From Phaffia rhodozyma (lineage: Eukaryota > Basidiomycota > Tremellomycetes > Cystofilobasidiales > Mrakiaceae), in assembly GCA_014706385.1 (NCBI GenBank), contig JACGZH010000009.1, positions 1-64,000 of the forward strand: a DNA stretch of 64,000 nucleotides. Direction: 5' to 3'. The notes beneath the pieces were generated by a model, which was given only the letters and a program-made list of their open reading frames with translations, was not told the origin of the DNA and did no database searches. The first letter of the stretch is position 1, and the number at the start of each line of letters is the position of its first letter. The position numbers were made by a program, and so were the translations under genes. Below, piece by piece: positions 1-64,000 of the stretch.

Positions 1-185
1 CCTTAGCGTACACCTCGTACACCTGTCGGTCCTCTTTCTTTCTTCTTCCTGCTCGCTACAACCAGACCTTGCTAAAAGAACTATCTATGAATCTAAAACC
101 CTAACCCTAAGAACTATCTATGAATCTAAAACCCTAACCCAAAACCCTAACCCTACCCTACCCTACCCCACCCTACCCTACCCTG
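1..185 (+). repeat. 3' end of a further telomere-proximal retroelement copy plus telomeric repeats
   Basis: Positions 1-97 match the 3' end of every element in the array (the cctgctcgctacaaccag... stretch and CTATCTATGAATCTAA), so another copy, cut by the window edge, lies to the left. CCCTAA units follow at about 98-110. A second, very short 3' remnant starting agaactatctatg is at 110-130. A tract of CCCTAA units and degenerate 5-base CCCTA units then runs to about 185. The C-rich strand reading rightwards puts the physical chromosome end to the left. Confidence 0.85.
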
Positions 186-250
186 ACCTGGACCCTCCAC
201 CGACACACTCCTCGGCCCTCTGACACACCCCCCTTACCGCCCCCTGGGCC

Positions 251-679
251 ATGTCCAACAGAGACAATCCCATCCAGTGTCCCCACTGTGACCTCCGCAC
301 CACTGCCCTCCTCGAACACCTCCGGAAACTAGACCGCCCAAACAGATGGACAAACGCCTCTCTTGCTGGCACCGGTCTCATCGCCTGCAGCTGTGGCTTT
401 CCCTGTGCTAGTCAACATGGCCTTCTCACCCATATCGCCAAGACTCACAAGAAACAGGACCCTTTTGCTGTCCACCCTGTCTCTTCCATTCCCTACCCTT
501 CTCAGCCTGTGCCCTCCCAGCCTGTGCCCTCCCAGCCTCGGTCTCCCACTCTCGGCTCTCTCGGCCCTCCCGCCCTTCCTCTCATCTCCCGTCCCATCTC
601 CCGTCCTATCCAACCCATCCAGCCACCTCCAGACCCCGCTCAGCATCCGCCACTTCTCTGCCCACCAGACCTCGCTTGA
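251..679 (+). CDS. N-terminal part of retrotransposon protein: zinc-finger region (copy 1)
   Basis: The 142-residue ORF begins MSNRDNPIQCPHC. It has a CPHC pair near residue 10 and a clear C2H2 finger at about residues 49-67 (CGFPC then HIAKTH, spacing C-x3-C-x8-H-x4-H). A Ser/Pro-rich linker with repeated SQPVP follows. CRE-type elements usually have N-terminal zinc fingers in the same ORF as the reverse transcriptase, so this is probably the true N-terminus of the element protein. Here it ends at a TGA before the RT frame, and one or more frameshifts separate the two. Copies 2-4 lack this region. Its likely role is recognition of DNA or of the element RNA (inference from the family). Confidence 0.65.
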   Translation: MSNRDNPIQCPHCDLRTTALLEHLRKLDRPNRWTNASLAGTGLIACSCGFPCASQHGLLTHIAKTHKKQDPFAVHPVSSIPYPSQPVPSQPVPSQPRSPTLGSLGPPALPLISRPISRPIQPIQPPPDPAQHPPLLCPPDLA

Positions 680-914
680 TCCCCACCCAGCGTGCCATCC
701 CTCGTCTTCCACGAAGACAGTCCCTTTCTAGCCCTCCGTCGTCCTCCATCCACTCTTTTTCTTCCGTCCACCCAGCCCGAGTCGCTTTCTCCTGTTCCTG
801 ATCTCGTGCCTGTCTCTGCACTCGCTCCTGCACCTGCTTCTTCCACTTGTCGCCGGGCCCGATGCCCTGCCTGACTCTGTCTCTGGCTTTGAGTCTGATG
901 CCCTGGCTGACCCT

Positions 915-3711
915 ATGCCTTACTCTCTTCCTCACCTCGACTCAGACAACACCATGCTCAGTCTGGTCTACTACTCGTCCCACCCACTCCTAGTCCTCTC
1001 CCAGCCGAGCCTGCTCCCACCCTGTCTTGGCCTCCCTCCCTTCCTCCCTCCCTTCCGCCTTCTCCTCCTCCTGCAGACACCGCGTCCGACACCGCTGCCC
1101 TCGACCAGATCGACCAGGCCATCGACCTCGCATCCTCCCACACATCCCTCCTTGACCGCTTCCTCTCCCTCGTCAAACTGCCCACCGCGAGCAAGCCTCT
1201 CCACGGTCGCCAGCTCAAGGCCTTCCAAGATGCAGCAGAGCGGATGGCGTTCGCCTATGTCTCAAAGCCCAGTGAGCACACTCTGTTTGACTTTCTCTGT
1301 CTCCCAAAGTCGGCCTTGTCCCTGGCTTTGCTCCTGGCGTCAACTGTCGGCTGCCAGGCTGCGAGCATACCCTGCTGTGCCTTGGCCGGAGCACTCCTCT
1401 CGCTCTGCTGGCGATCGTCGGGCCTGGTGATCTCAAGCATGCCGTCGGCAGACAGGTCTCTTCTGGCTATCTCTCTCGTGCTGCCAGTCTGCTTTCCGAC
1501 CGGTCTCCTGTCCTTGCTCTGAGTGAGGATGTGATGGCGAGGTTGCATGCAAAACATCCATCCGGTGACCCCTCTCCGTTTTCGTCTCGTGCTGGCCCTC
1601 ATCCTGGCGACAGCCCGGAAGAGCAAGCCGTTCTCCCTGCGTTTGCCAAGTTCTCCAGAGAGACCTCTCCCGGTATCTCTGGCTGGACTCAGCCTCTGCT
1701 TTCCCCTTGCCCTCGCCCGGCAGCCTGTCCGTGAGATGGTCCGTGTGCTTACCGGTCAGATCTCTCAGGGTACAGCACCCGGCATCCAGCTTCTCTGTGC
1801 TTCCAGACTGACTCCTCTCGAAAAGACAGGCGGCGGGGTCAGACCGATCGCGGTGGGCGAGCTGCTCTATCGGCTGGTAAGCAAGATCCTTCTCAAGGCC
1901 AGACTCAGACAGACCATGCTCCTAGACTGTCAGCTTGGCGTCGGCTCCAAGGGCGGAGTCGAGCCGATCGTCAGACTGGTTGACGAGGCAACGAGAGGTG
2001 ATCTCCGTGGCACTTACAACCACCCTCGTCAGTCTGGACTTTCTAACGCGTTCAACACTGTCAGCAGACGAGACCTCGCCGACGGACTCAAGGACTGGGC
2101 TCCCGAGCTCTATCGGGCCGGTCGGTGGGCATACGGTGAGCATACCACTCTGGTCTGTACCGGATCAGACGGCCAGGTCGTCACGATGGCTTCCCAGCAG
2201 GGGGTCAGACAGGGCGATCCGTTCGGGCCTCTCTTCTTTTCTCTTGCCATCAGACGGTTCATGTCTCAGCTTCGTCAGTTCGTAGGCCTCGACGGTCTGG
2301 TCGTCAGCTATCTAGACGATGTGTTCATCCTGACAAATGACTCTGGAGCACTCGAGAAAGTCATCGCGTTCGTAGAAGCAAGTAGCACATCTTTATCACT
2401 AACAAATCAAAGTCAAGATACATGACCTGTTTTCTATCGAGTCCCATGGCCTCGAGCTTCTCGGCACCGCCATCGGCAGCACACAGTTCCGAGCGGGCCT
2501 TCCTCCAACGCAAGATCCACCACGAGCTTGCCATCATCCGGAAACTGCCCAGCCTCCACTACCAGCACGGTCTCTTGCTTCTCCGTCGATGCGTCCAGAT
2601 GAACCTGCGGCACCTCCAACGAACACTAGACACGTCAGATCTCGATCACCCATGGACTGCACTAGACGACGCACTCACCGAGGCGGTTCTCCTCATCCGG
2701 AACTCTCCCCGTCGACTCGACACCGACAGAGCCATCATCCAGCTCCCCACCCGGTTCGGCGGCCTCGGTGTGCTCTCGTTCGCCGACGTCGCCCCACTCG
2801 CCTATCAGGCCGCAAACGAGGCAGCAGACACCATCATCGCACCCATCCTCGGCGGCTTTGACATGTCGGACGTCCAGCCAATGTCCCAAAGGGCTAGAAC
2901 AAACAGCATGGTCGAACACAAGCTGAGCATTCTCCTTTCTCAGCTCTCACAGCATCAACAGGACTCACTGGCTGAAAACGCGACGTTCCTCGGCCGCAGA
3001 TGGCTCAACATCATCCCCTTCACCTCCTCGCTCTCCCTCAGAGACGTCCACATCGCCGCCGGTCTCCACTTCCTCACCTTCTGCCCCGGCCGGTCCGACC
3101 TCTGCAACAGCTGCCACCACCAGAACCACTACGGACACGACGAGGTCTGCCACGGCCGCAACCCAGACACCCTCGCTAGACACGGCAACATCAAGCGGTT
3201 AGTACACAAGTCGCTCGCTGCGAACAGCATGTTCAACGTAGAGAACGAACCACTTGTCCCTGGCACCTCCATGCGGACCGATCTCCGGATCACTTCGCCC
3301 GACGGTGTCGTCGAGATCGACGTCGCTGTAGTCTCGATCGCATCCGACGCCGCACGAGAGATCGCCAGACGGACCCATCTGTACCCACAGGCCGCCAAAC
3401 AAAACAGATCAGCCTTTGCCACTCGGTTCGCCAGACGGAACGACCCGCCCGGTGTCCAGCTCGACCCAGCCCACCAAGCGGTCGTCGCGATCCTGGACGG
3501 GAAAGCAAAAGAAAAGGTACAGACCTATGCGAACCGGATCTATCTTCCCTTCGAGCCCTTCATCCTCACCACCGGCGGGGCGATCGACTGCCGGGCGAAC
3601 GAGCTGATCGACCGGTGGACCAAGCACCTCGGTCCGTCTGCCGCTGGCCGTCTTCTCAGTCATCTTGCTGTCGTCCTGTTGTCTGCCAGGGCTGCCCACT
3701 GGCAGTTCTGA
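915..3711 (+). pseudogene. Reverse transcriptase/endonuclease ORF of copy 1, broken by small indels
   Basis: The sequence is almost base-identical to the intact 938-residue ORFs of copies 2-4 but is split into several frames. By comparison with copy 2, single- or two-base indels lie near 934, 1308, 1340, 1421, 1706, 2023 (an insertion and a nearby compensating deletion), 2400-2416 (two) and 2495. The largest open pieces are 1547-2425 (RT core with YLDD) and 2422-3711 (thumb, CCHC knuckle and endonuclease). Nearly all changes are in short homopolymers and almost no substitutions accompany them. They could therefore be consensus errors in an unpolished terminal repeat rather than real decay. 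Confidence 0.75.
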
Positions 3712-3825
3712 ACAAAGTCGAGGTGGACGGAAGTGGATGGAAGCGAGAAGGAGTCGTTCTGTTGCGTGTTTCGTTGTGAGATTTACTTCATGATGATGGT
3801 TGTTGATGATCAACTTGCAGTTTGC

Positions 3826-4160
3826 ATCTCTTTCTCTTTCTTCTTTCTTCTTTCTTTTCTTTCTATCTTATCTTCTTTTCTTTCTTTCTTTCTTTCCATC
3901 TTATCTCGTTTTCTTTTCGTCTTATCTTGTTTCCTTCCATCTTACTCTATTTCTCTCTTTCTACTTCTACTTCTGTTTCTACTTCTGTTTCGATCTCTTT
4001 ACTTCCTTCTTCTTCATTTTATCCTACTTTATTCTTTACCTCTTTCTCTATTTCTATCTTTACTTCTACTTCTATTTCTATCCTTACTTCTACTTCTATT
4101 TCTTTCTTTACTTCTACTTCCATTTCTACTTCTTCCCCTCTTCTTCCTACCTCCCCTTAG
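3826..4160 (+). repeat. Pyrimidine-rich 3' UTR tract of copy 1
   Basis: About 330 bases are almost pure C/T, built of TTTCTTTCTT runs and imperfect TTTCTACTTC units. Equivalent tracts follow the ORF in copies 2-4 (about 7465-7760, 10931-11260, 14417-14705) and differ mainly in unit number. It lies between the stop codon and the conserved 3' terminus. The short open frames reading through it are low-complexity and are not treated as genes. Confidence 0.8.
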
Positions 4161-4252
4161 CGTACACCTCCTACAGCTGTCGGTCCTCTTTCTTTCTTCT
4201 TTCTGCTCGCTACAACCAGACCTTGCTAAAAGAACTATCTATGAATCTAAGA

Positions 4253-4490
4253 CCCTAACCCTAACCCTAATCCTACTTTATTCTTTACCTCTTTCTCTAT
4301 TTCTTCCTTTACTTCTACTTCCATTTCTACTTCTTCCCCTCTTCCTCCTACCTCCCCTTACCTCCCCTTAGCGTACACCTCCTACACCTCCTACACCTCC
4401 TACACCTGTCGGTCCTCTTTCTTTCTTCTTCCTGCTCGCTACAACCAGACCTTGCTAAAAGAACTATCTATGAATCTAAGACCCTAACCC
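4253..4490 (+). repeat. Telomeric units, solo 3' fragment of the element, telomeric units
   Basis: Three CCCTAA units (4253-4270) are followed by a 5'-truncated element of about 210 bases (4271-4481), which starts inside the pyrimidine tract at tcctactttattc and ends at the standard 3' terminus. CCCTAACCC (4482-4490) then joins copy 2. It contains the cctcctacac unit repeated more often than in copy 1. This is what an incomplete reverse transcription at a telomeric target would leave. Confidence 0.85.
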
Positions 4491-7400
4491 TGACTCTGTC
4501 TCTGGCTTTGAGTCTGATGCCCTGGCTGACCCTATGCCTTACTCTCTTCCTCAGCCTCGACTCAGACAACACCATGCTCAGTCTGGTCTACTACTCGTCC
4601 CACCCACTCCTAGTCCTCTCCCACCCACTCCTAGTCCTCTCCCAGCCGAGCCTGCTCCCACCCTGTCTTGGCCTCCCTCCCTTCCTCCCTCCCTTCCGCC
4701 TTCTCCTCCTCCTGCAGACACCGCGTCCGACACCGCTGCCCTCGACCAGATCGACCAGGCCATCGACCTCGCATCCTCCCACACATCCCTCCTTGACCGC
4801 TTCCTCTCCCTCGTCAAACTGCCCACCGCGAGCAAGCCTCTCCACGGTCGCCAGCTCAAGGCCTTCCAAGATGCAGCAGAGCGGATGGCGTTCGCCTATG
4901 TCTCAAAGCCCAGTGAGCACACTCTGTTTGACTTTCTCTGTCTCCCAAAAGTCGGCCTTGTCCCTGGCTTTGCTCCTGGCGTCAACTCGGCTGCCAGGCT
5001 GCGAGCATACCCTGCTGTGTCTTGGCCGGAGCACTCCTCTCGCTCTGCTGGCGATCGTCGGCCTGGTGATCTCAAGCATGCCGTCGGCAGACAGGTCTCT
5101 TCTGGCTATCTCTCTCGTGCTGCCAGTCTGCTTTCCGACCGGTCTCCTGTCCTTGCTCTGAGTGAGGATGTGATGGCGAGGTTGCATGCAAAACATCCAT
5201 CCGGTGACCCCTCTCCGTTTTCGTCTCGTGCTGGCCCTCATCCTGGCGACAGCCCGGAAGAGCAAGCCGTTCTCCCTGCGTTTGCCAAGTTCTCCAGAGA
5301 GACCTCTCCCGGTATCTCTGGCTGGACTCAGCCTCTGCTTTCCCTTGCCCTCGCCCGGCAGCCTGTCCGTGAGATGGTCCGTGTGCTTACCGGTCAGATC
5401 TCTCAGGGTACAGCACCCGGCATCCAGCTTCTCTGTGCTTCCAGACTGACTCCTCTCGAAAAGACAGGCGGCGGGGTCAGACCGATCGCGGTGGGCGAGC
5501 TGCTCTATCGGCTGGTAAGCAAGATCCTTCTCAAGGCCAGACTCAGACAGACCATGCTCCTAGACTGTCAGCTTGGCGTCGGCTCCAAGGGCGGAGTCGA
5601 GCCGATCGTCAGACTGGTTGACGAGGCAACGAGAGGTGATCTCCGTGGCACTTACAACCACCTCGTCAGTCTGGACTTTTCTAACGCGTTCAACACTGTC
5701 AGCAGACGAGACCTCGCCGACGGACTCAAGGACTGGGCTCCCGAGCTCTATCGGGCCGGTCGGTGGGCATACGGTGAGCATACCACTCTGGTCTGTACCG
5801 GATCAGACGGCCAGGTCGTCACGATGGCTTCCCAGCAGGGGGTCAGACAGGGCGATCCGTTCGGGCCTCTCTTCTTTTCTCTTGCCATCAGACGGTTCAT
5901 GTCTCAGCTTCGTCAGTTCATAGGCCTCGACGGTCTCGTCGTCAGCTATCTAGACGATGTGTTCATCCTGACAAATGACTCTGGAGCACTCGAGAAAGTC
6001 ATCGCGTTCGTAGAAGCAAGTAGCACATCTTTATCACTAAACAAATCAAAGTCAAAGATACATGACCTGTTTTCTATCGAGTCCCATGGCCTCGAGCTTC
6101 TCGGCACCGCCATCGGCAGCACACAGTTCCGAGCGGCCTTCCTCCAACGCAAGATCCACCACGAGCTTGCCATCATCCGGAAACTGCCCAGCCTCCACTA
6201 CCAGCACGGTCTCTTGCTTCTCCGTCGATGCGTCCAGATGAACCTGCGGCACCTCCAACGAACACTAGACACGTCAGATCTCGATCACCCATGGACTGCA
6301 CTAGACGACGCACTCACCGAGGCGGTTCTCCTCATCCGGAACTCTCCCCGTCGACTCGACACCGACAGAGCCATCATCCAGCTCCCCACCCGGTTCGGCG
6401 GCCTCGGTGTGCTCTCGTTCGCCGACGTCGCCCCACTCGCCTATCAGGCCGCAAACGAGGCAGCAGACACCATCATCGCACCCATCCTCGGCGGCTTTGA
6501 CATGTCGGACGTCCAGCCAATGTCCCAAAGGGCTAGAACAAACAGCATGGTCGAACACAAGCTGAGCATTCTCCTTTCTCAGCTCTCACAGCATCAACAG
6601 GACTCACTGGCTGAAAACGCGACGTTCCTCGGCCGCAGATGGCTCAACATCATCCCCTTCACCTCCTCGCTCTCCCTCAGAGACGTCCACATCGCCGCCG
6701 GTCTCCACTTCCTCACCTTCTGCCCCGGCCGGTCCGACCTCTGCAACAGCTGCCACCACCAGAACCACTACGGACACGACGAGGTCTGCCACGGCCGCAA
6801 CCCAGACACCCTCGCTAGACACGGCAACATCAAGCGGTTAGTACACAAGTCGCTCGCTGCGAACAGCATGTTCAACGTAGAGAACGAACCACTTGTCCCT
6901 GGCACCTCCATGCGGACCGATCTCCGGATCACTTCGCCCGACGGTGTCGTCGAGATCGACGTCGCTGTAGTCTCGATCGCATCCGACGCCGCACGAGAGA
7001 TCGCCAGACGGACCCATCTGTACCCACAGGCCGCCAAACAAAACAGATCAGCCTTTGCCACTCGGTTCGCCAGACGGAACGACCCGCCCGGTGTCCAGCT
7101 CGACCCAGCCCACCAAGCGGTCGTCGCGATCCTGGACGGGAAAGCAAAAGAAAAGGTACAGACCTATGCGAACCGGATCTATCTTCCCTTCGAGCCCTTC
7201 ATCCTCACCACCGGCGGGGCGATCGACTGCCGGGCGAACGAGCTGATCGACCGGTGGACCAAGCACCTCGGTCCGTCTGCCGCTGGCCGTCTTCTCAGTC
7301 ATCTTGCTGTCGTCCTGTTGTCTGCCAGGGCTGCCCACTGGCAGTTCTGAACAAAGTCGAGGTGGACGGAAGTGGATGGAAGCGAGAAGGAGTCGTTCTG

Positions 7401-7872
7401 TTGCGTGTTTCGTTGTGAGATTTACTTCATGATGATGGTTGTTGATGATCAACTTGCAGTTTGCATCTCTTTCTCTTTCTTCTTTCTTTCTTTCTTTTCT
7501 TTCTATCTTATCTTCTTTTCTTTCTTTCTTTCTTTCCATCTTATCTCGTTTTCTTTTCGTCTTATCTTGTTTCCTTCCATCTTACTCTATTTCTCTCTTT
7601 CTACTTCTACTTCTGTTTCTACTTCTGTTTCGATCTCTTTACTTCCTTCTTCTTCATTTTATCCTACTTTATTCTTTACCTCTTTCTCTATTTCTTCCTT
7701 TACTTCTACTTCCATTTCTACTTCTTCCCCTCTTCCTCCTACCTCCCCTTACCTCCCCTTAGCGTACACCTCCTACACCTCCTACACCTCCTACACCTGT
7801 CGGTCCTCTTTCTTTCTTCTTCCTGCTCGCTACAACCAGACCTTGCTAAAAGAACTATCTATGAATCTAAAA
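4491..7872 (+). mobile_element. CRE-type telomeric retrotransposon, copy 2 (5'-truncated, intact ORF)
   Basis: It begins at tgactctgtctctgg directly after CCCTAACCC and ends with the common 3' terminus before CCCTAACCCTAACCC (7873-7887). Its start point is identical to those of copies 3 and 4, and corresponds to about position 872 of copy 1. It contains the intact ORF 4534-7350 and a shorter pyrimidine tract than copies 1 and 3. Confidence 0.9.
4534..7350 (+). CDS. Reverse transcriptase with CCHC knuckle and restriction-like endonuclease (copy 2)
   Basis: This 938-residue protein should copy element RNA onto cut or open chromosome DNA in the nucleus. Visible in order: a Pro-rich N-terminus (1-60); a reverse transcriptase at about 300-520 with RPIAV (316), LDFSNAF (380, catalytic Asp), QGVRQGDPFGP (435) and YLDD (472, catalytic pair), followed by LNKSKSKI; a thumb region; a CCHC knuckle C737-C740-H748-C752; and a C-terminal restriction-like endonuclease with RTDLR (794), EIDVAV (807) and K/Y residues at about 870-878. 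There is no apurinic endonuclease domain. That layout is the CRE/R2-type of non-LTR elements. The ATG is the first in a frame open from 4480, just after an in-frame stop at 4477. It may be a truncated start, because copy 1 has coding sequence further upstream. It differs from copies 3 and 4 by Ser163. Confidence 0.92.
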   Translation: MPYSLPQPRLRQHHAQSGLLLVPPTPSPLPPTPSPLPAEPAPTLSWPPSLPPSLPPSPPPADTASDTAALDQIDQAIDLASSHTSLLDRFLSLVKLPTASKPLHGRQLKAFQDAAERMAFAYVSKPSEHTLFDFLCLPKVGLVPGFAPGVNSAARLRAYPAVSWPEHSSRSAGDRRPGDLKHAVGRQVSSGYLSRAASLLSDRSPVLALSEDVMARLHAKHPSGDPSPFSSRAGPHPGDSPEEQAVLPAFAKFSRETSPGISGWTQPLLSLALARQPVREMVRVLTGQISQGTAPGIQLLCASRLTPLEKTGGGVRPIAVGELLYRLVSKILLKARLRQTMLLDCQLGVGSKGGVEPIVRLVDEATRGDLRGTYNHLVSLDFSNAFNTVSRRDLADGLKDWAPELYRAGRWAYGEHTTLVCTGSDGQVVTMASQQGVRQGDPFGPLFFSLAIRRFMSQLRQFIGLDGLVVSYLDDVFILTNDSGALEKVIAFVEASSTSLSLNKSKSKIHDLFSIESHGLELLGTAIGSTQFRAAFLQRKIHHELAIIRKLPSLHYQHGLLLLRRCVQMNLRHLQRTLDTSDLDHPWTALDDALTEAVLLIRNSPRRLDTDRAIIQLPTRFGGLGVLSFADVAPLAYQAANEAADTIIAPILGGFDMSDVQPMSQRARTNSMVEHKLSILLSQLSQHQQDSLAENATFLGRRWLNIIPFTSSLSLRDVHIAAGLHFLTFCPGRSDLCNSCHHQNHYGHDEVCHGRNPDTLARHGNIKRLVHKSLAANSMFNVENEPLVPGTSMRTDLRITSPDGVVEIDVAVVSIASDAAREIARRTHLYPQAAKQNRSAFATRFARRNDPPGVQLDPAHQAVVAILDGKAKEKVQTYANRIYLPFEPFILTTGGAIDCRANELIDRWTKHLGPSAAGRLLSHLAVVLLSARAAHWQF

Positions 7873-7956
7873 CCCTAACCCTAACCCTTTCTTCTTTCTG
7901 CTCGCTACAACCAGACCTTGCTAAAAGAACTATCTATGAATCTAAGACCCTAACCC
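7873..7956 (+). repeat. Telomeric units around a 60-base solo 3' terminus
   Basis: CCCTAACCCTAACCC (7873-7887) is followed by the last ~60 bases of the element (7888-7947, from tttcttctttctgctc to the end) and CCCTAACCC (7948-7956), which joins copy 3. The same arrangement with the same truncation point recurs at 11359-11442. Confidence 0.85.
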
Positions 7957-10900
7957 TGACTCTGTCTCTGGCTTTGAGTCTGATGCCCTGGCTGACCCTA
8001 TGCCTTACTCTCTTCCTCAGCCTCGACTCAGACAACACCATGCTCAGTCTGGTCTACTACTCGTCCCACCCACTCCTAGTCCTCTCCCACCCACTCCTAG
8101 TCCTCTCCCAGCCGAGCCTGCTCCCACCCTGTCTTGGCCTCCCTCCCTTCCTCCCTCCCTTCCGCCTTCTCCTCCTCCTGCAGACACCGCGTCCGACACC
8201 GCTGCCCTCGACCAGATCGACCAGGCCATCGACCTCGCATCCTCCCACACATCCCTCCTTGACCGCTTCCTCTCCCTCGTCAAACTGCCCACCGCGAGCA
8301 AGCCTCTCCACGGTCGCCAGCTCAAGGCCTTCCAAGATGCAGCAGAGCGGATGGCGTTCGCCTATGTCTCAAAGCCCAGTGAGCACACTCTGTTTGACTT
8401 TCTCTGTCTCCCAAAAGTCGGCCTTGTCCCTGGCTTTGCTCCTGGCGTCAACTCGGCTGCCAGGCTGCGAGCATACCCTGCTGTGCCTTGGCCGGAGCAC
8501 TCCTCTCGCTCTGCTGGCGATCGTCGGCCTGGTGATCTCAAGCATGCCGTCGGCAGACAGGTCTCTTCTGGCTATCTCTCTCGTGCTGCCAGTCTGCTTT
8601 CCGACCGGTCTCCTGTCCTTGCTCTGAGTGAGGATGTGATGGCGAGGTTGCATGCAAAACATCCATCCGGTGACCCCTCTCCGTTTTCGTCTCGTGCTGG
8701 CCCTCATCCTGGCGACAGCCCGGAAGAGCAAGCCGTTCTCCCTGCGTTTGCCAAGTTCTCCAGAGAGACCTCTCCCGGTATCTCTGGCTGGACTCAGCCT
8801 CTGCTTTCCCTTGCCCTCGCCCGGCAGCCTGTCCGTGAGATGGTCCGTGTGCTTACCGGTCAGATCTCTCAGGGTACAGCACCCGGCATCCAGCTTCTCT
8901 GTGCTTCCAGACTGACTCCTCTCGAAAAGACAGGCGGCGGGGTCAGACCGATCGCGGTGGGCGAGCTGCTCTATCGGCTGGTAAGCAAGATCCTTCTCAA
9001 GGCCAGACTCAGACAGACCATGCTCCTAGACTGTCAGCTTGGCGTCGGCTCCAAGGGCGGAGTCGAGCCGATCGTCAGACTGGTTGACGAGGCAACGAGA
9101 GGTGATCTCCGTGGCACTTACAACCACCTCGTCAGTCTGGACTTTTCTAACGCGTTCAACACTGTCAGCAGACGAGACCTCGCCGACGGACTCAAGGACT
9201 GGGCTCCCGAGCTCTATCGGGCCGGTCGGTGGGCATACGGTGAGCATACCACTCTGGTCTGTACCGGATCAGACGGCCAGGTCGTCACGATGGCTTCCCA
9301 GCAGGGGGTCAGACAGGGCGATCCGTTCGGGCCTCTCTTCTTTTCTCTTGCCATCAGACGGTTCATGTCTCAGCTTCGTCAGTTCATAGGCCTCGACGGT
9401 CTCGTCGTCAGCTATCTAGACGATGTGTTCATCCTGACAAATGACTCTGGAGCACTCGAGAAAGTCATCGCGTTCGTAGAAGCAAGTAGCACATCTTTAT
9501 CACTAAACAAATCAAAGTCAAAGATACATGACCTGTTTTCTATCGAGTCCCATGGCCTCGAGCTTCTCGGCACCGCCATCGGCAGCACACAGTTCCGAGC
9601 GGCCTTCCTCCAACGCAAGATCCACCACGAGCTTGCCATCATCCGGAAACTGCCCAGCCTCCACTACCAGCACGGTCTCTTGCTTCTCCGTCGATGCGTC
9701 CAGATGAACCTGCGGCACCTCCAACGAACACTAGACACGTCAGATCTCGATCACCCATGGACTGCACTAGACGACGCACTCACCGAGGCGGTTCTCCTCA
9801 TCCGGAACTCTCCCCGTCGACTCGACACCGACAGAGCCATCATCCAGCTCCCCACCCGGTTCGGCGGCCTCGGTGTGCTCTCGTTCGCCGACGTCGCCCC
9901 ACTCGCCTATCAGGCCGCAAACGAGGCAGCAGACACCATCATCGCACCCATCCTCGGCGGCTTTGACATGTCGGACGTCCAGCCAATGTCCCAAAGGGCT
10001 AGAACAAACAGCATGGTCGAACACAAGCTGAGCATTCTCCTTTCTCAGCTCTCACAGCATCAACAGGACTCACTGGCTGAAAACGCGACGTTCCTCGGCC
10101 GCAGATGGCTCAACATCATCCCCTTCACCTCCTCGCTCTCCCTCAGAGACGTCCACATCGCCGCCGGTCTCCACTTCCTCACCTTCTGCCCCGGCCGGTC
10201 CGACCTCTGCAACAGCTGCCACCACCAGAACCACTACGGACACGACGAGGTCTGCCACGGCCGCAACCCAGACACCCTCGCTAGACACGGCAACATCAAG
10301 CGGTTAGTACACAAGTCGCTCGCTGCGAACAGCATGTTCAACGTAGAGAACGAACCACTTGTCCCTGGCACCTCCATGCGGACCGATCTCCGGATCACTT
10401 CGCCCGACGGTGTCGTCGAGATCGACGTCGCTGTAGTCTCGATCGCATCCGACGCCGCACGAGAGATCGCCAGACGGACCCATCTGTACCCACAGGCCGC
10501 CAAACAAAACAGATCAGCCTTTGCCACTCGGTTCGCCAGACGGAACGACCCGCCCGGTGTCCAGCTCGACCCAGCCCACCAAGCGGTCGTCGCGATCCTG
10601 GACGGGAAAGCAAAAGAAAAGGTACAGACCTATGCGAACCGGATCTATCTTCCCTTCGAGCCCTTCATCCTCACCACCGGCGGGGCGATCGACTGCCGGG
10701 CGAACGAGCTGATCGACCGGTGGACCAAGCACCTCGGTCCGTCTGCCGCTGGCCGTCTTCTCAGTCATCTTGCTGTCGTCCTGTTGTCTGCCAGGGCTGC
10801 CCACTGGCAGTTCTGAACAAAGTCGAGGTGGACGGAAGTGGATGGAAGCGAGAAGGAGTCGTTCTGTTGCGTGTTTCGTTGTGAGATTTACTTCATGATG

Positions 10901-11358
10901 ATGGTTGTTGATGATCAACTTGCAGTTTGCATCTCTTTCTCTTTCTTCTTTCTTTCTTTCTTTTCTTTCTATCTTATCTTCTTTTCTTTCTTTCTTTCTT
11001 TCCATCTTATCTCGTTTTCTTTTCGTCTTATCTTGTTTCCTTCCATCTTACTCTATTTCTCTCTTTCTACTTCTACTTCTGTTTCTACTTCTGTTTCGAT
11101 CTCTTTACTTCCTTCTTCTTCATTTTATCCTACTTTATTCTTTACCTCTTTCTCTATTTCTATCTTTACTTCTACTTCTATTTCTATCCTTACTTCTACT
11201 TCTATTTCTTCCTTTACTTCTACTTCCATTTCTACTTCTTCCCCTCTTCTTCCTACCTCCCCTTAGCGTACACCTCCTACAGCTGTCGGTCCTCTTTCTT
11301 TCTTCTTCCTGCTCGCTACAACCAGACCTTGCTAAAAGAACTATCTATGAATCTAAAA
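7957..11358 (+). mobile_element. CRE-type telomeric retrotransposon, copy 3 (5'-truncated, intact ORF)
   Basis: It has the same 5' junction as copy 2, exactly 3466 bases downstream of it. It has a longer pyrimidine tract (10931-11260) that resembles the one in copy 1. Its 3' terminus is followed by CCCTAACCCTAACCC. Confidence 0.9.
8000..10816 (+). CDS. Reverse transcriptase with CCHC knuckle and restriction-like endonuclease (copy 3)
   Basis: Intact 938-residue ORF with the same domain order and catalytic residues as copy 2: YLDD at 472, knuckle 737-752, endonuclease 794-878. It has Pro163 where copy 2 has Ser, and shares Ile463 with copy 2 where copies 1 and 4 have Val. The lack of any stop or frameshift across 2.8 kb argues for recent activity or recent duplication. 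Confidence 0.92.
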   Translation: MPYSLPQPRLRQHHAQSGLLLVPPTPSPLPPTPSPLPAEPAPTLSWPPSLPPSLPPSPPPADTASDTAALDQIDQAIDLASSHTSLLDRFLSLVKLPTASKPLHGRQLKAFQDAAERMAFAYVSKPSEHTLFDFLCLPKVGLVPGFAPGVNSAARLRAYPAVPWPEHSSRSAGDRRPGDLKHAVGRQVSSGYLSRAASLLSDRSPVLALSEDVMARLHAKHPSGDPSPFSSRAGPHPGDSPEEQAVLPAFAKFSRETSPGISGWTQPLLSLALARQPVREMVRVLTGQISQGTAPGIQLLCASRLTPLEKTGGGVRPIAVGELLYRLVSKILLKARLRQTMLLDCQLGVGSKGGVEPIVRLVDEATRGDLRGTYNHLVSLDFSNAFNTVSRRDLADGLKDWAPELYRAGRWAYGEHTTLVCTGSDGQVVTMASQQGVRQGDPFGPLFFSLAIRRFMSQLRQFIGLDGLVVSYLDDVFILTNDSGALEKVIAFVEASSTSLSLNKSKSKIHDLFSIESHGLELLGTAIGSTQFRAAFLQRKIHHELAIIRKLPSLHYQHGLLLLRRCVQMNLRHLQRTLDTSDLDHPWTALDDALTEAVLLIRNSPRRLDTDRAIIQLPTRFGGLGVLSFADVAPLAYQAANEAADTIIAPILGGFDMSDVQPMSQRARTNSMVEHKLSILLSQLSQHQQDSLAENATFLGRRWLNIIPFTSSLSLRDVHIAAGLHFLTFCPGRSDLCNSCHHQNHYGHDEVCHGRNPDTLARHGNIKRLVHKSLAANSMFNVENEPLVPGTSMRTDLRITSPDGVVEIDVAVVSIASDAAREIARRTHLYPQAAKQNRSAFATRFARRNDPPGVQLDPAHQAVVAILDGKAKEKVQTYANRIYLPFEPFILTTGGAIDCRANELIDRWTKHLGPSAAGRLLSHLAVVLLSARAAHWQF

Positions 11359-11442
11359 CCCTAACCCTAACCCTTTCTTCTTTCTGCTCGCTACAACCAG
11401 ACCTTGCTAAAAGAACTATCTATGAATCTAAGACCCTAACCC
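11359..11442 (+). repeat. Telomeric units around a 60-base solo 3' terminus
   Basis: This is the same unit as at 7873-7956: CCCTAACCCTAACCC, a short 3' remnant (11374-11433) and CCCTAACCC, leading into copy 4. The identity of the two spacers suggests that remnant and full element were duplicated together. Confidence 0.85.
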
Positions 11443-14400
11443 TGACTCTGTCTCTGGCTTTGAGTCTGATGCCCTGGCTGACCCTATGCCTTACTCTCTT
11501 CCTCAGCCTCGACTCAGACAACACCATGCTCAGTCTGGTCTACTACTCGTCCCACCCACTCCTAGTCCTCTCCCACCCACTCCTAGTCCTCTCCCAGCCG
11601 AGCCTGCTCCCACCCTGTCTTGGCCTCCCTCCCTTCCTCCCTCCCTTCCGCCTTCTCCTCCTCCTGCAGACACCGCGTCCGACACCGCTGCCCTCGACCA
11701 GATCGACCAGGCCATCGACCTCGCATCCTCCCACACATCCCTCCTTGACCGCTTCCTCTCCCTCGTCAAACTGCCCACCGCGAGCAAGCCTCTCCACGGT
11801 CGCCAGCTCAAGGCCTTCCAAGATGCAGCAGAGCGGATGGCGTTCGCCTATGTCTCAAAGCCCAGTGAGCACACTCTGTTTGACTTTCTCTGTCTCCCAA
11901 AAGTCGGCCTTGTCCCTGGCTTTGCTCCTGGCGTCAACTCGGCTGCCAGGCTGCGAGCATACCCTGCTGTGCCTTGGCCGGAGCACTCCTCTCGCTCTGC
12001 TGGCGATCGTCGGCCTGGTGATCTCAAGCATGCCGTCGGCAGACAGGTCTCTTCTGGCTATCTCTCTCGTGCTGCCAGTCTGCTTTCCGACCGGTCTCCT
12101 GTCCTTGCTCTGAGTGAGGATGTGATGGCGAGGTTGCATGCAAAACATCCATCCGGTGACCCCTCTCCGTTTTCGTCTCGTGCTGGCCCTCATCCTGGCG
12201 ACAGCCCGGAAGAGCAAGCCGTTCTCCCTGCGTTTGCCAAGTTCTCCAGAGAGACCTCTCCCGGTATCTCTGGCTGGACTCAGCCTCTGCTTTCCCTTGC
12301 CCTCGCCCGGCAGCCTGTCCGTGAGATGGTCCGTGTGCTTACCGGTCAGATCTCTCAGGGTACAGCACCCGGCATCCAGCTTCTCTGTGCTTCCAGACTG
12401 ACTCCTCTCGAAAAGACAGGCGGCGGGGTCAGACCGATCGCGGTGGGCGAGCTGCTCTATCGGCTGGTAAGCAAGATCCTTCTCAAGGCCAGACTCAGAC
12501 AGACCATGCTCCTAGACTGTCAGCTTGGCGTCGGCTCCAAGGGCGGAGTCGAGCCGATCGTCAGACTGGTTGACGAGGCAACGAGAGGTGATCTCCGTGG
12601 CACTTACAACCACCTCGTCAGTCTGGACTTTTCTAACGCGTTCAACACTGTCAGCAGACGAGACCTCGCCGACGGACTCAAGGACTGGGCTCCCGAGCTC
12701 TATCGGGCCGGTCGGTGGGCATACGGTGAGCATACCACTCTGGTCTGTACCGGATCAGACGGCCAGGTCGTCACGATGGCTTCCCAGCAGGGGGTCAGAC
12801 AGGGCGATCCGTTCGGGCCTCTCTTCTTTTCTCTTGCCATCAGACGGTTCATGTCTCAGCTTCGTCAGTTCGTAGGCCTCGACGGTCTGGTCGTCAGCTA
12901 TCTAGACGATGTGTTCATCCTGACAAATGACTCTGGAGCACTCGAGAAAGTCATCGCGTTCGTAGAAGCAAGTAGCACATCTTTATCACTAAACAAATCA
13001 AAGTCAAAGATACATGACCTGTTTTCTATCGAGTCCCATGGCCTCGAGCTTCTCGGCACCGCCATCGGCAGCACACAGTTCCGAGCGGCCTTCCTCCAAC
13101 GCAAGATCCACCACGAGCTTGCCATCATCCGGAAACTGCCCAGCCTCCACTACCAGCACGGTCTCTTGCTTCTCCGTCGATGCGTCCAGATGAACCTGCG
13201 GCACCTCCAACGAACACTAGACACGTCAGATCTCGATCACCCATGGACTGCACTAGACGACGCACTCACCGAGGCGGTTCTCCTCATCCGGAACTCTCCC
13301 CGTCGACTCGACACCGACAGAGCCATCATCCAGCTCCCCACCCGGTTCGGCGGCCTCGGTGTGCTCTCGTTCGCCGACGTCGCCCCACTCGCCTATCAGG
13401 CCGCAAACGAGGCAGCAGACACCATCATCGCACCCATCCTCGGCGGCTTTGACATGTCGGACGTCCAGCCAATGTCCCAAAGGGCTAGAACAAACAGCAT
13501 GGTCGAACACAAGCTGAGCATTCTCCTTTCTCAGCTCTCACAGCATCAACAGGACTCACTGGCTGAAAACGCGACGTTCCTCGGCCGCAGATGGCTCAAC
13601 ATCATCCCCTTCACCTCCTCGCTCTCCCTCAGAGACGTCCACATCGCCGCCGGTCTCCACTTCCTCACCTTCTGCCCCGGCCGGTCCGACCTCTGCAACA
13701 GCTGCCACCACCAGAACCACTACGGACACGACGAGGTCTGCCACGGCCGCAACCCAGACACCCTCGCTAGACACGGCAACATCAAGCGGTTAGTACACAA
13801 GTCGCTCGCTGCGAACAGCATGTTCAACGTAGAGAACGAACCACTTGTCCCTGGCACCTCCATGCGGACCGATCTCCGGATCACTTCGCCCGACGGTGTC
13901 GTCGAGATCGACGTCGCTGTAGTCTCGATCGCATCCGACGCCGCACGAGAGATCGCCAGACGGACCCATCTGTACCCACAGGCCGCCAAACAAAACAGAT
14001 CAGCCTTTGCCACTCGGTTCGCCAGACGGAACGACCCGCCCGGTGTCCAGCTCGACCCAGCCCACCAAGCGGTCGTCGCGATCCTGGACGGGAAAGCAAA
14101 AGAAAAGGTACAGACCTATGCGAACCGGATCTATCTTCCCTTCGAGCCCTTCATCCTCACCACCGGCGGGGCGATCGACTGCCGGGCGAACGAGCTGATC
14201 GACCGGTGGACCAAGCACCTCGGTCCGTCTGCCGCTGGCCGTCTTCTCAGTCATCTTGCTGTCGTCCTGTTGTCTGCCAGGGCTGCCCACTGGCAGTTCT
14301 GAACAAAGTCGAGGTGGACGGAAGTGGATGGAAGCGAGAAGGAGTCGTTCTGTTGCGTGTTTCGTTGTGAGATTTACTTCATGATGATGGTTGTTGATGA

Positions 14401-14806
14401 TCAACTTGCAGTTTGCATCTCTTTCTCTTTCTTCTTTCTTTCTTTCTTTTCTTTCTATCTTATCTTCTTTTCTTTCTTTCTTTCTTTCCATCTTATCTCG
14501 TTTTCTTTTCGTCTTATCTTGTTTCCTTCCATCTTACTCTATTTCTCTCTTTCTACTTCTACTTCTGTTTCTACTTCTGTTTCGATCTCTTTACTTCCTT
14601 CTTCTTCATTTTATCCTACTTTATTCTTTACCTCTTTCTCTATTTCTTCCTTTACTTCTACTTCCATTTCTACTTCTTCCCCTCTTCCTCCTACCTCCTC
14701 CTACCTCCCCTTAGCGTACACCTCCTACACCTGTCGGTCCTCTTTCTTTCTTCTTTCTGCTCGCTACAACCAGACCTTGCTAAAAGAACTATCTATGAAT
14801 CTAAGA
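11443..14806 (+). mobile_element. CRE-type telomeric retrotransposon, copy 4 (most internal, intact ORF)
   Basis: It starts 3486 bases after copy 3 with the identical 5' junction. It has a short pyrimidine tract (14417-14705) like copy 2, with an extra cctcctac unit. It is the full-ORF copy nearest unique chromosomal DNA, so it is the oldest if the array grew outward. Confidence 0.9.
11486..14302 (+). CDS. Reverse transcriptase with CCHC knuckle and restriction-like endonuclease (copy 4)
   Basis: Intact 938-residue ORF, identical in layout to copies 2 and 3. It carries Val463 and the CTG codon at Leu468, as in copy 1, whereas copies 2 and 3 carry Ile463 and CTC. All reverse transcriptase, knuckle and endonuclease residues listed for copy 2 are present. 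Confidence 0.92.
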   Translation: MPYSLPQPRLRQHHAQSGLLLVPPTPSPLPPTPSPLPAEPAPTLSWPPSLPPSLPPSPPPADTASDTAALDQIDQAIDLASSHTSLLDRFLSLVKLPTASKPLHGRQLKAFQDAAERMAFAYVSKPSEHTLFDFLCLPKVGLVPGFAPGVNSAARLRAYPAVPWPEHSSRSAGDRRPGDLKHAVGRQVSSGYLSRAASLLSDRSPVLALSEDVMARLHAKHPSGDPSPFSSRAGPHPGDSPEEQAVLPAFAKFSRETSPGISGWTQPLLSLALARQPVREMVRVLTGQISQGTAPGIQLLCASRLTPLEKTGGGVRPIAVGELLYRLVSKILLKARLRQTMLLDCQLGVGSKGGVEPIVRLVDEATRGDLRGTYNHLVSLDFSNAFNTVSRRDLADGLKDWAPELYRAGRWAYGEHTTLVCTGSDGQVVTMASQQGVRQGDPFGPLFFSLAIRRFMSQLRQFVGLDGLVVSYLDDVFILTNDSGALEKVIAFVEASSTSLSLNKSKSKIHDLFSIESHGLELLGTAIGSTQFRAAFLQRKIHHELAIIRKLPSLHYQHGLLLLRRCVQMNLRHLQRTLDTSDLDHPWTALDDALTEAVLLIRNSPRRLDTDRAIIQLPTRFGGLGVLSFADVAPLAYQAANEAADTIIAPILGGFDMSDVQPMSQRARTNSMVEHKLSILLSQLSQHQQDSLAENATFLGRRWLNIIPFTSSLSLRDVHIAAGLHFLTFCPGRSDLCNSCHHQNHYGHDEVCHGRNPDTLARHGNIKRLVHKSLAANSMFNVENEPLVPGTSMRTDLRITSPDGVVEIDVAVVSIASDAAREIARRTHLYPQAAKQNRSAFATRFARRNDPPGVQLDPAHQAVVAILDGKAKEKVQTYANRIYLPFEPFILTTGGAIDCRANELIDRWTKHLGPSAAGRLLSHLAVVLLSARAAHWQF

Positions 14807-15079
14807 CCCTAACCCTAAATGAGTTCCCCTCTTCTTCCTACCTCCCCTTAGCGTACACCTCCTACAGCTGTCGGTCCTCTTTCTTTCTTCTTTCTGCTCG
14901 CTACAACCAGACCTTGCTAAAAGAACTATCTATGAATCTAAGACCCTAACCCTAAATGAGACTCCCCTTAGCGTACACCTCCTACACCTCCTACACCTGT
15001 CGGTCCTCTTTCTTTCTTCTTCCTGCTCGCTACAACCAGACCTTGCTAAAAGAACTATCTATGAATCTAAAACCCTAAC
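14807..15079 (+). repeat. Two solo 3' fragments with telomeric units; inner end of the array
   Basis: After copy 4 come CCCTAACCCTAA (14807-14818), a 3' fragment to 14943, CCCTAACCCTAA (14944-14955), a second 3' fragment (about 14961-15072) and a final CCCTAAC (15073-15079). Each fragment is preceded by the same ATGAG pentamer (14819-14823 and 14956-14960), which is neither telomeric nor from the element. Unique DNA starts at 15080. Confidence 0.8.
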
Positions 15080-16430
15080 GTCCATTGATAACATCGGCGA
15101 AGCACTGCTTGACAGTTGAGAGGAAAGCGGAAGCGCATATTCCAGACCCACTGCAGACGAAGAGCTGTGGTTGATAGGTGCAGTCAAGTCATAAGGACAA
15201 TGCACGGAGCATCCAAATGCGGATCCTGTACGTGAACTACGTCTATGTGAAGCAGGAGATCTTAGTTCAGACTGCGAGCTCAACGGTGAACAAGCGAGAT
15301 CTGTCTTCGTGCCTGATGAGGAGGCACTGTATAGATCGTTGCTCCAAGTTCTGAGGGATTCTCTGGGTCTCCCCACCCGTCCTTTGTCAGCTGCCGGGGT
15401 GGAAAAATGTCGAGCTTCTCAGTTTCATTCAGGCCATTAATACACAAAGACATCCTCATAGGCCAAAACTGGCTAGAATTATGGTGAACTCGCCGAAGAA
15501 ACACCCTAAGCTAGCTGTCGAGCATCTCTCACACGAAGGTTTGCTCGAAATTGTATCGACCAGACCGAAGCAACGGAGCTTCATTATGCGACAGCGTTCG
15601 CAAGATTTTTATCGTTCATCGATGTCGCTTCTTCATGACGGTAGTAATGAAGATGGTATCATCGGTAGTGGCACCTGGTGCGAGCGTAAGTAGCAAGGTT
15701 TTGACATGAGACCAAATTTGGATCGATGTGTCAGAGGTCAATGGTCGCCAAACGGAGTGACGCTTTTTTCACGGTTAAACTTAGATCAAGGTTGCTTTCA
15801 AGCTGCAAAAGAGAGAAATTTTGACGAGAAAACATTCCGATATTTTAGTTGCTCACATTCATGGAAAAAAAAAGAAATAAGCGCAATTAAATATTGGCTG
15901 AAATTCTACAGGACAACATGCTCAGATAATACAAGGTGAGCTCTTGGATGAATGGTAGTGATAACAATATTCTTATGAATTTGTACCAAACATCTTATTT
16001 GGTGGTTACAATTGTTTCAAGTCCCATATCCCTCACAAAAGTGTTGTATCATGATATTGTGACTTTCGAAGATCTAGAGCGCATTGACATGTCGGCACGG
16101 AAACTGCGCACATTACCAACTAGCAGTTGAGGGTTTGAGATAAATTTCTTGAAGTCCATGGATAATGCTCAACAAAAGACACAACGAACCTTAACAGCGC
16201 CTGACACAGAAGCAAACACATTTGCCTAGTTTAGAATCGATAGAAAATAGTTCGAAGGATGTTTTGAGGTCTCAAAACTTCAGTCGTCATCACTATAGAG
16301 AATTCACCTTTCAACTATCTCCTACACTTCGCAATGTGACCAAATAGTTTACCGTTATGTGTGCATCTGACGAGCCACGATATGACGGAAGATGGAATGT
16401 TTGTGCATTTCATAGCAATCATAAGGCCTT
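15080..16430. other. Subtelomeric DNA without a recognisable gene
   Basis: About 1.35 kb, becoming AT-rich after about 15750. On the + strand one frame from 15082 to about 15400 looks weakly protein-like, with an acidic stretch around VPDEEALYRSLLQVL, but it carries two early stops; at most it is a decayed gene. Short ORFs elsewhere in this stretch show no motif. Confidence 0.4.
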
Positions 16431-17216
16431 TCAACAACAGTTTCCACTGGTATGCCTGAAAGAACCAGACTTTGCGCAAGTGTCCCTTCCAAATGCACAG
16501 TATCCGAATGTATGACCTAGAAAAATGGCGAAGAGAATATATCCGTTGAAGTACATTCCGAGAAGCATTCTGATGTCCGATCGAAGCGAGTAGAGTCAGC
16601 TTGAAATGACTGAAGATTTTGCGGAACAGAAAACAAGACATACACTAGGAAGCTTGCTGTGAATTGAGAGCTGTAAATCATACTTCGGAGAATGTGTTGA
16701 CCCCAGGAGGGAGTGAAGCTTGCCAGAGCATGATTAGTGAGGGGAATGATAAGTAAAATCAAACCAAACAGAAGCTTTCTGCATCACCTTATACACTGAA
16801 GGCTTACTTATAGTTAGAGATGTCACTCGCTCCATCTAGGGTGCTGGTCTTGAGATTCGAACATGCAGGTTTGCTATCCGAAGCGGCAGATCCGATTTCA
16901 GCACTCAAGATCAAGCGACGATCATACTCGCGACCGAGTCTCCGAACAGCTTCGATAGCAAGTGTGAGAAGGAAAACGCCGATGACCGAACCAGCGAACT
17001 GGGCTTTTGTGTTGACGTGCCATGAGCGGGAAAGGAAACAAGCATCAAGAGTGGTCCAGTTCCAAAGCATAGAAACTATCTCGGCGTGGTAGATTGCAGT
17101 GGTTAGTGAAGAGAGGAGAGGATGAGTCAAACGCAGAAAACAACATGTGACTGATACGTCAGGATAGAAGGTTTGAACGCACTTTTGCAGGAGTGAGCAG
17201 GGCGAGACATGTTCAT
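16431..17216 (-). CDS. Ctr-family copper transporter, four exons
   Basis: Predicted membrane copper(I) channel subunit of 171 residues. Exons are 17183-17216, 16808-17075, 16644-16718 and 16431-16569, all with GT-AG introns that keep frame. The N-terminus is short (MNMSRPAHSCKISMLWNW), with none of the Met-rich repeats of plasma-membrane Ctr proteins. Then come TM1 (about 35-55), a cytosolic loop, TM2 with the MX3M motif in MLLGMYFNGY, and TM3 with GX3G in GHTFG. It ends in Cys-Cys. These motifs define the family: copper passes through the Met residues, and GX3G packs the trimer. An in-frame stop just upstream supports the start. The lack of a Met-rich domain leans towards a vacuolar Ctr2/Ctr6 type, but that is inference. 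Confidence 0.88.
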
Positions 17217-17670
17217 TTTGCTTGAGAGTCGTCAATGGAGCTTTGGATTGATGTGGACGGGAGAAGTTGAGGTTGGTTTGACGTTCTTGGACACTCATCA
17301 ACTCTGCCTTATATAGAGATGGCCATGATCAAACCTTCTGTGAATTGGGTATCTTAATGTTTCTTTTGGATACTTTCGCGGTTGAAATTAATCCGAGGTA
17401 CCCTGCACTTGGCATCACCCAGTATGTAATTGTTGGAAGCAAGGTCGGAAACATCCTGTCGTGTATGAAGATGCATCCAAGGAGATAATCTCCGCATTGT
17501 CCTGGCTGGTGTAAAGACCTCAATCTTGCGCTATTAAGGCTCTGTCGTCCAAACCGGTCTGAAACCCCTCAACGAGAGAGTTAAATGTTGCGGTCCGTAT
17601 TCCCCAGAAGAAATTTGAAACCCTATACATACAGTGGATGCCTACAAGCCTTGGGCTTGGTGAAAATTAC
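17217..17670. other. Intergenic, nothing recognised
   Basis: This stretch lies upstream of the copper transporter and holds its presumed promoter. Only short unsupported ORFs are present. Confidence 0.4.
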
Positions 17671-17945
17671 CTCGACCGATGGTAGTCGATACATGGCCCT
17701 TTTGGACTAGGGTGTCCTCAGATCATGAACCACCAAGATCCCCATGGGTTATGGGTTCAGTTTGTGCCAGCCTCAGCCTCAGCGATCAGCGTAGCAGTAG
17801 TGGTGTCAAACACCAGCATTCTTGCTCCTTCGTTCTTTTCCTGGTGCAGAGTTAGGTGCAGCATGTTGCGCGACGCATTCACATCTCTGTTCCAACATGT
17901 CTGAGAGAAAGCACAGAGTAAGCATAGAACACAGTGAGCAAGCAC
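17671..17945 (-). pseudogene. C-terminal remnant of a Fanzor/TnpB-like protein with element terminal repeat
   Basis: The minus-strand frame ending at 17757 reads CWNRDVNASRNMLHL, then HQEKNEGARMLVF and an Ala/Glu-rich tail. RDVNASRN matches the RuvC-III signature (D-x-N-A-x-x-N) at the C-terminus of TnpB and Fanzor proteins. The homologous tail of the element at 34516-36118 reads IDVSASRNILHL. The frame opens abruptly near 17945, so only the tail survives. Downstream of the stop, 17671-17730 is a terminal repeat shared with four other sites in the window. Confidence 0.55.
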
Positions 17946-18256
17946 CTTTTCTTTTTGAATTTGAACAAGATAGTGTTAGGGTTAGCTTGATTGACGCTAT
18001 GTTAATCCCACAAGGCGACATCCGTCGTACCGACCACGCATCGACCTTATGGCGTCCGCGCTTTATCCGCCTACAGCTGATTAATCAGTTCTACGGAGCA
18101 TGTCGTCACCCGAAGTGATTGTTAGCCTTTCGCTCATCTCCAGGTTGAGGATGACTTGATATAAAGCCGTCGCTTGCATGTGCATCTCTATTCGCAACTC
18201 ATCCATCTCCCATCTTCACTTACAGGCCCTCAAAAAAGAAGACTTGACAGAACATC

Positions 18257-19935
18257 ATGGCAACCGTCGGAACCGTCCGCAACTCCACTCTTCGCGCAGA
18301 TATACCCAGATTGCCTGCTTCGGTTGAACCTCCGCATCTACCCAAATGGGTGTCATCTCCAGAGACAAAGCAAGATCGTACGTAACTCGTCGAGTATTGG
18401 CTCTGCTGTCCCTGTGCTAACGATTGGATTCTGCTGAATTCTCATAAAATAATTCTCATCAAGTCAACTGGGCATCTTTGGCTACTATCGACTTGAGTCT
18501 TCTTGATTCTCAGGATCCTCAAGTTCGGAAAGAGTTGGTTGCAATGACAAAGAAAGCGCTGAGCACGTATGTCCAAGATCGTTCATGCAAGTTACGAACA
18601 TCCTGGCTTTGCATACTAACAGTTTCCCTTTACATAGAGACGGGTTTCTTTATGTCATCGGCACAGGGGTTCCCCAGGAGACACTCGAGAGACAGCTCGC
18701 GATCGCTCAGCATGTCATCTCCGGTATTCCTCAATCGGAAAAAGGTCCTTATGCCGCTAAGCTCGATGAGGGAAGTTATAAGGGATACAAATTAAGAGGC
18801 GTTTGGAAGAGAGATGATATACCAGACAACATTGAGGTGTGTTGACCGTTTTCATTCTTGGATCGTCTTGTTCGGATCTGGTCGTGTCTGATATCACATT
18901 GGTTGATCATAATACAGCATTACAATCTGGAGGTCAGCTCAGTCATCTCCTAGCTCTCGAAATATCATCGCTCACTTTTGTTCATATATTTAATCACCTT
19001 TTCATGCAGTCCTCCTCCTTTCAGTCTCCAACCAAACAACATCACCCTTCGGTACTCCCATTTCTGCCCGAAATTCAAGCTTTTGCAGACTATACCAACA
19101 ATCATATAGTGCGCAGATTATTCACGCTCGTGTCTCTTGTGCTCGAGCTGGAGGAGGATGCCCTCTGGAAGCTCCATAGCCAAGAGAAACCCATCGGGGC
19201 TTCCTGCCAGCGTTTCATGGGATACTTTCCTAGGGATGAAGACGCGGAAAGCAAAACAGATGGGATCTGGTCGAAGGGTCACACCGACTACAACACGCTC
19301 AGTCTGCTCTGGTCTCAGCCAATTTCAGCTCTTCAGGTTCTGACGCCTGGAGAGAATAAGTGGAAGTGGGTGAAACATACGCCTGGGGCGCTAGTGGTGA
19401 ATGTGGCCGACGCACTAGACTGTAAGCATCACACATCTCATGGTGTGGTACGTTGTCTATGCTTCCAGACAAACTGACAAACGAGGGATTTCATGACTTG
19501 TACAGTCTTATCTGGAGGAGTCCTTAAGGCAACTCGCCACCGGGTGATCAGACCTCCGTCGGATCAGGCAGACATCATCCGATACATCCTGATTCATTTT
19601 GCTCGAGCCGCGCCGGATACGATGTTGAACCCTATCGCAGAATCACCTCTTGCTCAAAGAGAAGGCAAAAATGCGTTCCAAAGTCGGATTGATCAAGGCG
19701 GACGCGCACCGACTCAGGAAGAATGGCTGAAGGAGCGGATCCGGAGAACCGGAAAGGAGCTCTATGACGACGAACGGAACCCGCCAGGAAGTGGTTTGGT
19801 TGAGGAGGAAATTTTGGGAACCAAAGTCGAGTACTGTACGTCGCGAGTGCTCAAGCCTTCACACCTCTCTAGCCATCATTGTAAGAAGCGAAAAAACAAA
19901 TCGCTGACTATGTTATCTTGCAAACAGACGTTTAA
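18257..19935 (+). CDS. 2-oxoglutarate/Fe(II)-dependent dioxygenase, isopenicillin-N-synthase-like
   Basis: 395-residue soluble oxygenase. Seven exons: 18257-18377, 18464-18566, 18638-18836, 18920-18934 (15-base micro-exon), 19010-19421, 19506-19835 and 19928-19935. The N-terminal DIOX_N-like part has DGFLYVIGTG, where the family usually has G-F-hydrophobic. The catalytic core has the iron ligands H and D in GHTDYNTLSLLW and the distal His in ATRHRVIRP. VNVADAL/FLSGGVL is the usual stretch between them. The substrate cannot be read from sequence; in fungi such enzymes act on small metabolites, amino acids or xenobiotics. The last exon adds only two codons and a stop. It neighbours mobile-element debris on both sides. 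Confidence 0.85.
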
Positions 19936-20011
19936 AAACGCTCCACTCATTAATTGACAGGCAGAATAATATAGATATCAGTCGGTCGATCAAGCGTTGG
20001 CAAAAAGAATG

Positions 20012-20250
20012 GTGAGAGTTACCTCAGCCGATGGTGGTCAATACATGGTCCTTTTGGACTCGGATGTTCTTAAACTACAGACCAAGATCTCATTAGTCTA
20101 AGCATCAGCATCAGCAGCGGCGGCGGCAGATAGTAATGACACCTCTTTTTTTCCTCTCGAGCTGAAACAAAATATTGAGGGAGAGATAAACCACCTTGTC
20201 TAGTCCAGAACTCTCTTCTTTACGTCATTGCTTGTCGAGCGCGCGAAAGA
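20012..20250 (-). repeat. Terminal repeat and tail remnant of the Fanzor-like family
   Basis: 20012-20110 matches 21686-21782 at about 95% and shares the core (ccgatggt, tcaatacatgg, ccttttggact) with the terminal repeat at 17671. On the minus strand the adjoining bases encode an Ala/Asp-rich tail ending in a stop (SAAAAADADA), like the C-terminal tails at 17757 and 27.8 kb. No RuvC-III motif is left. Confidence 0.55.
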
Positions 20251-20698
20251 AACGAAAATGTAAGAGAAGAGAATGGAGAAAAACTGAGGGGTAGATAATA
20301 GTCACGAAACGAGCAGGAACGTTCTGAAAGCTCTAAAGCCTGATATAGACTAGGGGGCAGGCAAGAGGCAGAACAAATCCGGCACTTGCCAATTTATCTG
20401 TGGAGGTTTCAGCCCCTATTTTACCGGTGCGTAATTGATGACGTTGTTATAATCCTCCGGTGCCTGCCCCCGTGGCCTGGAGGCATATGCGCAGTAGAAT
20501 GATCGCCGGTCCCGTCCGGCCCATCCAGTCCTGTACATCAACCTCAACGCCTTGCTGTTTCTGGCTTGCTTAATTTCCTGACCTAAAGTTCCACTGGATA
20601 TCTTGTTGACTCTTGACCCCGCAAGGTTTGTTCTGGCCTTTTTTATCAGGCCCACAAATTCTTTCAATTTTGTTCAGGAGGCGCGCAAGACAGAACAG
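20251..20698. other. Intergenic, nothing recognised
   Basis: Holds an 83-codon minus-strand open frame (20416-20667) with no recognisable motif and no supporting context. Confidence 0.35.
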
Positions 20699-20707
20699 CA
20701 TAAAAGG
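20699..20707 (+). promoter_or_regulatory. Possible TATA-like element (CATAAAAGG) of the small gene
   Basis: CATAAAAGG lies about 105 bases upstream of the ATG at 20811. It is followed by a pyrimidine-rich stretch (tcttttcttctctctctttctctcc) typical of fungal core promoters and 5' leaders. Confidence 0.35.
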
Positions 20708-20810
20708 CTGACTCTTCTGGCGAAACATCTTTTCTTCTCTCTCTTTCTCTCCACCAACTCACCTTGTTAAAGACCAAAACCACCACCGCCACCAAACTTT
20801 CGGATTCAAT

Positions 20811-21361
20811 ATGGGAAACATTGTAGGTGACCGAGTTTTATCTTGTCTTGAGCACTCATATTTCATATCAGCTGACGGCCTATCCTACTTGTACCGCCAC
20901 GATTCAGATCAGTGCCATTGGTTGGTTCCTGCGCTCTTGTCGAACATATGCCCTCGCACCGCTTTGAGACTCTTGGGTTCTGAGTTCTGACCTCTGACTT
21001 CTCTCGGCTCATGTACGAATTTGCAGGCCGAGGAATCAACAGCGTCGTTAGTGCCATTGGATCAGTTATCATGGCCATTGTTTCGGGTATCACCAACGTC
21101 CTTCTTGCCATTTGGTTCGTATACCTTCATTATATTTGCTTTCCCTACTTCGCAACTCTTAATCATAAACTGACGGTGTGTTTGACTGGTTTCTTTCTTT
21201 CGCTTTGAACTACAGGAACTTCATCAGTTAGTCAATTTTCTTCTGTTTAATCAGACACTATCGTTAAGTTCTACCAGTGTTGATCTGTATGCGACCTATC
21301 TTGTTTAGCTTGTGGTGCCTGCGGTGGACGTCGACGAGGAGGGGGGACAACAACGGTATAG
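20811..21361 (+). CDS. Small hydrophobic 58-residue protein with Cys/Arg/Gly tail, five exons
   Basis: Exons 20811-20822, 20908-20920, 21027-21114, 21216-21226 and 21309-21361 join in frame through GT-AG introns. The start is MGNIISAIGRGINSVV. A central hydrophobic helix repeats small residues every few positions (AIGSVIMAIVSGITNVLLAIW), and the tail is CGACGGRRRGGGTTTV. MGN at the start fits an N-myristoylation signal (Gly2), so membrane attachment is plausible. I recall short fungal proteins of this design (MGN..SAIG.GIN..., then Cys and Arg/Gly) but know no function for them. Too short for standard ORF calling; the evidence is the splice consistency and the regular helix pattern. Confidence 0.7.
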
Positions 21362-21685
21362 CCGAGCGAGCTTGGTATACTGGAGCCTCGACTTGGTTAG
21401 TCGAAGACAGTCTCTGCTATTCGATGCTCATATGTTGACCGTTTTTTTTATCATGAATAACCTTTATGATTACCATCGCTCTACCTAGCCTCCCCGTTAC
21501 TGTATCTACTAGTCAATATCATTCGCGGATCTGTTGGCCCTGATTGATCTATTTACCTAATGAACATACACGATATTTTCTCGACTTCAAAAATGTTGAA
21601 TGCCATCTTTACCTGAGGATACCATCTTAAGCCAGATACCTGAACGAAGTTACGTCCACGTCATGAAGATTATATGCGTACAGCA
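21362..21685. other. 3' flank of the small gene, nothing recognised
   Basis: AT-rich stretch with no coding motif; probably 3' UTR and spacer up to the next repeat. Confidence 0.4.
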
Positions 21686-22090
21686 TGGTGAGAAAGACCT
21701 CAGCCGATGGTGGTCAATACATGGTCCTTTTGGACTCGGATGTTCTTAAACTACAGACCAAGATCTCATTATTCTAAGCACCAGCATCGTCGTCGTCGTC
21801 GGCGGCGGCAGCAGCAGATGTGTCACATATTCAACCCCATCCCTTGCTGTCGTTGTTATTGAGGCAGCCTTAGCGTCAAATTCAACAGCAGCAGCCGTAT
21901 TAAATGCCAGTATCACTGATGAGTGTTCTGGTATGGCAGAATGTTCTCCTCTCCCAACTGCTTTGTGTCCCATAAGCTGTCGAGATCGATGCCTGCTAGC
22001 TTGCATGCAAGCCATCCTCTCTGGTCAGTTTCACTAGCTGTGGGACATGATGGACATTGTCATGATGGCCATCAGTGATGGCTCTACAGA
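21686..22090 (-). mobile_element. Internally deleted derivative of the Fanzor-like element
   Basis: The left end (21686-21782) is the family terminal repeat. The right part (about 21926-22090) is near-identical, in reverse complement, to 34516-34680, the opposite end of the larger element at 34516-36118. The two ends are about 1.6 kb apart there but only 0.4 kb apart here. This is what a non-autonomous internally deleted copy would look like. It retains a stretch of trinucleotide (gtc/ggc/agc) repeats where the coding tail was. Confidence 0.55.
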
Positions 22091-22160
22091 TCACAGGCAA
22101 AGGCATGTACATGTAAAGAAGCAAAGCAGTAAGTAGACAAAGGAACAATGAGACACACGT

Positions 22161-25100
22161 CTAGTTGGTGTTCTCCGTATCCTTAGAGTTGGCGAGAGAG
22201 CCATTCGCTCTGGCTCTGGATATGGCTGCTTTTCGCTTGTACTCCTCACTGCCGTACATAGAGTTGTCCCCCTCGTAAGATGAGTCAGGCAAACCGTATC
22301 CACCCCCACCGGGAGAGTCTGCAGAGGGTAGTCAGACAGCGTAATCACTCAGAGTCAGATCATTCTTGATCGCGATAATTTAAACAGGAGAAAGAAGAAA
22401 TAAACAAAAAGCGTACTGATGATGATCCTGTCACCGACTGCAGCCATGAATTCGTTCTTTCCTCCCAGATGTCTCTTTCCAAACGACCCATCTGGTAGTT
22501 TTCTCATCCAGAAGTTTGATCCTGTTTGACCGGGCAACCCGCCTTTCATTCCATAAGGCGCCTTGGATCGTCGTTCGGACAAGATGGCGACCTCGACAGG
22601 AGCGGTAAACTCGATGTCTCGAATAACACCGTCACCACCCTTACGCTGACCATCACCGCCGCTTCCGGCTCGGATAGAAAACTCGTGAATGATAACCGGA
22701 TATCTCTTCTCAATGATCTCAGGATCTCCAATTCGAGTGTTCGTCATGTGGCACTGGATTCCGCTTTGCCCATCCCAAGTGGGTCCAGCGCCAGCACCTC
22801 CACCAATGGTTTCGTAATATCCGAAACCGGTTTGGTTCTCTCCTGGCTCAGATCCAAATGTCAAGTTGTTACAGCCACCCTGAGAAGCCCCACACGCTTG
22901 GAATGCTTTGAGGATAACGTCAACAACTCGTTGCGAGGTTTCTACGTTCCCTCCAACTGTAGCGGCATCGATAGAAGGGCTAAGAATCGTTCCTTCAGGG
23001 AGAACTAGGGTAATGGGAAGCAAACATCCTTGGTTGAGAGGAATACTGGAGTTGAGCATCGACCTCAACACATATAAAATGGCAGAATAAAGGATTGCCG
23101 TCGGAGCGTTGAGGTTTCCGTACCTAAAAGGCCCAATACAGGTTATACACAGATTAAATTAGCAAATGTATATTCTGACCAGAACATAGAGCCAACAATA
23201 AATCTTACACTTGAGGGCTAGTACCGGTAAAATCGAAGATAGCCTGCCCACTGACAGGGTCGATATCAATCTTAAGAGCGATAGCGGAGCCATCATCCAT
23301 ATGATCCACGGCCTCCAGTGGTTTTCCCGCAAACTTCGCGGACATGAATCGAAGAAGATCCTTGACAGAGGCTTCGGCGTTGTCCTGAATGGCCTTCATA
23401 TAAAATTGAACGGTCTTGATACCACACTCTTTGATCAAATCTCTGATCAAGACGGCGCCTCGATGGTTTGCAGAAACTTGAGCTTTGAGATCAGAAATGT
23501 TGTTGGCAAGTGTTCGGGTTCCAGAACATCCAGGGTATTTGCCAGGGAGATCATACATGTGGTGAATCACGCCGGCTTCATCGAATTTGCCTGCAGATAC
23601 GAGCTTGAAAGCGGTGATCTGAGCACCCTCTTGCCAAATTTCCTTTGAAAATGGAGGCATTGAACCTGCTCGAATGCCACCAATATCTGCGTGATGAGCT
23701 CGAGAGGCTGTCCAGAACACAATCTCTCCGCTTTCGCTGAACGCCGGTGTCATGACTGTCAGGTCCGGAAGATGTGATCCTCCAGCAGAAGGATGGTTCG
23801 ACAGGAACACGTCTCCTGGGTTGATGTCCTCACCCCAGTGTCTGATCTGATACCGAACGGCATGTGAGACTGCTCCGAGGTGCACGGGGATGTTTGGAGC
23901 ATTCCCAACCAAACCTCCGTCAGGCGAGAACAGGGCGCAGGAGCTATAAGAGGCGACTCAGACGTCAGGGCTGTCTGTGATCACACACCTAAAGCGTTAC
24001 GGATATAACCAACCCAGGATAGAACTAAGAAAAGACATACAAGTCAAGACGCTCCTTGATATTAACAGAAATGGCTGTCTGACGAAGAGTTTGACCCACT
24101 ATTAATAGTAGAGAGTTTCGAGTGAACCAAGTGTTTTCAACCATTCTGAAGAAGGCAGGTTGACTCACTTCGTTCGGCTATACTCATGAATTTATATGAA
24201 AAAACCGAAAGCTGGATTGGGTCAACTTTTGCGGTAGATAGATCGAGGTCCAACTCTGCCTGGTGATCGTTCTGTATTTCTTTCGTTGCGTCAATGATGA
24301 CGTGTTTAGGAAGGACGGTAGCCATGTACCCTGGAGGAGTGAGAATCGTTTGAGTAGCATCCCAAATGAGCGCAGGTCCCTGTGTAAAGAGCGTACTCGG
24401 TCAACAGGTCAAATTAATAAATCTGAGATAGATTGAATTTTCTACGCACGTAAACCTGACTACCAAATTCAAGTTCTGCTAGAGGAATGACTGGAGTGTC
24501 TGACCAGCCTTTTTGCTCAAAGAAAACCTTCTTCTTTTTCCAGCCATCCAGCTCAGGCACCTTTCGTTTATAAAACGACCAATCCTTATACAGCGAGCAC
24601 TCTATCCCTCCTGTACTGCTGCCAGTTGCCCGGATTCTGACGTCATCGACAACGATCTCTCTGCCCTCCAAAACGAAGCCAAACAGCTGTCTATGAGTGT
24701 CGATGAAAAGTTTTTCGAAGTTCGACGTTTCCGGGTCGCCTTGAATCATGAGCGCAGTAGATGAACTAGCGAATCGGCAATTGAGAAATGTTTCAAAGAG
24801 GATAGACGGGCCGTTGAATCCTTGACTACGAAGCGACTCGGTGGCATTCTCACGGAGTCGACTGACTCTTGACTTTATAGTAGACAGAGCTGAAGAAGCG
24901 GAGAGAGAGAAGGAAGACGGCTCTGAGGATTCGGTGATGATATCTGCGAGAGCCATTCCGTAGGCGGATAGGACAGAAGAAAATCTGGGCACAAGAATGC
25001 GCGAAATGTTGAGCGAAGCGGCGATGCTGGCTCCATGTTGAGGGCCGGCACCTCCAAAACTGTCATGGCATGTATTGGTCATCAGGTCAATGGACACACA

Positions 25101-27560
25101 CAGTGGAAGACGGACGAAAGAACTCACATGACCAAATTGTGACCTGAAGCATCAAAACCTCTGGCTTCTGTCAAACTGTTATATGGAGAAGAAGTAGATT
25201 TTAGCAATTGTTTCTTCAAGTCTTATCATACTCGATCAAAAAAGGAAAAGCAGAGAAAGATCCACACATTCTGATAGGTCGAGCCATTGCCTCATTCGCA
25301 ACCTTTAAAAACCCAAGAGCAACATCCTCGATAGACATCGGCTCATTTGCACTCGTTTCTTGATTGATCTTGTCAGTTATGTCTCGAAAGAGCTTTTTGC
25401 TCGCCTCAATATCTAACGGTTGATCTTCATTGGGCCCAAAAATGTTGGGACTTTTTTGAAAGTTAAATCAGATAGAGGATCAGCCAACAAATCAAAAACA
25501 ATCGGATCGATGTTGAGTTCAAAAGAAACAATGCATACAAGTGTTCTGGCAAGAGTCGTCCGAGAACGAGGTTTGCGTCTGTCACGGCCAAGGGTCCTCC
25601 TTTTTTGTAGCACGCCGGGCCAGGATGAGCTCCGCAGGACTATATGAACGATGTAAATGAATCAGTCGCATAATAGGACTGATACCTGTTGATAGAAGAA
25701 GGAATGCGCTTATACCTCTGGCCCCACAACAAACATGCCCTTTTCAAAGAACAATCTGGATCCACCTCCAGCAGCAATAGTATTGATATCAAGCTGAGGC
25801 GCTTGGATGATAACTTCAGCTGTGGTAGTCTCATGAACGACCTCAACTTGGCCAGCAAACCGGGCAACATCCGTCCTGTCGTGAAAGCGTAAGAAATGAT
25901 CAAGAGACACAGTAAACAGTTTCGTGCTGTTTTTAAAATGACTGGACAAACGAGGTGCCTCCCATATCAACGGCCACTAGAGGGGTCCCTTCCTCCGGAT
26001 CGTAACAGGTTTTGGAGAAACCTTCGTGTTTGTAAAGCAAATAAAAGACTTCTAAGCTATACTGTGCATATGGTAACCGAGAATTGATGGAGAAGAGTCA
26101 GAAGATGGGTGGGCTACTGACCTATGACTCCTCCTGCCGGACCGGAAAGAATCGCTCGGAGACCGCTAAATTTGTCCCAGGTACAGAGTCCTCCATCTGT
26201 GTTGAATCGAGAAGAAGTTCATTTTGGTTGTTACAAAAGAAAGACAGGATGCTGATGACCTACCGGATTGCATCAATAAAAGCTTGTTTCCAAATGCTTT
26301 CAAACCTCCTTCAAATCCTTCCGAGAAGGATTCGATGTATCTATAAACATAAAGGCCGATGGGTTTTATTTTCTCAGCTTAGTTGATTGAGATGAACACA
26401 AAAAACGATTGATTTCACCTCCGAGTAACAGGACTAAGGTAGGCATCAGCAGTGGCCGAGTTAGCCCGTGAAACGACTTTGATCATTGGTTGTAATTCTC
26501 TTGATACTGAGATGGAAAAGCCCATCTCTCTGGAGATTTTTGCTACGAGGTCTTCATGCTCGCTGAAGGTATACGAATGAAGCAAAGCAATAGCTAAGGA
26601 CCTGTGATAAGAAGAGTGTGTACACAGCGGTTAATTGATACACTTCTCAAGACTCGCGAAAGAGTCGATTGATACGACCTCACTTGAAGCCTTGAGCCTT
26701 GAGATTTTTGAGAGATGCTCTGATCTCGGACTCCTGAGGCCTTCTGATGATTTTGATGACTTCTCCTGTTAGACCCCTTGTGAAACCTTCTGGAAGGTCT
26801 TTTTCTGAAGTAGAAGATGAAAAAGGAGAAGCAGAAGGTACCTCATCCGAGGTCTCGATAGTCACTCGTTCGTCAATTTCAACCACCATTTCGTACAGGT
26901 GGGACAGCTTTTGAATGGACAGATCAAAAATATCTCTGTTATAACGAGTTTAAACTACGATATGAGCATCTCAAGTAGTAGTCTCATGATGGGCTCATCA
27001 AAAAGCAAACTCACGGCCGAGTTTGTTGACCAATCCGAAGGATATCTTTCCAACCTTTAGTCACGAGGAGAGCACATCTTTCTCCTTGCCTCTCCAACAA
27101 GGCGCTATTGTGATACAATTTGAGTAAGCAAAGGGAAAAATCATAAAATGAATTCAAACCTTTATATGAGAAGGATAGTCTTACTTTGTGGCGACGGTTG
27201 TTCCCATTCGAACACTTTCTACATTGTCTAATCGAAGTTTATCTCCTCGTCCAATCTCCTCACCGGACAAGTCGGAGAGTACTCTACGGATAGCTTCTGT
27301 TGGAGCATCAGCATAATTTGAGGGGTCCACGGAGAGTAGCTTGAAAATCTTTTGTGTGCCATCCAGAAACGTTGTACAAACGTCGGTGAAGGTTCCTCCT
27401 CGATCTGTTTGCGAAGGAAGAAAGCTGTATGTTCGGGCGATGGGCAGGAAAGATAAGGAATACAGCAGACAAAGAAGGGTACAATCTTACCGATGGCGAT
27501 TCTGACCAGCTGGTTGTTCACGGGTTTTTGAGTAGACGGCAGATGAGACACGGAAGGCAT
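22161..27560 (-). CDS. OXP1: 5-oxoprolinase (ATP-hydrolysing), hydantoinase A/B fusion
   Basis: Converts 5-oxo-L-proline to L-glutamate with ATP in the cytosol, recovering glutamate from glutathione breakdown. The order is Hydant_A_N near 27.0-27.56 kb (VRIAI then [13 protein letters not shown] across an intron, and [18 protein letters not shown]), hydantoinase A at about 24.4-26.7 kb ([38 protein letters not shown]) and hydantoinase B at about 22.3-24.3 kb ([37 protein letters not shown]). It ends in a Ser/Lys-rich tail after [15 protein letters not shown]. The fusion of A and B in one chain is normal for eukaryotic 5-oxoprolinase. There are many short introns; I did not fix every boundary. 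The start is the Met of [14 protein letters not shown]. Confidence 0.9.
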
Positions 27561-27674
27561 GATACAGAGGAATCAAACGAAAGTTTGAGGACGTGTAGAG
27601 ATAGCGATGGAAGAATGGAGGAGAAGGAATGTATAAAAAGTGAGCTCAAAAGCCGACGGAGTAGACCGACCGAA

Positions 27675-27935
27675 TTACATTGATCCAGTAAACGTATGGG
27701 GAGTAACCCTAACCAAACGTGGTCGATAGGTGACCCGTCTGGACTTGGATGCCCTCAGAACATAGACCATTGCGATCCCATTAGTCTTGGCATCAGCATC
27801 GGCATTAGCGGCAACAGCCTCGCCGGTTGCACCGTTCTGATCGCCATTGAAACTCTTTGGGCTTGATATTCTGATCTTCTCGAAATTGCCATTGTACTTT
27901 ACAAGAACGTTTTTAATTTTGCCGGTATACCTCAC
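27675..27935 (-). pseudogene. Tail remnant of the Fanzor-like family
   Basis: 27719-27800 resembles the family terminal repeat (gtggtcgatagg, gacccgtctggacttggatgccctcaga). The minus-strand frame upstream of it encodes GEAVAANADADAKTN, matching the Ala/Asp/Glu-rich tails of the other copies, but with no stop at the usual place and no RuvC-III motif. It lies between 5-oxoprolinase and the dehydrogenase. Confidence 0.45.
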
Positions 27936-28319
27936 CGTCTTGACCGGACATTACAAACAAGCGGTTGCGTATGTATTACGAAGGTCGTTGAGTAAGCCCG
28001 AACGGGATTGAGTAAGATTGCGGTCGCAGTGTAACCTAGACGCCTTTTGTCGGACTATTTTCTCAAGTGCTTACAAACTTGGGGGATATAGCCGATCTTA
28101 ATTCAGCGAGTAAAAGGTGGAGGTCTGGGATGAATAACCGGAGAATGACGTAGCCTCCAAAACTAGCTGCTTCTGAACTTGTACAAAATATTGAAGGTCT
28201 CTCCGAACTTTGAATTTTTTCGACACCCCCCCTAGAACACTTCTTCCTCTCATCATCGGTTTTGCCTCTCCCATCTTTACACTCCCTTATTTTCAAAAAC
28301 AAGATTACAACAGCCTGCC
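27936..28319. other. Upstream region of the dehydrogenase gene
   Basis: No gene seen. The last 80 bases before the ATG at 28320 are rich in C and T (tcttcctctcatc, tgcctctcccatc), as expected for a fungal promoter and leader. Confidence 0.4.
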
Positions 28320-31300
28320 ATGACTGCTCAAGGGTCAGTACATGAGATGATTCTCAGAATTGTCAGACGATCGTTTCTCGCTTTGCAATACACTTACTGA
28401 ACAGGATGTCTGGCTTTTTTTGGGTTTCATCTCCGGATATCTCAGATAGTGAGTCCTCTTCCCGCTATCGAGAGGAAAGAATCCTTCTATTTCTTTCCAT
28501 ATTCTTTCTCTCTTCATATCTTTGGTAGACATACATCGGTTTTCTATTGAGGCGGAGTCTGATCTGGTATTACTTTACTTGTTAATTCATGCAGCGCTAT
28601 TCAGTACGTCTCGAACGATGACTGGGTCTCGAGATGAAATCAACATGACTACTCACGCTTTTCACCCTACATTGCTCCAAACACAGCGATACAAAGGTTT
28701 GTTGATACCATTGTACCGATCTTAGGCCTGAGCTAACTACCCTCTTTGGACTTCTGCAGAACTGGACCGATTTCAAGCTTATCGAGTACCCTCTTAAGAC
28801 GTAAGATTCTTCCTGGTTCTCAATGACTTACCAATCAATCACTCGAGGCACATATACTGACGTTGGCTGCATACTACTTTGTTCAGTGCTGAGGATCACG
28901 ATATCGTTCGACCTCTCCTTTTCATTCTTGTGTATGTGCTTCTGGTACTGACGCGTCTCGAATCTTTGACGTGGTTCTTAGGACGTTAATATCGAGAGTT
29001 CGTTTATTTCCGTCCTTCTTCACGTTGAATTAATCTTTTTACTCATCATATCACACTTCTTTTGTCGCCTCCTTAGACTGTGGAGGTGTGTAGCTTTGTC
29101 CTGCTTCCGTTACATCTGACAAGCTCGGCATTTCTGACTGACCAATGTTTGATCAACATCATCAGTTTGCGGAAGTGATGTGTATGTTGCCGCTTTAATA
29201 AAATATGTTTCGCTTCTTGAATGTATGGTGGATGCTCATATGCGTTTTCCGCGTTTGCAATACAGTCATACCATCACCGGTGGCTGTGAGTAGTCCCGGG
29301 ATTCGTACTGCTAACCTGTCGGGACCAGTCTGATCTTGTCAGCGTTTCTTTTTCAGGGGGTGACGTGATGCTTCCCGCTGTTGTTGGGTAAATATCCGTT
29401 ATTCTGGTTTTTTTCTCTAAGCCTATGTGCTCATCAAATTTTCTTTCTCTTTAATACTCCAGACACGAGATCATTGGTCGTGTCACGAAAGTTGGCCCTA
29501 AGGCTTCTTCTGAATTCAAAGTCGGACAACTCGTAAGTCTGCAGCACACTATCTAATTATTGCTCTCCTGGATCAGCTTCTCAAACAAGCCTACCTCTCT
29601 ATCATCTTCAATCAACAGGTTGGTGTCGGAGCCCAGGTTGGATCTTGCACCAAGTGCCCGGACTGTATGTTGTTTTCTTCTGTGGAATCTCATACCATTC
29701 TCAACTCTGTTCACTTTCGCCAAGATATGTACTATCAAACTGACTGGATACGCTCATGATCTGTTCGATAGGCACCGCAAACAACGAGTACGCAACCGCC
29801 ATGGCAGCACTCTCTTTATCCACACATGACTCTTCACTAATATGTCTTCATTGTTTGATCTGTAGGCAGTACTGTTCGCACGGGTCAGTCCACATTTCGC
29901 ATGTCTTGACTGGTCATTCATAGCTCACTATCGGCCAATTGTATTTGGAACAGTGTGTTTACATACAACCACAAGTACCCTAACGGGGATCGCACCATGG
30001 GAGGATATGCTGATAAGATCCGAGTCCGTAAGTGTATCCGTCATGGCACGTTTCGCATCCTGTTTCAAGGCGCGCAAAACTAATTTGGCGATTCATACAG
30101 ACGAGAACTTTGTCTTTGCCATCCCTGAGGGAATTGAGGGAAAGCACGCTGCCCCATTGATGTGTGCCGGTTAGTTTTTTAAATTTACTCCGCGCTGTTC
30201 GGAACGGAATAGGTATTCATCCTGTTGTCTTTTGATAGGTCTTACCGTCTACTCACCTCTGGTTCGAAATGGATGTGGACCTGGCAAGAAGGTCGGAATT
30301 GTTGGTAAGTAATCTGATCGTTTCTCTAATCATATATTAGTTTCTGGTTCTCATTCAATGGTTCATATGGGTTTTTTTTTCAGGTATCGGAGGACTTGGA
30401 CGTACGTTAATTTAATCGTATGGCTTGCCATCGAACGCGGTTTCTAATCCGTCATGTGTTGATATCTCTACTCCAGACATTGCCCTTCAGTTCGCTGCTG
30501 CTCTCGGTTCGTGCTTCATAGTAGTTTGTCTCACACCACATTCAAAGCTACTTACCCCACACCGTCACATCGATTTTTACAGGTGCTGAGGTGTACGCTC
30601 TGACCCACTCTCTCAAGAAGAAGGACGATATCCTCAAGATGGGTGTTGCTGATGAGGAGCATATTGTCAGTTCTTTTTCATCTCGTTCGAGGCTCTACGA
30701 CTGGCTGTGCTCACTTCCGATTAACACATCTGATTGTAATAGATCGTCACCAACGGAGAAGAGAACTTCCAGGATAAGTTCTACCATCAGCTCGATCTCA
30801 TCCTCTCCGTATGTGGACAGTTTCCTATTCAATCAGTGTATATGCAACTCTGTCTGACCTCTCCATACGCTGGACAAACACGCAGACTGTCGACAACACT
30901 GAGGGTCTTCCTCTTGACAAGCTGGCCAGGATTCTCGTCGTTAACGGCCGATTGGTGACGTACGTAGCTCCTATCTCTTTCTTGTGAAGCTGTGTCCAAA
31001 ACTGACCAGTCATGCCTATTTCGAACATGCAGCGTCGGACTTCCTGTTAGTTGTTCTTAGTTGCCCATTTGCGAAGACCTGCGACGGTCATGACTGGATA
31101 CTGATTGCGAGACGCCTTGATTGATGCACATATAGTCTGGAGATGCCACCCTTCCTATCCACGCTAGATCCTTCATGGGCAACGGATGCCTCTTCTCTTC
31201 GTCTCTTCTTGGGTCAGTAGTCTCATGATCTTCCTCTGACGCTTCGATCTATTGGTATACTGACAGAACTAGGAGGTGACGTGCGCAGATCGAAGAAGGA

Positions 31301-31573
31301 GGCAAACGAGATGTTGGAGCTTGCCGCTGCCAAGGGCGTCAAGCCTTGGATCCAGGAGCTCAACATGAGCCAGGCTGGAGAGGCCGTCCAGGGCTTGTAC
31401 GATGGAAAGGTCAGATACCGATACGTCCTCCACAACGACAGTGAGTGCTCTCAGTTTGTGTGATGATCTTACGATTATCTTGTGATGATCACTTTGTATG
31501 CTTGCACAAGCCCCTGACTGTATCTCTGAGCTCATGTTTCTGTCCGATCACAATAGTCCCTAAGAAAAACTAG
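28320..31573 (+). CDS. Zinc-dependent alcohol dehydrogenase, cinnamyl-alcohol (ADH6/YahK) type
   Basis: NADP-linked reduction of medium-chain and aromatic aldehydes is the usual activity of this family. The catalytic zinc site is in CGVCGSDVHTI and GHEIIGRVTKVGP. The structural zinc cysteines are spaced C-x2-C-x2-C-x7-C in GSCTKCPDC plus the next two exons. The Rossmann motif is VGIVGIGGLGHIALQ. The C-terminus is KVRYRYVLHNDIPKKN. It is broken into very many short exons, including a 16-base exon (28982-28997) and a 9-base micro-exon (29077-29085, ACTGTGGAG) that together build NIENCGVCG. Exons upstream of NWTDFKLIEY are less certain; I start at MTAQ (28320), which leads in frame to MSGFFWVSSPDIS. 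Confidence 0.82.
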
Positions 31574-31795
31574 AGGCGATCTTGCCTTTTCAAGTCTCAT
31601 CGGGTTACCTCATAAGCTGTAGCACTACTTGTCATGAAGTCTGTTCATATGTTTTTGTCTTTGATGCTAAGAGTATGTTTTAGTATGGCTCGCGTTTCTT
31701 CTCAGTTATGTGTGCGGTGAATATCTATGACTCCCCTGTCTCTGGCCTGATCGCCAATATGAACAACGAAAGAGAATGATAGACACATTACATGA

Positions 31796-34177
31796 TCAAT
31801 TGTTACCCTTTCGTGCGCCACCTCTTCCTCCTGTGCCTCTAACGCTATGTCCGCCTCGCCCGCCCTTAGGCCCTCGGTTGACTCTTTCGGCCTTATTGCC
31901 CGACGTCTTTTCGTTTTCACCAACTTTCCGTTGGTATTGCGACCGCCAGCTACCACGCTCTTCTTTAGGTGGGGTTTTATACAAGTTAGCGACTTCAGCA
32001 AACGCAGGATGGGATGAAGGCAATGTCCATGGATGGTGAACGTGTTCAGTTGGAACGTTTTTGAGGGAAGGAATCCAGAGCTTGACATAGTCTCCCTGAG
32101 GATCATAATCTTTGGCTTGCTCTGAAAGTTGAGACAATGAAGAATCAGTTCCAATCTGAAAAGAATGTGTTAAAAAGAGCGTTTACTGACTGATGGGGTT
32201 GAAATATCTTGCTTCTCTAGGGTCAGTACCAACGCCTGCCACATATTGCCAGTTTCCCCAGTTGGAGCTCGTATCATAATCGATTAACTCTAAACGACAG
32301 AGCAGTACAGAACCGTCTTCAGAACGAGAGCATTGATGATTAAAGCCAAGATAACAGAGCAAACACTGACCTTCCTCGAAGACCTCGGCTCCAGCTCTCC
32401 AATCCACTAGATAGTCCTTGGTAAGGTAACAACCAACATTTTGACGACCGCGGTTGCTCATGAAGCCCGTTTCCTTCAATTCAATCATGTTGGCATCAAT
32501 AAAGCTGGAAATGTAGCCAAACCAGAAGTGTAAAGAAAAGTGAGTGGTCCAAAACCATTGCCAAACAAGTCAGAAATGAAGGTGAAACGAACGGAACACC
32601 AGTTTTCCCATCTCGCCACTTGTCTAACAGCGGTCTGCCTTCTTCATCCTCGCCCGCATACTTCCAGTCCGGACCTTCGTGTTGAGGTCGCGTGACAGAA
32701 TTGAACCCGTCCACATGGAATAGAGCAGGACCATACTTCATCGAGAGGAACGAGAAGTAGTCTCTCCAGAGCCTGTGAAATCACATGTCATCACAAAATG
32801 AGCGCAATTCGCGAAACAAACCATAGTGAAAGGAATTATGCGTACAACTCGAAGATCAGCCAGTACCTCGAGAACATCGAGTCGCACAGATTGTTTAGAC
32901 ATAGGTAAGCACCTCCGTAAAGTTCTCGATGTGCTTTCATAATTTTGACTCACGAATCCTTGGTACCTCTTCCTCGGTCGGTCCAAACTTCCTCCCACGC
33001 TTTAATTTCATTCCCGACTATCGGCGAAGAGACACACATAGAGTTCAAAACTGATCACTTAAAAACAAGACTGATTGACGACGTACTCATTCGTGGACTG
33101 AGGCAACCAAGTCCGAGCCAGGATGAAAATTTGGTCGAAAAGTCGCTACCAATAAGCCCGTTCCTTGTCTGCTTGTAGGTTGCTAATGGGGCTTTCTGAT
33201 GGTCACGTCCACAGTAGTATTTCATTCGTTCAAGCCCAGAGCTTTCACCGCCATGATATGGGTGAGCTGTGAAGGAATGAAAGGAATCTAAAGAGGAATC
33301 TGTTATGGGCTTAAGAAGAAGAGGCAGAATGTGCTCTAAGGAAGATTTTCCCTGAGGGGCTTGGTAGACATCAAGCGACTTTGGCCGAGGAGGTGGAGGG
33401 GGAAGAGATGTGGGCGTAGGTAGGTTGGGTCTGATCATCTCGTCCAACCCTTCGACTTTACCTCTGAAGGCAGTGAAGTTATCGGGCGTCTTAGAGGGCT
33501 TGAACGGGAGATCAGCCGGGTGAATCAAGGTCTTGGATCCCTCTAGGATGTTGATAGGAACTGGTGGCGAGAGCTTTCCCAATGCTTTCTGTATACGAGT
33601 TTCCTGTCGCATCTCTTCAGAGTTGACCTAAATTGGTAAACCAAGGTTCAGCAAACCAGTCATCTTTTAGACAGACCAAAGATACTTTTCGGACTGACTT
33701 CTTGAGCTACCCATACTCCGGAAACATCCATGCCGTCGTTTTGAAGCTGGCGAACAACTTCAGGGATAGCCTTCTCAGGTAGGCCATAGCCGATCATCAG
33801 GTCAGAATTGATTTTGCGGAGATTAGATTTAAGATCAAAGACACTCTCGGCCAAGAACCTGTCCACACATACAAAAAAACATTATTACAATGTGTACCCA
33901 GCAATGAAAACAGCAGAAGATCGTGTACACACTTGACACGGTTTCCACCACATCTCCATGTACCCAACACTCTGCTCTTCGGTTCTTCAAGTTTCTCGTC
34001 TTGATCGGGTTTAAAGCCGGGCAAGGCTGAAAGTGAGATAACTCGCTCATCGAAGATATAAACCGGCAGAACATGAGTGATTGACTTTGGAAAGTGATTC
34101 AAGATGGGGTTATCATGGATTCGAAGATCGTTTCGAAACAACAGAACCAAAACATTTGGCTTCGTAGTGGGCGACAT
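31796..34177 (-). CDS. Cryptochrome DASH (CRY-DASH) with RGG-rich tail
   Basis: Photolyase/cryptochrome-family flavoprotein. The N-terminal photolyase domain opens with [17 protein letters not shown] (about residues 10-26). The FAD-binding region contains [55 protein letters not shown] and [13 protein letters not shown] then GVGTDPR. These are typical CRY-DASH motifs. The FAD-binding stretch is followed by the [15 protein letters not shown] segment and a C-terminal extension rich in Arg and Gly ([16 protein letters not shown]). CRY-DASH proteins bind FAD and MTHF, repair pyrimidine dimers mainly in single-stranded DNA and may sense blue light. I chose the Met of [12 protein letters not shown]; an in-frame Met ten codons upstream (34207) is possible. 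About eight introns. Confidence 0.9.
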
Positions 34178-34515
34178 GATTTGCGCGATGAGGCCAAAGG
34201 AAAGCAAGTTGTCGAGAGAATGAACGATGCGGTTGGAGGGTGTTGAATTTGACTGGACTCCAGTGATGAAGAAGAGAACTCAAGATCGGTCTTGCAGAGC
34301 AAAAGATCGAATGAAGAAAGACCGTTCTCATCGTCTCCAATTTTACCTTTCTATTGCCAGTGAACGAAACGTTGAACGATCATCGAGAGTATTGTTCGAT
34401 CTGTGTCGTGAAAGATGATGATGACGTAAGTGTTTGCAATCACTGTGTTAGGAGCTCGATCAAATAAATGATCTCTTTCAACGAGGGTTCAACTGTCTCT
34501 GTTTGATCATCAACT
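34178..34515. other. Upstream region of CRY-DASH, nothing else recognised
   Basis: No coding motif; it separates the CRY-DASH start from the mobile element. Confidence 0.35.
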
Positions 34516-36118
34516 GTAGAAGCATCATTAATGGCCATCATGACAATGTCCATCATGTCCCACAGCCAGTGAAACTGACCAGAGAGGATGGCTTGCATGC
34601 AAGCTAGCAGGCATCGATCTCGACAGCTTATGGGACACAAAGCAGTTGGGAGAGGAGAACATTCTGCCACACTAGAACAATCTTTCATCATACAACAGTC
34701 TTCCGCATCAGAGTGCTCATCAGTTGCCTCAGAGAGTATTACTTTCCTCCATTCGAACTGAATCGCGAGAGAACAGCTCAGTCCCTGGCAGAGTTTCTCT
34801 CGCTTTTGCGACTGACAATCCCAGATGCTCAGCCTACCATCGGATTGATCACTCAATGAGATCAAACCGCCTGTGCCAATTTTAGAGTCCCAACGACGAC
34901 GGTTCGCCCGGTCGCTTAGTACGGACGGTATCGGCGTATCTGTCGGAGCGCTGATACCCACATCGTCTCCGACGTATGCTGATGACTATGAATGGAGACC
35001 GAGGATCCGAAGGCAAAGGTCGTCATCGAGTAGAGTACGTTCTGTGGGGGGGGGGGGTTAGGGCTGAACATGTCTCTGAACAACAGCGGTCTGCCTGAGC
35101 ATGGCACTCAAATGTCGCTCTCTCATAACTCAAGAAAGCACCTTGTGGGGGTGGGCAGAGACCGTCGGAAATGGTGACTGTGTATGAAGAGCATGCGAAC
35201 TTGTTGATAACTCTCCGTGGTAAGTGCTTCTCACGCTTACGCCAACGCTGATAACTGTCTTGTTCACCTCGGTTTCTCGCTTCAATTATTTGCTTCGGCT
35301 TCTATCTTCAGAGTTTCCTTCGTTCAGATCTGCCAGTCTCGATGGTCTCCGCGCTGCTCTCGTCTTGCACTCTCAGCCCTACTCTTCGCTCGCGACGTTC
35401 TTCGCTGCTCGACGGTGGAGACGTCTTCGCTAGGGTGCACACTTCAGCCGAGAGCAAGCGTACCACATGCTGCCGGTCTGTCTGTTGGAAGGACATTTAC
35501 GTATCTTTCTGGTCTTCGGCGACGGCGCCTTCTCGTCGCCTTCTTGTGGGCATGCCTCTGACACGGCGAAGATACTGTTTGCCAAGCTGGATGTCCCTGC
35601 GCTGCTCCAGGTCCGTCAAGCCTGGGAGTAGCGGACGTCGAGGATGTGCTCCGAGTGCTGTAGCGAGATCTCGGGAAGAGGCAGGGTGTGGGCGTCGACA
35701 GACTGTCGAAGCGTCTGTCTGGTGAGTCGGGTGTATCGTATATCTGTGTGTGTGTGTCTGTTCTTCACTATCTCAGGATAGTGTCTCGAGTACTGATCGC
35801 TCTCTCTGTCTTCTCTGTCTTCCCTGTCTTCCCTGTCTTCCCTGTCTTCTCTGTGCTTGTTCTCAGACTTGGCAGAACATAGATGTCAGTGCGTCCCGCA
35901 ACATACTCCACCTGGCCATGCACCAGGAGGAGAATGAGGGGGCGAGACTGCTGATGTGTGGCACTGCCGCTGCTGCTCTGGTCGTTACAGTCGACACCGA
36001 CACGGACAGTGAGGCTGCCCTAGGAACGGGGGCAGACTGGACGTATGACCCATGGGAGTCTGTGGTCTGTGGTCTGAGGACACCCTAGTCCAAAAGGGTC
36101 ATGTATCGAACACCATCA
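34516..36118 (+). mobile_element. Decayed Fanzor/TnpB-like element, longest copy of the family
   Basis: The right end (about 36060-36118) is the family terminal repeat in inverted orientation relative to the copies at 17.7, 20.0 and 21.7 kb. The left end (34516-34680) matches the derivative at 21926-22090. Inside on the + strand, separate frames give QRRRFARSLSTDGIGVSVG (34897 on), a possible zinc-ribbon remnant TTCCRSVC (about 35461) and the RuvC-III tail IDVSASRNILHLAMHQEENEGARLL (about 35880). TDG.xVS and the D-N-A-x-N tail are features I associate with fungal Fanzor proteins. Stops and frameshifts split the gene; a run of 12 G at 35046-35057 is one break. The element is probably dead. Confidence 0.5.
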
Positions 36119-36206
36119 GTTGCGACTGCTTTCTAGTAGCTAAACCCATACTAAGTATTTAGTATAACCAGAGGAATCGCTCTACGAGATGTTGACATCG
36201 AAATTA

Positions 36207-39200
36207 TCAGCATTTGGATCTCAACTTCTTATATTGATGAGACAAGAGAAGATCAAAGCTTGATAACTCACTGATTCCGTATTCGACCCTGTCTGACCAA
36301 CTCGTCTGCTTCTCTGCCTGCGCAAGAGATACTATACTCTCTTCCTCAATAAACTTCTTCCCAGGACCCAACAGCCCGTCTGAACCGCTCCCTGCCTCGC
36401 TGCATGCGACCTTGATCTTCGACACGGCGCCTTCGATGAATTCCCTACACGTTTGACCGTCGTTCAGACCTTCGTCGTCTTCAGTTCCACCAACAGGTAA
36501 TGTGTAGGTCAAGTCTGGTCGATTTCTTTTATGAAGCAGAATATCTCTGGGAATGGCTTTGAATGCAAAGAACTTGGAGGGTGGGATAGGAACAGTAGTC
36601 GTAGAAGGGACAGGGGCGTTCTCGGCAGAAGATTTCGAGAACGAAAACGGCTTAAGGAGGCTCCTTCTTTTCTGAGTTGTAGATGAATTGGCCGGATTAG
36701 ACACTGAGGGCGAAGACGAATCATATTGAGAGTGGGAGGAACTGGATATTTTGTTCGTAAGAGAATATGAAGTCAGTCGAGTGGTTGACTCATCCGTATC
36801 CTCATAGATGATTTTGAAGCTGAAAGTGAATACATAACATGATCGGGTTAGCAAGGCCGCCGGTTTAGAAGATCGTAGTAGCAAGCCAGAAACTCACCCA
36901 TAATTCTCTTCGGGGTCTTTTCCGGACTCTTGTAAAGGAGATAGAATATATTCTCCACGCTGTAATCCAAGTACAGTTGCAAGAGGAATCCGAGTAAAAC
37001 TGACAACCCTGTGTGACAAACAGAGACGAAGCTAAAATCTTGAACACAACCATAATCAAAAATAAGATAGAGAATCATCTCACTTTTCTAGTTGGAATTC
37101 ATACGAGCAGACATAGAGAGCTTGCTCTGTCTATCCTCACGAAAACATAAAAGAGCTCTTGTCAAAGACTGATTCTACAGGTAGTTATGAATCAACATCG
37201 CACTTACCAGAAGCAGAACCTTCTCTTCAAACGAGGGACTAATGGTTCGACTTTGCTCCACGGGAGAAAAAAGAGTCCATCCAGCCTGACGAGTCTCTCC
37301 TTCATTCAGAACCCGTGCTGTACAGGTCTCAACTGTTTTTTTGTAATTCATCCGATTGGTTAGATGGTCATATCTGGAGGAAGAATCATAAGAGCAAATT
37401 GACTGACTGGCTTCAGCTCGGATGATGCTCAGTCGAAGAAGATTTGAAGGCTCCGAGACCTGAAGCTTTTCTGAGAACTCGGTAAAGATTGATATACTCC
37501 GTTGCCCCAACATGAATGAGATTATCGCTTCGATTTTCGATAAGAAGTATAAGTGTTATCATTGAGTGTATATGCGATAGAAATCAAGACAAGAATAACG
37601 AAACACACCTTGAGCGAAGAAGTCGGTAAACGAAGATGAATACATCCTCGCAAGGGAGTTCAGTCCATCGTTGATCATACCATGGAAGTCTCGCTTTCCC
37701 GTCCTAAGCATTTGAGAATGTCCACTCAGTTATCAATGCTCAATGTGTCGAGATCATCTTCGATATTGATTGGAGAACATACCTAGTGAAATCACCTTTC
37801 AAGCTGATAAAGATTGAATGATAAAAACAAGCGAATAGTTAAGAACGGACGTCATGATCAGATATAGAATTGAGGGCAAACTCACGCTGAAGTGCCCGCA
37901 TACGCTTTAGAAATCGCATCTCCGTTGTTCGCCCAGATGTCGTTGAAAACCGTCTCCAGAGTTGATCTTGGAAGAGCAGATAAGTTGGTCAATCCAACAC
38001 TGGCAAGTTGGGTCGTGAGGACACTCCTTGCAAATGCAGACTAAAAGCAGGGGAAATTAAATCAGTGGTCGCGTTCCACTCTCTCGATTGATTGTAAATC
38101 TCACCTGAACTACGTTAGTTCTATCCAAACAATCGATGCAGCTATCAAAGCAGAAACATGGTCAGAGAATCGCGCCATGACACATCAGAGAAAACCGATG
38201 CTTACTTTGTTCGGAAGGTCCCCTTTTGAGTCTTTGAGAGGGGTCCAAGCTCAAAGTATCTGCACACACAAATGATAACGCCAAAGGCTTAGCAGAGAGC
38301 TCAGAAATAAGGTCCTGGAACTTGTAACTACGTACCCTTGATTAGCGAATGTCCTGTCTAGTTGATGAACTAGTTTTGAAACATTCTCGAACTTCATTCC
38401 CCGGCATCTAGAAGCGAACCTCCCAAAGAATGGATAATTATTGCATATGGCTGTCGTAGCCTTTGTAAGAGAGATGTATTATCGAAAGAATTCACGTACT
38501 CATGGTGGAAATCAAATCTACAACAAGAAAGAAAATGTGTGAGAGCGTTGATCTGAATTCCTAGTCAACTCTTTCGACTTACTGTGTGTATCTAAAATGA
38601 ACAGGAAGAGAGCAATATCCAGGTATGAGTGTGAGACGAACGTAGACGACAGTAAGAATTTAATTAATTAATCACTCACTGAACGTCATCCCTACCCAGA
38701 CTGGCTAACAAATCTCTGTATCCATTAGTCACCACAGCTTCTTTTCCGGTCAATTCGCTCAGAGAAACAATAGCCTAATAAAACATCATTGCGAAGAATC
38801 AGTCAAGATTGAAGGCACGCAGGTGTGTCTCATGGCCAGAACGTACCTGAGGCCCATAGTGTTTGTTGAGCGTATCGAAATGGACGGTCATCGGGCCTTT
38901 CGAGTCTTCTACAGGTCTATCTAACATAGGTGCCGGCTTTAGGGCCAAGGCCGAGGCTGAATAAGGCGACTGGGACCAGAATAATGGGATGGACCCTCGA
39001 ATCTGGGTAAAAGAGAACGTTCGGCCCTTAAGGTACGTATACCATCAATGGTTCGTTTTCCGCCATTTGTAGATACGAGACGTGAGTGATCGAGTGGTCA
39101 ACATATTTCTCAAACTGAGAACAACCGAATAGAAGGAATGAAGAATATACCTCGGCTTGAACGATCTGCTCAGTCTCCACAAAGTTGGCTACATCACCCT

Positions 39201-40799
39201 CATCATCAATCCCTCGCCGCTGATATCTCAGCCCGGCCCGGTCTCTGCTTCTTCGCGAAATGACGGTCAACCGGACCGGCATCTTGCCAGATATTTTCTT
39301 GGACTCAGTATCATCATCGTTCTCATCTTCCTCAGATGAAGATGAGGATGAAGAAGATGAGGTCGATTCTGATTTAGAGGTAAGAGTGTTAATTGATCGA
39401 GGAAAGTGTAACGTCGCCGTTTGAACCCAACCCTGCATGATCGGTAGAACATATGCATGCAACTTGAGTTCGTTGACAAAAGAAGGTAGCTAGTTAGTCA
39501 TTGTACATCTGAGTCTCACATAAATTCCGTTCAAAAGCCCTTAACTCAAGAACTACTTACTCCAGCATCCACAAACTCCCGACTCAACCACTCATTCCAC
39601 CAAAACCTTCTCTCAACTCTCCTCCATAGAGGAAGATGTAACGAAGGCTCGATCAGGTCTTCCTCTCTCCCTTCAAATCCACCAAGTTTAGCCTGCTTGG
39701 CGTTCAGGTTGGTCGTTAGATCGACATCATAGCTGAAAAACATCTGCCCTGAGGCAAACTGAGAGGCGATCGAGAGTACCACCTTAGACTCGAGCTGCGA
39801 ACGCGACGCTGAGGTCGATGATGCCGGTGTCAGGCTGGGTCCGGATTGACTGATGGAAGGGGCGGAAAACTCGGATGGAGCTTGCGTTGGTTCATCGGCC
39901 GGTCTTCTGGGGCCAGGGCTGGTCGTCCTACTGGGAATGGCGGACGAGACGGCCGACGAACCTTTGATGAAAGGGTTCCAGTTGAAAAGACCCGGTGCAT
40001 TCGACTTGGCCGTTGTCTCTTCCTCACTTTCAGTCTGGTTCTCCTCTCTCTCCGGACCGGGCGTTTGAACTTCTCCCGATCGAAGCCAATCCGATCGGGC
40101 TGCATTCTCTTCTATGGATGCTCTTGAGTCAGCTGGCGCGTCGCGAGATCGAACATGAGAAACAAAGGAACAGAGCTTTCTGATAGCTTCTTGGGCCTCG
40201 GTAGGTACCAAAGGAATGGCCTGGACGTTACCGATCTTGTAAATCGGGTGCACAGAGGATGGAACTATGTTATGCGTGCGCAAGATCTGATCAATTCGTA
40301 GACATGGCCCATCAAAATAGTTTTAGAACAAACATACATGATCCAGCCTGTTTGGATTCGACAATAACTAACAGATAGCCAGCTGGTAGTGATAGATAGT
40401 ATCAGGCATCGAGAGCTGAAGCAGAAGATCCGGCGAAAAAGAATGGACTATACCATTCCACAACCGAACGATCCCAACAAGTCCTTTGACCTCAGCCTCT
40501 TCTCCACCGCTCTGGAGCTCTCCTTCTTCCAGAACCTCGACTTTGCCCTTTAGACCCCAACCGATCTTGATGCCACCCTTGACCGCGTCATATTTCCATC
40601 TGACACTCCTAACGTACAATCCGGATTCGTTTGAAGAAATCCACAGGGTATCATAGATAGACGTCGGCCGCGGAGGGACCTGAAGTGAGGGCGGGAGGGA
40701 GCCGCCGAGCATCGACTGGACGGTTGAAGGACTTCGAGCATGATTCGACGAAGCTCCAGGCTTAGAACCAAACGGAAGGGCTGAAGACTGAGGCCCCAT
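36207..40799 (-). CDS. Sac-domain phosphoinositide phosphatase, Sac2/INPP5F-like
   Basis: Removes phosphate from phosphoinositides on the cytosolic side of membranes. The Sac domain shows [11 protein letters not shown] and [13 protein letters not shown] (39.0-39.2 kb), the catalytic CX5R loop [12 protein letters not shown] (38105-38140) and then [22 protein letters not shown] and [17 protein letters not shown] following region (about 36.9-37.3 kb; [29 protein letters not shown]) fits the hSac2 module, which separates it from Sac1 and Fig4. No transmembrane pair typical of Sac1 is seen. Low-complexity Ser/Pro and acidic stretches (e.g. about 39.33-39.38 kb) interrupt the N-terminal half. The final exon is either read through to a stop at 36207 or spliced at a GTGAGT near 36268, so the extreme C-terminus is uncertain. 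Many introns. Confidence 0.82.
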
Positions 40800-41126
40800 T
40801 CAGATAAGAGAGTATGTGTATGTATGTATCTGTAGAAAAGAATGAGGAAAGATGGAATGACGAAGACAGAAAAACGTAATGAAACGATGTTGATGTAAAT
40901 AGTGAGACGAGAGTTCGCCAAATATCTCGCGCTTATCGTCAGACCAACTCCGGTCGAGACGAAGAGATGAGATGAGATGAGATTAGAGAACAACAGACAA
41001 TCTGTCGACTTCTCAACATACCATCCGACCTACTCTGTATCCCGAGCATCAGCCAGATCTACCCAGGAAACCATCTTGTCTTTTGTGCAAATCCTATACA
41101 GATACATCTGAACTCTTCAACACAGA
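40800..41126. promoter_or_regulatory. Divergent promoter between the Sac phosphatase and OHCU decarboxylase genes
   Basis: 327 bases between two ATGs facing away from each other. No specific operator recognised. Confidence 0.4.
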
Positions 41127-41884
41127 ATGGTCTCCCCAACGCTCCCTCCGCTCTCCTCCCTTTCGGAGCCGTCGTCGCCTGCCTTGGCCAACTTCCTGTC
41201 GACACTCCTCGAGCCGACACCGATTTTACTAGAGAAACTAGTGCCTCGTCTGGCAGAATCCCTCTCTTCCGATCCTCCTCATGCTTACAGAGATGTATTG
41301 GACAGAGGACAGGGTATCATGGTTGAACAATGGACGTTAGAAGATCAGAGTGTCTTTATCGGCGGACATCGTGAGTGATTCTTGCTTGTATCCGCTTGCA
41401 TGGAAAGCTTTCACATGGCTGATAAGTTTGATGTTGAACTGAAACTCGACAGCCCGTATCGGTGAGGGCGACATTCTTAGTGAGCTCAGCAAAAAGGAGC
41501 AGGGAGCTACCGGAGCCCCTACCAGTCAGGCCACTCTTGACCGGTTCGTTTTTTTTTCTCTCCTTATGATCAATGTATTCTCGAGCCATGTTCCCCTCAT
41601 ATCTGACAGACAGTATCCATTCGTGTTCGAACACATCGTTCAGACTCAGAGATCTCAACACTTCATACGAAGAGCTGTTCCCCGGTCTAAGATACATCAC
41701 TTTTGTCAACGGGCGATCTCGAGCGGCCATCATTCCAGAGATGGAAACCCAGATAAGAGTAGGCACGCCAGACGAGAAAAGAGTCCGACCAGCAGGATCA
41801 GAAGAATGGAAGAGCGAAGTCAAGCGTGCGGTGGATGATGTTTGGAAGATCGGGCAGAGTCGACTGAAGGTATTGTTGAATTGA
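41127..41884 (+). CDS. OHCU decarboxylase (urate degradation)
   Basis: Decarboxylates 2-oxo-4-hydroxy-4-carboxy-5-ureidoimidazoline to (S)-allantoin, the last step in converting urate to allantoin. Three exons (41127-41370, 41453-41543, 41644-41884) give 191 residues. Family motifs are present: GGHPRIGEGDILSELSKKEQ (spanning the first splice), the helical LNTSYEELFPGLRYITFVNG and GRSRAAIIPEM. The catalytic His of the family is the one in GGHPRIG. Length agrees with single-domain fungal versions. It is divergently arranged with the Sac phosphatase gene; no other urate gene is in the window. Confidence 0.9.
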
Positions 41885-42359
41885 GAGATGACCCATGTTT
41901 CGAACGTAAAGCGAATGGTCTGCACCTTTCGACCCACGTTGATGAGATACCATGGGACAACAACACTAGAAAACAAACGTTTGACTGAAATGAGAATAAA
42001 TGTCGTCGCTACTCCTTCACGTTCAACCGCATCTTATCCTGTCTAGCCACTCTGCCATCTGTTCCACTTAAGGTGAGCTAGGACGGATGGAAGTATCCAT
42101 TCGCGATGACAGGTCGAGCTGACCAAAGGATGCGTCATTTTGTGGGCGTAACAAGTTCCCGCATCCGGAAGTACTTTCCCATCATTCGCCCTCCTTCTGC
42201 CATCTCCCTTGTTTCTGCAACTATCTCTTCAACCCTATCCGATTCAATTCTATCCGTCTTATTATTGTTGTTATTGTATCCAATCCGGTGCCAACTCGTT
42301 CAGCACTCTCTTTGCTGCATACAAATCAAACCCTCCATCACCATCTACTACCATTCCAA
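41885..42359. other. Spacer and 5' leader of MAF1
   Basis: No gene recognised. Pyrimidine-rich segments (42190-42260) lie upstream of the MAF1 ATG. Confidence 0.4.
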
Positions 42360-44435
42360 ATGAAATATCTCGACACTCCCGAACTGAACCATCTATCTGA
42401 AAGGCTCGAATACGAAGGAGCGGAATGCAAGGTCCACACCCGGTTCGGTTCGTACCCTCACTTTATGTTCTAATTCATCTCCGGACATTTCATTCTACAA
42501 AGAAAAGAGAAAGCTGGGAACGAACACTTCTCGGAGCTCTGTGTGTGTACATGTGCCGACGTAAGAGCAGGATATGGAGCCCAAAGATCGCTTGGCATAG
42601 AACTGAGAGGGATGGGCTGGAATCCCTCTTCTCCCTTACTTTAGGCCAGAGATAAAGAGAACTATATGCGTAGTTGTTTTGTAGCATGAACCCTTCTTCG
42701 GTTGGTTTGGATCTGACGGAACAGACCTTCTTGATAGGAGCATGTTAATCGCATTCATAGCTCTGTCGAGTTCTGTCTGCCTATCTCGTCTGAGTCCTCC
42801 TTCTCGAAACACTATTTATTCAAAGAACTGACACGTAATTGTCCGTCCTCTTTCTTTTTCCCTTCTTAAAAACAGAGGTCTATTCCTGCAAATCTGTCTC
42901 GAAGGAACGCAAGCTATTCAAGCATCTTGAATCGATTCACTCGCTCGAACAGGCCGAGATGGACGAGCAGCTCTCGCTGAGCCCAGAACTCCGAGATGCT
43001 GGTCTAGAGAGCTGTTTTGGGAGGTTGGACCAAAAGGACAGCCGGTGAGTCCGTTCTAGTCGCTCATTTGTTTAGATCACCCTCTGAACATGTTTCTTCC
43101 GATTCTCTTCCGCACATCACAGACAAACTTGGTTCTGGATCGTCGCTTTGTTAAATGTCGCGTTTCCTGATCATGACTTCACCTCAGTGGCGCCTGATCA
43201 CTTTGTCAAGTACGTTCAGACTCTCTACCTCTGCTCGGGATCCATATTATCCAACAAACGAAAGACTGGACGTGTAAGAGTGATGTTTCGAGCTAACCGT
43301 GCTGTTTTGGTTCACGTAGAGAGCATAGTGTGAATCAGGTTCTGCGACAGCTTTCGACAACTGTTCTAGAGCTAAGCTCTCAGGGCCCGTGAGTCATCCT
43401 TCGTTCAGCATGATCTTGATATACCAAATGAGTGGGTCTTACCAAGCTTATCTCGTACCTCGTACATCCTTTATCTTCTACAGTCGATCGTATGGTTCTT
43501 ATCCGACATCCATGCCGGTTCTAGCGACCTCTCCTTATTCTCTTACCTCGACTTCTCTCCAAAGCACCTCTTTCAACGCGGGCCCAGGATTCACTCACCC
43601 ACACCTCATTCGAGTACTTAATCAAGTCCTCAACGGTGATTTAGACTCTTGCGAAGTCTACTCATACTCTCCCGATATGGACTCTGACCCGCATGCCGCG
43701 AGTTCGGACGAGGACGAAAGCGAAGAAGATGATGATGAGGATGAGGAAGGCAAGGACGATATGACGGAAGCAAACGACCGAAGCTACGACGACGACTTCT
43801 TAGAAGGCTTCGAGGATGACCAGGCTGGCGGCGGCAGGGCAGGATCGACAGCCCATGGGAAAGGTCATAGGAGAGAAAGTTGGCGAAGGTCTGGAGGGAG
43901 TGAGAGTGATGATGAGGGGTTCTTGCCGCCTAGTTTGAACTCTCTTCCTTTGGTTGGGGAGAGCAAGAACGCATTTAACGAGCCGACAAGGAAAGGTTGC
44001 TTATGGTCGGTGAATTATTTCTTTGTTTCAAAGTAAGTCTCTGTTTTTCAGTTCTTCGTGATCTACTCTACGGCTATGGCCATAAGCTGTCAATTTCGGC
44101 CTGGATGTAGCCGCTGACGTCTACTTGTGTCTTGATGGTCAACTTGCTCAGGAAACAAAAGCGGATTCTGTTCATCTCTTGCGTATGTCCTTCAAAGCAT
44201 CTTCTACGACTGTTGATATATTTGAACTCCTGTCTAACGGTTCTGCTTTATGATGTATCATAAACTCTCATAACAGTGGGCGAAGAAACGAGATCATATT
44301 CCGTTCCATCTGAGTTCCTATGCCATACAGCGGTCATCACTCCCGTCGAGCTACCATTCATCTTCAGGACACAAGCAGAGCTTCAACAGCGGCAGCGCTG
44401 GCTCGAGGCGAATGAGCGGTGTAGGGCTTTTCTAA
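42360..44435 (+). CDS. MAF1: Maf1, repressor of RNA polymerase III
   Basis: Maf1 binds RNA polymerase III in the nucleus and shuts down tRNA and 5S synthesis under stress or when TOR/PKA signalling falls. Exon 1 (42360-42447) starts MKYLDTPELNHLSERL and joins exon 2 (42876-43044) to give HTRFEVYSCKSV. Then RQTWFWIVALLNVAFPDHDFTS gives the A-box-like core, LDSCEVYSYSPDMDSDP the B box and WSVNYFFVSKKQKRILFISC the C box. Between B and C is a long acidic Asp/Glu and Ser-rich loop (about 43.70-43.95 kb), larger than in yeast, as often in basidiomycetes. The stop follows a Ser-rich tail at 44433-44435. Confidence 0.9.
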
Positions 44436-45408
44436 TGTGGTAGTATTCGTTGTAAATATCTTTCCTCTAATCGGTTTTCCGCTGCTACCCTGCTATCATA
44501 GTCCATTCTGTTCATTCGTACCTTTCACTTTCGATTTTTGTCTATCTCTTTGTATTTGTTTTTTTCTATCAATTGATTTTATCATTCTGTTTCTTCCCGT
44601 GGGTTGCTCTTCCTGCTTCCTGCCTCTATGGTCCTCTTCTTTTGCCCACTTTATTTACCCATGTAGAGCATAATATGATTACTGCATCTATCTGATTATC
44701 CGTACGCGTTGTCTAGCTGGCTCGCTTGCCCTGCCTTCGCCATCTCGTCACCTGACGTACATCATCAGACAATGGTCAGCAACCTCGAAGAAAGACCAGA
44801 GGCAGCACGTCTTGAAGGCGTAAACTATGACCGCCGAAGACTATATCTCCGAGGCTTCGGCACAAAACGATCTACGTTGGAGCTCGGCTTTGTTTTGTTT
44901 GAGCGTTTTGAAAACGGCCGCGTCTTTCTCTCCCACTCTTAATCATAAGCTATCTCCTTTTTCTCTCCCTCTTTGATCGACGAGCGAGCAAGCACACTGG
45001 AGACATATCTCAAGCCGGCTGCTGACGTTAACACGGATATAAACATCGGCCTTGATTCATGAATAGACGAAACTGACTAAAGACTGATAGGATTCATCAT
45101 TCCGACTCCCCCTCCTTGAAGACCTTCAGTCCTCCTGCGACGTTCCCTCTGGCTGATCGGATGACCTAACTAACACTTGGGTTTCGTTGTTCATGCAGGA
45201 AAGAAGCACTAATATAAACTAGATCTCTTTTCTTCTTCAAGGAATCTGGATGATCCTTCTCTTGACTGAAGGTCATGCATTTCTTTGACTACTGGTAGAG
45301 AGAGACCTTGCACTCCAACCGCATCAAACCCAGACCTCATCATCTCCATCTATCCCACTCTTGTGAGATCTCTACATCTGGCTATTGACAGCGTTTTGAC
45401 TTGTTAGG
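44436..45408. other. Spacer between MAF1 and the sugar transporter
   Basis: Nearly 1 kb. T/C-rich 3' flank after MAF1 and a C/T-rich leader before the transporter. A 77-codon open frame at 44709-44942 has no recognised motif. Confidence 0.4.
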
Positions 45409-48400
45409 ATGCCTGTGCAATTCACAATCTACGATGCCCCGGTGGGGCTTACATCAATCGCCTTGACCGTACGTGGGATCGGCTACGGCCGCTTGCCAAC
45501 AGTCGTCTTTTCTATGTATGGACTGTGTTGAGGGTCCTGACGTGAGACATTCTTATGTCGTTATGTCGTTATATAGGTCTTTGCTTCAATTGGAGGATTT
45601 GTGTTTGGCTACGATACAGGTTCGTCGGTCTTTCGCTTGTTGCCTCCTTTTCGGCTGATCTCAGACAGATGTGATGCTGACCACTGATGAAAACTTCTCC
45701 TGTTTCAATACATATAGGACAAATTGCTTGCATCACTCCTCTTCCAGATTTTGTTAGTGAATCAACTCTTTCGATCGCATGCTTAGGCAACACCATTCCT
45801 CTGGATGGGAGGGATTACTCTTAATGATAACCAGCTACCTTTCAATCTTCCCAGCTACAACGATTCGGACAAACTGATGCGTCTGGTAAAAAGTACCTCT
45901 CAAACGCCAGAAACGGGTTGATTGTTGGCCTTTGTAAATACTCTGCCTCATTTGGCAGGCTCAAACTCAGATAGCTTTGTCCCTATTTAGCATGTATGCT
46001 AAACGCGATTGCATCCGTCGGTTTCACAGTATCGATCGGAACGTTGACTGGAGCGGTGACTGGAGGCTACATCTCAGGTAGATAGACAACTGTTGACTTG
46101 AGATTCCCCCTTGGTTCCGAGATATCGGGCTCATGGGCATGTGCTAATACTCTTACGGCAAACCGTATGGCAGATATTATTGGGCGAAGGAAAGCCATGA
46201 CTTGCGCTGCCTCAATGATTGTTGTCGGTTCGTATGGTGTTCGACCATGCTGGTCACTCAAGAATAAAAACACATGACCTTTCCTCCATTCGTTGTTCAA
46301 CTCTAGGTATCATCATCCAAATGACTTCCACTCACGTCTGGCAACAAGTTTCGTTCTTCCACTGTTCTCTATCTTGTTCCGATGTCGGTAGGCTAATCCT
46401 CAATGGATTTTGGCCCGTTTAAATTGTAGTTCGCTATGGGACGATTCGTCGCGGGGCTTGGTGTAGGAGCGCTGTCCGCCAATGTCCCTACCTACCAGGC
46501 TGAGCTTGCTCCAAAGCAAATTCGGGGATCTCTAGTGGTTAGTACTTGGAACTCGATATGTATTCGATCACTCGATGGCTGATATCCTTGGGAGTTTGGT
46601 GGCTAGTAGGGAACTTACCAATTGGCTATCACACTGTAGATTTAAAAAAATCTCCTAAACCTTCTGCATATCAGATTTTCTTAGCCTATTTCACAGTTAT
46701 CTGACATTCAAATGCTCTATATCAAACTCAGGGGCATCCTAGTCGCTGAATGTTTTGGAATCGGTCTTAGAAGACTTGATTCAGCTGCCAGTTGGAGAAC
46801 TTTGATAGGTCTCTGTGGGTCAACTTCTTCTAATTGCACCATCTCAATCAGTGATTGTAAACGCGATGATACTTCGTTTGGACAGGTATTGTCTTCTGCT
46901 TTATCCTCGGAGTTGGCATCTTGTTCATGCCTGAGTCACCTCGATGGCTTCTAAGTGGGTCTTTGACTCGTGATATGTCTCAAACATAGGAGCTTTTCGA
47001 CTAACCTCTCCTGTGCTTCCTGATGTAAACTTTATTCCATTGGTAAGTGCACGGCAAACCAGAAGAAGCAAGAAAATCGCTCGCTAGAGTTAGAGGAACT
47101 ACTGTCGATGCGCGTGAGCGTGATCGTTATTGGTGTCGATGTTCTTCGGTACCCATCGTATTGAGGTTGTTTTGATATTCATAGTTGATCCCTATGTCGA
47201 GCACGACTTCCATGAGATTCAAAAATCATGCGAAATAGAACTTACCTACGGGAAAGGAACCTGGTGTATGTGTCTTCTGTTGTTGTTGTCTCATTGTGAT
47301 CAATCGAGAAGATGCATTACTGACCTATTCTTGTAATTCCAGCCGAATGCTTTTCTTCTCGAATGAGAATGCGGACCTTACTGGGAATCCTCCTACAGAT
47401 GTTCCAACAGCTAACGGGTGCCAACTTCTTCTTCTACTACGGAGCAACTCTTTTCGCTGGTGTAGGCCTAAGCGATGGATAGTTAGTGGTTATGTCCTCA
47501 TCCGATATAATTTAGTGAAGATTGAAGCGCAGGAAGGTTACTGACACTGTGTTTACTCACACTTTGACTTCGTTTGCCTTGACTGTAGTGCAACTCAAAT
47601 CATCCTCGGTGCAGTCAACGTTGTCTGCACTTTCCCTGGGCTATACTTCTATGAGCGCTTTGGAAGAAGGAAGCCACTGATCTTCGGGGGTATTTGGCAG
47701 TCTTTCTGTAAGCCAAAAGGAATATCCGAACTTACTCAGTTCATCCATCTAACAAGAACTGCCTTTTTGTCATCTCATGCACTCTTTCGTCCTAGGGTTA
47801 TTCGCGTATTCCATTGCTGGCACTGCCGGGAACCCCTTGACAAGCAAGCCCATTGGAAACTTCATGGTGCGCTGCTGTTTAATCGTGTTATCAAGTTTTA
47901 CCCTACTGGTTATCGTCATGTCCATGTGGTCTCTCTAACATATTACATATGATTCCTCTACATCAGATTGTAGCTAGCTGCCTGTTCATCGGTATGTAAG
48001 TTTTGTGATGAAACATTTCAAGAGATGTCTGCTTATCACGTTTGCTCTGCTTCACTTGCCCAGCTGGATTTGCTTCTTGTTGGGGTCCTGGTGTTTGGCT
48101 AGTTACCAGCGAGATGTATGTTTCTATCCATCTGGTTCTGCCTTTCTTTTTCCCGCGTCATGTCGTTGTCTCGTGAACGAAGTTTTGTTTGAATACGACG
48201 ATACTTTTTTCGCGCCCTCTACCTAGGTATCCGACACGAACCCGAGCAAAGATGCAGTCCCTTTCTGTTTCATCTAACTGGTTTGTTCTCTTTTTAGATG
48301 ATCTGAATTCGTGTTCTTCTTTCCTATGAATCTAACAAAAGTAAAGGAATGAGTCTAATCTCTGCCGGATGATATAACACAGGCTGTGGAACTTCCTGCT

Positions 48401-48897
48401 AGCATTCTTCACGCCTTTCATCACCGACTCTATTAGTTATAGATACGGCTTCGTCTTTGCGTGCTGTAACTTTGTCGGTATGGCCATCGTCTTCTTCTTC
48501 ATTAAAGAAGGAGCCGGTCTGTCGCTCGAACAGCTGGAAGTGCTATGGGAGGACAAAGACACACCTGTAAGTTGGCGTCTGACTTGTTTCTCTTACCTTT
48601 TCATTCTCGAACATATTGCGCTCGATCGAATACTACATGTTGAGCTAATGTCTTCTTTCGCAAACCTCAGGCCTGGCGATCTGCCTCTTGGAGTCCTCCA
48701 GGCTACGCTAACCGAAGAGACGCCATGGAAGTCAACTCCAACGAGAAGAAAGGGTTCGTCTTCGTTCGATCAGCGAGAGTAAATGGGCGAGCTAGTACGA
48801 TGAACTGTTCTTGTGTCGTTTCGTTGATGAATCCGATATTCTGTTTCCTTACAGATTGGCCACTCAGAGCGAACCCGAGCACCACGAAGATGTTTGA
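45409..48897 (+). CDS. MFS sugar (hexose-type) transporter
   Basis: Plasma-membrane sugar:proton symporter or facilitator with twelve expected helices. Family signatures are spread over many short exons: [11 protein letters not shown] (TM1), [12 protein letters not shown] (loop 2-3), [19 protein letters not shown] with [33 protein letters not shown] (the PESPRWL motif), [18 protein letters not shown] (TM7), [27 protein letters not shown] and [12 protein letters not shown]. The C-terminus is best read by splicing after AAAGG, giving [13 protein letters not shown] with a stop at 48895-48897, an acidic tail common in this family. Substrate is not determinable. Not all introns were resolved, and the stretch after [14 protein letters not shown] is unusual for the family. 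Confidence 0.82.
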
Positions 48898-49501
48898 GTC
48901 CGTCTTGGGCTTGAACATGTTCTCTTGGATGTGTCTGCTCAATCCAGCCATAAGTATACGTATGATGACGGCGGCAATCATAAAAGATCAAAAGAAAGAA
49001 AAAAAACCCTGCCTTGTGACTATTCCTCTCCTACCTTTCCATTTTTTCTTCTCTTCACCTCACATGTATAATGCATATGCTTCTCTTTTTCCTCATTCAG
49101 TATTATATGTTTAATCTTGCCCGTCAGTGTGTTGTATCAAATAAGTACCAAGCAAACCATCGACTTTTGTGTGTTATATATGCGTCATCATACGTGGTTT
49201 GCCTTCCGTATCGGACCAGTAAAAAAATCATGATAGTGGAAAGGGTTTAGAGAAGGAAGGGAAGGGGAAAAGAATCAAAAGAAGATGGAATAACAGGGAT
49301 CCACAGAAGAGGGGGAGGATAGAAGAGATTGAGGAGAGGGGAAGGAAGGGGGAATAAGACACCCTTTTGAGAATACTGGTTTACTAAAACAGCGAGAGGA
49401 AGGAAGAGGGAGGGGAAGGGGGGAAGGGTGATGGACGAAATGACGAATGTAAAAATAAAACAAAGAATATTCAAAGAAATGGACACCAGTGTAAGTCAGA
49501 T
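48898..49501. other. Convergent 3' flanks of the transporter and KH-protein genes
   Basis: No gene recognised. 49200-49450 is strongly purine-rich on the + strand (gggaaggaaggggg runs), so pyrimidine-rich in the KH transcript 3' UTR. Confidence 0.45.
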
Positions 49502-51440
49502 CTACTGCAATTGCCGGGCCTTCTCCTGTTCGAGTCGCTGGTAAAGGAGCTGCATTGCGGTGTTGACAGAGTCCGGCTGACCGGTGATGGTCACCAGCCT
49601 CTCGTTCGGGTTACCCTCGCTGCCCTGCTGATGGGGCTCCATAATACGGATCTGGGTGTTGGAAAGAGTCCGGATTTCGTTGATTTTGGATCCGGCCTTA
49701 CCGATGATGGGTCCGACCAAGTCGTTGGGGATGTAGATGCTCTGGGTCTGAGCTCCAGGGGCGAGAGCCACGTTCTGAGCGGACCTATCACCCCTCTCGG
49801 ATCCAGGCCTGTATGAGTCTCGTCCAGAACCCTGCTGTCTGTACTCGGATCGGCCGGCGCCAGAACCGTCTCGGTGGGATCCGGGTCGATCCTGGTACTC
49901 GATAAGAATGTTTCCAATGTAGTAGGTAGCAATATGGACGGCATCAGCAACTCCCGAGACCGAAAGGACTCGCTGTTGGAAATAAGAATTTGAAAGAAAA
50001 AATTTAGAAGAGACAGGTCAGTCGATGTCTGCTTGCGTCGCGAGAATATGTAGACAGGTCGAACCTCAGTTGAACCAGGAAGCATGGCTTCGCTAGCGTT
50101 CAGCCTGGCTCCAGAAGCCTCCTGAATCTCTTTGATCTTGCTTCCACCCTTTCCGATCCTGCATACAGTTCATTGTGATCACCAGCCAAAGACCAAACAA
50201 GAGATGCTAATGTTAGCCGAGAGGCGATGGATTTCACAACGATAAAAGATGGCTCGTCAAGACGCACACAGTACCCATCCTAGAGTTAGGAATGATGAAC
50301 TTGATGGTGACAGCTCTCGATCCGGGCACGGAGGCCACATCGAAAGGCTCATCATTAATTCGTCGAACGATCAATCCGAAAGCCTGCAAAGAGTAACAAC
50401 GACGCGTTCGGCTCTTTGTCAGCTACTTACGACTCAAAAAAGAGAAACCTTAAGCAAACAGACGCACTTTGCTAACAGCATCCAGAGGACCGCTAACGTG
50501 CAGGATTCGCTCGGGGTTACCAGGAATGGACTCGGAAACTGTCACTCGAGCTCCAGATCGCTCCTATTCAATGCATATTCATGACGGCAACAACAACCCA
50601 AAGATGATCGAAGAGGTAACCAGTTGAAAGCATACACCACGATTGGACACGAACGAAAACAGATGATTGCGGACACGATGAGCGGCTGTTCGATTACACA
50701 ATACTACCTTCATCCACAGATATGTGACCACACACAAGATCTTGAGAAAGAACGAACCCTGATCTCGTTGACGTGTCGACCGCCCTTACCGATGATGACA
50801 CTAGCATCCTGGGTAACAATCAAGCACCTCATCTGAATTTGCTGACTGGCAGCATCGGCACTGTCGATTCGAGAGAAGGATAAAGGAAGAGATGATGGAC
50901 AAATAAGAATTAAGAACACGATGAGGAAGAAAGCGATCTCAGAACCGAGATGATTGAAACACATACGCTGGGGGGGCTGAGGGAGCGGCAGGAGGAAGGG
51001 TCGAAGTGGAGGCTTCGCCAGCACTGATGAGGTAGAGGCGCGTGTTGAAAGATAAAAAAGTGGACGTAGAACCAAACATTGTACGTCAGACGCGATCGAC
51101 ATCGACTCTGGATGAGATCCCTGACGCTATGGGATCAAGAGTACAAGGTAAGCAAACAGGACACGTACGGCTTGACATCCTCCACCCCTTGCATCTTTGA
51201 ATCTTCTCCTTCCATCTTTTTAGGAGCAGGCGTCTCTTCGGCTTTGGGCTCGGTGGCTTGAGTGGACGCTACGGGCTGTTCGATCTTGACGTCGTCCGCG
51301 GTGATATCGTCTTCTTCACCCTGAATGTTGGCTTTCTTGTTATGAGTCGAATCCTCAGGCTCAGCAGAGAAAGGCCTTTTGTTGTTGGTAGCAGCAGCGG
51401 CAGCAGCAGGAGGCGAAGCGGGGTTGGTAGTGTCGGCCAT
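49502..51440 (-). CDS. Three-KH-domain RNA-binding protein (PCBP/Pbp2/Hek2 type)
   Basis: Binds C-rich single-stranded RNA; relatives act in mRNA stability, localisation and telomere length. An Ala/Pro/Glu-rich N-terminus (MADTTNPASPPAAAAA, acidic to VEDVKP) precedes KH1 (MRCLIVTQDASVIIGKGG), KH2 (VTIKFIIPNSRMGT then IGKGGSKIKEIQEASG) and KH3 (TQSIYIPNDLVGPIIGKAG). All three have the GxxG loop (GKGG, GKGG, GKAG). An Arg/Ser/Gly-rich linker with RDSYRPGSERGD separates KH2 and KH3. It ends LEQEKARQLQ. About six introns. The link to telomere biology is known only for yeast homologues. Confidence 0.88.
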
Positions 51441-52475
51441 ATTTATTGATTTGGTAGGGCGTGGAGTTGAGGTTGTGTAGATTGATCAGGAGGACAAGGC
51501 GATGAGATCGGACGTAGAGTTGAAGACGACGAGGTACGGAGGGAGGGGATCCAAGGTTAGTACTTGTCGTAGACTTTTTTTTTTGTTCTCGGAGGTTCTC
51601 TTGATTCTCTTAGGAAGGCTTGGGTAGGGAAGAGGAAGGTGATCCGACGTGTGGGAGGGCGCAGGAAGGATGTGGTAACGAGACTGGGAAGGGGACAGGA
51701 AGGGAACAGGATGAATGAGGTTGATGTTTTTATTGTGAGAGAGAATCACTCATCGAACGGCACTCGATGCGAGAAGGTCGAACGAAGGAAGAGAAGGAGA
51801 AGAGAGAAAACGAGGGGAAAGGGAAGACGTAGGGCTTTTTTTCTCTCTTGAAATGTGTTGTTCTTCGTTCTCTCGATCGTTTTCCTTCCCAGCAAGTCAA
51901 GAACGGCTTGCTCAAGCTTGTCGTCCGGAACCAAGCATGGATCAATCCACATCGGAGGCTCTACGCTCCGACCAGGAAGGCACTCTCCGATGAAGAGGAG
52001 AGGAGAAGGAAGGGAAAAATGATCCCTCTTGACCTTCATCCGATCCACGTGTTCGACCTGCCATCCCTTTCGTTCCCATCGGTCTTTCTTCACGCCACAT
52101 CCACCACGAAACACCCAGCGTTCCGAGCCCGGTGCTCGCCTCGTACGAAAGAACAAAGCTTGAGACTTACCAGGAGAGTTGATGGAGAACAAATGGAAGC
52201 GAGAGATGCGAGCGCGTGTGCAGAGGAGGAAACGAGAAGTAAAAAAAAAACCCATCTTGCACAGGGAGAATAGGGGGGGTTGTAACCATGGCCGTGTAAC
52301 ATCGTAACCACAGCCTTCGTGGCAGTTCTTTCTTCCTTTTCAGCTCGCTTGCAACACTCTTCTCTCTGGGCAGACTGTTCTTGCTTTGACATGCTTGCGC
52401 TCGCCAGACATGGGTCTTGAGGACTGGTGTTCGGGGATGTGGTAGCATCAGAAAAGTTCTCATGGTCATCTGAAT
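51441..52475. other. Upstream region of the KH gene and 3' flank of the methyltransferase gene
   Basis: About 1 kb with no gene recognised. Purine-rich + strand blocks (51600-51830) would be a C/T-rich leader for the KH gene. Several long open frames overlap here on both strands without motifs or agreement. Confidence 0.45.
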
Positions 52476-53842
52476 CTAAAACTCGAACGCTCTGTCCAGA
52501 TCTTTTCGAAGATGCTCCTTCATTCCTTCCGGCAGGATTGGATCTCCGTTCTGGTCTTTGATGTATCCTAGACGAGCAAGTTATCGGCCAGACAGCAGGA
52601 CAAAGATGAGAATAGATGTGGCACGTTAGCTTGGCTCGTAACGACGCGATGAAACTCGACCAAGGGTTGTTGCTCGACATCGGAAGGGACATACGGAAGG
52701 GCATTTCCACAGACTCGGACTTGCTAAAAGAGATGGTAGGAAACTCGTTATATTCAATCTTGTCCAAAGGAACTGTGATACGCAAAGAATCCAAAAGTAG
52801 TGAAACAAAGTTTGTCAGGACTGAGCGCGTCTTCTCAATCACAGCATACTCACTCTTATCAACGACCACGAGCTTGGTCGCTCCAAGCGCGGTATCGGTG
52901 GTCATTTGCACAGGGCCAAGATGTCGGGAAGGGAAGCCCATCTTTCGAAGGATCTATTACAGAGTGCATAGTACGGATGAGTAAGCATAGTTTACCTAAA
53001 CCAATGAATTATGAAGAGAAGAAACTAACAGAAGTTCGATCCAACGGTGGGTCGTCCCCTGGAGAGAAAAGTTGACGCGTATAGCGTCGGAATTTAAATC
53101 AGTTCTTTCGATTCGGGACCATCTAAAGATACTCGAACTTGGTATGCCGTGTCGGATATAGAAAAAGAGAGAGAGAGAGACTCAAGGAACCTACCGAGGA
53201 TGCCTCCAAACAAGAACCAATCAAACTCTCCAGATCCGTCATGCTCCCAGTCAGACGTTCCAATTACCTTCTCGGCCTTGGGGTCCAGAAGGCAGACCCT
53301 CTCCAACGGGATGTTTCGCTCCTTCATCAGCTCGAGAATGCCTTGAGTATGAGCCTCGGCGTTCGCCTGAGGTCTTGCCGGAGAGCTGGATGAAGAAGAG
53401 GATGATGGCGAGGCTAGAGTGGACAAGAGAAGAGCGGACGACGTAGAAGAGAGAGAGGTGAAGTGGACGGTAGCATCGGCGGGAGAGAGTTGGAGCATGT
53501 GCTGAGAGGTTTCGATAGATACATAGTACATCAGTAACTGACTACAGCTGAGATAACAAGACTCAGCGCCGGGTCTGCCTTACCCTGTACTCGAGCTTTT
53601 CATTGACGACATGTACGATGAGTTTTCAAAGAGATCAGCTTCGTGATCATCATATGCTACATCCTATGCTAATCATTTACCTCGACCCAAGCAGGGACGT
53701 TCTTGGACTCTGCATCGTCCTCCTCAAGGTGCTCTGTTCAGAGCAGTGATCACGAAAAGAAGGATCTGTCAGCAGAAGCTTAGTCTTGGTAAGAGATCCG
53801 ACTGAGAGACTGACCGATGACAAACTGGACTGGCTTGGACAT
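52476..53842 (-). CDS. SFM1: Sfm1-type SPOUT protein-arginine methyltransferase
   Basis: In yeast Sfm1 methylates an arginine of ribosomal protein Rps3, using S-adenosylmethionine in a SPOUT (knotted) fold. Motifs here: MSKPVQFVIEHLEED at the start (two exons), VCLLDPKAEKVI, FDWFLFGGILG, DDPPLDRTSELTTLGFP, HLGPVQMTTDTALGATKLVV, YNEFPTISFSKSESVEMPFR and GDPILPEGMKEHLRKDL. They follow the yeast protein in order. A Ser-rich insertion (53.39-53.42 kb) lies before QANAEAHTQG. Stop at 52476-52478 after RAFEF. About six exons. It is divergent from the thioesterase gene, with 286 bases between the starts. Confidence 0.9.
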
Positions 53843-54128
53843 TGCGATGAAGGATAGGATTGTATGAACTGAAAGATTTCAAGCAGGGAGAGCAAAAAAA
53901 AGAACAAGAAAAAAGAAAGGATGAAGCCTAGGAGTTGGCCGAACGGATGGTTAGGGTTAAGCTCAGGCACACTGCCAGGCCCAAGGTTCAGGGTTCAGGG
54001 CCAGTTGCCCTGACTCCGAATTACCGCCGGCTTCCGGTTACTCTGACTTCCCGCCCATCCGCGTTTCTCCTCAGCCATCCATTCCATCTACTCCCTCGCT
54101 TCTGTGTTGTCTCTATCCTATCGAGCTC
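53843..54128. promoter_or_regulatory. Divergent promoter between SFM1-like and thioesterase genes
   Basis: 286 bases. Contains a single GGTTAGGGTTAAG near 53949, which resembles two telomere units but is isolated. No operator recognised. Confidence 0.4.
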
Positions 54129-55509
54129 ATGCAGTCTTTATCCAGAACGATCAGGTCATCCGTTACTCCCAGGCTGAGTCCTCACAGCTTCAGGTTCACT
54201 TCCACCCACCGGACTCCATCTGGCGCTCATCATGGACATGAAACCCACAGGACGCATCATCGGCCTTCGGGTGGAAAGAAGGCTTTCGACGCGCTTGGTT
54301 CGTTTCTCTGTCTGTTTGCTTGGTCTTTGTCCATCGAGTCGGATTTGTACACCAAGGACTAACCGAATGCTTCGTATGTGCAGCAAAGACACTTCTATTC
54401 GGCACATTCGCCATCTCTGTCTACACCTTAGGAGCACTCTACCCTCCCGACCTAGCTACCTTTATCTCTCCCCGTTCGGCTCCTGCCAGTCAGTCAAGTT
54501 TCCTTTTCTTCTTGATTCTTCTTCCGCTCAATGAAAGATCACAGCAACTGATGATTGAGTGGAATACGCATACTACCGGATGATCACAGGTCCGCACTTG
54601 CATTCTGAAGAAGGAAAGGAGCACACTGAAGAGATCGAGGTAACCTTAAAGTCGCTTCCTATCGTCAAAGAGTACGCCGTCAAGGAAGGATGGTACACTT
54701 GCCGTTTGTCCCTCACTTGCGCTATTTCACTTCTCTCTTGAGCTCAGTAGACATGAGCTGATGATCCTGTGGCTTCCGCTGCGACTTTCTGTGATGAACA
54801 GGACCATACGCGACCATGGATCCTGCCAAGATTCATCATTCCCTTACGGCAGGCACGCTCCGGGGTCCTGGTCGGCTGGCCGTTCCCCCGTTGGTGTTTG
54901 CCAAAGAGGACGAGTCAGAGGCGGTGATTGTGCTTCATCTTGGTCGAAGCTTGTGCGGACACGACGGGATTGTACACGGAGGTATGGTTGGTGTCGTGTT
55001 GGATGAGGCAACCGGGAGAAACGTATGTCTTTGCCTCTCTCTCTCTCTCTGCGGGCATTTCTTGCCAGTCCATTCACTCACACTTATTGTTCATTCTTTG
55101 CTTCTTGTCCCATATAGGCTCTTTTGAACTTGCCGACAAAGATCGGAGTCACGGCTAACCTGAATATCAACTACCGAGCACCCACTCGAGCGAACCAATT
55201 CGTTGTCATCCGGACGAAGCTTCAAGAACTTAAAGGCCGGAAGGTGGTCGTGTCCGCAGAGATGAAGAGTCTTGAAGGAGAGCTCTTGGCGGATGCTACG
55301 TAGGTGTCTTTTCTTCTTTCTATCCTTCCTTCTTCGTTTTCTCTTTCTTTCTTATTATTCACGTATGCGGAACGTATCACTAATATGGAAATTCAACTTT
55401 TCTGTTGTTTAACAGCGCGATTTACATCGAACCCAAATGGGCACCTCTACTCGCTAATTCCGGTGTAGCAGAGTTACTGGGCAAAAACCCGAAGCAGGCC
55501 AAGCCATAG
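54129..55509 (+). CDS. Hotdog-fold acyl-CoA thioesterase, probably mitochondrial
   Basis: Hydrolyses an acyl-CoA thioester; the acyl length is unknown. The N-terminus (MQSLSRTIRSSVTPRLSPHSF) is basic, Ser-rich and lacks acids, as in mitochondrial presequences. A hydrophobic segment follows (TLLFGTFAISVYTLGALYPP), which could anchor it to a membrane. The 4HBT/hotdog domain lies in the C-terminal half: HDGIVHGGMVGVVLDEATGRNA (central helix with HGG and the acidic residue), then VTANLNINYRAPTRANQF. It ends LLGKNPKQAKP. The order resembles THEM4/Them-like proteins and fungal homologues. About six exons. Confidence 0.85.
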
Positions 55510-55863
55510 GAGCTGTAGTTAGCGTATCGCAGAGATGAAAATCTGGCTTACCGATAGAATATTTTCCTAACACGGCTTATACTCTTGTTGTTTCCTTCTC
55601 TTCCTCCTGTCGTTCATAGATGGTGTACGATCCCACAAATGCAGATTGTCTTCTCTCCTTGTTCTTCTTCTACTTTCTTTTCATTTACCACTTGGCTGGA
55701 AAGATGTGCACCTGTTATACACGTGAAAACACATTCAAACTCGTTGCCGGCCCGTCTGTCAATATACACCCGCCCGATCGCATTTCATGATCACACATAT
55801 ATACACCCTTCTCCTCCCGTCCTCTTTCGCCGTTGGCATTGGCGTTTCGCCTGACAGGCAATT
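55510..55863. other. Convergent 3' flanks, nothing recognised
   Basis: Holds the 3' ends of the thioesterase and COA6 transcripts; no coding motif. Confidence 0.4.
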
Positions 55864-56674
55864 TTAACCTCTGCTGGAAAAGTTCTTTTTCGGATCGTCA
55901 GGACCGTATCTAAGTCCAGAGACATCGATCCCTTTTGCTTGATCCTCGAGTAGACGAGCTCGGAGGCCTGCTTCCAGTACTCTTCTTTTGTTGAAGTAGT
56001 CGATCTGAGAATGTTCGTTTGCGGAACACGGGGATGGGGTGAAGGGGAGGATGAAGATATCGAGTGGGAATCGGAGGGTCAGAGAACGAAGGGGGTTCGT
56101 TTGCGTTCCGGGTTCAGAACCGGTGAGAGGTAAGAAGCCAAGTGAAAGATGATAGAACAGAAAGTGATGCGTTCGTCAGTGTGATGGTCCTTGAGTCAAT
56201 CGAGTCGTGCCACTCTGTCCTCTGGACTATATATCATGGGTTGTGGGTGTGTAGAAAGGGGAATGTGAAATTCTCCGTCGGGAGATCATTCTCATCGAGA
56301 GAGGAGAATACCGATCTTTTCTGCTTTGCTCAATCGATCGATCAACTTTCCCTTGCTCTCCGATGGTTTCAATATAGGATAAAGACGAAGAGAGAAGAGA
56401 AGAAGGAGAAGGAAAGACAAAGAGAAGAAAGGCAAGGGAAAGAAAGGAGACAACGAGAAAAGAAAAGAAAAGAGAGAAAAGAGAAACTCACCCAGCTTCT
56501 TACACAACTCCCTTCGAACGCATCTTTCTCCTTCCCGCAAGCCTTGCCCTCCGAGCCAGGAGCGACAGCCCCCTTCGAATCGAGGCAGCTATAATACTCG
56601 TCTCTTGCTGCCCAACACAGCTTTCGAGCCTCTCTGTTTGGGAACGATGGGGTTTCCGAGGATGAAGGTGACAT
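55864..56674 (-). CDS. COA6: COA6-like cytochrome c oxidase assembly factor
   Basis: Small intermembrane-space protein that helps deliver copper to the CuA site of cytochrome c oxidase subunit 2. Two exons (56492-56674, 55864-56004) give 107 residues. The CX9C pair is in LCWAARDEYYSCLD and the CX10C pair in ACGKEKDAFEGSC, the exact Cx9C-Cx10C spacing of COA6. The second exon supplies IDYFNKRRVLEAGLRARL. I prefer the start MSPSSSETPSF; an in-frame Met at 56713 would add 13 residues. The intron is about 490 bases, long for this window, and purine-rich on the + strand. Confidence 0.9.
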
Positions 56675-57278
56675 GGTTTGCGTTATCGATAAGGGTCGTT
56701 TTGTCTCTACCAAATGTGCTGATGGAATCGAATACGAGATCGATAGGTGACAGATGAAAAACGGAGAGGGCTAGGCCAAAGTTAGAACAGTGGTAAGAGG
56801 AAGTGACCGGTATAAGGAGGCAAAAGAAACGATCCGTGGCTGATGGAGGAAAGAACAGATGACGCAGGGACTTTTGCAGCGTCGGAGGAACTCGATCTCG
56901 CGTGTTGCCTTTACCGCTCTCCCGAGTGACCGTGTGTTTCTCCTTTCTGTCTCTTCATGCTGGAGCGTTTTCCCTAACGGTTTTTTCAGTCGACACGTTT
57001 GAGTGCAAGAATGTCACTAGTCGGGCGCACGAGAGGTTGAGAGGAGGTGAAAAAGAACATTGAATGCAGAGGGACGGAACCTCGAGAGTAGTCTATGCAA
57101 AATGGATATCTAGAGATACATGGTCACGTAACAGGAAAGAGATGCTCTACCTCATCAAACAACAGAGGGATTGAGAAGTGAAGAAAAATTGAACAAGAAT
57201 AAAACAAAGGGGTACACGATCGATGGGAGAGAGGAAACAAAACGGTCGAGTTCCTTTTTCGTTCTTCGACTGCTCCCA
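56675..57278. other. Spacer between COA6 and the glycerol-phosphatase gene
   Basis: No gene recognised. Confidence 0.4.
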
Positions 57279-58461
57279 TTAGAAGCCAGACATTCCTCGG
57301 AGGGCTCCCTTGATATCGGCAGCAGGAGTACCAACGGGGGTCCGTCCGGTCTTAGCGGCCTTGGCAAACTCAGAGAGGTTCTCCTGGGAACCGCTTCGGG
57401 ACACCGAAGGAGTAGCCAAGGGGGTGGGAGCCGGGGAGGCTCGGTCGGTCGGCTGCTCGATGGTCAAGTGGAGCTCACCGTCAACCCATTTAGCCTGGAC
57501 GTGGGAGAGATCCTCAACCAAAAAGTCGGGGTGCTCCTTCTCGAGGGACTCCCTGGTGTGGGAAGTGCAGGTGGCAAGGACGACGCAACCGGCAGCCTTT
57601 CCGGATCGGATACCGGTCGGGGCATCCTCAAACACGACACACTGGTTGGGCTCAGCGTTGTTTCGCTTGGCTCCGAGAAGGTAAGGGTCAGGGGCAGGCT
57701 TTCCCTGTGATGAACAAGACAGGGCAGGGATGATGTTCAATGACTAAAACTAAAGGCTATATGCGCGCAGAGCAGAAAATCACACATACCTTGGTCACAG
57801 ACTCGGCGGTGATGAAGATCTTGGGCATAGGGAGACCGGCGGTAGGGATGGCCTGGGAGGCGTAGAAGTGAGTGGCTAAGAGAAGGAGGAAGAGAATTTG
57901 AAAGAATGTCAGACATACTCGTAGATAACCGGGCAAGACGCAAAGAGAAAAAGAAAACCCAGGAAAAGAGGACAAGTCTACTTACAAGAAGTGCAGATGG
58001 CCCAACCCTCGAAACCATCTCGAGCCTCTTCGGCACCCTCTCCGATCTGTCGGAGGAGGTCCTTGACTCCGGGCAAGGAAACGATACCGTCAGCTCCAGA
58101 GGCACTTCTGGCCTTGGCAGCCTCAAGAATGGCAACCTCGAATCGGACGACCTCCTTCGCGAGGAGCTCCTGATCGTCGATCAGGCACCACTTTCGCAAG
58201 GCGTCGACCGTTCGGTATCCGTGGGCAGACTTGAGGATGTGATCAAGATCCTATATGACCGAAAAGGGATTCATTCGTTAGAAAGGAAACGGAAGCTAGG
58301 AACGGTGTCAAGGGCGACACAAAGACGAGCGGACTCACAAGGAAAGGGTAGGTCTCCTTCATGGTCTCCCAAGCCACCACGACGGCAGGGGAAGAATCGA
58401 TGAGGGTACCGTCCATGTCGAAAAGACAGGCCTTGGGGGAGATGGTGATGGTCTCGGACAT
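57279..58461 (-). CDS. HAD-family glycerol-phosphate phosphatase (GPP/DOG type)
   Basis: Predicted to hydrolyse glycerol 3-phosphate to glycerol; a 2-deoxyglucose-6-phosphatase role is the main alternative, as the two are close. HAD motif I is ACLFDMDGTLIDSS (Asp nucleophile and acid/base), followed by SAHGYRTVDALRKW. Motif II is WAICTSA, the basic motif III TKGKPAPDPYLLGA and motif IV VVFEDAPTGIRSGKAAG. After the enzyme core is a Ser/Thr/Pro-rich extension (about 55 residues; PTPLATPSVSRSGS, TGRTPVGTP) absent from yeast Gpp1. Starts at 58461. It is transcribed away from the GPD gene at 59721, so the two enzymes of glycerol synthesis share one upstream region. Confidence 0.87.
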
Positions 58462-59720
58462 TGCGATGTGTATAAAAGATTACTGGATGTGTGGATGTTA
58501 AAGAATGAGTCAAGTCCTGGTCTATCTCTTAAAGAAAGTTGATGGAAGGAAGGAGAGATGGGATGGTGGAAGAAAGGAGAAAGGAAAGAACGAGAGGGCT
58601 GGAAATTATGTATGTGCTGGGGGAAGAAAAAAAAAAGAAGGAAAAAAAAAGGTACTCTTGGTGGAATGAGCCAGAAGAGATCCGACAGGCGATAGAGCGA
58701 GGGCAGGAATAGAGAAGAAAAAAAAGGGGAGGGGGCCGGGCGGCCGGGGAAAGGCCAAGTAAGGAAGTGTGTGGGCGTGGGTGAGACGATGAATGACCGG
58801 GCTGTGGGGGAAAATGACACTCCATACAGACACACAGAGACAGACACACAGATCGATCAATTACCATTCATCATTACGCTTGAGGGGAAAAAAAGGGTGA
58901 AAAAACTAGGGAAAAGAAGGGAGATGGAATAAAATAAAACAAAATGATAGTAAAAAAAGGGGCATGATCATTCACTCCACAGTCACTTTGCCCCGCATTT
59001 AAGTAGATCACTTGACGTCATCAAACCAAGAAGGTACACACATTCACACCACACGCCCTGCCTCTCCCCCACTTATCAGCCCCATCAGACAGCAAAGGGG
59101 TAGGAGGGAGGTGATGTTTTCGCGCCGGAGGCAAGGCAAATAGAATGCACCAGGCACATGGAAGGAAAATGTCTTGTCCATCCTGCATGATGGGAATGAG
59201 CCTAACGAGTTTCTTTCTCCGCCTTGCGCCTCGCGCCTCACCTCTGAGGGCTGTCGTTAGCTTTTCTCCTGAACGTTGTCTCTGCTGGTTAATCCAAGGG
59301 TTACTCCGGTCTTGGACCTGAGCAGCCAGAGTAATGACGATAACATCGAGACTGAAAAAAAAAAACCGAAAAAAAACCAAAACAATTAAACCGGGGCCAC
59401 TTTTCCCACTTCCCTTTGGGACGTTCTCTGACGTGGGCGTTTTTCTCAGCATTAATTTTTTCTCTCTCCCTCTCTCGCCGTCTCGCCCGTACTAGGGTTA
59501 GCTAGTCGAGGGGGAGATCCATCTCTCTTTATTCGCCCCCTTGTTTCTGTACCTTGCGCCCTGTCTTTCCTTTCTCCCTCTTTTTTCTTCTTGTCCCTTT
59601 TCTTTCAACCCTCATCTCTATCTCTGTCTCCTTCTTACTTCCTATCAGCCACTTGCTTTAATCTATCACACTCACACTCACACCCATATCCATACTCTCA
59701 CTTCCACATAGTCATCCATC
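58462..59720. promoter_or_regulatory. Shared upstream region of GPP-like and GPD genes with several AGGGG motifs
   Basis: 1259 bases between two divergent starts. AGGGG (the yeast stress-response element core) occurs at 58725-58729, 58730-58734, 58883-58887, 58958-58962 and 59096-59100, and as CCCCT at 59537-59541. This is somewhat more than expected by chance, but the area is purine-rich, which inflates it. A C/T-rich leader (59459-59720) precedes the GPD ATG. Confidence 0.4.
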
Positions 59721-61602
59721 ATGTCCGATCGAACCGAGCAAAAGACAGAGAAGGGTTTCACCATGTCAACCCTTCCCTCGCCCATGTCTACTCCTGTGAG
59801 ATTGAATTTTTTTTAACCTTGATTCCTGGTCTCTTTCTTCTTTCTTTCTCTTTCTTCTTCTTCTTCTTCCTCTTTTCTCTCAATTTGTCTACAATCTTGA
59901 TCCGATCAGCAAGTCCATAGAGAACGCCAGACTGACATGTTTCTGAATACACGCATACACTTATCCTCAGGCCTCTTCCCGACCTCCGTCGCCGATGACG
60001 AGGCCGAGCCATCTGCCCAATAACGCGCTCTCCGGTCTCCAGGGCATCTCGTCCCTAACTGAAGACACAAAGATCGACAGCACGCCGACCGTCAAGCTCA
60101 GACGAGGATCTTCCGTCGGATCCCGATCTGGATCCGCCCCTGGCTCCAGACGAGGCTCCTCCGCCAACCTTCCCAAGATGGAAGCTCTCAGCCTTAGCGG
60201 AGCGGCCACCCCGGCTCCCCAGCGAGAGCCTGGCTCGTTCGATAAGGTCGCCTGTGTCGGTTCTGGTTCTTGGGCAACTGCTTTGGCCAGAATTGCCGCC
60301 ATGAACACGGCCGAGAAGGAGGGATTCGACAAGGAGGTCAGGATGTGGGTCCGAGAGAAGGAGGTCAGTTTTCTGCTTCTTTTCTGCCTGTATCTGCCTT
60401 TTTTTGGATCCTAATCAAGATCCTTACCCTTCTCTATCCCCTTCTTCTCCTCTCCTCGGCCTCTTAGGTCGAAGGAGGAGGAAAGCTCACCGAACAGATG
60501 AACAAGGAGCACACCAACGCACGATACCTTCCCGGAGTCTCTTTGCCCGAGAACCTCGTCGCCGTTCCCGAGCTCGCCGATGTCGTCAAGGATGCTACGC
60601 TCATCATTTTCTGCGTTCCTCATCAGTTCTTGCCTCCTGTAAGTGTGTTTCTTAACACCGACCTAGCTATCTCATTCAACGCTCACCACCATCCATCACC
60701 CTGATCGTTCTTTCCAGGTCTTAGCTGAGCTCAGCAAGCCCGGAGTTCTTCACCCCAAGGCTCGAGCCATCTCTGCCATTAAGGGTATCGAAGTCCACGG
60801 ACCCGATATTTTCACCTACCCCTGGTTGATCGAAGAGAAGCTCGGCCTTCCTTGTTCAGCTCTCGGAGGGGCCAACATCGCTCTCGAGGTTGCCAACTCC
60901 CAGTTCTGTGAGACCACCATCGGTACGCCCGCTCAGCAGGATGCTGCCGCCTGGCACGCCGTGTTTGATACCCCCATGTTCCGTGTTCACGCCATCGAGG
61001 ATGTCTCTGGAGTGTCTCTCTCTGGAGCTCTCAAGAACATCGTCGCCATGGCCGCCGGTTTCGTTGACGGGCTTGGCATGGGTGGAAACACTAAGGGTAA
61101 GTTCCTCTGTCGGTCTCTAATTCGTAGATTTTTGTATTGATCTGTATCCGTCGTCCGCTTTTGGCAGCTGCTATCCTTCGAATTGGTCTTCTGGAGATGT
61201 CCTCTTTCACTTTGGAATTCTTCCCTGACGCTTCACCTTCCACCTTTTCTCACCACTCTGCCGGTGTGGCTGATCTGGTGAGCACTCATATCTTGTCGGA
61301 TCCTTGTTTCAACATTTACACATACTAAACCGTTAACTTCTGATCATCTCTTTCAGATCACCACCTCGTTCGGAGGACGAAACCGAAAGTGCGCCGAGGC
61401 TTTCGTCAAGTCTGGTAAGACTTTCCCTGAGCTCGAGGAGGAGCTTCTCGACGGACAGAAGCTCCAGGGAACCATCACTTCCGAGGAGATCTACCAATTC
61501 CTTGAGGCCAGAGGCCGACTCGATGGCTACCCCTTGTTCGAAAAGGTCTACAAGATCTCGTTCCAGGGTCTTGAGCCCGAATCTCTTTTCGAAGGTCTTT
61601 AA
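59721..61602 (+). CDS. GPD1: NAD-dependent glycerol-3-phosphate dehydrogenase
   Basis: Reduces dihydroxyacetone phosphate to glycerol 3-phosphate with NADH, the rate-setting step of glycerol production in fungi. Six exons: 59721-59795, 59971-60363, 60468-60638, 60718-61096, 61168-61277, 61357-61602. The nucleotide-binding motif is [16 protein letters not shown], followed by [13 protein letters not shown] and ISAIKGIEV. The substrate-site Lys is in [17 protein letters not shown], and [15 protein letters not shown] carries the conserved Arg. The start is followed by a ~90-residue Ser/Pro/Arg-rich extension with two RRGSS sequences ([15 protein letters not shown] and SRRGSSANL), which are consensus sites for basophilic kinases. 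Divergent from the GPP-like gene. Confidence 0.95.
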
Positions 61603-62517
61603 ACAGTGGTCGTTCGTTTCGTGTTTTTCTTTCTATCATCACACGAACCGTCCCATTTTTGTTTCGTACCTCCGCCCCATCCCCCCTTTTTTATGTATCC
61701 TTAGTTACCCTTTGATCACTATCGCTCGTCTCGAACGTTGGTAGGATCTGTCTTGCGAGTAATCTGTTGTTTCCTTCAATATCTCTTCTCTACATAGATT
61801 GCATAAACCATCATATCTTTCCTTGCCGCTACAACTATATCATCTTTTCCTTTTTTTTCCCTCTTGACCAACAATAAGCATTGCCAAGAGTGTGAGACAT
61901 TTACGGAGCAAACATCATTCTGTCTATCAACCAAAATCTCTAGTCGATCTGTCCTCCGACTAACGGCCAAAATGACCGATGAAGTCATCAAACGTGCCGG
62001 CAAGTAAGCGCCGAAGAAAACTAGGTTTGCCGTTATTGGACCACTTAGGCTTTCACCATGAGCAGACACAGCAGAGTTGTTTTGGATATACAGGTAATCG
62101 ACGATCCATGCCCCTTTATATCCGCAGGGTCATCTCGACGGGATGCAGGCGTGTGTTCACTCTACCTAATCTCTTCTTACTTTGTATGTGAAGAGAGAGA
62201 ACCCGGATGACTGTTTCCGGGACTCGGAACTATTCTCGCTGCTGAGCACACGGCAGCCGGAAGCGTTAGTGTTTGATTATGAGGTATGACTGAGAACTTG
62301 ACTGCGGGAAACGTAAAGACACATCTGGGCGGTGATGTCACCGCAAGCGAGAGACACATACATTCCCACACACGCACGCATACACACCGACTCTTTAAAA
62401 ACTTCTCTTTCTTTTCGTTCTACTGAATTCTTTTCTTTCTCTTTCCCTTCCAACATCATCTCATCAACTATAATCTCTCCTTCGCCCTTCTTTTAGAAAA
62501 CAAACAGTCCTTCCAAC
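61603..62517. other. 3' flank of GPD and leader of PMP3
   Basis: T/C-rich 3' UTR after the GPD stop. No gene recognised in the remainder. Confidence 0.4.
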
Positions 62518-63263
62518 ATGTGAGTCGTCGTTCTTGTTAGCCGTCTCGTTCCTCTTCGAGCTATCTCTGATTCCTCGGTTTCTCGCCGTCGGCTCTGCCG
62601 CTTCTTGCCTTCATCTTCCTCACGTTCGAAAAAAAAAGGCCAGTCACCTGCTCCGATATCCTCAAGATCATCTTGGCCATCTTCCTTCCTCCTCTTGGCG
62701 TCTTCCTGTGCGTTTCTACCTTTTCAATCGTTCTACCTAACCCATCCATCCATCTTTCGTCAAGCCTAGAGGCACAAGAATGACGAAAGGAGAGAGAATG
62801 GGCACTGAGGAACAAGGGACGTTATCCGCTGACCACTCTTTTTCTTGATGTTCTATTTTTACCCTTCATTCCCTTCGGATCTTCTTGTGTGTTCTTGGGA
62901 CCGAACAAAACCTTTGGATGCATTCTTTTTCTTTGTGACGATGCAAACGGTTCTAGTGAGCGAGGATGTGCCGGTTCGTTCATCTTCCTACCTTTCCTTC
63001 CCGTCCATCCAACCCTACCCTTCCATCTTGGCGAAAAGTCTGGACTGACCTTTTTCTTCACACAACTTGTTCTTACAGCCGACTTCTGGATCAACGTCTT
63101 GTTGACCATCCTTGGTTACATCCCTGGTTTGTCCTCTTCCTCCATGCATTCTTACCTACCATCTCACAAATACTGACCTCGAGATCTTCAAATCATCATC
63201 ACCCTTCTGATCAACGGAAATCCAGGAATCATCCACGCGTTGTACATTATCCTCAAATATTAA
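62518..63263 (+). CDS. PMP3: PMP3-type plasma membrane proteolipid
   Basis: 57-residue membrane protein of the Pmp3/RCI2 family, linked to membrane potential and salt tolerance. Five exons: 62518-62519 (only A and T of the start codon), 62639-62707, 62957-62973 (17 bases), 63079-63126 and 63226-63263. The spliced product begins MPVTCSDILKIILAIFLPP (helix 1 with the family LPP motif), continues GVFLERGCAADFWINVLLTI (helix 2) and ends GYIPGIIHALYIILKY, a near-perfect family match. The start codon is formed only after splicing AT to G: the genomic ATG at 62518 reads directly into TGA. Third transcription unit beside GPP and GPD. Confidence 0.88.
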
Positions 63264-64000
63264 ACTCCCTCTCCTGATGTCATCACCATTTCTCTCTGAA
63301 AGTCGGAAGCCAGGTTTCTCGTCAGACGTTCTCTGGTCTGATTCGCGCTGACGGCTTGCGATGGACGAGGATACTACGGGGGAGGGCCTGTACACTGTAT
63401 TTTCTATGACCCTAATCGATGCTACGTTACTCTTATGTCGTATGTGTGAGTGTGAGAGTGTACTTGATCTCGAGAACAGGGGGATGGAAGAGAAAGAGAG
63501 AGGGACAGGGAGAGAAAGCAGACGACGGAAGGCAGGATGAGGAAACATACATATTAGTGAGAAGAAAGCCCAAGAAACAAGCAGCGTGTAGACTAAGATG
63601 GAAGACTGAAAACAAGGATGAAAGATGAAATGAAGACTAGAACGAAAGGCGAGAAGCGAAATAGAGCATAGGGATAGGGATAGGGATAGGGATGAGACAG
63701 TGTGGGTGTGCTCTCGGGAGGATATCTTCTTCGAAGAACGTTCTCACTCGCGCATGTACATGTGGACTTCTTTTATCGACTCGTCTTTCCTCTCCACCCC
63801 TCTCCGCCCATCACATGCCCGTCAACACACGCGTTCACACCCCCCTCCACACACCTCTCGCCCTGCTCTCTCCGTATCCCTGCTCCTGTCCCTCTTCTTG
63901 TCGTTCTCGGATCGGTCGACTAGTTGGTGAACGGCTGGTCGATGAGCTAGAGCGTAGAAGGTAGAGAGTAGAGGCGCAGAAAAAAAGCGAACGAAGGAGG
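63264..64000. other. 3' flank of PMP3, nothing recognised to window end
   Basis: No gene recognised. Contains the hexamer repeat at 63668-63693. The final 300 bases are C/T-rich and may belong to the promoter of a gene beyond the window. Confidence 0.4.
63668..63693 (+). repeat. Short (ATAGGG)n tandem repeat
   Basis: Four tandem ATAGGG units. One base differs from the TTAGGG telomere unit of this chromosome, and the orientation is G-rich on the + strand. Confidence 0.7.

Follow-up and report, generated by a model that had tools for sequence, protein, structure and literature searches.

A CRE-Like Retrotransposon Arrayed Head to Tail at Chromosome Ends of Phaffia rhodozyma, With Putative Traces of Telomere Healing

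The Array at the Left End of Contig C14

The window analyzed here, a stretch of 64,000 nucleotides of Phaffia rhodozyma DNA, comes from a genome surveyed as 19.77 Mb on 15 contigs, in which it forms the left end of C14. One protein encoded on contig C3 has its best match, at 98% identity, in a tannase/feruloyl esterase of Phaffia rhodozyma, in keeping with that species or a close relative as host. Window positions 1–15079 contain one retrotransposon in four long copies and seven 3′ pieces, head to tail, every one of them on the + strand with its 3′ end toward the chromosome interior and separated from the next by tracts of one to three CCCTAA units. Copy boundaries were set by mapping onto reference copies and by reading of the sequence, and the four large copies, the single orientation, the inward 3′ ends and the spacing described in the original prediction were all borne out; the solo 3′ ends are likewise real, but their number is seven and not six. 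The site CCCTAACCCTAA occurs seven times between 99 and 14955 of the window, against 0.01 expected.

The contig start falls within the array, and no telomere cap lies there in the assembly. A solo 3′ end truncated by the contig start (1–98) is followed by two CCCTAA units and a 3′-end fragment of about 21 bp (99–131), the fragment being a solo 3′ end at 111–131. Copy 1 (~132–4252) is complete at its 5′ end, which bears degenerate telomere-like repeats; it has an ATG at 251 and a zinc-finger N-terminus, and its frame is broken by indels. An interstitial telomere tract of three units (4253–4269) leads to a solo 3′ end that starts from about element nt 3927 (4270–4481). Copy 2 (~4488–7872) is 5′-truncated and starts at element nt 743; its 938-codon frame (4534–7350) encodes a reverse transcriptase (RT; YLDD), CCHC and a restriction-like endonuclease but not the N-terminal 225 aa. 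Copies 3 (~7954–11358; frame 8000–10816) and 4 (~11440–14806; frame 11486–14302) are truncated at the same nucleotide, and each is preceded by a solo 3′ end, the first from about element nt 4089 (7887–7947) and the other identical in kind (11373–11433). Two telomere tracts reading CCCTAACCCTAAATGAG, at 14807–14823 and 14944–14960, each carry a putative healing scar; a 5′-truncated solo 3′ end abutting ATGAG (14824–14943) lies between them, and the innermost solo 3′ end (14961–15070) follows the second. The array closes with a final CCCTAAC (15071–15079) at the border with unique subtelomere, where the junction CCCTAAC/GTCCATTG falls at 15079. Farther inward, exon-like frames were seen by eye on the minus strand at 23208–25151, which we take to resemble a hydantoinase/oxoprolinase gene.

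The Element and Its Relatives

An intact copy at the right end of C14 (L040) has a frame of 1163 aa with an N-terminal zinc-finger region, RT (YLDD), CCHC and restriction-like endonuclease. Within the window, no copy is both complete and intact. Copy 1 is the sole one there with a full 5′ end, yet its frame is broken, and the frames of copies 2–4 open at an internal ATG, the zinc-finger region being among the missing residues. The three 938-codon ORFs that had been called intact are therefore open frames but not the whole protein, since 225 of its 1163 residues are absent. Across the genome, full 5′ ends were found at 11 of 11 candidates (five on C2, three at C14 right, two on C10 and one in the window); they open with degenerate telomere-like repeats of the CCCTA/CCCCA type, and frames of 1174–1194 codons (stop to stop) are kept in ten copies. 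In the coding core of 2622 bp, compared over 17 copies, copy 1 has nine indels, the outermost compared copy of C2 has four and the other 15 have none. As both indel-bearing copies lie at uncapped contig starts, their indels are likely assembly errors. When the 17 copies are aligned, 25 of the first 2650 columns are variable, including several that are gaps in the two error-rich copies; the spread of the element is recent.

The sole Pfam domain found was RVT_1 (E 5e-17), with the RT at residues 309–524 of the 938-aa query, and of five PDB matches three carry the name R2, the remaining two being called reverse transcriptase-like protein. The best named relatives come from Filobasidium (43%) and Cryptococcus neoformans (37%). 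YLDD and the residues C962, C965, H973, C977, R1019, D1021 and D1034 are conserved in no fewer than 95% of those rows, out of 26, in which the column is present, and we take C962/C965/H973/C977 together with R1019/D1021/D1034 (R-x-D...D) to be the restriction-like endonuclease motif. The single ORF, in which the RT is followed by a C-terminal CCHC and restriction-like endonuclease, has CRE-clade anatomy. Assignment to the CRE type is supported by this domain layout; the restriction-like endonuclease and the proposed kinship with Cryptococcus proteins are supported as well. In a tree of the 26 rows, arbitrarily rooted and containing no MoTeR, FoTeR, CRE1 or SLACS rows, the element joins five environmental proteins (98/99), and the C. 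neoformans proteins fall into a different starred group.

Distribution Over Chromosome Ends

Searches with the protein gave at least 51 matches, 51 of 51 at contig ends and in a single polarity (best 49 of 73 candidates scored), and searches with the 3′ end gave at least 63, all 63 terminal and pointing inward with the 3′ end (best 40 of 67). With C. neoformans P0064 as query there were at least 46 matches, 46 of 46 terminal, of this same polarity and at or beside known copies; internal divergent relatives were sought with this query, and 0 of the 46 was internal (best 44 of 61 candidates scored). Among the best candidates, then, the element is not mostly internal, the internal counts being 0/51, 0/63 and 0/46; because these searches score the best candidates only, internal relics may go unseen. 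The 3′ junction reads AATCTAA[A/G]ACCCT at 56 of the 57 element 3′ ends examined, amplified copies counted, a pattern that reverse transcription primed by the G-strand would produce.

Element-bearing ends are C1 left, C2 left, both ends of C8, C9 left, C10 left, C13 left and both ends of C14. At the right end of C3 there is a 61-bp element 3′ piece, and the element is also found at C11 right and C12 left, where it adjoins cut or N sequence (a run of 7500 N bases occupies C12:1–7500). The lengths of C1, C11 and C15 are multiples of 2500, which, like this N run, suggests that stretches were cut or withheld there. Telomere repeats without an element match lie at C2 right and C15 left, tRNA arrays terminate five ends (C9, C10, C12 and C13 right; C11 left), and C1 right, C3 left and C15 right terminate in other sequence. 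Three ends (C10:14892, C13:8430 and C14:1187164) have a tRNA gene some 46 bp inward of the innermost element match, possibly as part of a common subtelomeric segment.

The tRNA arrays themselves are built of a tandem unit of about 9.7 kb with about 23 tRNA genes each, mostly with different anticodons; each of five 10-kb stretches held 21–24 tRNA genes. They occupy C4–C7 (L012–L015), C11 left (L019) and the right ends of C9, C10, C12 and C13. A unit-specific 521-bp probe had at least 40 matches at 96–100% identity (best 40 of 44 candidates), with 15 matches across ~148 kb on C13, and 40 units of ~23 genes imply about 900 tRNA genes. The polarity of the arrays toward the end is identical at five of five large-contig ends, and about nine TTAGGG repeats in right-telomere orientation lie inside a tRNA array at C5:22401–23900 (L038). 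The tRNA arrays may be telomere-linked. Those of Entamoeba have up to five tRNA genes per unit in the excerpted account (PMC2652664), as against ~23 here. In open-licence titles and abstract openings on Phaffia/Xanthophyllomyces, we found no account of either the element or the tRNA arrays.

Junctions and Array Growth

Microhomology was scored at truncated 5′ junctions, full-length 5′ ends and ATGAG junctions being excluded. The 16 distinct junctions overlap the telomere repeat by a mean of 2.19 bases, against 0.75 expected (0 of 100,000 simulations); two of the 16 were rescored against matching copies (overlaps 2 and 3), as the first reference had another variant, and before those two were rescored the mean overlap was 0.94 (p 0.25). 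With two junctions added, at position 2665 of the oriented C14 right stretch and at C2 ~48,506 (overlap 0 by eye), the mean over 18 junctions is 1.94, again with 0 of 100,000 simulations, and six of the 18 have an overlap of 0 or 1 base. This microhomology fits annealing of the cDNA to telomere or telomerase seeds. It suits telomerase seeds equally with target-primed reverse transcription, so truncation followed by capping is not the only step compatible with it. For MoTeR, seed-type overlaps have been reported in 17 of 23 truncated copies (PMC7367193, in excerpt).

Evidence for copying comes from several arrays. Copies 2–4 of the window have one common 5′ junction, at element nt 743, which we read as tandem copying rather than as a defined insertion end. 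On C1, one unit of ~1.9 kb is present at least 15 times; pairwise comparison of eight such units (28 pairs) found 6 pairs without a difference across 1518 bases and 7 across a further 900, and the 403-aa frame of the units corresponds to query residues 539–938, downstream of the RT domain. Moreover, window 4421–11629 equals C2:2792–10000 at 99.875% identity. The repeated identical units and this 7.2-kb block common to C2 and C14 suggest amplification by recombination. In the excerpted MoTeR account, extension by D-loop or rolling circle is given as the source of identical truncations and inter-element tracts in arrays (PMC7367193). The conserved 5′ junctions of the original prediction are real and common to copies 2–4, but they do not make a new variant, MoTeR arrays being alike.

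At all five ends that have both a cap and a long element, the cap junction is at element nt 993. They carry four 3′ VNTR alleles (C13 left is the same as C8 right) and two variable sites in all four combinations. Together these features point to copying between ends as far as the terminus, although recurrent mutation and changes in the VNTR may have produced the mix of variants. Another conceivable cause of the cap junction, a fixed RNA 5′ end at nt 993, was set aside in favor of copying, since none of the interior junctions compared has this position.

In the mechanism that we propose, the endonuclease would nick the G-rich strand of the telomere, or the enzyme would merely use that strand, and the 3′-OH would prime reverse transcription beginning at the 3′ end of the RNA, which would set both the inward polarity of the 3′ end and the sequence of the 3′ junction. 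New copies are 5′-truncated, mostly where one to four bases match the telomere repeat or else with ATGAG, and would then be capped by telomerase. Arrays would enlarge and spread via homologous copying (break-induced replication, D-loop or rolling circle), which would yield the tandem identical units and the blocks common to several chromosomes that are seen.

ATGAG Junctions and a Candidate Telomerase RNA

The left ends of C8, C9 and C13 and two junctions of the window read CCCTAACCC...TAAATGAG and then continue into unlike sequences. The corresponding junction at C8 right has one additional A, and that at C14 right duplicates one of the window junctions; judged by their flanks, six of the seven (CCCTAA)n-ATGAG junctions are independent. 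The inner border on C2 has ATGA only. The distance from ATGAG to the element 3′ end is two repeats in five of seven cases and three in the other two.

The 13-mer AACCCTAAATGAG occurs at seven genomic places, six of them terminal and one at C15:515,989 (reversed control, 1). This last place (L043:1184–1203), which reads CCCCCTAACCCTAAATGAGTCTCC, is the sole non-terminal exact match of the junction signature. It carries CCCTAACCCTAAATGAG in an apparently noncoding stretch, with no frame of more than 92 codons (stop to stop) across the locus, and its CCCCCTAACCCTAAATGAG would supply a template of ~1.5 repeats outside a protein gene. The base after ATGAG agrees with the flank of the candidate RNA (T) in three of six junctions, and the match beyond ATGAG is poor. 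Rfam gave 11 matches in L043, all far below gathering scores. In Ustilago, the telomerase RNA gene reportedly lies behind an EMI1-like gene; an EMI1-like neighbor was sought by eye in the frames flanking C15:515,989 and was not found. Ustilago ter1 is located in an intergenic region (PMC10035886, in excerpt). Judging from its sequence, C15:515,989 is a candidate for the template and 3′ flank of telomerase RNA.

We read the ATGAG scars as marks of telomerase that began synthesis at a default position because the end offered no seed. In this fourth step of the mechanism, a broken end would get a new telomere from telomerase, and where a good seed was lacking, synthesis would begin at a default position within the sequence 3′ of the RNA template and would leave CTCAT-TTAGGG, or ATGAG on the opposite strand. 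That ATGAG marks a seedless telomere start at a fixed point (AUGAG at C15:515,989), and that the arrays stem from cycles of breakage, tagged healing, insertion two to three repeats from the base and copying, has in our judgment about an even chance of being correct. If it is, the genome preserves a legible history of chromosome healing.

Telomerase and Alternative Explanations

The TERT RNA-binding domain (Telomerase_RBD) was found in two pieces on C12, at 59.8 and 30.2 bits (cut-off 25). The telomere-reaching ends hold 14 repeats (C8 left and C9 left), 11 (C10 left), 19 (C13 left, C3 right and C2 right), 20 (C8 right) and 13 (C15 left), that is, 11–20 at eight ends against mostly one to three between copies; the telomeric TTAGGG had been said to be retained, and it is. 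Exceptions among the interior tracts are part of one unit on C13 and a degenerate tract of about five units at the inner border on C1.

The original prediction had likened the array to the HeT-A/TART telomeres of Drosophila and raised the possibility of a telomere-maintenance mode, in which repeated attachment of elements at ends would stand in for telomerase. HeT-A/TART arrays are, as here, head to tail with the 3′ end inward, so polarity and terminal location agree, and the interstitial tracts of mostly one to three units look as though very short ends had been primed; unlike here, the HeT-A/TART endonuclease belongs to another class and Drosophila is without telomerase. A Drosophila-like replacement of telomerase is unsupported, given that both Telomerase_RBD pieces exceed the cut-off and that eight ends terminate in simple repeats, though the array ends of C1, C2 and C14 lack caps. 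C2 right and C15 left, moreover, hold telomere repeats with no element match. Nor do the short tracts need to imply priming on short ends, as longer interstitial telomere tracts break in MoTeR (PMC7367193, in excerpt), and altogether we regard such a maintenance mode as extremely improbable. Serial insertion, with every copy a separate retrotransposition event, would account for the at least 16 distinct 5′ junctions, which imply several independent insertions or truncations. As the only process it is highly improbable, in view of the single truncation common to copies 2–4 and the at least 15 like units on C1, which lack the RT domain and include identical pairs at the rates given above.

That most of the array results from misassembly, with a repeat collapsed or duplicated, is also quite improbable. 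C1, C2 and both ends of C14 do break off uncapped within arrays, the only indel-bearing core copies (2 of 17) sit at the contig starts of C14 and C2, and those two starts have 7.2 kb in common; on the other hand, C10 and C13 resolve short capped arrays of non-identical units, and the ends differ in unit structure. Copy numbers and the block common to C2 and C14, both uncapped contig starts, could nevertheless be products of the assembler. The ATGAG junctions might have arisen not by healing but by the reverse transcriptase of the element switching onto telomerase RNA at the end of the cDNA. R2-type enzymes jump templates, and three independent ATGAG junctions (C13 left and the two in the window) abut truncated element 5′ ends. 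At C8 left, C8 right and C9 left, however, ATGAG abuts subtelomere with no element 5′ end, and we consider template switching unlikely.

Comparison With Known Telomere-Targeted Fungal Elements

The element is a further case of a known type, represented by CNL1, MoTeR and FoTeR. CNL1 of C. neoformans, also a member of the Tremellomycetes, is related to R2 and MoTeR and forms arrays near telomeres (PMC12810828, in excerpt). C. neoformans P0064, which we infer to be CNL1, has a match of ~41% over ~730 residues, and its endonuclease residues are the same. CNL1 inserts elsewhere too (FRR1), whereas in Phaffia only terminal copies were found among the best candidates scored, and its telomere seed, AACCCCCT, differs from that of the Phaffia element (PMC12810828, in excerpt). 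The CNL1 literature suggests loss of RNAi as a driver of array growth. In the genome surveyed here, no RdRP match was obtained and the search controls were equally silent, so this result is uninformative on RNAi loss; there were two Piwi matches at C2:2,084 kb, one of them above cut-off, with internal stops for which introns could account.

MoTeR of Magnaporthe/Pyricularia oryzae is like the Phaffia element in its outward 5′ end, short interstitial telomeres, identical repeated units and degenerate telomere-like repeats at full 5′ ends, and likewise shows 5′ truncations at seeds of 1–7 nt, telomerase healing and copying between arrays (PMC7367193, in excerpt). It has a short partner, MoTeR2, and none was noticed for the Phaffia element. 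The putative ATGAG scar tied to telomerase RNA in Phaffia has no counterpart in the MoTeR account as excerpted, in which the term “telomerase RNA” occurs 0 times (PMC7367193). FoTeR of Fusarium oxysporum, too, is a uniquely terminal non-LTR element with asymmetric junctions and VNTRs; its 3′ tracts have 3–7 units, compared with mostly 1–3 in Phaffia, and its copies show RIP decay (PMC12857005, in excerpt).

Conclusions

Taken together, the element is very probably a CRE-like non-LTR retrotransposon of the R2 type, inserting into the telomere repeats of a telomerase-positive yeast, with arrays that grow by recombination and with ATGAG as a putative trace of telomerase healing. Anatomy and position place it, as far as sequence can tell, in the telomere-targeted group of the CRE clade, and its endonuclease may cut TTAGGG. 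New here are the (CCCTAA)n-ATGAG junctions and the candidate telomerase-RNA template.

Phaffia rhodozyma is used industrially for astaxanthin and is not known to be a pathogen, so that such elements could be studied in it with safety. With the present case, telomere-targeted CRE-like elements extend to another order of the Tremellomycetes, the Cystofilobasidiales, and one genome shows such elements alongside telomerase, in arrays that look mainly recombination-built. If the proposed reading of ATGAG is true, it would provide a sequence tag by which de novo telomere additions could be recognized and a candidate for telomerase RNA, and would allow a direct test of how telomerase positions a non-telomeric end.
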